Positions 1 to 64,000 of a stretch of DNA of 64,000 nt are shown one piece after another (within the stretch, counting starts at the first letter, position 1; each line of letters begins with the position of its first letter). A program made the position numbers and the translations under genes. The stretch covers positions 12,590,058 to 12,654,057 of the forward strand of contig OW028575.1 in assembly GCA_932294295.1 (NCBI GenBank). Direction: 5' to 3'. Origin of the DNA: Alitta virens (taxonomy: Eukaryota; Annelida; Polychaeta; Phyllodocida; Nereididae). The notes under the pieces were generated by a model, which saw nothing but the letters and a program-made list of their open reading frames with translations, did no database searches and had not been told where the DNA came from.

Positions 1-751
1 AGCATTAAAGCTTCATTGTTCAAATTATCATATTGTATTGAAAGGAAAGTCACACGGCTCGCACAGAAATTCCAAGTACCTAATATATGTGTCTTATGAA
101 CTACTACCTACTATACATATTTGTTAATTATGAATATTATTGCAGCTTTCTTTGCAGACTTTTTAGGGTCTATGTGGATATCTCGGATATTTATCCCTGG
201 TGGTTTCTTTTGGTTAGAAAAGTGTGCATGGTTAGGCTAAATGTACAAATGCACCATATAATTCCCTAACAATATTCCTCAAATAGGCCTACCTCTACAT
301 AATTTTTCACATTTCATCGTAAACCGTGAGAAATTCATGTAAATAAATATGAAGAAATACTCATCTTGTTACAAGCTGCTATTTGAAAATGGTACACTTC
401 GGCATTATCATATTTTTTTAGGTTACTTTAAAATGGTGCTGTGGCTCCCTGCTCATCATCTTACAGCTATTCCTTGTCAGATATATATGATAAAGGCTCT
501 CTGATCTGTTCTCACATGTGTTTGAATTTTTTTTTGTTAGATAATATTCCTTTTGGGAAATATGTATTCATTTCATATAAAAGATTATTTTGTTTCTGTA
601 ATATAGGCCTATATAACATAGTATGTTTTAACCCGTCTTTTAAGTGGTAAATGGCGTCTGAAAAACGAAGTTTTATAATTAGCGAGCTGGCTATTAAATG
701 TTATATATGTATGAAATATTGCCTTACTTGGGAGGTGATCTCTGAAGCTTG

Positions 752-915
752 GTCAGTTGCCAGACGCAGACGTAATGATGAGATGATTTTTAAGGGCCAG
801 AGTCTACGCCATATTTCGCGTAGATTACTCCACATGTGGATGGAGTCTTTTACATGCCATGGATGGTGTCTTTTACATGCCCCAGCATAGACACCCGAGT
901 AGCTACTGCTGTAAG
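752..915 (-). mobile_element. SINE-B partial copy
   Basis: It carries the family's tail-side words GCAGACGTAATGATGAGATG, CCACATG, 'gtcttttacatgcc' and 'ccagcatagacacccgagta'. The 79-codon open frame over this stretch is therefore repeat-derived. Confidence 0.62.
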
Positions 916-2370
916 GTACAAATAATTTAGTCCCACTGGACGTAACTTTGATGGGAGAGAACTGTTGTCATATGACATGGTTTCTCGCTAACTTCACTTT
1001 TTTTTTCTGTCTTGTTTGGGATGTAACCTGTCTGCCAATTCATGCTGCCATGATAAATGACTTTCACCAACTCGTAGGAGATTTAAAAGTTTTGATGAGG
1101 TAAGATATAATTATGACCATAACTCGATCCGTAACATGAGAGACTTAATGGCTGAGTTAATTAATTTAATAAAGTGCGGACCATGATGCGTGTGAAATCT
1201 GAAACCGTCTTGTCTAGAGTTAAGTGGTTCTAGTAAGTCGCCTATTATGAGTTAACTCCATTGTAACATTCATTATCACTGGTCTAGACCAGGTCTTGTT
1301 TAAAATGCCACTTTAATATTATTCTAAGACCACCTTGAAATTGCCACACTGAATAGGAATATTTTAAGACAGCTCATCATCATTATATATAGGCCTATAA
1401 CATTAAAGCAATAAAACTTCAGTGATGAGTGGAAAATAGGCCTATGCAGTTTTTTGCCTTTACAACCGAGTTAATGGCCTAGACCTAGACCCAGCCTACA
1501 TATTTTATACAATGCATTTCCGGTGGGAGTTTATTAATTTAAACCTATAACACAAGAAATCCTTTTTCACGTCGTTAATTAATCTTAATCCAAGGTAGTC
1601 TACTACTACAAATATAAGTTCTGATAGCCTATTTTAGCATGGAATGATAGGCTATAGATTCACAAAACAGAATTTATATCCAATCATACTGCTTAATGGG
1701 CCATGTCCACAAAACGCATTGGCGCGTGACATACAATCACCATTACGTAAAACGAACGTTTTGACAGAACCTTCCATCGTGACCTAGATTCTTCTTGCCA
1801 TCTCAAAAATTGCCTATGTTGACGTCCGCAACAAAGACGCTTCGAAAAATAATATTTACTACAAAAATGCACGCGGAAGTTTACTCAGTGCACATCGCAG
1901 GTGTTCCGGGTTTTTATCCTGTCAGGTTGATAAACAGGAGCAGAAAAAAATGCACTGACACAAAATAAGATTTGTTCTTGCTGTCAGTTGTCTTGAATTA
2001 TTAATTCTAGCTGAATTTTAGATAACGAAATAGAAGGTGCCGTGTTGCATCACAATTAGGCAATCGGTGCTGCTATGTTGACCTGTATGTATAGCCACAC
2101 TAATATTGTTGACCTATATATAGCCTCTCTAATATATATATATAGCAAAAATTAAATTAAATCGTGTAATAATTCTTAAAGATAAATGCTGGAAAATATA
2201 CAATTAGGCCTATACAAAATTTCTCGGAAAACGGTTATATTATATATTAATGTATTGGTGTACATTAAAATGCATTAAAAGAGATAATCATTGGTAGAAA
2301 AGCTTAGGCTTCTGGGCTCCTAGCGAACTATACTAGGCTGTTGTGGAAACCTTTATTTTGGCCCTACATG

Positions 2371-2690
2371 CAGACTACGTGATTTCACAACATTGCTCTT
2401 ATCTATAGGCGATGAAAGTAGGTCAATTACTGGGCCCGTTGAATTCAACGTAGCGGCGAATAAAAACTTTTTTTAATATCGCCGAATCTGGTGTTATTTA
2501 GGGTTGTTAAGCATGGATTGTCACTGTTTTGGCTTGATAGAAACCGATACCCACCGTTAAATTTCTTGCTCCCCCACCAGGATTGTTGCTCCGTCCAAAA
2601 TCTGGCAGACCCTCAGGGCATTCGCCCTTCGCTATTAGCACCCCTAGTGGCATAACGCTGCGTAGGAGACTGCCCTAGATGTGGGTCTGT
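2371..2690 (+). repeat. Duplicated segment C, copy 1
   Basis: It shares long blocks with 3052-3350: 'gcgatgaaagtaggtcaattactg', 'cccgttgaattcaac', 'ttaaatttcttgctcccccaccagg' and 'cagggcattcgcccttcgctat'. About 300 bp at high identity with indels. Confidence 0.85.
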
Positions 2691-3051
2691 GTAAAGATGA
2701 AAAATCTGTTCTTGGATTTTGGTTACAGCGTGCTCATTACGAACACTTTCAACTGTAACATTTTTCAATTGGCTAGCCATTCAGTTGATTTAGTTCAAGG
2801 TCTAGAAACTTAATCACCATGCAATGCACTAATTATTCCATATTTTGCAAAAATTTTGTCCTTCAGACATTAATAACATGTGAATTAATTCATGCCACAA
2901 ACGCCAAACTAAATACTAGAATTTATGGGAATGAGGATTCCCCGAGTGTTGGAACAAATTAAAATCCATGTCGGGGATTTGTTTTGAAGAGACTGGAGGA
3001 CAAATCAATCGCCACTTCCCATCAATCAGTCTGCCTCCTACACACCAAGGT

Positions 3052-3350
3052 CAGACTATGTGATTTCGCAACATTGCTCTATAGGCGATGAAAGTAGGTC
3101 AATTACTGCGCCCGTTGAATTCAACATAGCAGTGAACAAAATATTTAGAGTTGTTTGTTAAGTATGGATTGCTGTTTTGGACTCTTAACTGTTGACAGAA
3201 ACTGTTAACCACTGTTAAATTTCTTGCTCCCCCACCAGGATTGTTGCTCTGTCAGAAATCTGGCTGATGCTCAGGGCATTCACCCTTCGCTATAAACACC
3301 CTTAGAGGAGTAACGTTGCAATGACAGGAGAGGGTCTGCGTAAGAGACTG
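3052..3350 (+). repeat. Duplicated segment C, copy 2
   Basis: Direct repeat of 2371-2690, starting about 680 bp downstream. No coding potential is evident in either copy. Confidence 0.85.
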
Positions 3351-3732
3351 AGCCAAGGTCATTGATAGGAATTTGCCTGTTTGTCAGACACAACAAATGA
3401 GAGATATAAATTACAGAGATTCATTTATGTTAAATCTATTGATGTAGCGTGGGATAATACTAGGTCCAGTTAGTACGGGTATCCAGAACATTGAATTGTG
3501 TAAACCGTACCATTAATGAAACAAATAAAACCTGTGCAAGTACAATCAATCCTATTGTTGAGAATAGAATTTAATTGAACACTCTAATCTGTTCCGAACT
3601 GCATCTAATTTGGTAACAGTTCCTAATCTGTATTGGTTTTGTGGAGACCATGAGCTGGTTTACACGGAATGACAAATTCCCAAATTCTACTTCCATAAGC
3701 TATAACTGACTGCATTCCATAACTTGATATTC

Positions 3733-3996
3733 CTAGAACCATGTTGACACTTTCTCCCTGGTGACAGTTCCATGGCAGATGTTGCTCAGTATAAATAATT
3801 CATGCTCTTCAAAGTGTGACATGCCACAGAGGTCTCTTGGTCTCTGGCCGCCCAGGGCATCCACTAATAGCTCTATAAATAGCTCCCCGGACCTTTGTAG
3901 GATGTCAGGCACAGACAGAGAGCTCTTAAAAACGAGCCATTGTCTTGTATAAAACTGTTGGTACATTTGGAGAGGACGGTATACTAATTGTAACAC
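3733..3996 (-). other. Unrecognised 87-codon open frame, possibly coding
   Basis: The frame includes SVPDILQRSGELFIELLVDA and ends at TAG (3733). It is more GC-rich and more protein-like in composition than its surroundings. No family is recognised, and there are no convincing splice partners. It could be a domesticated or decayed transposon fragment. Confidence 0.2.
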
Positions 3997-5034
3997 TTAG
4001 TAAGTACGTAAGGTTGGCCATACTTATTGAAGTAAGTATGTGGCCTCGCTTATTTTTGTAAATATGGCTCCTTGTAGGCCTAGATCACTACATTTTCTTC
4101 GTTATTCCTCTTCGAGACAATTTGATTTTATATACTAGAGGTTTTCTGTGGTTAAATTAATAATTGTGCAAGGTTGAAGAAAACAATTTACCATTGGGTA
4201 CAAACGTTATCAATTGTGTTGGAGAAAACGGATGTTAGTAGACTCCCCATTAAACAACCTATACAAATTAAACAATAATGTGCTCCAAATAGGTATACAT
4301 GTATTTCACTTCCTTACCACACTTTCTTACTTGTCACATCCTGCGGTTTGTTTTCCCTGTCGTCCTAAAATGTACTCATCTTTCCAATCTGCTATCCAAA
4401 TCAACAATGCACTCTGCCCTTGTTAGTGTTTGCTTATTTAGTGTGTGACAACCTGTACTAATAGTACAGTGTACGGGTGGGTGCAGGTCCTAACCTCACT
4501 TTCCGTGGTAAAACGGTACTGAGACTATAGTGGAGTTAATTAGGCCCTAACAAGTTTGTTGCAGGTAGTGCTTCAATCCAACCTCTGGTCCCTTTCAATC
4601 AAATTGCAATGCTGGCAATTGATGTGGCAGTTATTTTTTAACACGTTGGCATTTATTATTAAGGCGCAATGACATTGTTACACTAACACATGTGTCGAAT
4701 TACTAGTCATATGAAGCTTCGGTGAAGGGAAATTCAAGTATCACACCTGAACTTGTTAATGCTACCTGTAAATTGAAGTAAGGCCATGACGATGAAAATA
4801 CATTTTATTCGCCATAAGCAAACAAAGATGAAAATGAAAAAAAAAAGAAGTAAAAAGGAATGAATAACAAATAAATTGATAATAGCAGCAGAAATGAATA
4901 TAGATAAAACAGATTTTTGTTTGTATGTATGGTAGGGAGAGCAATGATATGGTGCTATGGCGCCTCCGTCTAATAGGCCACCCTTGATGGATGTTTTATA
5001 GTAAAGAATTAGATATGGTTAATTAGATAGATAG

Positions 5035-5142
5035 ACCGGTAGATAGATAGATAGCTAGATAGCTAGATAGATAATTAGATATATATATATATATAGATAG
5101 ATAGATAGATAGATAATTAGATAGATAGATAGATAGATATGA
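5035..5142 (+). repeat. (GATA)n microsatellite with TA interruption
   Basis: Tandem GATA/TAGA units with GCTA variants and a central (TA) run. Confidence 0.95.
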
Positions 5143-5155
5143 AAAGTGCAGCCCT

Positions 5156-5412
5156 CTAGGGCAAGTACTTGCTGCTAGCTAGACTCCCGAGTTGATTGAG
5201 GAGGTGAGAGAGAGGAGTCCACCCATGTAACATATTTACCCCTTGGACGGGATTTTTTTTACTTGCCTCAGCATAGACACCGAGTAAAAGGAACCGCCAA
5301 TTTAATGTCTCATCCGAACGACATCCAGCTGGGATGTTGCCCCAGGCTGGGGGTCGAACCAAGGACCTTCAGCAGAGCTGGCCAATGTGGAATGGCCACC
5401 CAGCTAATATAC
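5156..5412 (-). mobile_element. SINE-B copy (longest)
   Basis: On the minus strand it reads AGCTGGGTGGCCATTCC, then GGTTCGACCCCC (B box), then a body with ATCCCAGCTGGATGTCG, 'tactcggtgtctatgctgaggcaagta' and 'gttacatgggtggactcc'. The same order of blocks recurs at 6692, 42013 and 58775. A GATA-rich microsatellite abuts its 3' side. Confidence 0.75.
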
Positions 5413-5503
5413 TGAAGCTTGTAAAATTGACAAAAAGCAAATATCTCACAGATCCCCTGTCATTTATGCTATGTCATTTAATTCTTGTCATGTGTATTTT
5501 CAG

Positions 5504-7537
5504 GTACTGGACAACACATAACCTACTTTGCAGAACACCTACGTAATGTCACATGGCAGCCATCCGAGTGCAATAAGAAGTCTATTCAAAGGTGAGGAAC
5601 ATCTGATTCACTAATAGTCAGGTAAGCCTAGGTGCAGCTAGTTCAGGATGTAATTATGGTGGTAACATGATATCATGTAAATGCAGTTTTCTTGTTCATA
5701 TTTTGTTTCCATGCATAGCTTCGGAGTTCGGTCATGGTAAAGTTCTTCTTCATCAGCTTCATCAGCTTCATCACTCCCAGATAACATACTACATTTGGTT
5801 AATTTGAAGTTGGAACAACGTTGGTTTATTCGATCTGTCTTGCCTTTGTAAAGTTGGGTTCAACTTGATGACATAAGAATGCCATGTCCATTTTTGGACT
5901 TCTTTAAGCATTGTATGAAAAAATATGACTTAAAACATACATTCATTCTTTTATAGCCAGTAGTGCCACTATGCAATAGGAAGAAAATAATGGGTTCCTG
6001 AAGTCAATAGTAATGTGAAGGCCAGTGAAGAAGTTTTAATTGGACCAAATTCGACCAATTGACCTTTTGCGGCAGCCATGTTGAAATTATTGCTTCATTG
6101 ACCTAATTTTAATCATGTCATATATCATTACATCATTACTAGATCATTGTTCTTGCACGCTGTGACCTCACCATGGCCATAGTTACTGATGATGTCACAA
6201 TACTTAAATCTGAGTACAAAAAATTGCCAGGGACCCCAATTATGTATTATGGGGCATCATGAGAGGCTTGGAGACATGCACTAATCATTTGTTATAGTTA
6301 ACGACATGTTATGTATGGGATAGCTCCAGAGACTGGCATAACTAGATTGGGGACTGCCATAGATTGGGCAGAGCCCTGAATCAGCTTTACGTCATAAGCC
6401 GGCCATTTTGTGTGCCATCAGCATTAACGCAGAATTAGTGATTATACAGCCTCGTATGTTTTCACAAAAAAAGGATTACCATAGTCCTATGGTTGCCATA
6501 ATTTGCCAGGGACCCCAAGCTTCCTATGGTGGCGTTTGTGGTGACTCTTTTTTCCTCCAATGCTCCACAGCCATTTGTGGGTGATTAAGTGAAATTGCAT
6601 TAGGCACTTTGCAGTAAGAAAGATTTGTGATACTGTGGGGGAAAACGTTGAATGTTAGAAGGACAAAATAAAAGATGTCATCTGTCATTATAAGGCATCC
6701 GCCAATTCCACATTGGCCAGCTCTGCTGAAAGTGCTGCAATTGATTCCCGACCCAGGTATAGGTCATTAGCAGCTGGATTGCGTGAGACATCAAATTGAT
6801 GCCTTGTACTCATTATGAATGCTGAGGCAAGTACAAAACCCCAGGGGTACACGTGTAACGTGGTGTGGACTCTTAAGCCTTATCATCTCATAATTACGTC
6901 TGTCTCTGGCAGCTGGCTAAGCCTTGTAGTGGGTTTGTAAAAGGTTTGCTGGATGCCTCTGCTACAGCTGGATAACCAAATGTCGTTATTCTGTCTCAGT
7001 AGTAAATCAGCAGTAAATCTGACAATTATTTTGACGTAAACATATGGTGATTTTCCATTGACAGTTAGGCTATATTTTAGAAAAATAATTGTGTCAAATC
7101 AAACCTGCATAGTGCTGCTCCTGACCGATTTTATTATAATATCCAGGATTATTTTGAAATAATCAAGAAAATCCAATTACGTCATTGAGTTCATGTTTAG
7201 TTTCTGTAACCTGTAACGTATTGTTACCAAGGCCCAACTATACAGGACTGATTCATGAATTTAGATTGATTTCTATCTATCCTGCATAATACTTTATCTG
7301 TCTAATCCATCTTGCATGAAGCTATTATATTGCCATATGCTTTTACTGGATGCATAGCTTTCATTTCTTGATTGTCCTGAAACGTTGACACTAATTTTCG
7401 TGATGTAGTCTATGGTACGCCCAGAAATTTATGATGATGTGTTATGAATATGATACACGAATCTAGATTCTCTAGCGTTTTTTCCACTGTTTTGCTTGCT
7501 GTTGTTTGGCTTTTGTTTTCTCATTGTTCTGCATTTG

Positions 7538-7580
<43 letters not shown>

Positions 7581-10500
7581 TGCAAATGTTTTCTTGTTGG
7601 TCGATGCCACCCTCGAGCCCTCGATTAAAGAAAAGGTCAAGCCATCGCTGACCACATGAAATTCAAACATAACAAAAACTATTTTGATACTATGATAGAT
7701 AAAAATAAAAAATAAAATAAAATTCTCAAGTATGAACAAATTCAAAATTGATGCAATTTTGAAAGTGATTGTATTCTGAGAAATTTTCTTAAGCTTCTTT
7801 GTTGATAATATAGGTTGATCAAAATTATCTTTTGCAAATTATATTTGCTGGGTCCTTGCTTTAAATTATTTTGAAGCACTTAAAAAGTCTTAATGTCTGT
7901 AAAATGGATGTTTTTCAGTTTTCCACCTCAACCTAATTTCACCTTCTTTTATTGCTAGAGTAAAAGTTATCCGACGTTTTAGTGTTGCCTGCTCACTAGT
8001 TTTGGTTTTTTGTATCAAAATGTAAACGAAATTAAGTAGTGAAGGGTTTCGAATTTAAAGAATTTTCTTGTTTTGCACCATCTTATAGTAGAACTTCAGA
8101 TTGATAATCTCTTTTATTCGTAGTTAAGACATCAATTATGATAACTTTCTCCCACATATTCCTAAAATGCCTGAAATAATTAAGTCCACTCGTGGGGGGA
8201 CCTCGAGCTGTCATGATAGCTAGTGATCAGGCTTACAAACTGCGAGAGAAAAAAAGCCACTGAAATTGGTGTAAGATTAATTTAGCCTCCCTCCAATGGT
8301 TTTTCGCAGCAACCTTACATGAAAATGTACCAAGAAGCCAGTTATTTTATATACCAGCTACCTGTGTGGCTAGATATATATCTATATTTCATATCACCAA
8401 CAAGGCAATAAATGCTTTCCCGAAAGTCAGAACCATTTGTCAGTTTTGTGGAACATATAGTGGTAAATATTTAATGCGCAAGAAAATGTTGTAATTTTTT
8501 GTCAATTATCAAACCGCGAGGAATGTGAGAAGGAATTCTTCTGATTAAATGAGGCAAGAATGAAAATAAGAAAGCAAAAAGATAAGAAAACATACAAGAA
8601 GAAATAGTTTAGGTCAAAATCCTTGCCATAAAACATTTTAGTGCACAGCTAGAACTTTCCAAATTATGAAAAAAAAACATTAATAAAGGCCTACGCTGAT
8701 CGACACAATAATGTTTCATCATAGAAATAAAGACACTGAATTGCTTACTTTAGACTTTAAACTGTTCGTCTGCTGGTAATTCCAAACAGCTTCCTGAGAA
8801 ATTTGTAAGATAGACTGCGTCGAATCAATATTATGCGATTCATTTTGGAGTTCCGTCTGCTAGTGAGCGTCGTTATTTAATTTGTTACAAGTACGTTTCC
8901 CTTTGGTGTCGTAATTCTTCGTCTGGAAAGTGTAGTCTAGAGACTAGACCAGTATGTAATATACTATGGTGTAGGCCAATCTATCTTCTTTTAGAATAAA
9001 GTCATACAAATGTAAAGTTCTACCTGTCAATTTCACTTTTAGTCCAGCTCATCTTTAGTACTTTGCTATTTTTATTTGTATGCACCATATGATTATGAAT
9101 TTAGACCAATGTCAATTTATGTGCAACCCCGTCCTGCCCTGCATCTCATCATTACGTTAGGTAGAGGTCGTTTACCAGGAACTGATCACAATAATAATAT
9201 GCAGTTTCAGAGATCAGAGGCCAGCCTGTATTGCTGAGATACATAATGTGTGGTCTTGTGTTTCCTTTTGAGTCTGCAACTGGGTTTTATAAAGAGCATA
9301 CGGAACATTTTGTATTGTCTTTGAAATGAGGCAAAGAAAAGACAAAAGGATTGAAGATGTTCACACTGCACCCCAGGACATATATCAGCCTATCAGTTGA
9401 GGGAGATGAGATGTCAGTCCTTGCAGCTGTGCTCTCCGAAAGATTCCTCTCTTAATCTTTTTATGCTAATTGGACTCGTGCACCTGCAGTTGTTCTGCTC
9501 ATACCTCCAGCAGCCAGCTCATCATTCTTTAAATTGCACTTTTCTTCCATTTCCTGCAGTTGTGCCAATCCATTTTGCACGGGGTCTTCGTCTTTCAAGC
9601 GAGGTTATGCAATAAGAACAAGAGGCAGGGAATGAGACATAATAGAAAAAGCGATACATTGATAAATGGATTGATTGATTGATTTATTGATCGATTGATT
9701 GATTGATTGTACAAAATGCCAGATGGCTGACATATTTGGCTTATATAAGTAGCACAACAAGAATATTCTGCTACTGGATTTGAACCCAGGTCCCATTTTG
9801 TATTGCCTCATACCTCCAGCACACATAGGTTACTTCCATTCCTCCTCATTTGTCTTTTTTCTCCATCTTTGTTTTTTGGTCAAAGATCGCCATGTTGTTG
9901 GCATTGCTGACGTATGCGTGGTAGGCTTGAGCTGTAGGCTGAGAAGTCATGTTTCCCATCAATGATTGAATTAAACTAATAAACCTATACTTCTATTGTA
10001 TATATCTGATTATATATGATACCCAATTAGCCATTCTATTATTTTGTGTCCTTCCCTCTTCATCTTTCAATTTGCCATCTCTCTCTTTGTATGTATATTA
10101 TTGTATTTATATCGTTATTTCAAGTGACCAACAAGAAATACAAGCAGGATAGTTGTTGTTACCATGGCTGCCCAGTGCCCACGCGGATTGCTGCGCTACT
10201 TCAGCAGTTACTTTCTGGACCCTTTTTTGGCAACTGGATGAACTGCTTTGGCTGAAATATTGTCCTAGGCAAATGGGAGAGCTGGAACTACTCAGACACT
10301 AAATAATGGCTGCCAGATTGGTCTTGGCCCGCACTTATCATGCTTATTGGTTTATATGACCACTGTTGCATCTCTGTATGAGCAATTACATGCCATCTGC
10401 CAGCTGATCATGCTTTTCTTTCAATATTTTGTGTAACCTGATTCATATCTTGTAATTTTGTACACATTTATAGTATTTGACTTTTTTTTTCTCTTGTTTT

Positions 10501-13500
10501 ATCAATGAAGTGGTCAAGTGGCAAAAGTTGGTACTGTGTGAATTGTGTGATATTGGGTGTTAATGGACCTACATAGGTCTCTGTTCTTCGTCAATAGGTA
10601 TGATGTAGAGAAAAGTTGTACAGGTATAGGTTTTTAGGTATAGGTTTTTAGAGTGGTTTTCTGAATTACACGGTGTTTTGATGTGCAGTCCATTTGCCAG
10701 AACGACCAGCTACAAAGAAAACTAACCAGCTGTAGAAAGCATCTTGCAACTCCTCCCATGAATTTTTATGTGGCGTTACTGTTATTTTACTGAACTTTAG
10801 GTATGTTTTACCCCTGTAAGACGGCCACAGTACCTGTCTTAAGGGGCTAAATTGGTCACAGTGTATTTGACCGCAATCCTCAATTTATTTAAGAGCAGAA
10901 AGGGAATTAAACAGTTATTTATCAAATTTCAACCTCAGCTGCTGGAGGTAGAGGACCAACAACTGAATCGTCTTTTCTTTTTCTTTTTTTCTTTCTTCAT
11001 AAATAGAGGAGGTGTTTATATATGAGAGACATTTGGCATGTTGTGTCAGTTGATTTGTAGTTCTGAGTCAGGCACACTTAAGCCTTCACACCTTGAGTAT
11101 TTGTTCTCATATTTTATGGTGAGCTGAGTTGTTTTTTGGCCAAGTGGAATGCTCGGATGAGAAGAAACGGATAAGAAAGGAATGAATTATTTAGCTGCAC
11201 CTATATATGCATGCTAGCTGAACATTGTATTGTGAACTCAGCAGCTGGGTGGCCTAGTGGTTAATTAATGGGCCCTGGTTTACATCACAGGTCACAGGAG
11301 GTCGTAGTTTCGATACCCGTCCCATGGACTCAATCCATCTTTACGTCATTGACCTGTACATCAGCTGGATGTACTTGGTGTCCACATTGTCACTGTGGTA
11401 TATTATTTTGTTGGATCGAAAATCCTTATTCTTGTGCGATATATGTACATGTTCTTGTAATATAGCATTTACTGCACAGCACTTGATGCAATATCAATTG
11501 TGAAAGCTCCATAGAAACTACTTGACATTGCACTGGTGACTGCAATGTGTAATGAAGAGATGAATACCGATTCCCTGACAGCAAGCAATATTGGGCTGAC
11601 ATTGGGCAGATCGCAGTCATCGTTGGGCCAATATTAAGTTGATGCAACATCCTGATAACAAGCCGCATTGGCACAACTTTGGCCCAACAACGCCTGATAA
11701 CGAGGTCATTTGAACAACATTCACTCTTCTATATGCATGTTGGATTCACATGGGGCCCATGTTTAGCTGACCTGACATGCTATCACGGTGGTCACGTCAG
11801 TTCAACGTCCACCCAACATCATCGTACGCAGTGAAGTTGCTGGCGACAGTTAGGCCACAGTTTTTTTCTTTCGTTTCTCGACACCGCCGGCCAAACTTTT
11901 GCAGTGCCGCTCAATTAATAAATCAACAATTGCACATTTATTTAGGAAAAACCTTTTCTGGGGGGTAAATTTAAAGTTTATTTATTTATTTTTTTTCCGA
12001 CTGACCGTTTCATGAAAAACGGTCCTAGAAAGTTCCGAGAAACATTCGATCAAAAAACCGTGGCCTTAACATTCTGAATGAAAATGATAACAGATATGTC
12101 ACTTAAATATCCTCCAGTTCTCTCTCTAAGAATGTTTTGAATCCGCTGCTGGACGTCATTGAAAACTCTTGCCTGCAACTTCGCTGTCGTCCGAACTTCA
12201 CTGACGGGCACTGTATAATATACATTTTAATACGAGTATTTCTCTTTGTTTGTTTCAGCATAGCAGGATATATCCAAGTGACACATCGTGAGAACATCAG
12301 AGAACCAGCTTGGATCAACGTTGAGGAGCCCCTGGATGGCTGGGCTGGGGGGTCATTGACCCCGAACTCCTTCGACCTCATCCTGTGTATTAATATGGTG
12401 CATATTTCGCCCTGGCAGTGTTCTCAGGTAACTGGGCTTCATATTGTGTGGGTGCGATAAGCAGTGTCAGGTGGGTGGGTGGGTGATTAGGGCTTTACGT
12501 CCTGTATTTCTGCCCCTGATCGGCTAATTAGGACAGGCAGGGACCATGGTAATGAGATGAAGGATGAAACAGCCATCCAACTTAGGCTCGACCGGGAATC
12601 GAACCCGGGACCCAGCGGTTGGAAGCCCAGAGCGCAAGCAGTGTCAGGTACACGCCTATATGCAATTGCTGCAATGCGTTACTAGATAACAGACCCTCTT
12701 TTAAGAAATAAGACCACCTTCGAGGAGGTTGGCTGACGTTCGGTTTTACTAAATTAGATGATCGAGTTGTCTTTAAGTGGAGGTCTCTCGTGGAACATAA
12801 TGACCAGGAAAGGAGTGCTCAAGTCTATCTGGGATGGGTTAGTTTCCCAACTGTGTGCTTGTTTCAGAGCAAAATATTCAACAATTAATCGCAAGACTGG
12901 TCTGACTGCGAAAACCAAGTCTGTTAACACCTAATTAAAATTGTCATGATTTAAGTAAGCCCTGCAGTAGTCAACGCTTGGTAGGAATCGCTGATAATTC
13001 AGGATATTTTCTTTTTCTATTTTTCTTACTTTTATTTTTATTTTTTTTTTTAGCTTAAGTGACATGATTTACAAGCGATTTCTTTGCAGTTTGGTAATAA
13101 CAATGACAAGGAATGCATTTACCACACTTGTTTAGAAAATATTGATAAATTTAGTTTTGGTGTGATAAACAACTGCATATACGGTTGTGGTGTTATAAAC
13201 AACCGTGTGATGAAAAAGGGATAACTGCAAAATCTAGTTTGGCATTTATCAGGCATTTGCCGTGTGGCAAACAGGAATGAAAATCATCTAAATCTTCTCT
13301 CAAGTGTAGAAATCCTCTCCAAATTTGTGAAAAGGTTAGTGTCTATGAAAAGTCACCTCATGAACGAGTCTAGTAAACTTGTCAAAATTATTTGAAACTG
13401 CCTTTGTGTATGGAATATCGCTTCCATGTTAGAAACATTTGTCATGGTGGAATTTACCTAGAAAATTGAGGCTTGGGCAAAACTAACATATTATGTAAAT

Positions 13501-16500
13501 TTTTTATGCCTGGCTAATGCTGCCTTATATTGTTACTATATGTCTGTGATAAAGTCAGAAACACTAACTGGAATCTAAGATATGCTGACATTGTTGAGAT
13601 TAATGAAATATAAATACTCCCAGTTTGTTATGAGATATTAGTTCAGAACTTCATGTTGTTGGATGATCATTTGACCTTGATTAAAATTCGTTTTTTACAA
13701 AATGCGCAGACATGGCTTCATCTATAATGCCTTGCAGCTTGAGCTAGCTTGTCTGCTGATGGGACATGAAACTGGCGAGGGCAAATTGAATATGTTATTG
13801 TCTGTGTTAAAGCGGGTGAAACGCAACGATTCTGCTCCAAATATGATAAAAATTATCCACATGAATACATGTAGGACATGTATGAATTTTGCATTATTTG
13901 CATCCATGAATAACTGTCATTCTAAATTAATTTAGATATTTCATTGTGTTGTTTGTAAAGAAAATGTAGAGACCTACACATGAAACATTATTAAAAGGAT
14001 ACATTTATTTTGAGACCTACATAGGAATTAAACTGCAGAGGACGTCATGTAAATCCAGGACTCCCATTGGGCAAGAGACTGCCATAGCCAGAATCCAGGA
14101 CTCCAATGAGAGTCCTGGATTCAAATGACGTCCTCTGGAGTCCTCGGTTTCCAAGTTTTTGAAATCTACTGTAGGTACAGTCAACCCTGTGTTAAGTGGT
14201 CAAACAGGGGGACTGATGAATATGTTCGTTTAAGCCAGTGGTCGTTTAATAGAGGGGTAAATTACAATAGATACTCTGACCAGGGTGTTGAAAGTGGCCG
14301 TTAACAGCAGGTGATTGTTCTATACAGGTGGCCGTTAGAGCAGGGTTGACTGTTAGGTGGCCATTAGACTGTTAGTAGGTGGCCATAAGAGCAGGGTTGA
14401 CTTTTAGGTGGCCATTAAAGCAGGGTTGACTGTAAGGTGGTCATTAGACTGTTAGGTGGCCGTTAAAGCAGGGTTGACTGTAAGGTGGCCATTAGACTGT
14501 TGGGTGGCCGTTAGAGCAGGGTTGACTGTTAGGTGGCCGTTAGACTGTTAGTAGGTGACCATAAGAGCAGGGTTGACTGTTAGGTGGCCGTTAGAGCAGG
14601 GTTGACTGTTAGGTGGCCGTTAGACTGTTATTAGGTGGCCATAAGAGCAGGGTTGACTGTTAGGTGGCTGTTAAAGCAGGGTTGACTGTAAGGTGGCCAT
14701 TAGACTGTTAGGTGGCCGTTAGAGCAGGGTTGACTGTTAGGTGGCCGTTAGACTGTTAGTAGGTGACCATAAGAGCAGGGTTGACTGTTAGGTGGCCGTT
14801 AAAGCAGGGTTGACTGTAAGGTGGCCATTAGACTGTTAGGTGGCCGTTAGAGCAGGGTTGACTGTTAGGTGGCCGTTAGACTGTTAGTAGGTGGCCATAA
14901 GAGCAGGGTTGACTGTTAGGTGGCCGTTAAAGCAGGGTTGACTGTCAGATGGCTGTTAGAGCAGGGTTGACTGTTAGGTGGCCATTAGACTGTTAGGTGG
15001 CCGTTAGAGCAGGGTTGACTGTTAGGTGGCCGTTAAAGCAGGGTTGACTGTAAGGTGGCCATTAGACTGTTAGGTGGCCGTTAGAGCAGGGTTGACTGTC
15101 AGATGGCTGTTAGAGCAGGGTTGACTGTTAGGTGGCCATTAGACTGTTAGGTGGCCGTTAGAGCAGGGTTGACTGTTAGGTGACCATAAGAGCAGGGTTG
15201 ACTGTAAGGTGGCCATTAGACTGTTAGGTGGCCGTTAGAGCAGGGTTGACTGTTAGGTGGCCGTTAGACTGTTAGGTGACCATAAGAGCAGGGTTGACTG
15301 TTAGGTGGCCGTTAAAGCAGGGTTGACTGTCAGATGGCTGTTAGAGCAGGGTTGACTGTTAGGTGGCCATTAGACTGTTAGGTGGCCGTTAGAGCAGGGT
15401 TGACTGTTAGGTGGCCGTTAAAGCAGGGTTGACTGTAAGGTGGCCATTAGACTGTTAGGTGGCCGTTAGAGCAGGGTTGACTGTTAGGTGGCCGTTAGAC
15501 TGTTAGTAGGTGGCCATAAGAGCAGGGTTGACTGTTAGGTGGCCGTTAAAGCAGGGTTGACTGTTAGGTGGCCGTTAGAGCAGGGTTGACTGTTAGGTGG
15601 CCATTAGACTGTTAGGTGGCCGTTAGAGAAAGGTTGATTGTTAGGTGGCCATTAGAGCAGGGTTGACTGTTGGGTGGCCTTTAGAGCAGGGTTGACTGAA
15701 CCAAGATTTAAAGGTTTTAGAGACAGTAGAGCTACATGCAGCAGTTCAAAACATTTCAGGCTTTGGGGAGAAAAAAAAAATCAATGAATTGACGTATGGT
15801 ATAAGACTATGGCAGGAGTTGAAGTGGAGGATGAAGTAATTAAAGCATATGAGAGGGGGGAAGAGGGTATTCTGTTGCTTTAATGGCTTCAATTACATGT
15901 CAGCCTCATGATTATCCCAGCTAGGGTTCTTGGCAAGCAGAAAATTTATATTGTTCATGGTGGCTACATGGTGGTACCTTTATGCCACTTTGCTATTGTC
16001 ATCCTCTTGACTGTAATGCAATATCAGAGCATGGCTACACTAAAGAGCCCTTGGATTGAAGTTTAAATGAGGTTTTGATTATATTAAAGGTGCTCTCAAA
16101 GAGTGCTTTCTAAAGGCATAATTTTGTTAGACAGTAAAGACCCCAACAGGAAAGCTTTTTGCTTGGAAGAAAAACGTCCAAAAAAGCATATTATGAGGAA
16201 TTGATTATAGTGGTACTGTATGTAGTTAGTGCATGCAGCCAGAATGAGACTCGTGGCTCTGGTTGAAACTGATTATTTATTCCTTATTAAAACATTAAAG
16301 CCAGATGCCATCTTATCTGAATTGTTTAACATTGGGTTAAACAAACATGACTAAACACTTGTTTGGTATGGGTGTTTGGTCCATTATATAATGGTGTTTC
16401 CTGTGGTAAAGGCAGGGGCTGTGTGATGTTGAACCACTCTTTTTCATTACATTTTTACATGTACTTGATTGGTGGTAGTATCCTATAGTGTGGTTTACTT

Positions 16501-18257
16501 TTAATGAAATAGACAGGAAGTGGTGTGAGTGATTTTCAGTTAGCTTTTAGAAAGCAGCTGTGTCAGAGTCATGGTGTGCTTTCAGTCAGCATATCCAGAC
16601 CATGGCTCCTGGCTAGCGTTTTCCCACCCAGACTGCGGACTCAGTCGCTGAGTTTTTCTGCAGTGGACTTTTTTCCCAATGTTTTTTGGCAGCACAAGAG
16701 CAGACAGCAGTGTGGCAGCATCACATTCATTCATCCATCATGGCATCTCAGCATCATATTCTATGGCTGCTGCTGCTGCAGAAACAGAGTCAATGTTTAT
16801 GGAGGTGATGAGAATAATGTTTGCTCTCACTGCACAACTTTTCTCTCATGACCAACCGACAAAACGTGTAAAATAATCAAAAAAAGTTCACCTGAGTGCT
16901 GTAAGGTGCACGCTGAGGTAAAACCTGATGGGAAACGGGCATAATGATTTGTCCTATAATGTATAAAATTTGATATGTGAACAAAAGGTTATGCTGACGA
17001 AGAGGTATCGTTGATTCCTCCTTCGTCTCATTGCCATGGTCTCTGCCTGTCCTAATTAGCCCAACTGGTGCAGAAATACAGGATGTAAAGCTCTAATCAC
17101 ACACACACAAACACACACGCACGCGCACACACGCACGCACGTATCGTTGATTAATTACTCACCCTTTGCCAGGTTTAATTGACAATAATATAATGAATTT
17201 AGTATATTGAAATGGAATTGCAAATAGTTTATTTTAATAGTTCCAATATGTTCCAATTGTTAAACATCTTATATTAATCAATTTTACATTTATGTTGCAT
17301 GTATACACATGTATTACCTAGGGGACCCAAAGAACCCAGGAGGGTTGTGGTAGGGCCAATATAATATGTGTTCTTCTATTTCCAGGGTCTGTTTAATGGT
17401 GCTGGCCAATATTTGAAAAATGATGGAATACTGGCATTATATGGGGTAAGGAAAAGAATCGTGGCGATAAAAGAAGTAATTTGGATTGCATTTGATTTTG
17501 ATCCTTCTGATTCATTTATCATTATGTTGTAATTCCATTTTTTGCTTGCAGCCTTTCAAAATTCATGGAGAGATATCACCAGAGAGCAATGTGCAGTTTG
17601 ACCAGATGCTGAAACAGCAGTAAGTCGTAAACATAGGGAATAAGGCAGCAACCCTAAGTCTGACTTGTGACACTGATATGTATTCATGTTATTCAGTTGG
17701 CAATAATGGGTCTGATGACTGCATTAATTCTTGTTTCAAATTCAAACCAAAGATTTAAAGCGCTAGTTAAGGAACCTCTCATTGATAAAACTATGTTAAA
17801 AATTTTCGTTGCTCACTTTTATTTCAAGAAATGCTGAATGGGGACTGCGAGATGTTGATGACCTTGAGGCACTTGCAAAAGAAAATGGCATGCAAATTGA
17901 AAAGATGGTAAGAGAATGGTGTCTTAGATAATCCAAGATGATTTCATGTTTCAATTGCTATTTATTCATGTAGATACTGAGTGAACTGATAGGCCTTTAA
18001 CCAAAAAGAAGCCTAAGTAAGAATTATGGATGAACTATATTTGTCATGCCAGCTAACAGTATATCAGTGTTTTTATGGCTTTGTTTGGCAATATCGTAGA
18101 AGCAATTTTATCAGGACTGTTAGATGGACAGCCACAATAAATGACCAGAGTCATTAAGAAGCACTTTTTGCATCATTTTAATAAATGTTGGCATGTTGGA
18201 CTGTTACAGGTGGATATGCCCGCAAACAACAAGACAGTCATTTTCCGCAAGAGGTGA
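5504..18257 (+). CDS. METTL26: METTL26-like protein (DUF938/UPF0585 methyltransferase-like), 5' end missing
   Basis: Six coding exons join in frame: 5504-5591, 12259-12427, 17386-17445, 17552-17619, 17829-17907 and 18210-18257 (TGA). All have AG acceptors and GT donors, and the phases agree at each junction. The first exon reads GTGQHITYFAEHL then TWQPSE, matching the SAM-binding GSGQH...EWQPSD region of METTL26. The second ends NSFDLILCINMVHISPWQCS, the family's DL..INM.H.SP motif. Later exons give GEISPESNVQFD, EWGLRD and the C-terminal VDMPANNKTVIF. The family is a small Rossmann-fold SAM-dependent methyltransferase-like group; its substrate is not established to my knowledge. The exon encoding the N-terminal RNK.PIL and VLE.ASG region was not found between 1 and 5503, so it is diverged or lies upstream. 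The 6.7-kb and 5-kb introns are filled with SINEs, MITEs and a minisatellite. The gene converges on HGS. Confidence 0.93.
6692..6925 (+). mobile_element. SINE-B copy
   Basis: It contains 'attccacattggccagctctgctga', a B-box-like GATTCCCGACCC, 'agcagctggattgcgtgagac', 'gctgaggcaagtacaaaacccc' and 'gtaacgtggtgtggactc', in the same order as the 5156 element but on the plus strand. Confidence 0.72.
7542..7577 (+). repeat. (GT)n microsatellite
   Basis: A run of about 17 GT dinucleotides. The short Cys-Val and Thr-His frames over it are low-complexity artefacts. Confidence 0.97.
9665..9708 (+). repeat. (GATT)n microsatellite
   Basis: Imperfect tandem GATT units (gattgattgattgattt, then more). Confidence 0.93.
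11243..11420 (+). mobile_element. tRNA-derived SINE-like element, third type
   Basis: The segment starts CAGCTGGGTGGCCTAGTGG, an A-box-like sequence, and has a B-box-like AGTTTCGATACCC about 60 bp later. That spacing fits a tRNA head. The downstream body differs from SINE-A and partly resembles SINE-B ('atcagctggatg'). It is not a functional tRNA: the stems do not pair cleanly. Confidence 0.5.
12473..12635 (-). mobile_element. SINE-A, tRNA-derived, with perfect 14-bp target-site duplication
   Basis: The sequence AAGCAGTGTCAGGT occurs at 12459-12472 and 12636-12649, flanking the insert exactly. On the minus strand the insert starts inside a tRNA-like head (CTTCCAACC, then GGGTTCGATTCCCGG as B box), continues through a conserved body and ends in a (CCCA)n-type tail. 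The 5' end is truncated before the A box. The perfect duplication indicates a fairly recent insertion. Confidence 0.88.
14036..14137. repeat. Foldback (inverted repeat), about 35-bp arms
   Basis: The left arm 14036-14070 begins CAGAGGACGTCATGTAAATC. The right arm 14103-14137 is its near-perfect inverse and ends GACGTCCTCTG. A short loop contains a further partial 'aatccaggactcc' repeat. It could be a tiny MITE. It sits 40 bp upstream of the MITE/minisatellite complex. Confidence 0.85.
14178..14352 (+). mobile_element. MITE-like element with CAGTCAACCCTG / CAGGGTTGACTG termini
   Basis: A TA dinucleotide (14176-14177) precedes the 12-bp terminus CAGTCAACCCTG. The exact inverted terminus CAGGGTTGACTG ends at 14352. 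The interior is non-coding, with 'gtggtcgtttaa' and 'gtggccgtta' words that mirror each other across the element. TA targets and CAG-type ends suggest a non-autonomous Tc1/mariner- or pogo-type element. The right end runs directly into the minisatellite, so this copy lacks a clean right flank. Confidence 0.7.
14327..15699 (+). repeat. Minisatellite built from MITE-terminus units, about 1.37 kb
   Basis: This is a long array of imperfect tandem units in two main forms. One is about 29 bp and contains AGAGCAGGGTTGACTG plus TTAGGTGGCCG. The other is about 19 bp, TTAGACTGTTAGGTGGCCG, with variants such as TTAGTAGGTGGCCATAAG. The units are arranged in higher-order blocks. The 29-bp unit carries the terminal repeat of the adjoining MITE-like element. 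The array lies within a METTL26 intron, between the exons ending at 12427 and starting at 17386. Confidence 0.95.
17017..17140 (+). mobile_element. SINE-A, 5'-truncated, with perfect 12-bp target-site duplication
   Basis: GTATCGTTGATT flanks both sides (17005-17016 and 17141-17152). The insert carries the family's 3' body (CTGCCTGTCCTAATTAGCCC, then 'cagaaatacagga') and ends in an expanded (CA)n/(CGCA)n tail. The tRNA head is missing, as expected for truncated reverse transcription. Confidence 0.88.
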
Positions 18258-18500
18258 TCCTGACCTTGTCAGCTCCTACACACACGACCTATGACCTCAC
18301 TTCCTCCAACATGCACAAATCTCTACAGGCCATTGCTGTACGCTTTTTGTTTTGGCCTATGATGCTTTAATATAGAGCTGTGAAACTTGCCTGGTGTCCA
18401 ATATGCTTCAACTTATGCTAAAAATAGACATCTCTGCCATAACGCTGATCACAGGCTTCAGCCGATGATATTAATCATCGAACTATGCATGATACGCAAT

Positions 18501-18661
18501 AATTAGAAGGCGCACTCCACAAGAATTGGGAAGGCTCAGCTGCCCAAATGGAAGACTCTCATTGGCTGGAAATTGTTGCTTTTTCGTGGAAATCAGAGTC
18601 GGGTCATTCTAGGCACCAAAGGGTTTGCTGGTTTTTGGTGGAGTGCGCTATCTTCTTATTA
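18501..18661. mobile_element. Short inverted-repeat element (MITE-like)
   Basis: The left end TTAGAAGGCGCACTCCAC (18503-18520) and right end GTGGAGTGCGCTATCTTCTT (18638-18657) are inverted copies with one small indel. They bracket about 120 bp of non-coding DNA. It lies just downstream of METTL26. No coding capacity and no named family. Confidence 0.65.
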
Positions 18662-21584
18662 TCAGTATGCTGCATATTTCAATAACGAAATGCCGGCTAT
18701 CACCTGAGTAAAAATGTAATATAGGTGAACTTCAACTAACAGTCACCTCAGTGTAGAAACCATAAACACTGGTAAATGTTCAATTGTTCATACTAGTATA
18801 CTTTACCATCATACTGATATATACGGTTGCCCACTAGTGATTATGTGAGGTTCTCCAACAGTACATTTTATCTTTCGAGGAAGCATTTTATTCTTAAACT
18901 ACATTTGGAATAAGCCATATGCATGATTAGGACAGAAATATGGAGTACTCGTGTAAATCTGATACAAATTGGCACAATGATCATCAGTTCTGACTGTGAA
19001 CTCCACTTTGAAGCTTTAATCGGAAATCCTAGCCTAATTCTCACGACACTGTTCACCTCAAATTGTATCTATATTTCTAACAATCTCTGAAGCTTTTAAC
19101 TGTATGCCTATTAATGTTCATGTACATTGTATAGATGTTAAATATTACATTAATTTCCTTACTCAAACTGCACTGCTTGAATGTTTCTTTATCTTATGTC
19201 ACACAGTAACACAGCTGACAGTTATGGACGAAGCAATTTCTCATGGTGCTAGAATAAAAAAACTTGTTGCATTAAACCTAGTTTATGTAATACATTATCT
19301 CAAGCTGCAGCTAATAGTTGCGCAGCTTCTAGACCATTTTTGCACAAAATATTTTTCCTAATTATTTTATTTTTATGCATTCCATTTGCGTTTATCCTGT
19401 AGAGTTTGTATCAGTATTAATTATTGTTTGTTTGTGATGCGTAATGCAAATGGCTGTTATTAAATGTAATCAAATGTTAAATATGTAAACAATACAAGTG
19501 TATGTGCTTTGCATACTGTGCCTACTCATATATTTCTAGTTTTAAATAAGTTGTTGTGTCATTACTAAATGTGAGTTTGATATTACAGTGTATTATCAGA
19601 GAGATGTTGTGTATCAATTTATTTTAAGATGGTTTACTTTTCGTATGTTACACAAAGAGTGTTAAATGATCATATGACGATGGACATAACAAAAGGTTTG
19701 AGCTTGTTTGAAAAGGCATAAAAATTAATACCTTGGATTTTGAGTGTATTGCATGGAAGCTGTCTAGGTTGACATAGCTTAATCCCAGCAAAGATAAAAT
19801 TACAGAAGGTTATGAGCTGTAGTGGGAAGATGAGTCATGGTAATATTACATGTTAATGTTAGGATTACCTTCTGCAGGATAGCATCAGATTACTTCTGAG
19901 AATGTTAGTACGTAACGTTAACAAATAACATTCAGGTATTAAAGCCTGAAAGCTAAAAATACAATTTAACCAGGTTTTGTTACCTGATTAATATACCATT
20001 GTAATGATAACATTATACTTTGGCCTCCCGAGTAGAAATCGTTCTAACAATTAATGTTAGTTATTTGTTTGCTGGGATGTTGTAACTTTTAATCAAAAGT
20101 TCTGTTGTGTCCATACCAAATTAATCATTGAAAGGATCCATCTTTAGAAAGTTTTGGGTATTTTTTGCGGAGTTGTTGTGGGAAGCCAATATGCTTTAGG
20201 AAGAATTTGCTAGGACACTATTAGTACTGTTCATGAAGGCCTTGTGTGTGGCCAATTAAGATTGTCAATTGCAAAAGGCTTTAAATTTGAAGTTCTCTAT
20301 TAAAACATTAATAAATTCTGTTCATCGGTTGTTTGTAGCTGTGCTGATAATTTAATCCTGCATTGTGCTTGCAACCAAAGATTGGTCGTTAAAGAAGTTC
20401 TTGTTAAATCTCTGTTTGATTTAATTGGTTAACTATTTATGTATTTCTTAAATATGGTTGAAGATTCAGCCTCACTACATCAGCTAAAGAATTAAAAATA
20501 TTATTTAAAAAAAAGGGAAAGTTACATAGGTAAAGTTGAAGACTAGTAGATCATACTTTTGTAGTATAAACACTGTACCAGTTAAGTTTTGTTATTTTAA
20601 AGGAAAAAAATAAACCCAAATCTGTATAGAATGATGAGTTCACATATTCAGATGTCTGTTATTTTAGGCTATTATTGATATATATGCCATATACAATGTA
20701 ATAATTATGTTATTGATAAATATGCAATAGTTAGGTAAAAGAAAGCTACTGCAGACCAATGGTAGTTGTACTTCAGTTAATGTCATTTGTTTTGATGTTT
20801 TCAATTTATATACAGATTTTATCAGGATATTGGGACACCTTTGTCACCAAATGGTGTTTAGTGATATAAGATTACATTTATTTTAATAACATTCCCCAGT
20901 ATACATTGTCGATAAACACTGATATGGGTTGGATGGTAACCATTCATTGACATGAAAATTACTATTAAATAATACTTAAATTGCTGTCAATGAAGTGATC
21001 TGGTGCCATAAATGTTTTGCCTCATAAAAATATGTTGTAACAGTCAATGTTTGCTGGCTATGCTTCTATGATGTAGTGTGTGTAGACCACCAAACACTGC
21101 GTCTTATCTGTGCTAATAAAATATATTTTCTGCATCCTATTTCGTCTTTGTGAAAACCAATTACCATATGTTTACTGGGGATTGAATTTGGTTAATGGCC
21201 CATTGTGCTACGTAAATTTCCTCCAGGTTTGTTTTGATGCTGCTGACATGGTAAATCAATGACATGACTATGCGGTATGAGAAGGGTTTTTAACACCGCC
21301 AGTTGGTATGATGATTTATAGAACTTCATCAAGGTACAACCTTAAATAAAAATGCTGGATGGTGACCTATAGCAGCTGAGGGCTCTTGACACTATATGCT
21401 GTAAGCCTTATAAAGTCCTGGCTATATGTAAGAATTCAGTTGGCACTAAACAATGTAATTATTTTGTGCGAAACGAACTTCATAATGCCTTATCTGGAAG
21501 TTCTGAGGCTATTCGATTTTGCCTTGCACTTGGTGCCTGTGCTGCAGCATGCACTTCACCCATCTACTTGTACAATGTATGGGT

Positions 21585-21680
21585 GAATGTGGAATATGGT
21601 ACATGGACTCCAAGCTAAATCATCCCATCATTACATCTGCCGTAACAATGGCATGGTCATCCAAGCTTCAAATCTAAGAG
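21585..21680 (+). mobile_element. SINE-B 3' fragment
   Basis: It shares 'ggtacatggactccaagct', 'catcccatcattacatctg' and 'ggtcatccaagctt' with SINE-B tails. Heavily diverged. Confidence 0.45.
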
Positions 21681-23111
21681 TACTGAGATGATCAATGTAA
21701 AAACCAACAAACAGAAGCGTTGAGTGCCCAAATAAAGCAAACTTTCTCTATAGAATGAACTTCAAATCCTCATAAAAGAAAACGAACATTCTAGGAAGAA
21801 TGCGGAAGTCTGCACCTCTTTTTATCGTATTCTTTGATACTCGCACTGGGTGCTTCGATCTAAAGAACTGTCAAAAGGCAAGCACTGGCAACAGATTAAA
21901 GAGAAGCGCCAGGCACATTACAGGTGCATATTTTGTTTGATGTCAGGTTCATCCAGTGCTCCTTTTAAGGCAGGTTACTAGGCCAAATGTAATGTGCGCA
22001 TATATATACATATTGCGAAAAGGCGCTACGCTGCAGTTAAATATCACAGAAATGGAATTGATAGAATCATTTATTTGCACCAAAAAAAAATAAAAAATAC
22101 TTGTGCTGGAGACCACCAAATGAGGCTCTTATTTTGGGATATTGTCAAAGCCCTGGAATGGAGGCGACAGCGGATAGTGACACCATAGCTCTCGAGTTGC
22201 CCTTATAATGCAAACAAATTACGGCATCAGAAATAATTTTGGATTACAGCACCTACTGTGAACTTTGAGATTGCTTTATATAGCGTAATCTAAGTGCACC
22301 TACACTGCGTGAATGACACATCAGAAATTACCTGGTCATATTTAAGATTTATATATATTACAGTACACTGTATGATCAATTTACAGCTGGGGAACCCTCT
22401 TATGGTGCTGATCAGCCTATATTTAAGCGCACTCAAGACTGCAGTTGTATCGGGGAGCTAATTAATGTGCTCATGAATCAAATGGGGTTGGGTTTCCAAC
22501 TCAATGAAGTTATTAAAATGGCAGCCCTTTCTGGCTGGACCTCCCCACTGCACTCAGCTAAAGAGATTTGGGTGTAGTTGCACTAAAGTATGTTTTGCAT
22601 TTAACATCCAAACAAAAGCAGTAGACAAAACTTCAATTGTAGTTATTTTAATGTTTTAGTGAAGAATTACAGTTTTCAGACACAACAATTGCAACTTCAG
22701 TATGTATGCACACTCATATATCAGAATATACATGCAGTTTTCAACTGAAGTATTCCTGTCAGGTTTGGACATGATTTGTTCAAAAAGTTAACATTTCCGA
22801 GATATGTGTTACAGACCAAGATTTTACCACTATAACAGCAAGCGATTTTCATTTCAATGTATAACATAAAATACTATGATAGTATTAGTAGCTTATGATT
22901 CACTAGTAGCTGTCACAGTACAGTAACTACAGTTCAGTCCACGCTGAACTAGCGATTAATAATCAACTTATGTGGAGATATGGATAATTATGACAAAAAG
23001 AAATTCCCAGCTAGGTAGGTAGCTATACATTTACATAGAGACAACAGGATCAAGAGCTATTCATAATTTGTGATATATGATACAAAAAGTGTATTAGTTA
23101 ACTAAGTTAAG

Positions 23112-24263
23112 TTAGTCAAAACAGATGAGCTGGGCTTCCGGTGATGTGGCTCCTTGCGGAGGTGCTCCTTGTGGGAGTGGGTGGCCCTCTGGAGGAGGTG
23201 GTCCAAAGTGACCAGGAACTCCAGGTGCCCCGAAGCCCTGAGGAGGAGGCGGCGGCTGACTGGTAGGGGGCCCTGCGGGTGGTCCTCCTTGGGCAGGTAA
23301 GGCGTTGTTCACAGCTGTGAATGAGAAATGTAAAAGCATTTTAGCAACATTATTATTTACATTGTCATGAATGTTGCAACTGACATCATTCACAACATGT
23401 AACATCACCCGAGACCTGTTTGGATCCAGTGATCTACAACAATATGACATTTAACATGTTCTTAATTTTTTTCCAGTTAAATTTTGATTTAAAAAATAAT
23501 AATTTCAATCCTGTTACACATATTTACCAAATAAAGTACTGACAGTGGATAACCAAAATGAGAATTTGAGATTACGTGTTATCCAATAAAATCATGTTTC
23601 AATCAAAATCACATGCTTTACTAACATGTGTCAACAAGTCATTTGCTCTAAGTCACAATTCAGACGCTTTTTACAACACCATTGCTATTGGGTATGTACT
23701 GTATTTTCAGTTATTAATTTAATGCTGAATAACGATCTGGGCATAGAGAAACTTTTCAGGACCTGCGCTCAGTAACTACTCGTGTATTTGTTACTAATAT
23801 ATGTTATTTTTCTGTGATGAATTAATGCACCAACAAACTCACCTTGCATATTGAAACTATTGTATTCCGGCATGCTGTGAGGAGGGGGAGGGGGACCAGG
23901 GGGATACTGTTGTTGTGGTTGTTGCTGTTGACCAGGAGGTGGTGGTGGCTGTCCACCTGGCACACCTTGCTGACCAGGAGGTGGTCCCTGTTGACCTGGA
24001 GGTGGTGGTTGGTTGCTTCCTGGGCCTTGAAATCCTGCACCTGGAGGTTGATATCCCCCTGGTGGGCCACCATAAGGAGGCATTTCTGGACCATACATGA
24101 ACCCAGGACCAGGGGGTCCTGCTGGGGGTTGCCCTGGTGGTCCACCCATGTGCATCGGTTGGTTATAAGGCGCCCCTGGGTGAGGCTGATGATGGGGTGA
24201 ACCCTCAACTGATCCAGCGGGGCTGAATGTCTGGCCTGGTACTTGTCCTGGGCCGTACATTTG
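23112..24263 (-). other. HGS: HGS proline/glutamine/glycine-rich C-terminal tail
   Basis: The last two exons (24263-23843 and 23314-23112) encode a low-complexity tail dominated by Pro, Gly and Gln. It includes the conserved [12 protein letters not shown] segment seen in vertebrate HGS and ends in PEAQLICFD. The final LICFD corresponds to the human clathrin box LISFD, with a Ser-to-Cys change. The GC-rich tail leaves long open frames on the opposite strand around 23844-24200; these are shadows. Confidence 0.92.
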
Positions 24264-27200
24264 CTGAAATATGAAACAAAATTGAACATATGGCTAAAGA
24301 CATTATACTGAACATCAAGCAATTAACAAGAATTTCAGTAAGACAGATAATCTAATAATGTTTTAAAGAAAGTTTCCAAGATTTATCAGAAGTACATAGT
24401 ATCTTTTTAACCTTTGTAAAGCCAAATAATTATGCTCCAACAGAGTTTTAATATAGTCTGGCCCACAAGTTGACATTTACTGGAACAAAATACTGTTCAC
24501 TTACATTTCCACATATTCTCTTTAATAAATTATAACCATTCTTTACATTCCAATAACAAATCTATCAATTTTCCTTTATTTCTATCTAACGTTTTACAGA
24601 TTTTCCTTTATTTGGGTGATTTTAACAACAATTTCATTTAAGTCATTTGTATGTCCATCTTGGCCCGACTTTACATAGTCATAAATTCTTACCGGAGGGA
24701 AGGCATAGCCCATGGCTCTCATGTGTTGCAGTTGTTTCTGCTGCTCCAGTCTCATCTGCATCTCTCTCTCTTGTTCCGCCATCCTTTGTAAAGCCAATTG
24801 TCTTTGATACTCCAGGTATTCCTGTAAGATGGAAAAAAATACCAATGTGTGTTTGAAAGTAACAGGTAGTCAAAGGGTTTTTCCTTATCATTTTCAAGAT
24901 ACATCACTAATAATTTTGGATATTTAGCACAACACCTATTTGTAATACAATAAATCTCACCTATCATAAAAAGAAGTTAATTAAGAATCAGAATGACTAC
25001 ACCACAGAAAATTCTAAAATCTTGTAATCATAGGGATATTTTGGCTGTTTTAACAAAATCTACCCATGACTTTTTCACTTTCTACCAAGCAATAGGCGTT
25101 AATTTACTTTCTCCTGCAAATATATCGCAACATAGGCAAACAAATTGCTGTCATTCCTCCTAACTGTTTCTCATAATACTTGAGAACCTCTTCTATATCG
25201 TTGCCATGGTGACCCAAGGAATTATCTGCAAACTACAGATTCCTAACATCATCTCATTATGCTGATGCAACACCTACAATTTCTAGTGATGCAAATCCTT
25301 TAATTAACCTCATGTGGCTCAAATGATAGAAAAGAGGGAAAACAAGGACAATGGCACCTTGACATACAATGTATTAGCTAAATGCTTTCTCATTAAAAAT
25401 GGGTGCATGCAGTGCAACTACATTAGCAGACACTCAAATACAGGTAAAACTCTACGATAGCTCAAGGCAGTCTCAAAACAATACCTAAAAAGCTAAGCGC
25501 GGGTGGTTACAAGACATCAAAATTTCAAATAATTTGTCCAAGAAATATATTCTAGTGCTGAAGAGTGCAAAAAGTACAGCGATTGCCTTGAAAGATTTTG
25601 AATGGAAGCGAGAGACCACAATGTCAGGTATCCTACAGTAAACAAAGTGTTTTGAGAGAATTCTGGTTTTGTGGGTGCCATCCCATTGACTATTTATTAC
25701 AGGGTATATGTCTTTCAACATTTAATTAGCTTGATTTAAAGTAAGGCCGACTGGAACATAAAGTTTCTTTCGGATTATTTTGTTAGTTTTAATTATTTTG
25801 TTAATTTTAGTTATTTTTTAATTTAAATTTCCCCCCCCCCCCCCCCCCTATGAATCGAGGTTCAAAAGCCAAAAATTGAGTGTCATATGTCCATTTTTTG
25901 TCAGATGCCTTAACAAAAAATTCAGGTCGGCCCTTGTAAAGCCGAGTCAGTCGTAAATCGGAAACAATTTCATATAGTACAACTAACCTGCTTCTTCTGC
26001 CTCATGATCTCCAGCTTATGTGCCATAGCAATCTGTCTCTGTCGCTCAAGTTCCTCCTGCTCCCTTCGTCTCTTTTCACGATGTTCTTCACGGAGAGCAT
26101 CCAGCGCTTCCCTGGCATCTCTGATCTGGGCTAGTTTATCCTGCAGACTTTCATAATGACCTACAAAATCAACAACAATCCGTTACATACAACTATTGCT
26201 ACACAGATATTGGTAGACTTAGTGTCGAAGAATATTATTGTACATTTGTTCAATGAACAATGGATACTCCGTGTATGAGCCACATGTACAGATGTCAACT
26301 ATAAATCAGGGATGTGATTGATCATTGAAAATTTCAGGATCAGTAAGGGGGGGGGGGGGGCGCCAAAAAAAAAAAATTGAATTTGCACGAATCATGAGGG
26401 TCAATTTCACATGCCAAAAAAAAAAGGATTCCGGAAAAAAAACCAGAAACATCACATCCCTGATAAATGTTAAATTCATGAATACTGATCCAGTTCACTG
26501 AGTCATGCATCTTGTTACCATGGTATTTACTGGATTTATCTCACAGTTTCAGCACCTAGATTTCATCTGTGGCTGACACTGTGGTGGTATAACACCCCAC
26601 TTGTTTTCAATCATTGAACCATGCTGAATTACACCATGTGAATAATGCATCATAATTATTATCATTAACCTTATATATAATATGATGAAAACATGATAAG
26701 GTGACTTCTAGCATCTCGGATCTGCCGATATGATGAAAAATGTGTCAACAGAAAATATAATGATAAGGCATGTTATTTAATATAAAATTTTGTCTTTAAA
26801 TGTTTGACTGACTGACCCCTAAAAAAATGCCCTGAGAGGATCCGAGAAGCTAAAGATCAAATAAGTGTGGCCTAAAGGTTATAAAATCACTCACTTCTAG
26901 TTTCGTCCTGCTGGTCCATGTACTTCAGGAGCTGAGGGTGCATGGAATTCAGTGTCATGAACAGAGTTTGAACAGAAGAGTCGTTCGCGATGCTTCTGCC
27001 ACGAAGCGAATTGCTCTTCATTCGGTTGACAAATATCTCGATGCTACTTCGCAAAGCATTCAGGAACTGCTCCTCTTCACCCACTTCACCATTCTGGTAC
27101 TTTTGGGCAAAATTTGAATTGGTCAGTTCTTGTCCATTAGTCACAGTTGCGGCAACATTATTTGGCTGCTCAGTGCGAATCTGAATTGCGTAATGGAACC

Positions 27201-30200
27201 AAAAAAAAGAAATAAAATGCAAATAAAACAAGGAAATAAATAAAACAAGAACACAAAGACATAATAATTCTATAATAACACAATTTATCAAAAACCATGT
27301 AGCTAAGACCATAAATCAGAAAATAATTTCAAATTCATATCATGTGAATGAAAACACCATAAAATATAAATGATCTTCTCATAAATAGAAAGTATGGTTA
27401 TTAATAGTATTTCATACAATATAATTATCAATAACTTCCTCATGGGCCTATCAATCAAATATATTTACAATCTACAGATCTTAATAATTTCAAATAAAAT
27501 GATGTCTTTCTTTCCTTACACTTACACATTCAACCCCTTCCTTCTAATTATTTAGTATGTTTAAAGCCTTGATAGTAAGAAGTGGTAAAATGACCACCAT
27601 TAATTACTGCACCAATCATTATACCCACCTCGGAAGTTTTGTTGGGCTGACCCTTGGCTTCACTGGTAGCAGTGGGGGCAGAAGGCGCAGAGGCACTTTT
27701 CTGATCATCCCTCTTCTGTTCCCAATAGTTTCTATTCAGATATCTGGCCAATTCAGGATCCATGTCCGAAGTGTCCAGCATTGGGGCAGTGACCTGTAAG
27801 CAGCAAATGAAATCTTCATTTAACATCAAGGTGATGTTAATAAAGTAAAACAACTCCATCAGTCAAACAGAAACATTTATTCTTCATCGCATCCCTTAAC
27901 ACTGACTAATGATTGCTGCATTGATTTAAAGAGACTGCAAATCAATAACGACATGGCGAATATTCTGGCACAGAACTATATGTAACTTATTATTTAATCA
28001 TTGTACAACAGACATTGGTAAAATGGCTCAAGTCTAATATAAACCCGTGATGTCATTTGCTTGGATTCAGTGTATGACGTCACAAACATATTACTACTTT
28101 ATTTTTAATTAATTGTTTCCTTTTCTAGTGGGCTTCCTCCAAACCCCCACCAAACTACACAAATGTTAATCTAATTGTGCTATAACTAAAAATTATGATA
28201 AAAATATTAATATATTTATAATAAAGAACCGAATCACTGTTAATATACCATTGGCACTATTTAAGTTAATATTAGACTTGACCAGGTAAAATGACCACCA
28301 TGTCAACAGCAAATTTCAAGGCCCAATAGGAAATGCACACATGACAAAAATTCCAACACCCACAAAGATCTATTTTTCAAAAGAACCCTTTCTCTCATTG
28401 TCTAGAAATGAGTTCCAAAATGCTGTTACATCATGTTTCCATTCGTCAATTGCACAAGTGTTGTTCCAGTCATTTTAAAATATTGTCATTATTTCTTTCA
28501 ATGCTTTCTATTATTTATTAATGTACAAACAACACATACTGTTACTGGCTGGGCATAGGTCGGATTGTTAGGAGGTGTGGAAGAGTCTGCAGCAGTAGTT
28601 GTCTTGCTGTACAAAGAGTAGTTATTTCTGAGGCGATCCCTCTGCAAAGTGAAAAAAAAAAAAAACGCTTAAGAAACAAGAACAGTAAAGTCTCTAAATT
28701 GTCAAAATTGGAAATCAGATAATTGGCAAATATGTAAACTATACACTCAGTACAGACTGAATACATATCTAGCTACAAATCTGAAGTAATCTACAAATTA
28801 AAATGAATTTAAAGACAATTTTGACCAAAAATTATATTGAAAACAAATCCTAAATTACAGCACATGCAAGCATGAATTTTAAAATCAAATTCGAAAAATT
28901 CATATGAGCATCATATTCATCTAAAAAGGATTACACTGTTTACCTTTGTCCTCTGGTAAAACACAAAATTACAAATAACCTATTAGTCATATTATTTTGA
29001 CAAAGTATGGTATATCAAGAAGTTTGTCACAAATGTTAGATTTTCTTCCAACTCCCAATTTCGCAGACACAGAAATGTGACACTGTTTGAAATTGTTAGT
29101 CTGCTCACTTTTATTGTGACAACCAGCCGCAGTATAAAGTATTGTTATTATTTCATAATTTTAAGTATATTATAAAAAGCTAGGAGTTTTTTTATGACTT
29201 CAAAAATGGGAAATCCTCAAGATAAGTAAACAGTCAAAATGCCTTCCACTAAGGTCAAATAATAGTTGTGCTGGTGCTGGAAGAAACGATTAACTTCATC
29301 TGGCCTAGCGCAAGGTCAATGACCTATGGTCACCCACCTCTTTGGCTTTAGCTTCAGCTTCACTTTTAGAAAGAGCAATGGCAAGAGCTAGCTCTTCTTC
29401 TTCTTGCTGTTCTCTATCATTTTGAGTTGGAGGCACCTGAAAAATTTGTTGCACATTGATCAATTAAAGAGTGATTGAATGGGTTAACACATACAGTGAG
29501 TCAGTGACACCACGATATATCATTAATACTAACAGAACCTTCTCCAAGTACCTACACTTGACAACACGGAGTGTCGATTCGCTATGACACCAAACATCAC
29601 CACCCTAGTTGTCTCTTGGTAAGTGATTGCATGAAAGGGTGTAGGGTACAAATAGAAAAATGTTGTAGACTGACTGGTTGCAAAAAAATATGGGATATGC
29701 TTGCTCACATGGAGGGGTCATACAGCAAGAACTACTACATCTAACTTTCTCTTAAATTTTCAGTCAAGTTTTTGACTAGTTTACAATAAACCCATACTCT
29801 TAGACAACAACTGACATAAACACACCTGCGCCTGTTGAGCCAAAGGACTGCTGACATATTCCGAAGGTAGGTCATCCTCCTTCTTGCCACTCGTAGGTCT
29901 ACAAATGAAGAGTCATGATGATAGCTGATCGGACTGACTTTATACATTACATCATATAGCCTTCAAGAAGTTTGTAAAGCTGGATGCAACGCAACATGTT
30001 GCAACATAAGGTAAACTTTAAATTTGCCAAATGGAATTATTTGCTTCCATGAGCATGTACGCTAACATGCAGTTTGATCATTGTACATTGTGATATCACA
30101 CATTACATGACAATATCAAAAAACAAAATAGGATGATGCAGTGGCTGATATAGGTATTCATTATTACAAGCAATTTTAAAATAACTTTGGAAACAGATTA

Positions 30201-33200
30201 GTGGTAGTGAGAGAACTCCGTTTCTAATACAGTATTGGAGTGAGACTAGTGCTTCTTTTTCATTTAGTCTTGCATCATCATAATACAGTTTATATTTAAA
30301 AAAAAAACAGCTCAATTCAAAATTTTTATTAAACACTTACTTGTTCAACTGGTCAAAGCACGAGTCACAGACTCGGACTTCTTTCTCGATACCAAACCTG
30401 GGAATGATCGAAGTCTTTGAAGAACACTTTCCACAGAAAACTTGTCCACAGTTGCGGCAATGGTGCTGAAATAACATACATAAACACTGCAACTCCCTGA
30501 CATGAGAAATAATTAGTTCAGTAACAGGGAGATTGAATTTATGAGATCCACATTTATTTTTAATGTTTTTCAAGGCACACAGAACATTTTTCGTTCATTC
30601 AAACTTAATATTATCCATAAACTGTAATGTACAAATAAAACATTCCATTACATGATTCATGTACCAAGATTCCTTGAAATTACATGTACTGTATTTGCAT
30701 AAAACCATAAAGAAATATTACCTTTCTCTGAACCATGGTGAACTGTACTCGACACCTGTGACAAACTTCCCCATCTTTCCACTCCGGAGCCTTCTCAGCC
30801 GTGAACATGGCATCAGCCTCCTTCAGTTGCGGGAAGGTGTAACCTGCGATTGACACAAATAAAGCCATAAATTGCGCTTACAAGAGAATGACAGAGATAG
30901 TCTGCACACGTGTTGTTCAATTGACTTCAAAATAACATAAATTTTTGTTGAACGCTCGCTGTCTTATTACAAATTAATTAAGCAGTCAGTAGCCAGTAGC
31001 TAGTACAACAAGCCTAGTATAGAAATGACAAACCAGATATATATTTATTTTAGATCTATCATCAAACTGCACATCTGTTCACATATGTGTAGTTTCATAT
31101 GCATAGGTGTATGCCTTGATTTGAAACTGAGTGAATGACACATTAAAAATGAATACACAGACAAGAGACTTCCTGATAAGCAATAAAATGCTATGTTATT
31201 TCAGCACCATTGCCGCAACTGTCAAACAAGGTATGCCTCCTCAGGCAATTTGAACAACATAAAAAATTGCTATTTACATAACTACACCCTGCACAACAGA
31301 GCAAAGAAATAATTCAATGGCAAATTGGCAATTCATTGCAGCTTCTATGGGTATTCTTTATCGTTTTTCAAGACTGTTGTCACTATAATGCAGCCACTCT
31401 CTGTGGTAAACATACCACATTCCACTCACTGACTCACCAAATTCACCCCACAGATCCATAATAAACTCCCTCCACTGTATGTATGTATACAAGATAAACA
31501 ACAACAATATAATGGCTTGAACTGATCACAAATCCAGGATCAACCAGTCCTCGAATTAAGCTCAAGAATAAAACCAATCAATATCTAGTCCACTCAGGTG
31601 TTTGAAACGCCACAGCAAGTTATGAGGTCATAGTCTAGTTTAATTCTCTCACCTTAGTTCTCGGCTGATAAAGCAACTGACTCACTGCCACATGCACAAC
31701 AGCCATACAGTTATAAATAGCTACATGACCTAGTTGCATAAACAATTAGCCATGTGGACTGACAATGCAAAACGAATGACAAACCTAAAAATAGGACAAC
31801 AGACTGACACTCCTGACCTACTTGCTGAAGTTAAGTTGTAGTTTTGATGTACCTAAATTACAAATAAGGATGCTGTCATCCTATTTAAATCCAATTAATT
31901 GGTATGGGACAAAAAAAAAAAACTTAAGCCACATCTTACTGATAAAGATCACATCACCACTGAACAATGCTAAAGGTGATTATAAAACACCACTGATGTA
32001 CAAAGTCTACAAAAACAAAAGACTCAACATCCTTCCAACATGAACTGATTAGTCACACTCTCTTTTGGTACTGATACGATGACACTAGCATGCATAAAAC
32101 ATTCACACTTTAAAAGGTTTATAAAGCATTAAATTATCTATCTACCACAAAATGTTCCACAGAGGATAAGTAAATAAATGGACTCACCCTCCATTTTCAT
32201 CAAGTGGAAAGTATCCTGCACAACTTTGTAACCAGGTTCATTACGAAAAGCATGGGACCAAACTTGAATTAGCTCACAAATTTTGGCCTTCACTGGATCA
32301 GGGCGAACCTAAAAAGAAGGAAGAAAACCATCAACAATTATTTTAAAATGTACAACTTCCTGGTTCTAGATAGGAAATAAAGACTCATATAATCATGATA
32401 ATATTCAGGGTAGCATTTCGGACCTACTGTCATCTGGAATATATTCAAGGTGAGGAAGATAGGCTATCACAATACTGTGTATTATTTTAAGCTTGAGGAT
32501 TGAAAATATGAAGTAGTAATTATATTTTAGAAGAAATTGAGAAATGTCTTTTAGTGATATTTATGTTAAAAATATTGTCACTTACATCAAAAATATTGTT
32601 GACATTCAATTGATTATATATGGTTGGAATACTGGCTTAAGTCACCAGTGACTATTTAAACTATTGTTTATAGATTTGAAGTATAACACCTGGCTTGGTT
32701 GATGCCACCAGGTACTTGTATTATTGTATAATGAAAAACAAACACATTGCTAATCTCGAGACTGTGACAAGGGTTTCCCTCATCTTCAGTGTAGATTTAA
32801 GTAAACAGAAGCAGCTGTATTTTTTATTTTTTACCCCCATGCAACTGCTCATCTTCATCTTTCACCTTAATACACTTTGTAAGTTTTCATAAATTTTAAT
32901 TTTTATGTAATTAGTTCTGTTGTGATATCATAATTACTGTCATTTTGATATATTATTTAAAATAACACAAATTTTTTATTTGATTAGTTTTCCCAGGGTG
33001 GGCTCAAGTAGCCACCTCCTTGCAACTACTTTTTGTGTATAATCATAATGTTAAACAAAATAGGACATCATATAGTCTAGTTTTTTGTATTTATCTAAAT
33101 GTTCTGTATCACATTTTTAAAGTTGCGCTTGAACTGTCTCATATTCATTACCTGTAGACACCCAGGTATATACAGTGCATATAAATAAGCTGCATAGTGC

Positions 33201-35395
33201 ATACGCAATACAAGCAATTTTGTATCATATAAAAACACCATTTGATATTGATTTTATAACGAGAATAGATTAGGCAAGAAAATATGCAGGCCTTCATAAA
33301 GGTGTAGAAAGCTTGCCAGTGCATTAACTATGCCTTCACCAGGTCAAAGAAATGCCAATTTTGAGAAATTTGTATCAGATATAGTTGTGGGACCAGCTGT
33401 ACACAGCAAGCTATGTAAAGCTCACATACCTCACTAGCTGTAGCTGGAGAATTATCTATTTCCTATATGCACAGTAGGTAACATATTCATATAATGACGT
33501 CTGGTTAAATCTATACACCTACTCTCTTAATCAGTCAGTCATCTCTAAATTATTTGGACATTTTCATCACGATACAGTTGGGTTATGCAACAGAAACAGA
33601 CGGGGCACTCCCCAAAAAAAAAGAACAAGGAAAGGGATTGTCATACCATATAACTACACTTGCCTGGTATTTACTAGAATGGCATATCAAATGTGTGATC
33701 TGATGCAGCTCTGGCACTAAGCCTCACACGTCCCCACAGGTGGGTCGATGAGTGAGGCTTATTGCGAGGTAAATATTCAACAAGAAATCGATGATTACAG
33801 GAGAGTCAGGAAAAATAAAAACGAGGGATGGGATCATGGAAGACTATGTAGAGCCGATGACTGCTCAAATATAGTCAAAACTGTGTTAAGTGATCACTTA
33901 AGGAATAGAGCAATCTGGACATTCAAGACAGGTGGTTAATTAATAGGGTTTAAAACAATGGAAATTCAGTCTGGGGAAGTTGCAATTTGGTGTCCGTTCT
34001 TTACAGGTAGCCATTAGAGCAGGTTTAGCTGTATTTTGAACAGTGGCGATTAATTTGAAAAATCTTGCACTTCAGTAGGATTTAACCAAATGCCCACCTG
34101 TTTTTGAGTCATATTTTTTTTTCATAAATGGACAGAAAGGTCAACCCCCTGCCCCCCCCCCCCCCTGAAAAAAAAAAAGGAATATTTTTTTCTTTAATAC
34201 TAAACCAAAAGTACCTTGACAATGTCTTTGAAGAATTCCATGAACTCTTTAGTTGCCACTTCTTGATGAACCAGTGATCCGCAATTTTTCACACATGACT
34301 CTAGAACCTAATTGTGTAGTCAAACAGTAGAATATAGTAACAGCTAGAGCAGAAACAGATCTTTATAAATATGACGGACAAACACCATTTTTTGCATGGG
34401 ATGCTATTATTACTGACCTGCAGAGCATACAAGCTGATGTGAGGATTTTCACTGTTAATCTTCTTTCTCAGAATAGAAACAACATATTTTGGGCTGCAAC
34501 AACAAACATAAATTTGTGTAGCATTGACACCTTGCTTTTCTGTGTACATAACAGATAAGCAGTTCATTAACTGACATCATAATCATGTCTATCAGTTAGC
34601 CGTGTTTTACATGCAGACATGCCAAAACTCCCGTATCGAAGGGAAAACTCCCGAATTTGGTGCTAAATCTGCTCTGTTCTTCTGATCTCCCAAATGACAA
34701 GTTAATTCTCGAAATTGTTTGCAACACTTTTAATTTTGATGCATAGTTGTCACATCTTATTATAGCCATTATAGTTAGTACAATGATGTCTGTGAAAGTC
34801 ACACTTACGAAGCATCACCACCTCGGATGAAATCGCATATCTGAATTATCGAATCCCAGTCGGGCTCCAGTAAGAGCTGGCTGGTTGCTTTGTCTGCAAA
34901 AGACAGATTTTATTTGTTTAACCCTGACCTTCACAGCTGGAATCAAACTTTGTAACAGATCTGTTAAATCAGATCAAGCAAAAATCATTATTTTGCATTT
35001 GACTCAAGTCTTCGTTTTTTAATGTACAAATTACAATATGTAATTTTGGTGTTTTTTTTTTACATCAACTGTCCACAGCGAGTCAACAAAGGCCTCCATC
35101 AAGTTCATGCAGGTCTGTTGACAAACAAATGAAGCCTCGAAAGCTCTGTTTATTCACATTGTATAACAGAATATGATGCTAACTTTATCATGTATGCACA
35201 AACAGCTGCATTTTGGTGTCTGAAAGTAGCACAAAAAGCTGCCAACACCACTTCAGAAAGTCATCAAAGTGTCACCATTTACAATGATTTAGTCATATTT
35301 AATCGGTTATTTACATTCTATACCAAATTTAAGTTCATCTGCATTCTTTGTTTACCTATAAGGCGGTCAATCCCCGCTGTAGAACGTCCGAACAT
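23112..35395 (-). CDS. HGS: Hepatocyte growth factor-regulated tyrosine kinase substrate (Hrs), ESCRT-0 subunit, complete
   Basis: Sixteen coding exons in transcript order: 35395-35356, 34893-34809, 34493-34418, 34307-34215, 32308-32188, 30843-30722, 30465-30341, 29898-29826, 29436-29338, 28641-28546, 27793-27629, 27180-26895, 26160-25988, 24821-24693, 24263-23843 and 23314-23112. They total 2307 bp, 768 codons plus TAA, and every phase matches. Human HGS has 777 residues. Domain order is VHS (about 1-140), FYVE (160-220), UIM (257-272), PSAP (347-350), helical core and coiled coil (about 365-560), a Pro/Gln/Gly-rich tail, and a terminal LICFD clathrin box. In the family, Hrs binds endosomal PI3P through FYVE and ubiquitinated cargo through VHS and UIM, and recruits TSG101 (ESCRT-I) through P(S/T)AP. 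It forms ESCRT-0 with STAM. The start is the first ATG after an in-frame stop and gives [19 protein letters not shown], like other Hrs N-termini. It is transcribed away from ARL16. Confidence 0.97.
25833..25849 (+). repeat. Poly(C) tract in HGS intron
   Basis: An uninterrupted run of about 17-18 C, G-rich on the HGS coding strand. Confidence 0.93.
26346..26379 (+). repeat. Poly(G) then poly(A) tract in HGS intron
   Basis: A run of about 15 G, then CGCC, then a run of A. Confidence 0.93.
27629..27793 (-). other. HGS: HGS exon with [14 protein letters not shown] block and PSAP motif
   Basis: This 55-codon exon contains the Hrs-specific [16 protein letters not shown] block and a Ser/Ala/Pro-rich stretch that includes PSAP at residues 347-350. 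In the family, P(S/T)AP motifs bind the UEV domain of TSG101 and link ESCRT-0 to ESCRT-I. The position is nearly the same as in human HGS (348-351). Confidence 0.88.
29338..29436 (-). other. HGS: HGS ubiquitin-interacting motif exon
   Basis: This 33-codon, phase-0 exon encodes an acidic run followed by [17 protein letters not shown]. That matches the UIM core e-e-e-x-phi-x-x-A-x-x-x-S-x-x-E. The Hrs UIM is known to be double-sided, binding ubiquitin on both helix faces through offset Ala/Ser positions; ALAIALSKS is compatible with this. Confidence 0.9.
30341..30843 (-). other. HGS: HGS FYVE zinc finger (two exons)
   Basis: Exons 30843-30722 and 30465-30341 encode the FYVE finger. It has the WxxD motif (W160), the basic RKHHCR patch at residues 178-183, and all eight zinc ligands in four CxxC pairs: C166/C169, C182/C185, C190/C193 and C212/C215. 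The PI3P-binding signature is intact. The intron falls between K179 and H180, splitting the basic patch. Confidence 0.95.
33872..34031 (+). mobile_element. MITE-like element, second copy, with TA flanks
   Basis: The ends TAGTCAAAACTG and CAGGTTTAGCTG are diverged inverted forms of the 14178 element's termini. TA dinucleotides flank both sides (33870-33871 and 34032-34033). The interior keeps 'gtgttaagtgatca' and 'gtagccattagagcagg', matching the intron copy. It lies in an HGS intron and has not expanded into a satellite. Confidence 0.65.
34146..34178 (+). repeat. Poly(C) then poly(A) tract in HGS intron
   Basis: A C run interrupted by one TG, followed by GAAAAAAAAAAAG, close upstream of the 34215 exon boundary. 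Confidence 0.9.
34215..35395 (-). other. HGS: HGS VHS-domain exons (residues 1-98)
   Basis: The first four coding exons encode [15 protein letters not shown], a [10 protein letters not shown] helix, [14 protein letters not shown] and [12 protein letters not shown]. This is the conserved order of VHS helices in Hrs. The domain finishes in the fifth exon (32188-32308), which contains [14 protein letters not shown] sequence (read here as [19 protein letters not shown]). VHS domains bind ubiquitin on sorted cargo. Confidence 0.93.
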
Positions 35396-35463
35396 ATTGA
35401 AAACTTGACAGAAATGATCAGTCCACCTTCGATCCCGTCACTGTCTTATGATGGCTGCCCAAA

Positions 35464-35471
35464 TGACGTCA
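35464..35471. promoter_or_regulatory. Consensus CRE (TGACGTCA)
   Basis: A perfect 8-bp palindromic cAMP-response element lies about 70 bp upstream of the HGS start codon. A GATGGCTGCC word resembling a YY1 site lies immediately beside it (about 35450-35460). CREs close to the TSS are common in divergent housekeeping promoters. Function is inferred from sequence only. Confidence 0.6.
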
Positions 35472-35653
35472 TCAAAATGATCCCGTTCAGTCATGGTCAA
35501 AACAAGGAGCAAAACAAACTACAAAATCCAAGCCAAAACCTCGTCTGATAAAAGTTGAAGCTGGACAGTAACAATTAGCGAAAAAAACTGGACATAATGC
35601 ATATTTTTTGCAGTATTTTGACTGATTATAGAGGGCGCTACGACGGAATCCCC

Positions 35654-35670
35654 ACTTCCGGGGTTTCCCC
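35654..35670. promoter_or_regulatory. Overlapping ETS-like and kappaB-like sites
   Basis: ACTTCCGG (35654-35661), the reverse complement of CCGGAAGT, overlaps GGGGTTTCCCC (35660-35670), a near-symmetric Rel/NF-kappaB half-site pair. They lie about 120 bp upstream of the ARL16 ATG. ETS motifs are frequent in TATA-less divergent promoters. Use of the kappaB-like site is speculative. Confidence 0.5.
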
Positions 35671-35786
35671 AGGAATAATTTGACAGCTGTCAAATGAAAT
35701 GTTGTGGTCATAGAACTGTCAGATCTTCGTGGATTGTGTTAGATATGCTCCAGTTGATCCTCTGAAAAGAGCGCTAGACAAGCCTC

Positions 35787-37136
35787 ATGGTTCATCGCTT
35801 ATTTAGGCTTGGTCTGTACACAAAGGAATTATTGGCACCCGAAATTGAGGAGCGTCCTGTGCTCATTCCAGCTCCTGACAATCAGAGAAGAATTTTAGGC
35901 AAAGGTCCTCCTGGACTGGTTCGCAGTGCTTCGGATACTGATCTATTCTACTCTACAAGACATTCAACAGCAGAACATGTCGTGATGTGTCTACTTATTG
36001 GGCCAACTGGATCTGGAAAAACGCTTTTGTTAAAAAGGCTCAATAGTATCCTTAGAAAACGTTTGCCAATATATCATATGTCTATGAATGAGGACAATTG
36101 CAAATTTTACTACGTGCTTTAAGCCTATGGAATTGGTTTTGTTCAAATGCAGAAAAAAATACGAAAGTATATATCTAATGCAAGAATCAAAAAGAATATA
36201 AAAAAGTATATTATACTATATATCTCTACTTAGCCAAGTGTATGTATACACATGTACATGTATTTGTAATTTGCTATGATGGTTCTTACAATTTTTTCTC
36301 ATTACTCCTTAATCAAGTACAGCAGCTGCCACTAAAGGAAATTACACAGACTTTAGTGAATCGCCACCAACAGTCCCCACGGTATGTAGCATCTTTATTG
36401 TATATATAGCTATATGTGACAAACCAGGACTATGTCTTTGTGATCTTACATTATTGTGTATTTTTCTGTCTTCAGGTTGGCACTAATCTTGTGACGGTAC
36501 ATTCCACAAAGAAACATGAGATAACAGTCCGCGAACTTGGGGGTGCTATGGCCCCCATATGGCACAATTATTACAGTGATTGCCAGGCACTTATGGTATG
36601 TCTTTTCCTTATAAATGCCTTCTTTGTTGTTAGCACAGAAGTTTCATTTTTCATTAAAAAAAATATTTTTCAGTATGTCGTGGACATGTCCAACCGTACA
36701 CAATTAGCTGGTGCTTGCATTCAACTTTATGAAGTCCTAACAATGCCTTTGCTGCAAGAGACTCCTATTCTGCTAATCCTCAACAAAATGTAAGTGCAAG
36801 ATTCAAGAACTGCATTGTGGATTTCATGAATTTGTACATGCGTCACAGGTTTTACTAGGCAGGTTACATTACATTACATTAAGTTCAGTTTGATTTCATT
36901 TTATGGAACTATCCTGCCCTCTGAGCATTCTGTCATTCAGATTGTACCACTTTTCTTTCAGTGACGTTACAGGCGCTATGACACGTTTAGAGTTTGATCA
37001 AATTGTGCGCATGGAAGAAGTATTGCAACACAGAACCCAAACCTTCACAATTATGGAGGCATCAGCCAGAGATGGAAAGGGTTTGCAAGAAATTGCCAAG
37101 TGGATTCAGGAACACGCTCGCCCACCGCCCTATTAA
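35787..37136 (+). CDS. ARL16: ADP-ribosylation factor-like protein 16 (atypical Arf-like GTPase), complete
   Basis: Five exons: 35787-36045, 36323-36381, 36476-36595, 36674-36789 and 36962-37136 (TAA). They total 729 bp, 242 codons plus stop, with matching phases. The P-loop GPTGSGKT is at residues 72-79. The switch II element is RELGG (125-129), not the canonical WDxGGQ, and this is characteristic of ARL16. The guanine-specificity motif NKID is at 183-186 and SARDG at 219-223. PTVGTNL before RELGG and PIW.NYY after it also match human ARL16. The protein starts 66 residues upstream of the methionine matching the usual human start (M67, MCLLIG), giving an N-terminal extension. An internal start at M67 is possible. 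No amphipathic Arf-type N-terminal glycine is seen. The gene is head-to-head with HGS. Confidence 0.95.
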
Positions 37137-37339
37137 ACATATCATATGATCTTATTAAGCATTATATATTACACTAGTTTTAATATTCTAGTCATACATT
37201 TTCAGTCTCATTTTTGCCAGCCTACAATGGGCTGATCTCATGATATGCTCTTACATAAATGATATGCTCTATACATAAATGTTTCTAAGCATGTGTGTAA
37301 TTATTGGAAGTTTTTAATGCGTTAATAGATTTACTGTTA

Positions 37340-37520
37340 CTTCAAATATTTTGTTTTACTTTCTCATAGTTCTTAACTTTGAGGGAGCAAAGTAGGATGT
37401 TCTCATTGCTTTGTGAAGTCAGCTCACATGACCACAGGTAGATCATACTAGATGTAATAATGAGATAAGGCCTGGAGTCCACACCATTGTTACACTTTTA
37501 CTCCTGGGGGAGTAGCTACA
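37340..37520 (+). repeat. Duplicated segment A, copy 1 (near ARL16 3' end)
   Basis: It contains 'ttctcatagttcttaac', 'gggagcaaagtaggatgtt', 'cattgctttgtgaagtcagctcacatgaccac' and a SINE-B tail. The same order recurs at 39040-39240. It probably lies within or just beyond the ARL16 3' UTR. Confidence 0.8.
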
Positions 37521-37770
37521 AGTCCCCTGTCCATAGGACAGGGTTACAAGGTCCTGGATGAAAAAATATTGACTTTTTTGCTTGAGTGGGAACTAGCCTT
37601 TTAGTAAACGTTTGTCACACAACATACACCCACTGTAGCGTTAGACATACCTTTTTTCTATTGTGTCGCGCTCAGATATGGTTGATTTCTTCCAATATTA
37701 ATCGATTTCTGTGCCATTTTCGAATTCACATTTCGGTAAACAAAGCTTGAAGCATGGCCGCCTAGTTCCG

Positions 37771-37998
37771 AAAAACTCACAAGAGGGCTCTGGCGATGTT
37801 TCAACGCCCCTAGTGGCACACAGAATAGCGCTGGAAAGTCCGTAGTTTTCTCAATTTCACAATTAAAATATTTTAATAAACTATTCCACACGATTCCACT
37901 GTTCTATGGGTCTAATGAAGCTAAATTATTAGATATTTATCTGCACCATTGCACCTGGGTGGCGCTGTGATGTCGCCGGAGCCCTCTAGTGAGTTTTA
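37771..37998. mobile_element. Foldback element with AAAACTCAC.AGAGGGCTC ends
   Basis: The left arm 37771-37798 and right arm 37968-37998 are inverted copies with a few mismatches, enclosing about 170 bp of AT-rich DNA. It lies in the part of the first duplicate that has no counterpart in the second. Probably a MITE; no clear target-site duplication. Confidence 0.55.
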
Positions 37999-38572
37999 GT
38001 GTAAGTAGACATCAATAACATGGTCGATTCGTCACAGCACGATTCGTCTTCGTAAAAACTGGACGGTTCATCACTCAAAAAAAGGTCGGTTCTTCACCGG
38101 CAGTTAACATATTTTATATAATAGCAGTGACCATACACTGTGTACCGGCCAAATCAACCAATTTCGGATGACAAATCGACCAAATTCGGGTGACGAACAG
38201 ACCAGTTTTCATTGGGTTCAATCAGGCAATGACGAATCGACCTGCTACATGTGAAAGCATGAACCAAGCGAACGTGAATTTTGAAAATGCTCTTAAAAAG
38301 GATGTTTCCAGTGGCTTTTTCAGTAAAATCTGCGTGAAAGTAGTAAACGGAGTAGTAATCCTGTACATAACAACAAAATAAGGTATGCTAACGTGTTTAT
38401 TGAGAAAAATGTGTCGTAATTTTGAGCTCCCATGAATTCCTACAGCAGGCGTTCCGACCCTACATCGCATCTAATGCAATGTAGGTCGGTTCTGGCTACT
38501 GGGGAGTAAAATCAATTGCAGCTGGTTATGGGCAAGAGATCAGAATTTTCCATGATTATTGATATCAGCGCC

Positions 38573-38598
38573 GGGGGGGGGGGGGGGGGGGGCGGGGT
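38573..38598 (+). repeat. Poly(G) tract
   Basis: About 20 G followed by CGGGG, at the left edge of duplicated segment B copy 1. Confidence 0.93.
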
Positions 38599-38599
38599 G

Positions 38600-38733
38600 G
38601 TTATCCACCACTTGCAATACCTTTAAAAGCAGGTCTCATATCATCTCAGGCATTTGCACTAGCTATTGCACTAGGTGGCACTGTTGATACCCATTTGGTG
38701 CTGCCACCTATTCTGTACTAAATTACATTAATA
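38600..38733 (+). repeat. Duplicated segment B, copy 1
   Basis: It contains 'atccaccacttgcaatac', 'gcaggtctcatatcatctcagg', 'catttgcactagctattgcac' and 'aggtggcactgttgataccc'. It matches 39280-39490 apart from the SINE-A insertion there. Confidence 0.82.
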
Positions 38734-38740
38734 TATACCA

Positions 38741-39032
38741 TATTATCTTGGAAGCCGGGTCTACAATAGAGGCCGGTCTTGAATAGAGGCCAGGTTGTAG
38801 GCAGCAAAATAATAAATGCCGGACTTGAATACAGGCTGGGCCATAAGTTGACTTGGGGTCACTGAGGGCACTTCGCTAATAGCCTCCTAGGCCCTGAATG
38901 AATGTCCATAATCTGACACTCCTGCCACTTCAGTTTTAATAAATTAATAGACGCCAGTCTCAATTAGAAGCCGGTCCAAAGTCTCCCTCCAAAAAAAAAT
39001 ATAGGCCCCGGCTTCCAGAGAAAATACAGAAT
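38741..39032. mobile_element. MITE-like element with GGAAGCCGGG terminal inverted repeats
   Basis: The left end contains TCTTGGAAGCCGGG (38746-38759) and the right end the inverse CCCCGGCTTCCAGAG. Internal 'aatagaggccggtcttgaatagaggcc' repeats and their inverted forms near the right end give a subterminal-repeat structure. About 290 bp and non-coding. Confidence 0.6.
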
Positions 39033-39039
39033 TTACTTT

Positions 39040-39240
39040 TATTGTTACTTCAATTACAGCTATTTTGTTTTATTTTCTCATAGTTCTTAAAACTTCAAGG
39101 GAGCAAGTAGGATGTTTTCATTGCTTTGTGGAGTCAGCTCACATGACCACGTACAGGTTGACCATACCAGATGTTATGAGATAAGGCTTGGAGTCCACAC
39201 TACTGGGGGAGGTCTTCCACTTGCCAAGCATAGCTAGACT
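39040..39240 (+). repeat. Duplicated segment A, copy 2
   Basis: Copy of 37340-37520 with point differences and small indels. Both copies carry the same SINE-B fragment, so the SINE was there before the duplication. Confidence 0.8.
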
Positions 39241-39279
39241 TATATATATTAAATAAAATCAATATAAGCACAACTGCAG

Positions 39280-39490
39280 GTGAATCCACCACTTTCCAAT
39301 ACATTTAAATGCAGGTCTCATATCATCTCAGAGAGAGAGTCCTAATTAGCCCATCAGGACGTAAAGCCCTAATCCACCACCACCACATCACCTCAGGCAT
39401 TTGCACTAGCTATTGCGTAAAACTGCACTAGGTGGCACTGTTGATACCCATTGGTGCTGCCACCTATTCTGTACTAACTAAATTACATCA
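39280..39490 (+). repeat. Duplicated segment B, copy 2 (with SINE insertion)
   Basis: Copy of 38600-38733 interrupted by the 55-bp SINE-A fragment and its target duplication, with a small extra 'gcgtaaaact' insertion. Confidence 0.82.
39332..39386 (+). mobile_element. SINE-A 3' fragment inserted in a duplicated segment
   Basis: A 55-bp insert (GTCCTAATTAGCCC, then 'ggacgtaaagccctaatc' and a CCA-repeat tail) is flanked by ATCATCTCAG (39322-39331) and ATCACCTCAG (39387-39396). The paralogous segment at about 38630-38660 has a single uninterrupted copy of the target. Confidence 0.85.
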
Positions 39491-40817
39491 AACATGGAAC
39501 ACCGAACAAAGTAATATATATCTACTTTTTATTTATGTAAAATATCAATATTAAAAGAGCAGTGCCCAACATAGTGAGACTAGAGTGTAAAAACTATAAA
39601 TAAATTCATGTTTGAACACCAGAAATATTGCCTGTTGGTCATCTTTGAAGATTAAACTTTCAAAATTTTTCACAATTCTAACAGTCCTACTGAAATTCTG
39701 AGAAGGCAAGAAACCAAATGAATAGAACTAGCTAACTTTCAGATACAAGTTACTAAGGCAAACAGTATATGTACATAATGAATAAGCCAACTACATTAAA
39801 TATCATACAAAAAGATTATAAAATATTGACCTAAAGAAAATAGAGATGAAGTGATAAATTTACAAAAAGTCCAAGAAAGTCAATTTACATGTAGAAAAGT
39901 CAGTGCAGGTTATCAGAAAATGTACCTTGATATTAAAATCTATAAAAGTGGTGCACCATTTATCAGTTAACTGGGTCAATAATTGAGAAACCTCTTTATA
40001 AAGACCCATAATACCATGTGAACAAGCATAAATAGCATATACCTAACATATACAGGTACAATAACATGACTTCTTAATCAAATATCAATGTATAAATGAC
40101 AATGTTCTCAAGATAACACTGTCAAACTTTCACTTGATTCACATTTGGGCTTCAACTTATCAGCCCGAGGAAATGGAAATAACTCCTTATACCTAAAATC
40201 CATTGGCAGTGATTCATGCAAAAACATTGAGTACATGAGATATCAATATCAAATGCATTATTTTGATTGTAAGAAACATAAATTCACATGCATTTCTTTC
40301 AGTACAATCTGCCAAAAAGGCCATGCTTAAGAGCTAAGATTTACACATTCATTGGTGATTAAAATTATCCTGTCAGTAAACAGCTAAGGTGAAATGTTTT
40401 CAAATTCACCAATGTGCATTTACACAGTGTTTCTTTTACACAGATTTATTTCCCAAATTTTCACTGCAAAAAAGTCACCGTAATCCTGATTCCTGAGGGC
40501 ACCAAGGATTCAAGTTTTGTTCATTTGTGCTCTGACATGATTTAATTGCACTTTAAATATATCTTAAAACAATGTAAAAGTCATGAAAAAATTGCATGAT
40601 GGAGTTAAAAAAACAGATTTTGAAGTATCAAAATACTGCAAACAGTAGCAAAATACAAGCTTTAAAATAGAATCAATTTCAAGTTTGTGAACAATTTTCT
40701 TGAAATTCCTAGTTACTGACATTTTTCTTTGAAGGTCACTTAAGTCCTCAGGTTTAAGGTAGAGTGTTGCACTCAGTCAAGAATGGATGATATGCCATTT
40801 GCTATTTAATGATCGAC

Positions 40818-41106
40818 TCATACAAGAATGAAAGACAATTCGTTGTCCGGATCGCAGGAGCATTCTTCGTGCTTGGTCTTCATCACCCATTTGCCGTGGC
40901 ATCCTGGAATGGTGAAAGCGTCCCATCGTGTCTCCTGCAAATACACTCCGTGTCCTTTGCATCGAACTCCCAACTTGTGCTTCATGGCGAAACCCTGGCA
41001 CTCTACACAAACTGTGGTTCCCTTGGTCAACTGACGACTCCACTGATGAGACTTCGCGGCTGTGCAAGCGTGGCTGCTTCTGCTCACCTCAAATCGTGCA
41101 CAATAT
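40818..41106 (-). CDS. SBSPON: SBSPON (RPE-spondin)-like protein, last coding exon only
   Basis: This is a 3'-terminal exon. The acceptor (TTTTGCAG) is just above 41106; one base completes a split codon, then 95 codons run to TGA at 40818-40820. It encodes YCARFEV, GTTVCVECQGFAM, VRCKGHG, RWDAFTIPGCHGKW and ECSCDPDNELSFILV. These line up in order and spacing with the C-terminal cysteine-rich domain of human SBSPON (YCMEF, GYTVCVDCQPPAM, LRCSGDG, HWQAIGNPRCQGTW, QCSC...SFIFI). SBSPON is a secreted matrix protein with a somatomedin-B and a thrombospondin type-1 domain upstream. Those exons should lie above 41106 but I could not recognise them up to 64000. A minus-strand AATAAA (40445-40450), about 370 bp past the stop, could serve as its polyadenylation signal. 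Confidence 0.82.
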
Positions 41107-41665
41107 CTGCAAAATACAATAAAAGGCGTTATGATCATTGCCAGACAACAATGTTGCATCTTATTTGACCAACGACAATAGCATTTGTCATTGGCTCAAA
41201 AGGTGACATCTGGAAATATAATTTATTCAAAATGCAAGACCTGAAAGGCATAATTAAATGAACACTGCATGCTTAACCTCAAACTTGAAATTATTCTTAA
41301 ATAGGATAAAGACAATGGAGATCATCATAAGAAATTTGACATCAGCATCCAGTGGACCGCTCAATTAAGTTATCAAAATGCACTAATCCTACCACAACAG
41401 AAAGCTAAAAGGGCAGTTATAGTGAGTCATTGACTCATTGTGACAAATTGTGACAATGCCAGCAAGCAATGAGCAAGTGGCTGTGACAATATTCTCACTG
41501 ATGTCTCACCTCGACCTCAGTTCAATCAATCACCCTGGGGTCAACTGTCACTTTTCACACTTAACCTTCCTAATTAGCTGTGACATTGGACAACTGGACA
41601 ATTTCAGAATATCTCATGCCTGGAAGGACAGGCGCAAGGTCAGGCTGGAGTGTGTTATGCCAAGG

Positions 41666-41852
41666 TGGGTGGATTAGGGCTATATGTCCTGTATTTCTGC
41701 ACCTATTGGGCTAATTAGGACAGGCAGGAACCATGGCAATGAGATGAAGGATGAAACAGCCATCCAACTTACGTTCGACCGGGAATTGAATCTGGGACCC
41801 AGTGGTTGGAAGCCCAGCACACTACCTTTGAGCTAGGCCCCCACCATCGAGC
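41666..41852 (-). mobile_element. SINE-A, essentially full-length tRNA-derived copy
   Basis: It is flanked by TATGCCAAGG (41656-41665) and TACGCCAAGG (41853-41862), a 10-bp duplication with one mismatch. The minus strand reads a tRNA-like head: A-box-like CCTAGCTCAAAGG, anticodon-loop CTTCCAA, and B-box-like AGATTCAATTCC. The shared body and a short CCACCC tail follow. It is the best reference copy in the window. Confidence 0.85.
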
Positions 41853-42012
41853 TACGCCAAGGGCCTGGCATGTTGGGGTGGCCACATATAATGTACTTTC
41901 ACAAAATGCATCAAAGATCTTAAAAAAAGACCAGCTGTAGGCCCACATTTCCACTATTTCTGTAGTAAATCTGCTCAAAAGCGTACAGAACTGAACTTAA
42001 TCACTCTTCATG

Positions 42013-42195
42013 AGCTACATCCCAGCTGGATGTTGATCGCATGAGACGTTAAAATGGAGGTGCCTTGTACTCTGTGTCTATGCTGAGGCAACTAAAAGAC
42101 CCCACCCATGGCGTAAATGTGTAACATGGTGTGGACTCCAAGCATCATCATCTCATCATTATATCTGCAGCTGGTCATATAAGCTGACTAAGCTT
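42013..42195 (+). mobile_element. SINE-B partial copy
   Basis: It contains CATCCCAGCTGGATGTTG, 'gccttgtactctgtgtctatgctgaggcaa', 'gtaacatggtgtggactcc' and 'catctcatcattatatctg'. The tRNA head is missing. Confidence 0.7.
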
Positions 42196-42494
42196 CAGAC
42201 CCAGTAGCAAGGAGACATTGAAACATTGAAGAAACATCCACATTATAACTTGAACAACGTTATTTGCATCTCTACCCCATTTATCATTGTTTATAATAAA
42301 AAGTAAGGCATGAGAAAGCCGACACTGTATAGACTATCAAAAGAAGTAAATTACTTAAAGCCACTGAAAAGGTTACACATTCAGAGGTTACAATGAGTCT
42401 GTAGTTTAAACCAGTCTACCATGAGACCATGGAGCCATGAAGAGACATAGAAGACACAATCCCACCCTAAACACTTTATTTTTTTTTAGCTAGA

Positions 42495-42596
42495 CAGAGT
42501 TTTGCAGATCTGGGCATTGTGAATATGCCAAGAATCTTGAAGTCCTACAAAGACCCATTAAGTGCTGACATATTCTCAGCTGCAGACTTTGCAAAG
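42495..42596 (+). other. Weak candidate exon, unknown protein
   Basis: A poly-T tract ending in AG is followed by an open stretch ending at a GTGAGT donor (AAA|GTGAGT). One frame reads QSFADLGIVNMPRILKSYKD, then PLSADIFSAADFA. The signals are good, but 34 open codons can occur by chance and no family is recognised. Confidence 0.22.
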
Positions 42597-44398
42597 TGAG
42601 TGAAAAACTTAAAAAAGGACATTTGCAAAAATAAAAAGATTTCATGTGAGTATATATGTGAGTATATGTGATGTGTGAGCAGTGCTCACTTCACACAAGT
42701 ACTTTTGTCTGAGTAATCGAGGTGGAAACCTCAGTTTACATGTGTTCACTGGCATATGTAGTGTCTAACACAAAACACAGAGCCCACCTTTCAAGTATGA
42801 TTTACACTGAAGCTTCCCTGGACGATATGATGCTTCCATAACACTTTGAAAAACGACATTATATCTTTGATTTATATACTTTAAATGTAATAGAGGGAGT
42901 TCTTTTGTTAAGGATGCAATCATTTTAAGTGATGGATTATTTAGAACCCCTACATGTGTGTTGTTGCAAGCCTGTTTTCACCTGAGTTAATTGAAACCTC
43001 TCAAAATGTGTGAAGATAAAAAGTACATCACAAAAGCATCCACAGTTCATAAACTACTATAAGAACCAGAAAAACTTGAAATTGAAAGGAGGCAAAATGC
43101 TTTCTTTTAAACACTGACATAAAATTAATAGTTTCCACAAAAATGATCTTTTCATACATATATATTACAACTTACGAGGGCATCCAAATTATTCCTTCCC
43201 ATTGAAAAAAAAGATATAAAAAAAAGTGAAAAGTAAATTTATTATTTATTTTGGCAAGAACACAAACCAGTATTATTCAGACTCACAATAACTACCGGGG
43301 AACAGATCTTTCATTTTCTTTTGACTGAAAACATGTGACCCTAGATTGTCAGCTCCAACTTCATATGAACATGTCTCCAAATTAATTAATAGTATATATT
43401 AGTATATTAGATGAATCCTTTCATAAACTTTAAGAATTGAATTTAAACAAGTACTAATTCAGTAAAGGATCAATAGACAGAAAGAGCAGCAAAGCACACG
43501 TCAATGTGATTTAATCTCATAACTGGTCATCTCATCATTACATCTACCACAAGGATGTGCTGGCCAGACATACACCTTTCTAAGCATATATACACTAACG
43601 GCAAAGACCTTCGATGATACTTGGTATCATATATGCTCCTTCCCCAGGGCCAGAACAACCTTTCTTTTTGTTGAAATCCTTCACCAGGAAAAAACAAGGT
43701 TTACTGGGTTACAGTTTCAACAGTACTCACCCCTTCCCACTTATCTTTTTGCCCTTCTCAAAATCAGTCTTTGTTCTATGTGATGACTAACAAAGGCAAC
43801 AGTGAACTTGCAAGGGTTTCATCCTCAACCAAAAAAGTGGGGTGAGGATTAAGCACTTGTGAAACTCCTATGAAAAAGGAAGAACAGCAAAAAGTGAAAA
43901 AAGACTTAACAATTGCTGATGTAAGCGAAAGTGGCTTCCAAGGAAAAGAACAAAATGTTAGACCGAAACATCTGTTGATAACCTGAAGAAGTCATTGACT
44001 CGTCTGATATTTCGAACTAGCGCATACTGACACCTGATGTAAGAAATGAGACACAAAAGTTTACAGACAACCAAAGTTCTTAGAAAAACATAACGAGTGA
44101 GCAATGGCTAAAGTGAAGAGACTAAAGCTTTCATTTCCCCTTGTTGTCCATTGGCTTGTCGTCTGCATTCGGACTGCCTAGTGCTGACACCTGATGTGAG
44201 AAACATGAGCATGAAAGTATGAGGAGCAAGTTTAGGCTCATAGTTGAAAAATCATTCGTTAACTTTCGGAAGTCGTCGACTCATCGTCTGCTTTTTCGGA
44301 CGAGCAACTAGTGCTGACACCTGATGTAAGAAACGCGAGCACCTGTCTTAAGGGAGGTTGTGTTGACTTTCATCTCAGGTTGCCAGGGCTGTTAAAAT

Positions 44399-44510
44399 AC
44401 CTGGCTTGACTGGGCTGATTGACAATGTGCTAGAGGATGTAAACAAACGTCATGGAGCAGTTGGCAGGTTGGCAGGAGAAAGAAATTGGGTGTCATTCAT
44501 CTGACTTGAC
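44399..44510 (+). other. Weak candidate terminal exon, unknown protein
   Basis: After an AG at 44397-44398, a frame reads AVKIPGLTGLIDNVLEDVNK, then RHGAVGR..., and runs to a TGA. Its phase fits the candidate exon at 42495-42596. No family is recognised; it may be chance. Confidence 0.2.
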
Positions 44511-45740
44511 CTTGCTTCCAGTTGGCTACATGTGCTGAGAAAGAGAGAAGTGAAAGAAAGAAGTAAACATAGTGATACAAAACAAAGAAAGCAGAAAAAG
44601 AAACTGAACTGAAGAATGTGAAGGAAGCACGAAGAGATGCTTCTATATATAGGTCCAGACATGATATCATGGATATCATGGATAATAATAAAAGAAGTAA
44701 GCAGGAAGGAAGGAAGGAAGACAGATAGACAGATAAGATAGATAGAAGATGAAATCTTTGAAAAGGCACTCTCACAACCTGTCGTTAGGACCTGGAAACA
44801 GTGAACCCAGAAAAAATGACACCTGTGAGAAGAGGGTTGCAAAGAAGATCAGGGTTGGTAAAAAACACCACAACAACAAAGACTTAGACCTATCTGAGAA
44901 TCAAGAAAAAAAACCAGTAGAAGAAAAAAGTCAAGTGGGTTGTGTTAGATCTGCTTAATATGTTGACACTTAATTCCAAAACACACTATCAATCTTGAGG
45001 TGTCTGTCAATGCAGTGACAAGTGGGGGTAAAAGGTGTACTGTGGAAGCCCACAAGTAAGACCATGGAAAAGACCGAATATATCGAGGCCACAATTAAAG
45101 ATCATTAGATGTGAAGACCACTTCAATTTCATGAAATTTCCCAAGTTCCAGAATTAGGAATACACTAATGTTAAGTAAGATCACTTTAGTGGTTCTCAAA
45201 GATGGTGTCACAGCACTACCCTTGTTTGGGTGCCACATAAATTAAAGGCAACAGGGAAAAATGATGCAAACCTTCAGGTCTATTTCTGACACTTGAGGCC
45301 TCTAAATATATGGTTTCAATCACTTGCCAGTGGTTTGATAAAAAGTGAAAAAAGGCAGAAAAAAAAGTAAGAAAAAGCTCTAAAGTGCACAAATACTGGT
45401 TTAGTCATTTAAGAGACTCCCTAGGTTAAAGGCATTGTCAGAAGTTGGTCAATTATTCTGCTGGAACAGACATATTTAAAGCACCAGTGAAAGGTATCAA
45501 ATCTTCAAAGAGCATATTGTGTACTTTTTCTGCAAGAAGGGAAAAGGTCATCATGCCCCAGTGGACCTGGTGTCTTTTTACTCGGAGAGTTGAAAATCTT
45601 TGCCACAAAGAAGTCACTAAACAGATGCATATTGGGAAGCAAACTAAACGTATAATCTTACAAATTTAACGAATATTTTAGTAAGGTTTAGTAAGAAATT
45701 CAGTGTCAGATTTTCATGTCCATGGCAAAGGAACCACCTA

Positions 45741-45743
45741 GAT

Positions 45744-45786
<43 letters not shown>
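45741..45786 (+). repeat. (TA)n microsatellite
   Basis: About 22 TA dinucleotides flanked by GATA units. Confidence 0.95.
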
Positions 45787-45790
<4 letters not shown>

Positions 45791-48629
45791 GATAGATATA
45801 GAAGCACTCTACTTGATGTTCATACTTTTGGAGATCTTATTTCTGAACTTTTTAAAAATATGATACACAGTTTTGGGACCCAGCGAGGTGATGCTAACAA
45901 TTAATGGACGGTCTCTGTCATAATTAATACATGATGCAAAGTAGTCTCATTCAAAAAGTATTTGTAAAATAAGTTAAAGCACGAATAATGAAAATAGTAA
46001 GTAAGAATACCACTTTCACTCTAGAGTTCAGCTACGCAAGTCAGGAAATACACTGAAGGGCTCTGTGGCACAGCTGCAGAGTAAACCCATCCTCAAAGAT
46101 CAGTAAGACATGGCCATAAAGTATAGGCTCCCTCATATTTCATTAGTGTGTGCTGAGAAGGGGCTTGTGTTTTTGGGACGGAAATAAGCCACTCTTGATG
46201 TTTGTGTTGCCAGCCACCTGAGATTTAAACAACATGATAATATTGCAGTGTAAGGTGGGCAGGAAGAGGGGTAAGGTGGCCCTGCTTGGGATTCACCTGA
46301 TATTGGTCCGTGATAAGCCTAGTAAACACTTCTGTACTTGTCTAAGTGGAATCAGCTGCTGCCTCACAATCCATAGCAGAACGTGACAAAATACCAGGTG
46401 TATACATGTATATGAGCTCTTGCCCCAGCATAGACACACTGTTGGATACACACAAGAATTTCTTCATTGTTGTCATCCTGATTCAAGGCCAGTGCCCCTT
46501 AACAGCTAAAAGTTACATCTGCTCCAAGTGATTACGTTTAACAAGATGCCAAGAATATTTCAGATCAGCATCATGTAGATAGGCTATGCCCAATACGTGT
46601 CCCTGATCATGAACTTCACGAAAGCCCACTCCAGACACCCAATGCCATGGAGTCACCTAACTCAAGGTTACATGACCGATCAGCACAAGCCTTGGAACTT
46701 GTCCTTTTGATGCCTGAAGTTGCCTCAGCAATTCAGAGAATGTGACTCCATGCCCAATGCCAAGTTCAGACCCATGGTCCCACCTTGAACTCACAAGAGG
46801 TCTCACCTACCCACTGCTGAGTTGCTGCTTAGCTCCTGTGGTCTCCTGTGTTTTCTTTTCCTTGCTTTTTTACCCTCCACCCTCTCCAGTGTTTTTTATG
46901 GTCTGTTTGTTTGCCGAAGACAAAAATCCGAAACCAAATGTTTTCATCATATGTCTACCCATCTTGAATAACAGACAAACCCCAGTGTTACCCCACATAG
47001 GCAAAGACAAGCAAGGCCAGAGAAACAGAGGTGGTGATCACAAAAAGACAATTCCCTGCACTGTGGAGTTTATGAATGAGAGATTAAATGAATGAATAGA
47101 AGAGAAGGAGAGTAAATATGTAGTAGGTTGTCTGTGGACTTGCATGGACTGCCCAACTATGGGAGCCAAGCAAGCATGAACAATGCCACTGATGTTAAAA
47201 TATTAGCTTTTTCATGTTTTTTGTGCTTCCAGACAATAATGGTATCATTGTGGGAGTGAAACGTTTTGGGCCCCTATGTAGTATCTGCTGGTTGAGTCTT
47301 CAAATAAAAACTAATTTAATATGTGTATCACCAAGGATAAAGGTAATTTAGCTATACTTGGGATCAAAAACAAACAATTGTATTCTATAGTATTAGCAAG
47401 CCTGTTATAAGAATAATCCAAGTCATAAAATCCATCTCGAGGGCATCATGTAATCAAAAGCAAGCGGATCGAATACTGGGTTACGATATTCTACAACGTT
47501 TGACTGATCCAAAATATTGACTGTAGGACGACTAATGAAATACAAATTAGCATTAGCAGTCGATAAGTATTTAATGTTAACTCTACATGTACTTTAAATC
47601 TGCGGGTTTATATGTGAGGTGACTTTCAGGGCAAGTTCTGATTCCAGCGATTAATGCAGTAGAGAAACTGAATCCTTGATTCCTTGTCAAATCACAAAGG
47701 TCAAATGGCAAGGTCGTGGAAGGTCAAACTGAATGAAAGGTTACATGGAAGGTCATGGCGTCATCAAAATTATTCAAATTTGTTTAACAATGCAGTGAAG
47801 TCTTTCCAAGATAGGGGAAGTTAAAAGATCAAAGATAATTATATTTTATCAAGGTCACATTGCCTAAGAATGAAATTTGTTACAGTGGAACTGCCTACAG
47901 GCAGACGTAATGATGAGGTATGGATTGGAAGTCTCTCTTATATATCACAGGCTGCACCACCTCGACTTGTGCATTGCTTTAAATGTAGCAACTCTTTAAA
48001 TTTTTCCTTCTGAAACAAATCTACATGTTTCTTAACATATTGTAAACAAAATTTATTCGAGTAAATGTATGTAACTTTTGCTGATTTCGCTTACACTCCA
48101 AATTTCTGTTTCGGTTTGAGTTCATTCTCCCTACAGTTCCATGTTTCCTTTTGCTTCAACAGCCACCTAGACCTTCTACAATTCCCTCAATGGTCTCCTG
48201 CAGTTTTATGGCTGACTTTGTCACCAATAGCTTCAACACTGTCACTCTCTGAGTTGCCACCATGTTGGTTTATGACTATGAGGTGTAGAGCAATTGACAT
48301 CTGAGTTATACGATCCACTGAGCTGTTAAAAGACACACCTTTCTAGAGCAAAGTTTGCCAACTGTTGAAATAACTGTTGACACTTTGAAACAGGACCCCA
48401 CCAATTGGCACAATGCTATTAGTATGTTGGTAATAGCTGAGGTCTTGAAGGTGACAAACAAAAAGATCAACATCCTGTTCAGTTATAACAACGAAACAGA
48501 TATCACTCCATTATGTTGTATTAAAATCAAAGAATCTAATATATTTACATGCATTAAAAGAACAAACTTGTACAATATATGCCAAAGTCAAGGGCAGGGA
48601 TAGACTCCTGGACCTTGGATGCAGATACC

Positions 48630-48722
48630 ATGGAGACAAGAGTAGTCTTGTCTCCATGCAGAGACCACCAAAAGTGACTGAAGTTCAAGTAGGACCATGG
48701 AGACAAGAGTAGTCTCCATGGT
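48630..48722. repeat. Pair of near-identical hairpins
   Basis: Hairpin 1 has arms 48630-48641 and 48646-48657 (ATGGAGACAAGA and its inverse) with a 4-nt loop. Hairpin 2 has arms 48694-48704 and 48712-48722 (ACCATGGAGAC and its inverse) with a 7-nt loop. Both contain ATGGAGACAAGAGTAGTCT, so one is a copy of the other. Confidence 0.85.
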
Positions 48723-50693
48723 AAGACGTACATAGTTACTGGCAGTTACTAAGCAGTGAAATTTCCATCTAACCAACAAACCCTCTACAGAATAACTGCA
48801 ACCCCTTACTGAAATGTATTGTTTCATTTAAAGTAACTGTGCAGCTACTTAAGGAGAGCTTTTCAAGACTGCATTGCCTTACAGTGACCAGCAGATAGAT
48901 TGAGTTGGGGGGCCTAGATCTCCACACATTCTCAATGCAATACAGTGCCCCATTCCCACCAGTCTATGGCACCTACAAATCCAGGGCTTTTTGGAGGACT
49001 GCATCCTGGGTGGCTTGAACTTGTGCCAGTGATGAAGTGCTTGGATGAGAGGGCGATAAACAATCAGGTGGTTCTAGGTGGCGCTGTGTGTGATGTGAAC
49101 AACTCTTGACTCCACTGTGATGTATACATCCATGGTGGCACCTAGTAGCACCTACCAATGGAAGTAACTACTGGAGTTACAGTTTTAGAAGCCAAGGGCT
49201 TGTTTCATTGACTAAATTGGCCAGTATATCAATGGAGTGGGACGACTGGCTGGTGGTCCTGGCTAGAAAAAGGAAACGTGTAGTTATAAGTTTGTTGGGT
49301 TTGGTGATCTGTTGGTGAACTATCTTGAAGTATCTTCATTTAAGGCCAACCTGATGAATAATGATTCAGTTTGTTACAAAGGCCATACTTTGATTATGAA
49401 GTTTTATACTACCACAATGGTACACTGTCACTTATCATTTCTCCTATGAATGACAGAAACCTCATCCCCACACCAGTATATATATGATTTAAGTATCTCG
49501 AGAGTCATCTCTTCGACTCCTTGATTCAAGTTACACTTCATATTTCAAAGCACATTCTCAGTTGTTGGCAAGAGACTATTTTGAGCACCAGCGTTCTGCC
49601 GCCATCTATCAATTATTTCCACTTGTCATGAATACTGAAAACATCAACAACTTGAGCAATTCCTTCAGCCTGGTTTACATCTGTGAGGCTAAAATAACCA
49701 CAATCAAAGGGAAGATGGACATGCCAAAATGTTTTTCAGTTGCTGTACCCCGATATTTTCTTGTAGGCAAAGCACATGATCAGTCAAACACTTCATGAGC
49801 CAGAGTAGTATTTAGCAAAGACAACATAGACTGACAACATAATTAGGAACGTTATTCCACCTATGACAAAAAGTAATATTTTTTCAGCAGACACAGTTGA
49901 TACTCTTCAGGTAGTGACCAGACAAGAGTCTCCATCTACCCTTGGTGTTTCCCGAATTATGAAGTTACTATAGTCAATGTTTAATATTAACCAAGTAAAC
50001 ACACTGGATTTTTTATTGGGCTGTTTCCAAGCAGTTGCTGTGAAGGTATAAGAAATTTGGATATGTTCAAGTCCCCTCCAAGACGCTTATCAGATAGATG
50101 GAGTCAAAATCCCAGCGGTTAATTGATGACTTTACCACCAGGTGTCGCAAGGTCACGTGACTTGTGAACTCTTCACCTTGGGAGTCCGAAAGTTCTCCAT
50201 GGCAACCATGCTTATCGCAACAAACCAAACAACTTGCCACAAGCGCCTGAAGTAACTCTATCAAATAAATTTCCTGTTCACCGCCCCTCACCAATGCCAT
50301 TTTTATCGCCCACCCCTCAAGGTCATTCGGGTCACGGTTACAAATGACCTCAGTTGGTGTTCCGCTTCATATTGTATGGCCCTCACTGTAACTCTATATT
50401 GTTTCTACTATGCAGACTTAAATTAATGGAAATATAGCAACTGTACCTGTTAATTAACATCGGCCTATATTCTGAAATACAACTAAATTATTATTTTTAA
50501 ACGAGAATTCCTTGGCCTAGACTAGAGTCCACTGGACATAGGCCTACAGGTAGACAATAACAATAATCACAATTAATCCACTTCAGGTTTCAAAGATGAT
50601 AAAAAAGATTAATATATGATAACTTTGATATATAGACATTGTGTATTTCTTTTGTTAGTAGAGAAGCCATGGACCCAAAAAGCCTTGCTGTGT

Positions 50694-50770
50694 GTATCCT
50701 TGAGGTATGGTAACATGATGTAGACTCCAAGGCTCATCACCTCGTCATTACATCTGGCTCTGACAGCTTG
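50694..50770 (+). mobile_element. SINE-B 3' fragment
   Basis: It shares 'gtaacatgatgtagactccaaggctcatcacctcgtcattacatctg' with the 3' part of the other SINE-B copies. Only the tail-side third is present. Confidence 0.55.
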
Positions 50771-53700
50771 GACCAGTATTAATGAGACAAAGGAAAAAAA
50801 AAAGACAACTGTTAATCCTGAAAGTCTTTGTGAGCAATGCAACTGGCTGGTTTGCTGGGTAGACTCAACTGACACTACTCTTTCAGCCTGTGGCATGTTT
50901 TTAGACAACACTTTCATGTACATCAATCCGTGGGTTATTTGAAGAGACATGCAGAGTGTTGGAAGGGGAAATAAGTTGATGCTTAGAGAAAGCTGAGGTC
51001 AGTGGACTTAAATTAACCCAAGACCTAAAGCCCTGTGGTCACAATCAAAGTGTCAAGTGATCAAGAAGCTGATCTGTTGAAGCAGAGCAGCTGGCCAGTG
51101 GTCACTATTGGTCATGGAGTGGTCCAGCCTCTGGGAAACTTCTTTCATCACTTAAGTTTGGATAGCAGTAATTAGAAATCTCACAGATCCCGATTTTGAC
51201 AGATATTTAACCTCTGTAGGATGTCAACACTGAAGAACAGTCAGCAATGTGTATTGTAAGATATCAATAGTAATGTGATGTACATCTCTCACAATTCAAA
51301 CCATTGTAAAAAAAAAGAAAGCTGCTGCTAGTCCATTCATAATTAACAGCTGTAACAAGTCAGACGTAATAAAGACAAAGAGAATGTGTTGACACCTGCT
51401 TCCTGGATGATGCTTTTTACGAAGTACCACGAGAAAATAAGTCTCATGCAAAAGATTTGAAAGTAAATGCTGGGAATTTAACCGAAGACCAGTGGAAGTA
51501 GCGGAGTAGCCCTGCAACTACTTTGCCTCTGAATTCAAACTGTTACCTGGTGAAATGCTATATATTACATGCATTGCAAAAGCTGGATTTTCGGCTGTCT
51601 ATGGAGGCGGTGTGTATACTGCAGTCAGTCCAATCACAACAATAGACCCCATGTCTTCTCAGCTCAGCTGTGGTTACCCTTCAAGTCTCAGTATCAGTCT
51701 CACCCTGGTTTTGCACCCAAAACCACAAAACAAGCAAGCCACAACATCACCCATTGAACCCAAACCCACAAAGTCTATCTTTTTGATGCGTTACTCAACA
51801 AAACGGAACTAAACATATATTATTTTCAGACCGTCCAACTTCACATAGCTTCTGGGATTATCCTGGAAATAAATCCTGCTAGGATGACAGGAATTTTTAA
51901 AACCACACAGGCCTAAGAGTTTTTATCCTGACCACCTCTCTAACATCTGTTTGTACTGCTTCGGGATATGTTATTTTCATCCCCCCCCCCCTTTTTTTCA
52001 TGTAAAAAAAATTGCAACATCTGGTGGCTCCATGGTATGACAATTAGGGCCAAGGATCAAACAAAGCAGGGTCTTTGTGACTAAAGATGTTTGTGTTTAA
52101 AATCGGTACAGAATAAATGTTGAAACCCTCTTCTTTTCTATTTTTAAATTAAATAAAACGTTTAAAGGTCAAACGAATGCAGTTCAGTGTTAATTTAACA
52201 TCAATCTAATTTTTTATTTTTTGTGGCTGCGATTTTTTTGACAGACAGAACAAAGCTACTGTAGCAAAATCTGTTGGCAAAGTACCAATTTTGAGCAGCT
52301 GTTCTCAATTATAGTTGGCCTTTCTTTCACTTTAATTGTATTTTCAATCAAAGTTCCGTAAATCTATAGCCACCAGAGTAGTTAATAATTGTCTTTGAGG
52401 CTGCACTTTTCAGCAGCCCTGATGGACGTGATAAAAATGTTAAAGGACATGTTTGCACTGAATGATTTCCATGGACATACTCCATGTTCAATGTAATATG
52501 TGATATTCACTTATGAAAAGTCAGAAGTTGTTCTTCACCAACTGTGAATCTTCCCAATAATGTTATTTTTCGCGATCTGACATTTTCAAACAGCAAATTC
52601 GCACACAATAACCCTGTATCCCATGAGAAATATGCCCCCTAGTGACAAAGATAAAATTCGTGCAGTTGTTCCCACTGAGGCAAAGCATAATTTTCAGCAG
52701 GTGATTTTGTGAAATTCCCACAGAAAATCATGTTTATAGCATGTGGTTTGGGGTTATTCTAAGCATTTCCACTCTAAGAGATAAAAAGGAAATGGGGCAT
52801 AATTTTCAACTGGATCATGCAGATAAAATTTAGTACAATATCCTACTCAATATGGATTAATTGGTCAAATTGGAACAGTGAACAATTGTGATATATTATC
52901 ATTTGATGATTGTATATAAACAGATGAGACAGCATCTTGGACAAACAGTTCCAGTGTCTGTGTTTATCAACAAATAAAATGGCGGGAATTTATGAGTTAG
53001 ATCGTGACCTGATGAACTATAGAGAAAAACCAATAAACTCAGTCAAAGGCATTGAAAAAGTATCCAAATTCACAAATAACTAGAAATTAAAACGTTATGG
53101 CAAAATCTAGTTTACGAAGATTACACATACAATTTTTCTGTGGCTTGGCCCGCTAAGAAAAATTGCTTGAATAAAATTTCTATATAATATAGCATCATGC
53201 AAAAGTGCTGCAAATAATTTATCATTATAACATTAACATGGAGGTATATACCTAGCTATAATAATAAAGGGAAGTGGGATAAACCAATGGGACCAATCTA
53301 AGGATCACTCAGCACACCTCGTTAGTAAATTCCATTCTCTCAAAAGAATCCCTCTGTTAGTAGTGTTTACTATAAAAATATCCCACAGACCGTTGTTCGA
53401 GGAGTCGGTCCATGGATTGCTCCCCTACTCTTCTGTTGGAATTGACACCACTGCAAACAAGGGGGAAAATATTAATATCGAAATATAAGCATAAAATATG
53501 TGATTTTAAATACTCATGACCAACAATTTAGGCGATTTTAATTTTTCTATCACCAGCATGATGAGGCATGCGCTGTCAGAAAAAACAAATAGCCGATTTT
53601 TTTTTCCCCCTTTTTTTATTACCGTTTAAACGAACCATTAAAAATTGAGGATCCGAGAAGCTACATGTGAAAGTCAAATAAATGTAGCATTATTGAAAAA

Positions 53701-54228
53701 GAAAATCATTCTCAACTCAGACGAAAGTCTACAAGGCGCCAGATCTGCCAAAATGATTCAAACCTTCTGGGCAAGACTGAGGTGACCCCTAGCGGATATA
53801 ATGATAAATACAAGAAGCATGGCGAAGCTTCCGTGAAGACATGGTCGATTAGTCAAGATACACACATGTGCTCCCCTCCCCTCAATCAAGATAAACCCCT
53901 CTCTTCTGCTACATGCTGCCTGTTGCTCCAGGGTAACCAAATGCTGGCTAGCTACCCTTCCCATGGGGGTACCATCACATTTGCTAGTGGCTACATAACT
54001 GTATCGAATTATCAATTTATTATTTTAGCCAGACAAGCCTAGATATATCCTTAGGAGACACATAAACATGAATGCAGTCTGCAGCAGTACCAACATGCCA
54101 TCACTTCATGCAAAAGATACTATTTCTGGCATCGTTTGCAGCACACCTGCTACAGAGCCTTAAATTACAAAGCCTCGATATCACATTGATGGTGCTTCAG
54201 ATTTTCAATACAAAAACTACATCATCTG

Positions 54229-54312
54229 CAGTCAAACCTGCCTTAAACGGCAACCCAAGGGAACTGATAACGTGGTCGTATAAGTGAGGTGGCCGTTTAA
54301 TACAGGGCTAGG
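54229..54312 (+). mobile_element. MITE-like element, truncated third copy
   Basis: It begins CAGTCAAACCTG, continues 'cttaaacggcaaccc', then has 'gtggccgtttaatacagg', the element's mirrored internal words. The right terminus is degraded and the middle is largely deleted. Confidence 0.5.
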
Positions 54313-57300
54313 CTAGGTGCAGACACCAGCGGGTGCCTTATTAATGATTCAATAGTCACCCAACTAATGTATCCTTGTAATTTGTAAAGGAAATTATTCA
54401 TACATTGAACAGCTTCATTGATTTGAGGAAACCAGTTACAACTACAAATGACTTTAATCGATGTTCAACATTTCAAAGGATCTACTGCTTTCTTTCCCTT
54501 AAGATGCAGGCATCTACTGCATGTTATTACCCGGTCTATTCATACATCAGGATTCAGGAGGTAGGGCAAGAACCAGATCTAGGGGCCAGGATGACATCTA
54601 TAGTGAGTGGAAACATCTCTTGGTGAAATAAGCCAGCATGGGGTTTGGTGGCCTTGCATTAGCATCATCATGCATCAATTGCAGTTCGTGATTCTGCTAT
54701 TAAATGCCAGGAATCTCAAATAAAGTGGTGTACATACACACAGCTTTTTAAGGCCCTTGGTCCCATGAGACACCGTGGGACAGCTGTCAAAAACCAAAAG
54801 ACACATGGGTGGTCTCTCCAAGAGTCTCCAAGAGTCTTAGAACTGAAGTTTGAAGTGGTCTATTCCATAAATTAACAGGATTCTTGCTTTGTTTTTATAT
54901 CAACAGAATGTGGTTTTTCTCCATGAATTCTGATATTTCTTAATTGATTAAAGCCTTTTAGTGTGGAAACTACAAACATAGAACACGATCATTATGGCCC
55001 AATATCTACAAGTTTACCAAATACACTTCTCGCAATTATCATGGGATCAAGAGGGCAATTATGGAATCCAGCACAACAAACTAGACAAAGACTGCAGCAC
55101 ATTTTTGCACAATGTTTGCAATTTCCTGGTAGGCCATCCATGAAATAACAGGTTCCTAGAACACGTAACAAGCATAGAACCAACCACAGAGTGCATACCC
55201 TTGAATTGAAACGTTCTGTTTGGGCTGGGATTGTGCAGTTTTTAATCACGACCTTTTCAGCATGACCACAAAGTGCACATTAAAGAAACTAAAAACACGT
55301 GCAGAATGTTTTGAGTTCAAATCCTACGGCTGACCTCTCCAGGCAGTAGTAGACTGGTACGGCTGCAGGAAGTGCCAGGCATCACAAAGGATGCAGTCAA
55401 AACCACCTTTCATCCAGGGTGTAAATTAAGAGCAATTTTGAAACTTTCAACAACTTTCAGGAGCAATTCCGTGGAAGTGGTTGGGAATAATTATTGAAAT
55501 CTAGGTCAGCTTCAGTACTCAATGGGCACTAAATATTGAGCGTGCAGTTCGAATCATTCTGAAAAGAACCCACGGCAAACCATATTGGCTTGATACGCCA
55601 TTCCCTTCTGCACTTACATTTTCATGATGAAAAACCAGAGGCTCTATTATTTTATTTGACACTGGTGTTTTTACACAGGGTCAGTCTAGCCCAGGCTTTA
55701 ATCGAGAAAGTATGGTACATTGGAAGCCCATCCAAATGCCACTTCGATAATCACGATCAATACACTGTACCTTCCAAGACTGTACCATCAAACAAGTCGC
55801 CAACGCCTTACCAGACTGCTGCAGGTCTTTGATGCTGAACTTGCTTGGTATATAATGGAAGGCAATTAGTCATTGACCCCACGACGTCCAATGGTACATG
55901 TTAATTGACATTTTCATAGCCCTAAAATTGATACCACAGTGACGCATGTACATTACATGTAAGCCCAGATTTTGAATGATTTTCATGCTGCACCATCTTG
56001 CATACAAACTTAACACTAAGTCACAATCATAACAACAAACACTTTAAAGTACAATACAGTTAGCACCAACCCAGATTGAAGTTAATGCATACCTTGTCAG
56101 CCTCTTATCAGAACATTCAGCCACCATGCCCAGCATATCACTTTCATCTTGCCTGGACGTGCAGGCCACAAGCCTATTGGATTACCATGAAATTATTCAC
56201 TTGTAATCAGTAAGAGTCCAAGAGATTAGATTGATTAGCTTCTAATCGATTGATTGATAAAGGTTTTGCTTTCCACAGCCCACTTCATCATAAGATTGAT
56301 GGAGAGGTGTTGGTTTCAAACATGTCAAAGATGCCATGGTTCCGCCTGTATGGTTTAGTTTAAAGGTACTTCCATCTGATGATAATATGCACTGATAAAT
56401 TACCATATTGATTACTCGAATTCAGCTAAGTGTGGGTGAGTATTCACTTATAATACTGTTTTTCATATCTAAATCTACAAAACATTAATTAGTGTTGTCA
56501 ACGTTTTCTTTCAAATGTTGTATACGAATATAGCATTGTATATAAGTACCTATAGTAACCTAAAATGCATCAACAATCCAACATGAAAGCTAACATTGTC
56601 GTGACCTTGAACAAAATAAGGTCATTTCAAGGTCAAACCTATTTTGTCCGAATCTCGTGCAAGTCTCGTGTCCACGTGACTCATGGTATGTTTAGTGCAT
56701 TGTCACGTTCTATGTGATCATTTTCTGTCATTATCAGCTGACATCTTCCAGAATATGTCCGAAGGGAACCTTCAAGGGGGCTACAGAAGGGTGCCATAGA
56801 ACACTACCAGACTGACACAGAGGGCATGGTAAAGGACCCCAGAGGTCAGGGGGTGTTTCTACTGAATGACCTTCAGGATGACCTTCAAGCAACCCTCCTG
56901 TGCCACCATATCATCTGATAACTCTAATTTGCCAAGACGCTGACAGCTACAAACGACAAGCTCAGGCCAGTCATTCTAAGACTATCATCAGAAGACCTGT
57001 TAACTGTGACGTGTGCATGTCAGCCACTAGCACACTGCTACCATGATAGCAGCCAGTTGTGGTTCCTGGATGTCACACTTTGAGACCAAATTTGCAATGA
57101 ATTGTTTCAATTTTGCGAATGCCTTCTGGTTTCGATCACCAATTATGAATGCCCTGTAGTGTTTTTTATGTTTTTTTTTGTTTTTTTTTTTTGCTTTTTT
57201 CCTACAAAAATACATCATCCATGTAGCTGCATGCATACCAGCAATTACTTAGCTAACTATATATATTGTGATAAGAAACCATTTTGAACTTAACATTTTT

Positions 57301-58774
57301 TCACTGAAGCAAAATACCTTTTAAAATCTATGTCACTTCTAGCATTGGAGACATCCTTCTAGATATTTTATTGTACAGCTTGTTCCTTGGTGGAACATTG
57401 TTATTGTCTTACTGGCAACCCCTTTGTCGAGTTAAGTTTGTTAAAGTCTCCTTATGAATGCTCTGGCCATCAAGGTATGACCTAAATACCCAGAGAAAAT
57501 GGGTGACCACACAAGAGACACCTTTGCAAGTGAAGTACGGCTTTCCAGAATAATGCTTACCTAGAAAATCTCTTAAGCAAATGTTATGCTAATTTACTTG
57601 TGGCTGTTCAAACGACACAGCTTGGGTACAAGAATGGTACTAAGCAAATATTAGTTAAATGTATACGATACTCTACAATGTACTGGCAAAATGCACCTGG
57701 CTTATAATGCACTTAGGGGTAGACCTGTCTTTCACTAGACCTTTCAATGCCTATACAGTGGGTCCCACAATTAAGATCATTATTTCATGAACATTGGGAG
57801 TTTTGGGGCAAACTAAATTTACATTATTTTCCCTGAGGAAACTACAAAATGTCAGTTTAATCATGGTGCAGATTAATGAGATAGCAAAATCATATTATAA
57901 TACAGAATAAGAAATTCAAGTGCTAGTCTCATTCTCCCAATAAGGTATAATTATACAGGTTAATGGGTGACAAATTATTTATACAAGTATTGGGTGACGG
58001 GTGACAAGTCATATATAAGTTATATATTGAGTGATATATTTAAGTTTTAAATTGGGTGATATGCTATACATCAGTTATATATTAGGTGATCACATTAGTG
58101 GGGTTGACCTGTGCACAGTCCATTTAGCTTCAAGTCCTTGGCTTGGAGGCTTAAGCATGACCTCACAGGGTGACGAAATTCAGACATGTCAAGAAAATAA
58201 TAATGGTCCTGATCAGTCATTATGGTGGTAGAGGGCATTTGCTAACTGGTCACTAAGCACGCAAGTAATACATTGTCCTTCAATGGACCTTCACTGACAT
58301 CTACAGCTGAACATACCACATCATTCACATAACCATTGTACTACCATAAAGCATGCTCTTGGATGTAATGTTAGGTATTCAATAACGTCATCTTAGCTTC
58401 TGGTCTGATATAAATTTACATCCCTTTTAGAGTCCTTTATGCTCTTGAATAATGCTCTTGAATTGCACAATGGTATTGCCCAACCCTTCATATGGACACA
58501 CCTGCTGCAGGAATGGAGACTTTAATGTTCAACATATCGCTCAATGAACAGTTAGCCAAACATTTTTGAGTTCTGATTACTTCGTTACAATACAAAATGT
58601 TCATTTGATGCTAGCTATTATTTGAGGCTGTTGTACTCTGAAATTCCTTATTAATTATCTCGAAGTTAATAACATTTGCATGTCCAAATTTGATTCAAAT
58701 TAATCAGTCAGAAAGTCAATCAGATATGAACGTCAATGTCTCAATGCTACTGGCCTGAAGCTGAGCCAACTTGC

Positions 58775-58985
58775 ACGAGCAGCTTCCAGAGGCAGACATA
58801 ATGATGAAACGATAGGACTTGGAGTCCAAACCATGTTACACATTTACAGCATGAGTGAGGTATTTTACTTGCCTCAATATAGACATGAGTATAGAAGGCA
58901 CCTCTTCTTTCATGTCTTATGCAACTGACATCCATCTTGGATGAAGCTCACGAAGAGTACTCAACCCTCAGCAGAACTGGCCAAA
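58775..58985 (-). mobile_element. SINE-B copy
   Basis: It contains 'gaggcagacataatgatga', 'cttggagtccaaaccatgttacac', 'cttgcctcaatatagacatgagta', 'gacatccatcttggatga' and 'ctcagcagaactggcca', the family block order in minus orientation. Confidence 0.7.
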
Positions 58986-61617
58986 TTATTTGACTGACTT
59001 TCTTTTTGCAAACTTGAAGCTTATGCAATTATGCTATTGATTACCCATTTCAAAGATTTTTCTTTATAAAAGCAATTTCACTTCACAAATCTCCAATATT
59101 AATTTGACCATGATCATGACCTTAAACTAAGGTCAGCTGACTGACCACAACAAAATCCACTCTCAAGCTTTTGTCATATCAAGTACACCCATCAACTGAC
59201 CAACCAGGACATTTGTTATCATAACATGTCTTGTCCATTTACAAGTTAACAACTGGACTTTGCCTATCTTGAGTGAATGGTATGTAACTGGCAAAGTCCA
59301 CGATTTGTCAAAGTTGAGCATGGAGCCATTTTCAACATACTACATCACCACGTTTTGCATTTCTATGACCTTAAATCATAATATATAATATATATATATA
59401 TAAACCTAAGACAAGACTTCCAAGCCATTTTCAACCAAAATAATAACTTCAATGTAATGGGCCCATACATACAATGTGCAGCATTACTTACATGCACTAA
59501 ATTCCTTGGTAGTTGATGGTCCACCATAAGACCAGGAACAAAGTAATTACCATGTATGCTATGCATTCAGCTACTAGAGATTCCCTTAATATCAACAATG
59601 AACCCAGGGGCATGAAATGTCAACAAGCAGCCCATTAACCATGCACTGAGTCTCTTTGTTGTCATACATGTAACTGCTGACTACAGCATTTTGCTCGTAA
59701 ACCATTCCTAGAACTACAGTGTTGGTCACCTTCTTTTACGACTAACATTTATTTATAAGATAATGAAACCTTATTTAATCACATTTCTTGGAACTACATG
59801 TACAAGAAATGCATATTTGGTGTACGTTTATAATATAGGTAAAACTACAACAAATTACCTTGTATTGGACAGTAGGCCTATTATATTATTAAGAAAACTT
59901 GTCAAATTTCACTTGAACACAGAATTTACCACAGATAATTTCATGATCAGCTTGAAATAGTTTTCAGTACTCCGCATGTGACTGAATTTAACACGTTAGG
60001 ATGAAAATTACAAATAGATGCTTCAATATTTTTCAGCTAAAATTTCCAACATTTTGCATTATCAGACAAAGCATTTATAATAATCTGTTTAGGGCTCGAC
60101 TCATTGGGATTTTCCACGGAATCCTCTGATCCCTTGATCCTGACAGCCTGGGAGAATGCCCAGTCATTTTGGGGAGGGGGTCAGAAGAATCCCCCCACCC
60201 CTCCCATAGGGCTAAACATAAGGTCATGTCCTCAAAACCCCTTGTTACAAGCCTGTTTGTTTTTTGTCACTCTTGCACACACTAACGACTTGTGACCTTT
60301 GCTTATATGAGCTTGGATGTTCATCCAAGATGTGAGTGACCTTGAGATCGGACAGGTCCTCCCATGAGTGTATCCTGTCAGGTTTCTGGCTTCTCTCTGT
60401 ACATAATAAAGTACTATACATTTCACTGCATGACAAGAAACTGCACATTTCTAACATGCTGATTGTAACAATGCCAGACAATCGTGGTTAATTACAAAAC
60501 ACCTATATTGATTTTCTGAAATATTTCTAATACATAAAATGTATAACCATATTTTTGTCGATTCAATAAAAGCTCACTAAAATGTGCTGCTCTTTAAATT
60601 GAAGTCAATGGTTCTTTAAACTTCACTTTGCGAGGTACCTATAAACATATAATCATAATCGTAAGAAACTTAATTGGTTTCAATATTTTATTATCTTTGC
60701 TGCCAACTTGCCAAGGTGGTCGTAATGGTGAGATTGTCATAATGCTATGTTCCATATGAAAACTAAAACGTCCAAAACTACATCTATAAGAAAAACAGGT
60801 AATACAATTTTAAAGACTTTTTTTAGAACTAGTGCATCAGAATGCGAGAATTCGGGGCCCTCTCAAAACAGCAACAACAACCTGACTACCCATTGAGACT
60901 AAGTTCCTAAGCAGCTAAGGGGCAATAAACCCGTCTCCCTCTATTAGCCTCCCCTTAGGAAGTCAATAAGACAGCCAGAAGTGTGCATAAAGTAACTGAC
61001 AAGCAAATCCACAGAAGCATTCCCATATACTAGAACAGCCTGAGCAGAGAATTTAGTGCAAGGATTGCATACAACCCATGGCCTTCTTACAGTCCAATGC
61101 ATGCTGCAATGCATACCTCTTAGACATTGCCCCATGCAGTTTGTCTAAGCATGCCAATCACTTGCACTCTCCCTAGTCTCTTGGCATTCATTTGCAAGGG
61201 GAAGGTCTCTCATAAGTTCTCTCCATGTTTACCTGGACACGTAGATAACGTCCCTGCCTCCCTCTGATCTCTGCCTTAGTTTCATGGGTCAGGTGAATGG
61301 CCAGTTAAACCCTGCTGACTTCATTCTAGTCTTGACCAGCGGTTGAACGCAATAACCATAATAATAGTCATAAGCATATTAATAGTCTGGTGCTCAAGAT
61401 TTATATAGATTAAGCTGCATGGAGATAACCTGACATACTGGAGATAGAACGATAGAACATTTAATTGACATTGAAATGCTCAGTTAATTGCCAGTATTAT
61501 TGATGACATATTTTTTAATACAATGAATTATCATGCATGTTTAGATTTACCCACCTGCCTTAGTGCACTGCATAAACAAAGGGAGAGAATAACTTGACTA
61601 TAAAACAGTGATGCAAA

Positions 61618-61619
<2 letters not shown>

Positions 61620-61649
<30 letters not shown>
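61620..61649 (+). repeat. (TA)n microsatellite
   Basis: About 14 TA dinucleotides. Confidence 0.95.
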
Positions 61650-61651
<2 letters not shown>

Positions 61652-64000
61652 ACTGCTTTGGAGTTTCTATACCCAAATTCAGAGACGCCTTTAATCTCAC
61701 CTTAAGTCTACTGACATTATATAATGGAACACTATACTGATTCCATAAAAGCTTAGACATAGCCAGGCAGACTACAGAAGATACTCTGTGAATCTTGAGT
61801 CAAAAGAGTGCCAAAAAAGAGGAAAACCTGAAACTAGTCTTTTAGAGAAAATGTTATGTAGAGCAAACACTCCCTGGACTTCATTCTAGTCTTGTCAGGT
61901 GTCACTTACAGGGGTGTATACAATCAGGCTGTTTGTAAAGAAGAAATAAATTTAGTCTCAGGGTTAGAAAGGACCCCATGGTAAGTGTTAAGCAATGAGA
62001 CAAGGTGTCAGTCTGTAAACAGGTGTTTCTGTTAACAATTCGACACCTGCAGACTGCAAATTCATCCTGAAAACTGAAAGGGTTATTGCAAAGTTTAATT
62101 TGAAAATGATATTGTCTAAATCTCTGGAACAACCTGAAAGAATCAAAAACAGTGCTTTTAAGGGGAGGCTTTCATTGAAGTTCTTTAAAAGCATATCATC
62201 AGCGGAGTATATTGTATTTAAGAATGTCACACAACATTTTGGTATTTCGTTGAAGATTTAGCGCGGCCTTCAAAGGTAAACATCAACTAATAATCGACAA
62301 TATTGCAGGTTGACTATAAAGGTTTTAAAAACTGCTCAAGATATTTCCTTGATTGAAGTCGTAGACTTGTAATCATACTGAGTTAACAACAGACAAGTTG
62401 ATGACTTGACATTAAGTAAATCGTGAGCATCTTTGCATTTTGAGAATTTGTCAACTTGGTGCTGAATTCCTTCCATTATTTGCATTCGCTTTGAGAACTG
62501 CTGAATGCATTATTTCACAAGGTGAACTACATTACATGTGATTTCCATTACAATGTACAGTGTACACTGCTCAAAACCAACATGCTTGCACACTCTCAAA
62601 TGCTTTCCAGTTATCACAGAACCCTTTCAGAACCCTTGGTTCCTTATCAGACCACAGGGCCTGCCTCAATAAGCCCCATGACTGCCAGTGCCAGGCATCT
62701 GATAACCAGCCATACAAAACTCATAAATGTCCCTGATTATGCTTTGTTTACTTCCTACATACTTTGTGCCTGGCTCGTTAAGCTTCGTGTGTCTGTAGTG
62801 TAACATTCTTGAGAGTTCTATAAAACCTTCGTGGAAGAAAAACAAAGGTCCCAGAGGAACACCTGTAGAATTGATACAATTAAAATGAAATTGAAAATGC
62901 AAAATAATTGCTTGGATTGTTGAGATATTCACGATCAACATCTAAAAAAGTCTTATAATATATTATTCTCTGTTATATGTGGCAAATTTGGCAAACTCTC
63001 AAAATTCATGAAAATCTTTCAAAAAGGCTGAGACCATGCAGGCATTGTAGGGTCTAATCTCAAACATAGAACGACTGCAGGAACTTTTAAACCGATGACT
63101 TGTACTGGTTTACTTGGATTCTTTGCATTTAGACTATACGCAGCACCTAGAGAAAGTCATTTATTAACTACAAATGCCAAGAGAAGAACCAGCTGTGCTT
63201 CGAGGTCAGAGGGTTATGACTCAGCTGTAAGATCCAGCTGGGGATCCAGCTGTCCCTTGTGCCTGCCTGGACCTCCAGCACTCCTGAATCTTTCTAGATC
63301 TCTGGATAATTTTCATAGGCATGAACGGCATGCAGGCAACTGTAACTTTGCCTCAATGCTAGATTTATGAGTGAAAGTCGCATTCTTATCCAACGTAATA
63401 TGTGACAAAAACTCTGACCTTTGCCCAGCAACATGTGCTACAAGAAACACCAATGCAATGAGACCTTTTAAGGGCCTGTGTAATAACAGGGGAATGGATG
63501 GACTTATAGATACGTGGTACGGATTGCGAGAGATTCTGAGTAAAAGAATACTTAGCCTAACAATGTAAAGTACAATGAAACCATCTGACCTTGGACTAAA
63601 AAGATCTGACCAACTTCAGTCCATACTTAGTTTATGAAGTTATTTTAGATAGTCATTTACTGTTACACGAGCCAAGTCACTAGACTTTTAGTTTCCAATG
63701 ACTAGTTCAAGAATTTAGACACAGCATTTTCCTGTCAAATTGAGAGAAGAGAGGCACCATAGTTTGAACAGGTACCAATGACACGACTGGTTATCACCTT
63801 TCTATGCTGTCCAAAATCATTCTGTTGCATGATATTTCATCATGTAATTCTAGAGGCAAAACCTTAACCTTGAAATATTGCCTGTTAAGCAGAACAAGAC
63901 ACCTGCACCCCAGAATGCCCTTAAACAAGGTGCATGCAGCCTCCAAACCCCAGTCCTGACCCTTTGAAGTCTCAACTGAGCATACTTCCAGTACAAGAGG

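Follow-up and report, generated by a model that had tools for sequence, protein, structure and literature searches.

Tandem repeats derived from MITEs

The Xstir tandem repeats were reportedly described on the Xmix MITE of Xenopus by Hikosaka and Kawahara in 2004. In the sections that deal with this subject, reviews list many tandem repeats derived from MITEs and TIRs, including Xstir on Xmix, TIR-220 of Tetris and miDNA4 (PMC9659126, PMC12628747, PMC6947457, PMC6004289). A transposon-end origin of tandem repeats is already known, and the array considered here, which adjoins a 175-bp MITE copy (E1) in a 64,000-nucleotide stretch of the Alitta virens genome (contig OW028575.1; this whole stretch is called the window, and positions are given in its numbering), is a well-preserved single-locus example.

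Xstir and Xmix resemble the E1 array in that short tandem repeats arise from part of a MITE, and the portion of PMC12628747 devoted to them describes MITE, tandem-array and composite forms. They differ in that Xstir forms a large family of repeats, carried by a Kolobok-type MITE with a TTAA target according to the passage in PMC6004289, whereas the E1 array belongs to a TA-targeting family and occupies one locus. Xstir is assigned to a TIR in a table of PMC9659126 and to an internal segment in the relevant part of PMC6004289. TIR-220, from the Tetris foldback elements of Drosophila virilis, likewise forms satellite-like arrays from repeats of the terminal inverted repeats, but its units of ~220 bp lie inside the TIRs, its arrays are of kilobase size and its amplification is tied to beta-heterochromatin (PMC4079207). 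A MITE-associated satellite is found with miDNA4, a Tc1/mariner MITE of Xenopus, whose growth has been proposed to proceed via microhomology in replication or repair; unlike the unit of the E1 array, its monomer sits within the MITE, is regarded as a captured sequence and occurs either singly or in arrays of variable copy number (the passages on miDNA4 in PMC12628747 and PMC9659126). The CMITE arrays of Acropora corals also consist of MITE sequence in tandem, and replication slippage has been proposed for them, but in that case whole elements are repeated and the target is TTAA (PMC2872659, in its part on these arrays).

Element E1 and the adjoining array

The element and the array are probably intronic. 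A DUF938 exon ends at ~12427 with a splice donor (CAG/GT), as read by eye, and a putative intron of a METTL26-like (DUF938) gene, whose next exons were likewise placed by eye, spans 12428–17385 on the plus strand and holds both. We take the gene to be METTL26, and further plus-strand exons at ~17386 and ~17830 presumably belong to it. A separate fold-back element, with 39-nt arms that are 90% complementary and 32 nt apart, occupies 14032–14141 and ends ~35 bp before the MITE. Elsewhere in the window, Hrs_helical and FYVE exons of an HGS-like gene on the minus strand adjoin an ARL16-like GTPase gene on the plus strand (26890–37133), presumably the same neighbours as in human, and a minus-strand open stretch at 40821–41195 matches SBSPON_C (E 1.1e-11). 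After its five best hits, the ARL16-like protein has its next named hits in annelid and mollusc.

E1 lies at 14178–14352 on the plus strand, is short and non-coding, and carries a perfect 12-bp terminal inverted repeat, the score of which was reached by none of 1000 dinucleotide shuffles; the left repeat, CAGTCAACCCTG, occupies 14178–14189. Toward the right end are found, all on the plus strand, an inner subterminal direct copy of the terminal unit (GTGGCCGTTAACAGCAGG, 14294–14311; 0/1000 shuffles), the spacer TTCTATACAG (14318–14327) and the terminal 27-mer (14326–14352), which is the apparent template of the array unit. The first-pass annotation had called the element TA-flanked, and TA is indeed present at its left (14176–14177), but the dinucleotide after 14352 is TT, so that E1 itself has TA on one side only.

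The array starts without a gap at the end of E1 and runs for 1346 bp on the plus strand (14353–15698), which agrees with the earlier description of an element passing directly into about 1.35 kb of tandem units, except that the block ends at 15698 rather than 15699. It comprises 52 units (28 of 29 bp, 18 of 19 bp and six of 32 bp), and with E1's own last unit (14324–14352) included, the stretch 14324–15698 divides without remainder into 53 units with 19 different sequences (29 of 29 bp, 18 of 19 bp and six of 32 bp). The 29- and 19-bp classes had been noticed at first reading, and the six 32-bp units are additional to them. The unit corresponds to E1's last 27 bp plus two bases, in keeping with the earlier statement that the main unit carries the element's own terminal and subterminal sequence, and its commonest form (10 of 53) departs from the terminus in the two leading bases alone, the other 27 bp being identical. 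Direct reading of the sequence gives the 19-bp form as the 29-bp form minus 10 bp between two GA pairs, and the 32-bp form as having three additional bases, mostly TAG. At the 52 internal junctions the unit is followed by TT (42), TA (seven) or TC (three). On its plus strand the window contains the 12-mer CAGGGTTGACTG 33 times and the reverse complement of this word a single time, at E1's left end; in a search at up to 2 mismatches, no exact CAGGGTTGACTG was found in the window outside 14170–15700.

The first reading also took the whole block as one MITE whose right end had been amplified. An array that stops precisely at the terminus makes it plausible that the entire block remains a single transposon whose right boundary is intact; the AA at 15699–15700, where a right TA is expected, keeps this reading short of proof. 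Decay of the right target duplication is possible, because AA also follows two of 24 other right ends.

Two other places in the window had been listed as unexpanded copies. The first, E2 (33872–34031, plus strand, with TA on both sides), is a genuine, unexpanded and collinear relative of E1 (0/1000 shuffles), and its own inverted ends have decayed until they are no better than chance, their score being reached in 963 of 1000 shuffles. The second, E3 (54229–54310, plus strand), is only a truncated 5′ fragment of 82 bp from the same family, and it is uninformative on expansion because the right end is missing. Neither is counted among the 46 other copies considered below.

The MITE family in the genome

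When the genome of the window (671,116,069 bases in 23 contigs) was searched by BLAST with the 175-bp E1 as query, at least 40 matches, E1 itself included, were obtained over several contigs, 40 of 142 candidates having been scored. Because identity to E1 is only 70 to 90 per cent among the 39 other matches listed, the family looks old. Twenty-nine of these 39 were read as loci; at up to 7 mismatches, exactly one terminal unit was recognized in 25 of the 29 and none in four, and no tandem terminal unit was found in any of them. TA is found after the right end in 19 of 24 cases and before the left end in 12 of 18, and 10 of 17 two-ended copies have it on both sides; near-full copies number 17 and are 160–185 bp long. 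With its many dispersed matches and target-site duplications, E1 is a member of an old, dispersed family of MITEs that carry TA target duplications and whose ends are CAGTCAAACCTG-like. A TA target is stated for the IS630/Tc1/mariner/pogo group in the pertinent part of PMC7325037, and the transposase of the E1 family is probably of this type.

A second sample was drawn from the places of CAGGGTTGACTG, which number 133 in the genome (81 + 52), against 45 (18 + 27) for the reversed pattern. A hundred of the 133 were listed, 34 in E1 and the array and 66 elsewhere, and all 66 of the latter were read, mostly as loci of 801 bp, with family membership accepted at E up to 0.001. Eighteen of the 66 proved to be family members, as against none with the reversed query. 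One unit-like word is present in 15 of these 18 and none in three, and a tandem unit was found in none of them; TA follows the terminus in 12 of the 18 members, compared with seven of the 48 non-members, of which four also contain one unit-like word. Other dispersed repeats or duplicated stretches also carry the 12-mer, in three groups (L040, L041, L048 and L049; L025, L030 and L061; L042 and L043) that have identical or near-identical flanks and show no MITE match.

Among the 53 DDE_1 matches in the genome, 30 loci were examined with ~1.5 kb on each side, and none of these 30 has a family-like end pair at up to 3 mismatches of 14; at 4 mismatches end pairs appear in six of the 30, a figure without a chance control. 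Two DDE_1 loci, L119 (2840–3096) and L128 (154–402), contain a short element of ~250 bp with the ends TACAGTYGACCCTC and GAGGGTCGACTGTA, which are like those of the MITE family. At a third, L134, the DDE_1 match has an open frame of 769 aa, and a long array of TCCAGTCACTGCTG-like words, mostly spaced every 30–33 bp, lies beside it at ~2027–3277.

Direction of derivation and founder

The words that precede the terminal unit reveal the direction of derivation. A TTCTATACAG-like spacer stands before the terminal unit at 23 of 24 dispersed right ends and a word like the inner decamer is present at 22 of 24, both by lenient tests (chance ~0.12 and ~0.04, respectively), and the two occur together at 21 of 24. 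The sharing of subterminal words by other copies, with which the first-pass annotation had linked its account, is thereby borne out. E1 has both the spacer and the inner decamer, whereas array units 2 to 53 lack the spacer and are preceded by the terminus itself. Therefore, the dispersed arrangement, spacer included, is ancestral, and the array is derived from the element.

The founder is indicated by variant bases. The terminus consensus of 24 copies is AGGTGGCCGTTAGGGCAGGTTTGACTG and that of E1 reads AGGTGGCCGTTAGAGCAGGGTTGACTG; the bases at E1's two departures are present in five and in one of the 24 copies, and the two jointly, as GAGCAGGGTTGACTG, in none of the 24 right ends found by BLAST, while AGCAGGGTTGA is carried by 34 of the 35 long array units. 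One member of the 12-mer sample (L032) also has GAGCAGGGTTGACTG, in a sample that shares the 12-mer by construction. Because the array carries E1's variant terminus, seen at none of the 24 other right ends, it most likely grew from E1 or was homogenized with it. Gene conversion from the array to E1 could alternatively have supplied the shared bases, in which case their source would still be local.

Origin and growth of the array

The best explanation, to which we give a probability of about 0.92, is insertion of a MITE, local duplication of its right end and growth by blocks to 53 units. A copy of the TA-targeting MITE would have inserted into an intron, and at this locus alone its right terminal 27 bp, together with two adjacent bases, would have been tandemly duplicated. 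A 10-bp deletion would have produced the 19-bp form and, most likely, a duplication of TAG the 32-bp form, and blocks of several units would have been multiplied by unequal exchange or replication slippage until 53 units were present. The first duplication would most likely have occurred by slippage or repair synthesis at a break at the right terminus, and may have been helped by the degenerate direct repeats at the family's right end, the inner copy of which in E1 lies at 14294–14311. No function is needed to explain the array.

Blocks of units have been duplicated within the array. A seven-unit word of 183 bp is present at both 14916 and 15301 and a six-unit word of 157 bp at both 14788 and 15407. 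There are 17 matches that span at least three units, and none of 2000 shuffles of the unit order reaches this number or the longest word. The edge units (the first five and the last three, an edge set by eye) differ from the commonest unit by 2.4 bases on average and the rest by 1.4. A non-random unit order with more diverged edges is what block-wise unequal exchange or slippage would be expected to leave. Adjacent pairs of 19-bp units are found in 0 of 18 cases, for which random order gives a chance of 0.00014, a value that is too small given block duplication.

The first duplication is compatible with slippage, with template switching during repair synthesis, and with a double insertion of which part was later deleted. 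Double insertion departs from the best explanation in this first step only: a second copy would have inserted into the TA beside the first and been mostly deleted, and the leftover terminus (TA + 27 bp) would have been amplified by unequal exchange. Such events have been put forward as raw material from which satellites may evolve (McGurk and Barbash 2018, as cited in the part of PMC12628747 on this topic), and the composition of the unit, a terminus plus 2 bp, would be accounted for, as would the TA directly after the terminus at seven of the 52 internal junctions. However, the other junctions have TT (42) or TC (three), and the exact tiling of 14324–15698 leaves no remnant of a second element. 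Repair or slippage is favored because TA stands at so few junctions, and double insertion is accordingly considered a minority possibility.

Since the unit ends exactly at the terminus plus two bases, the right breakpoint coincides with the terminus, the place at which a transposase with a TA target would make its cut. It is tentatively conceivable that the expansion of E1 was started by the transposition machinery, through transposase cleavage at its right terminus and reiteration of the duplication in gap repair, although we would not expect this to be the case. The duplicated piece would then be the last 27 bp plus the 2-bp target dinucleotide, anchored at the terminus.

It is very unlikely that the array has been retained because the terminal-repeat half of the unit binds a protein, for instance a transposase or some domesticated relative. 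Among units 4 to 50, the 47 interior ones, the variable sites number 10 and are confined to the first 16 columns, and none of the 13 columns of the terminal half varies (Fisher p 0.0004), but this interior cut was chosen after the exceptions, units 3 and 51, had been seen; all 53 units together give 10 of 16 against four of 13 variable columns (p 0.14), and recent block duplication likewise yields uniformity. Selection on the terminal half of the unit is a suggestion only, drawn from these column counts.

A private single-locus minisatellite

The genome has 25 occurrences of the junction of adjacent units, searched for as TTGACTG-(1 to 7 bases)-GGTGGCCRTTA, and all 25 are in this array (control 0); a junction built on the family-consensus terminus gave no occurrence in the 671 Mb. 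The patterns were exact apart from the gap and the ambiguity letters, so that at this sensitivity, which strongly diverged arrays could escape, the array is solitary. The 33 places of CAGGGTTGACTG left out of the 12-mer sample are located in the remaining ~237 Mb, where 36 would be expected if they were as dense as in the ~434 Mb that contain the 66 listed ones; therefore, a second large array of exact CAGGGTTGACTG could hardly be accommodated there.

The two samples of the family have one locus in common (C2:42400058) and together give 46 distinct other copies, 39 of which have one unit, seven none and none a tandem unit; the seven say little about expansion because a right-end unit is not recognizable in them. 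These counts weigh heavily against repeats riding on the MITE, in which the family would generally carry arrays and E1 would have arrived already expanded. Riding repeats are known in other MITEs, Xstir/Xmix and miDNA4 among them (in the sections on these in PMC12628747 and PMC6004289), and an array with the terminus as its exact end could move as one block, but neither the exact array pattern nor the consensus-terminus pattern revealed a second junction in the genome. Expansion as a general trait of the family is disfavored, and arrival in expanded form is highly improbable. The array abuts the element, as it would if the MITE had inserted into or landed beside a pre-existing, unrelated satellite, but this has a negligible chance and is rejected at the level tested, the commonest unit being identical to E1's terminus over 27 bp and the exact junction pattern having no match elsewhere in the genome.

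The widespread unrelated satellite that the first-pass annotation had named as the counter-case did not appear in the genome search. The annotation's phrase "satellite birth from a transposon end" holds as to the transposon end and is too strong as to the satellite: satellite DNA forms abundant arrays at several places or in heterochromatin, whereas exact patterns place this junction at a single locus. With tandem units of ~10–100 bp at one locus, the array is a private single-locus minisatellite, not a satellite. A comparison with Rfam gave no match at the gathering score. The exact unit pattern is absent from viral contigs and prokaryote genome contigs, as expected for an animal repeat, and a degenerate unit pattern is absent from viral contigs. 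Among open-licence papers, six 12-mers of the terminus matched eight, none of them on repeats to judge by the titles, and the terminus of the MITE family was not encountered in print there.

Implications for the birth of tandem repeats

Many tandem repeats are linked to transposons, and often the founder is not identifiable or the arrays are already widespread. At this locus the founder, its unexpanded sisters and one private array coexist in one assembly, so that direct reading gives the direction, the founder and the boundaries of the units. The E1 array could thus become a test case for the early steps of such repeats, namely which end breaks, how the first duplication comes about and how variant units spread. 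If cleavage by the transposase did start the expansion, the birth of a tandem repeat would be a by-product of a failed excision at one end of the element.
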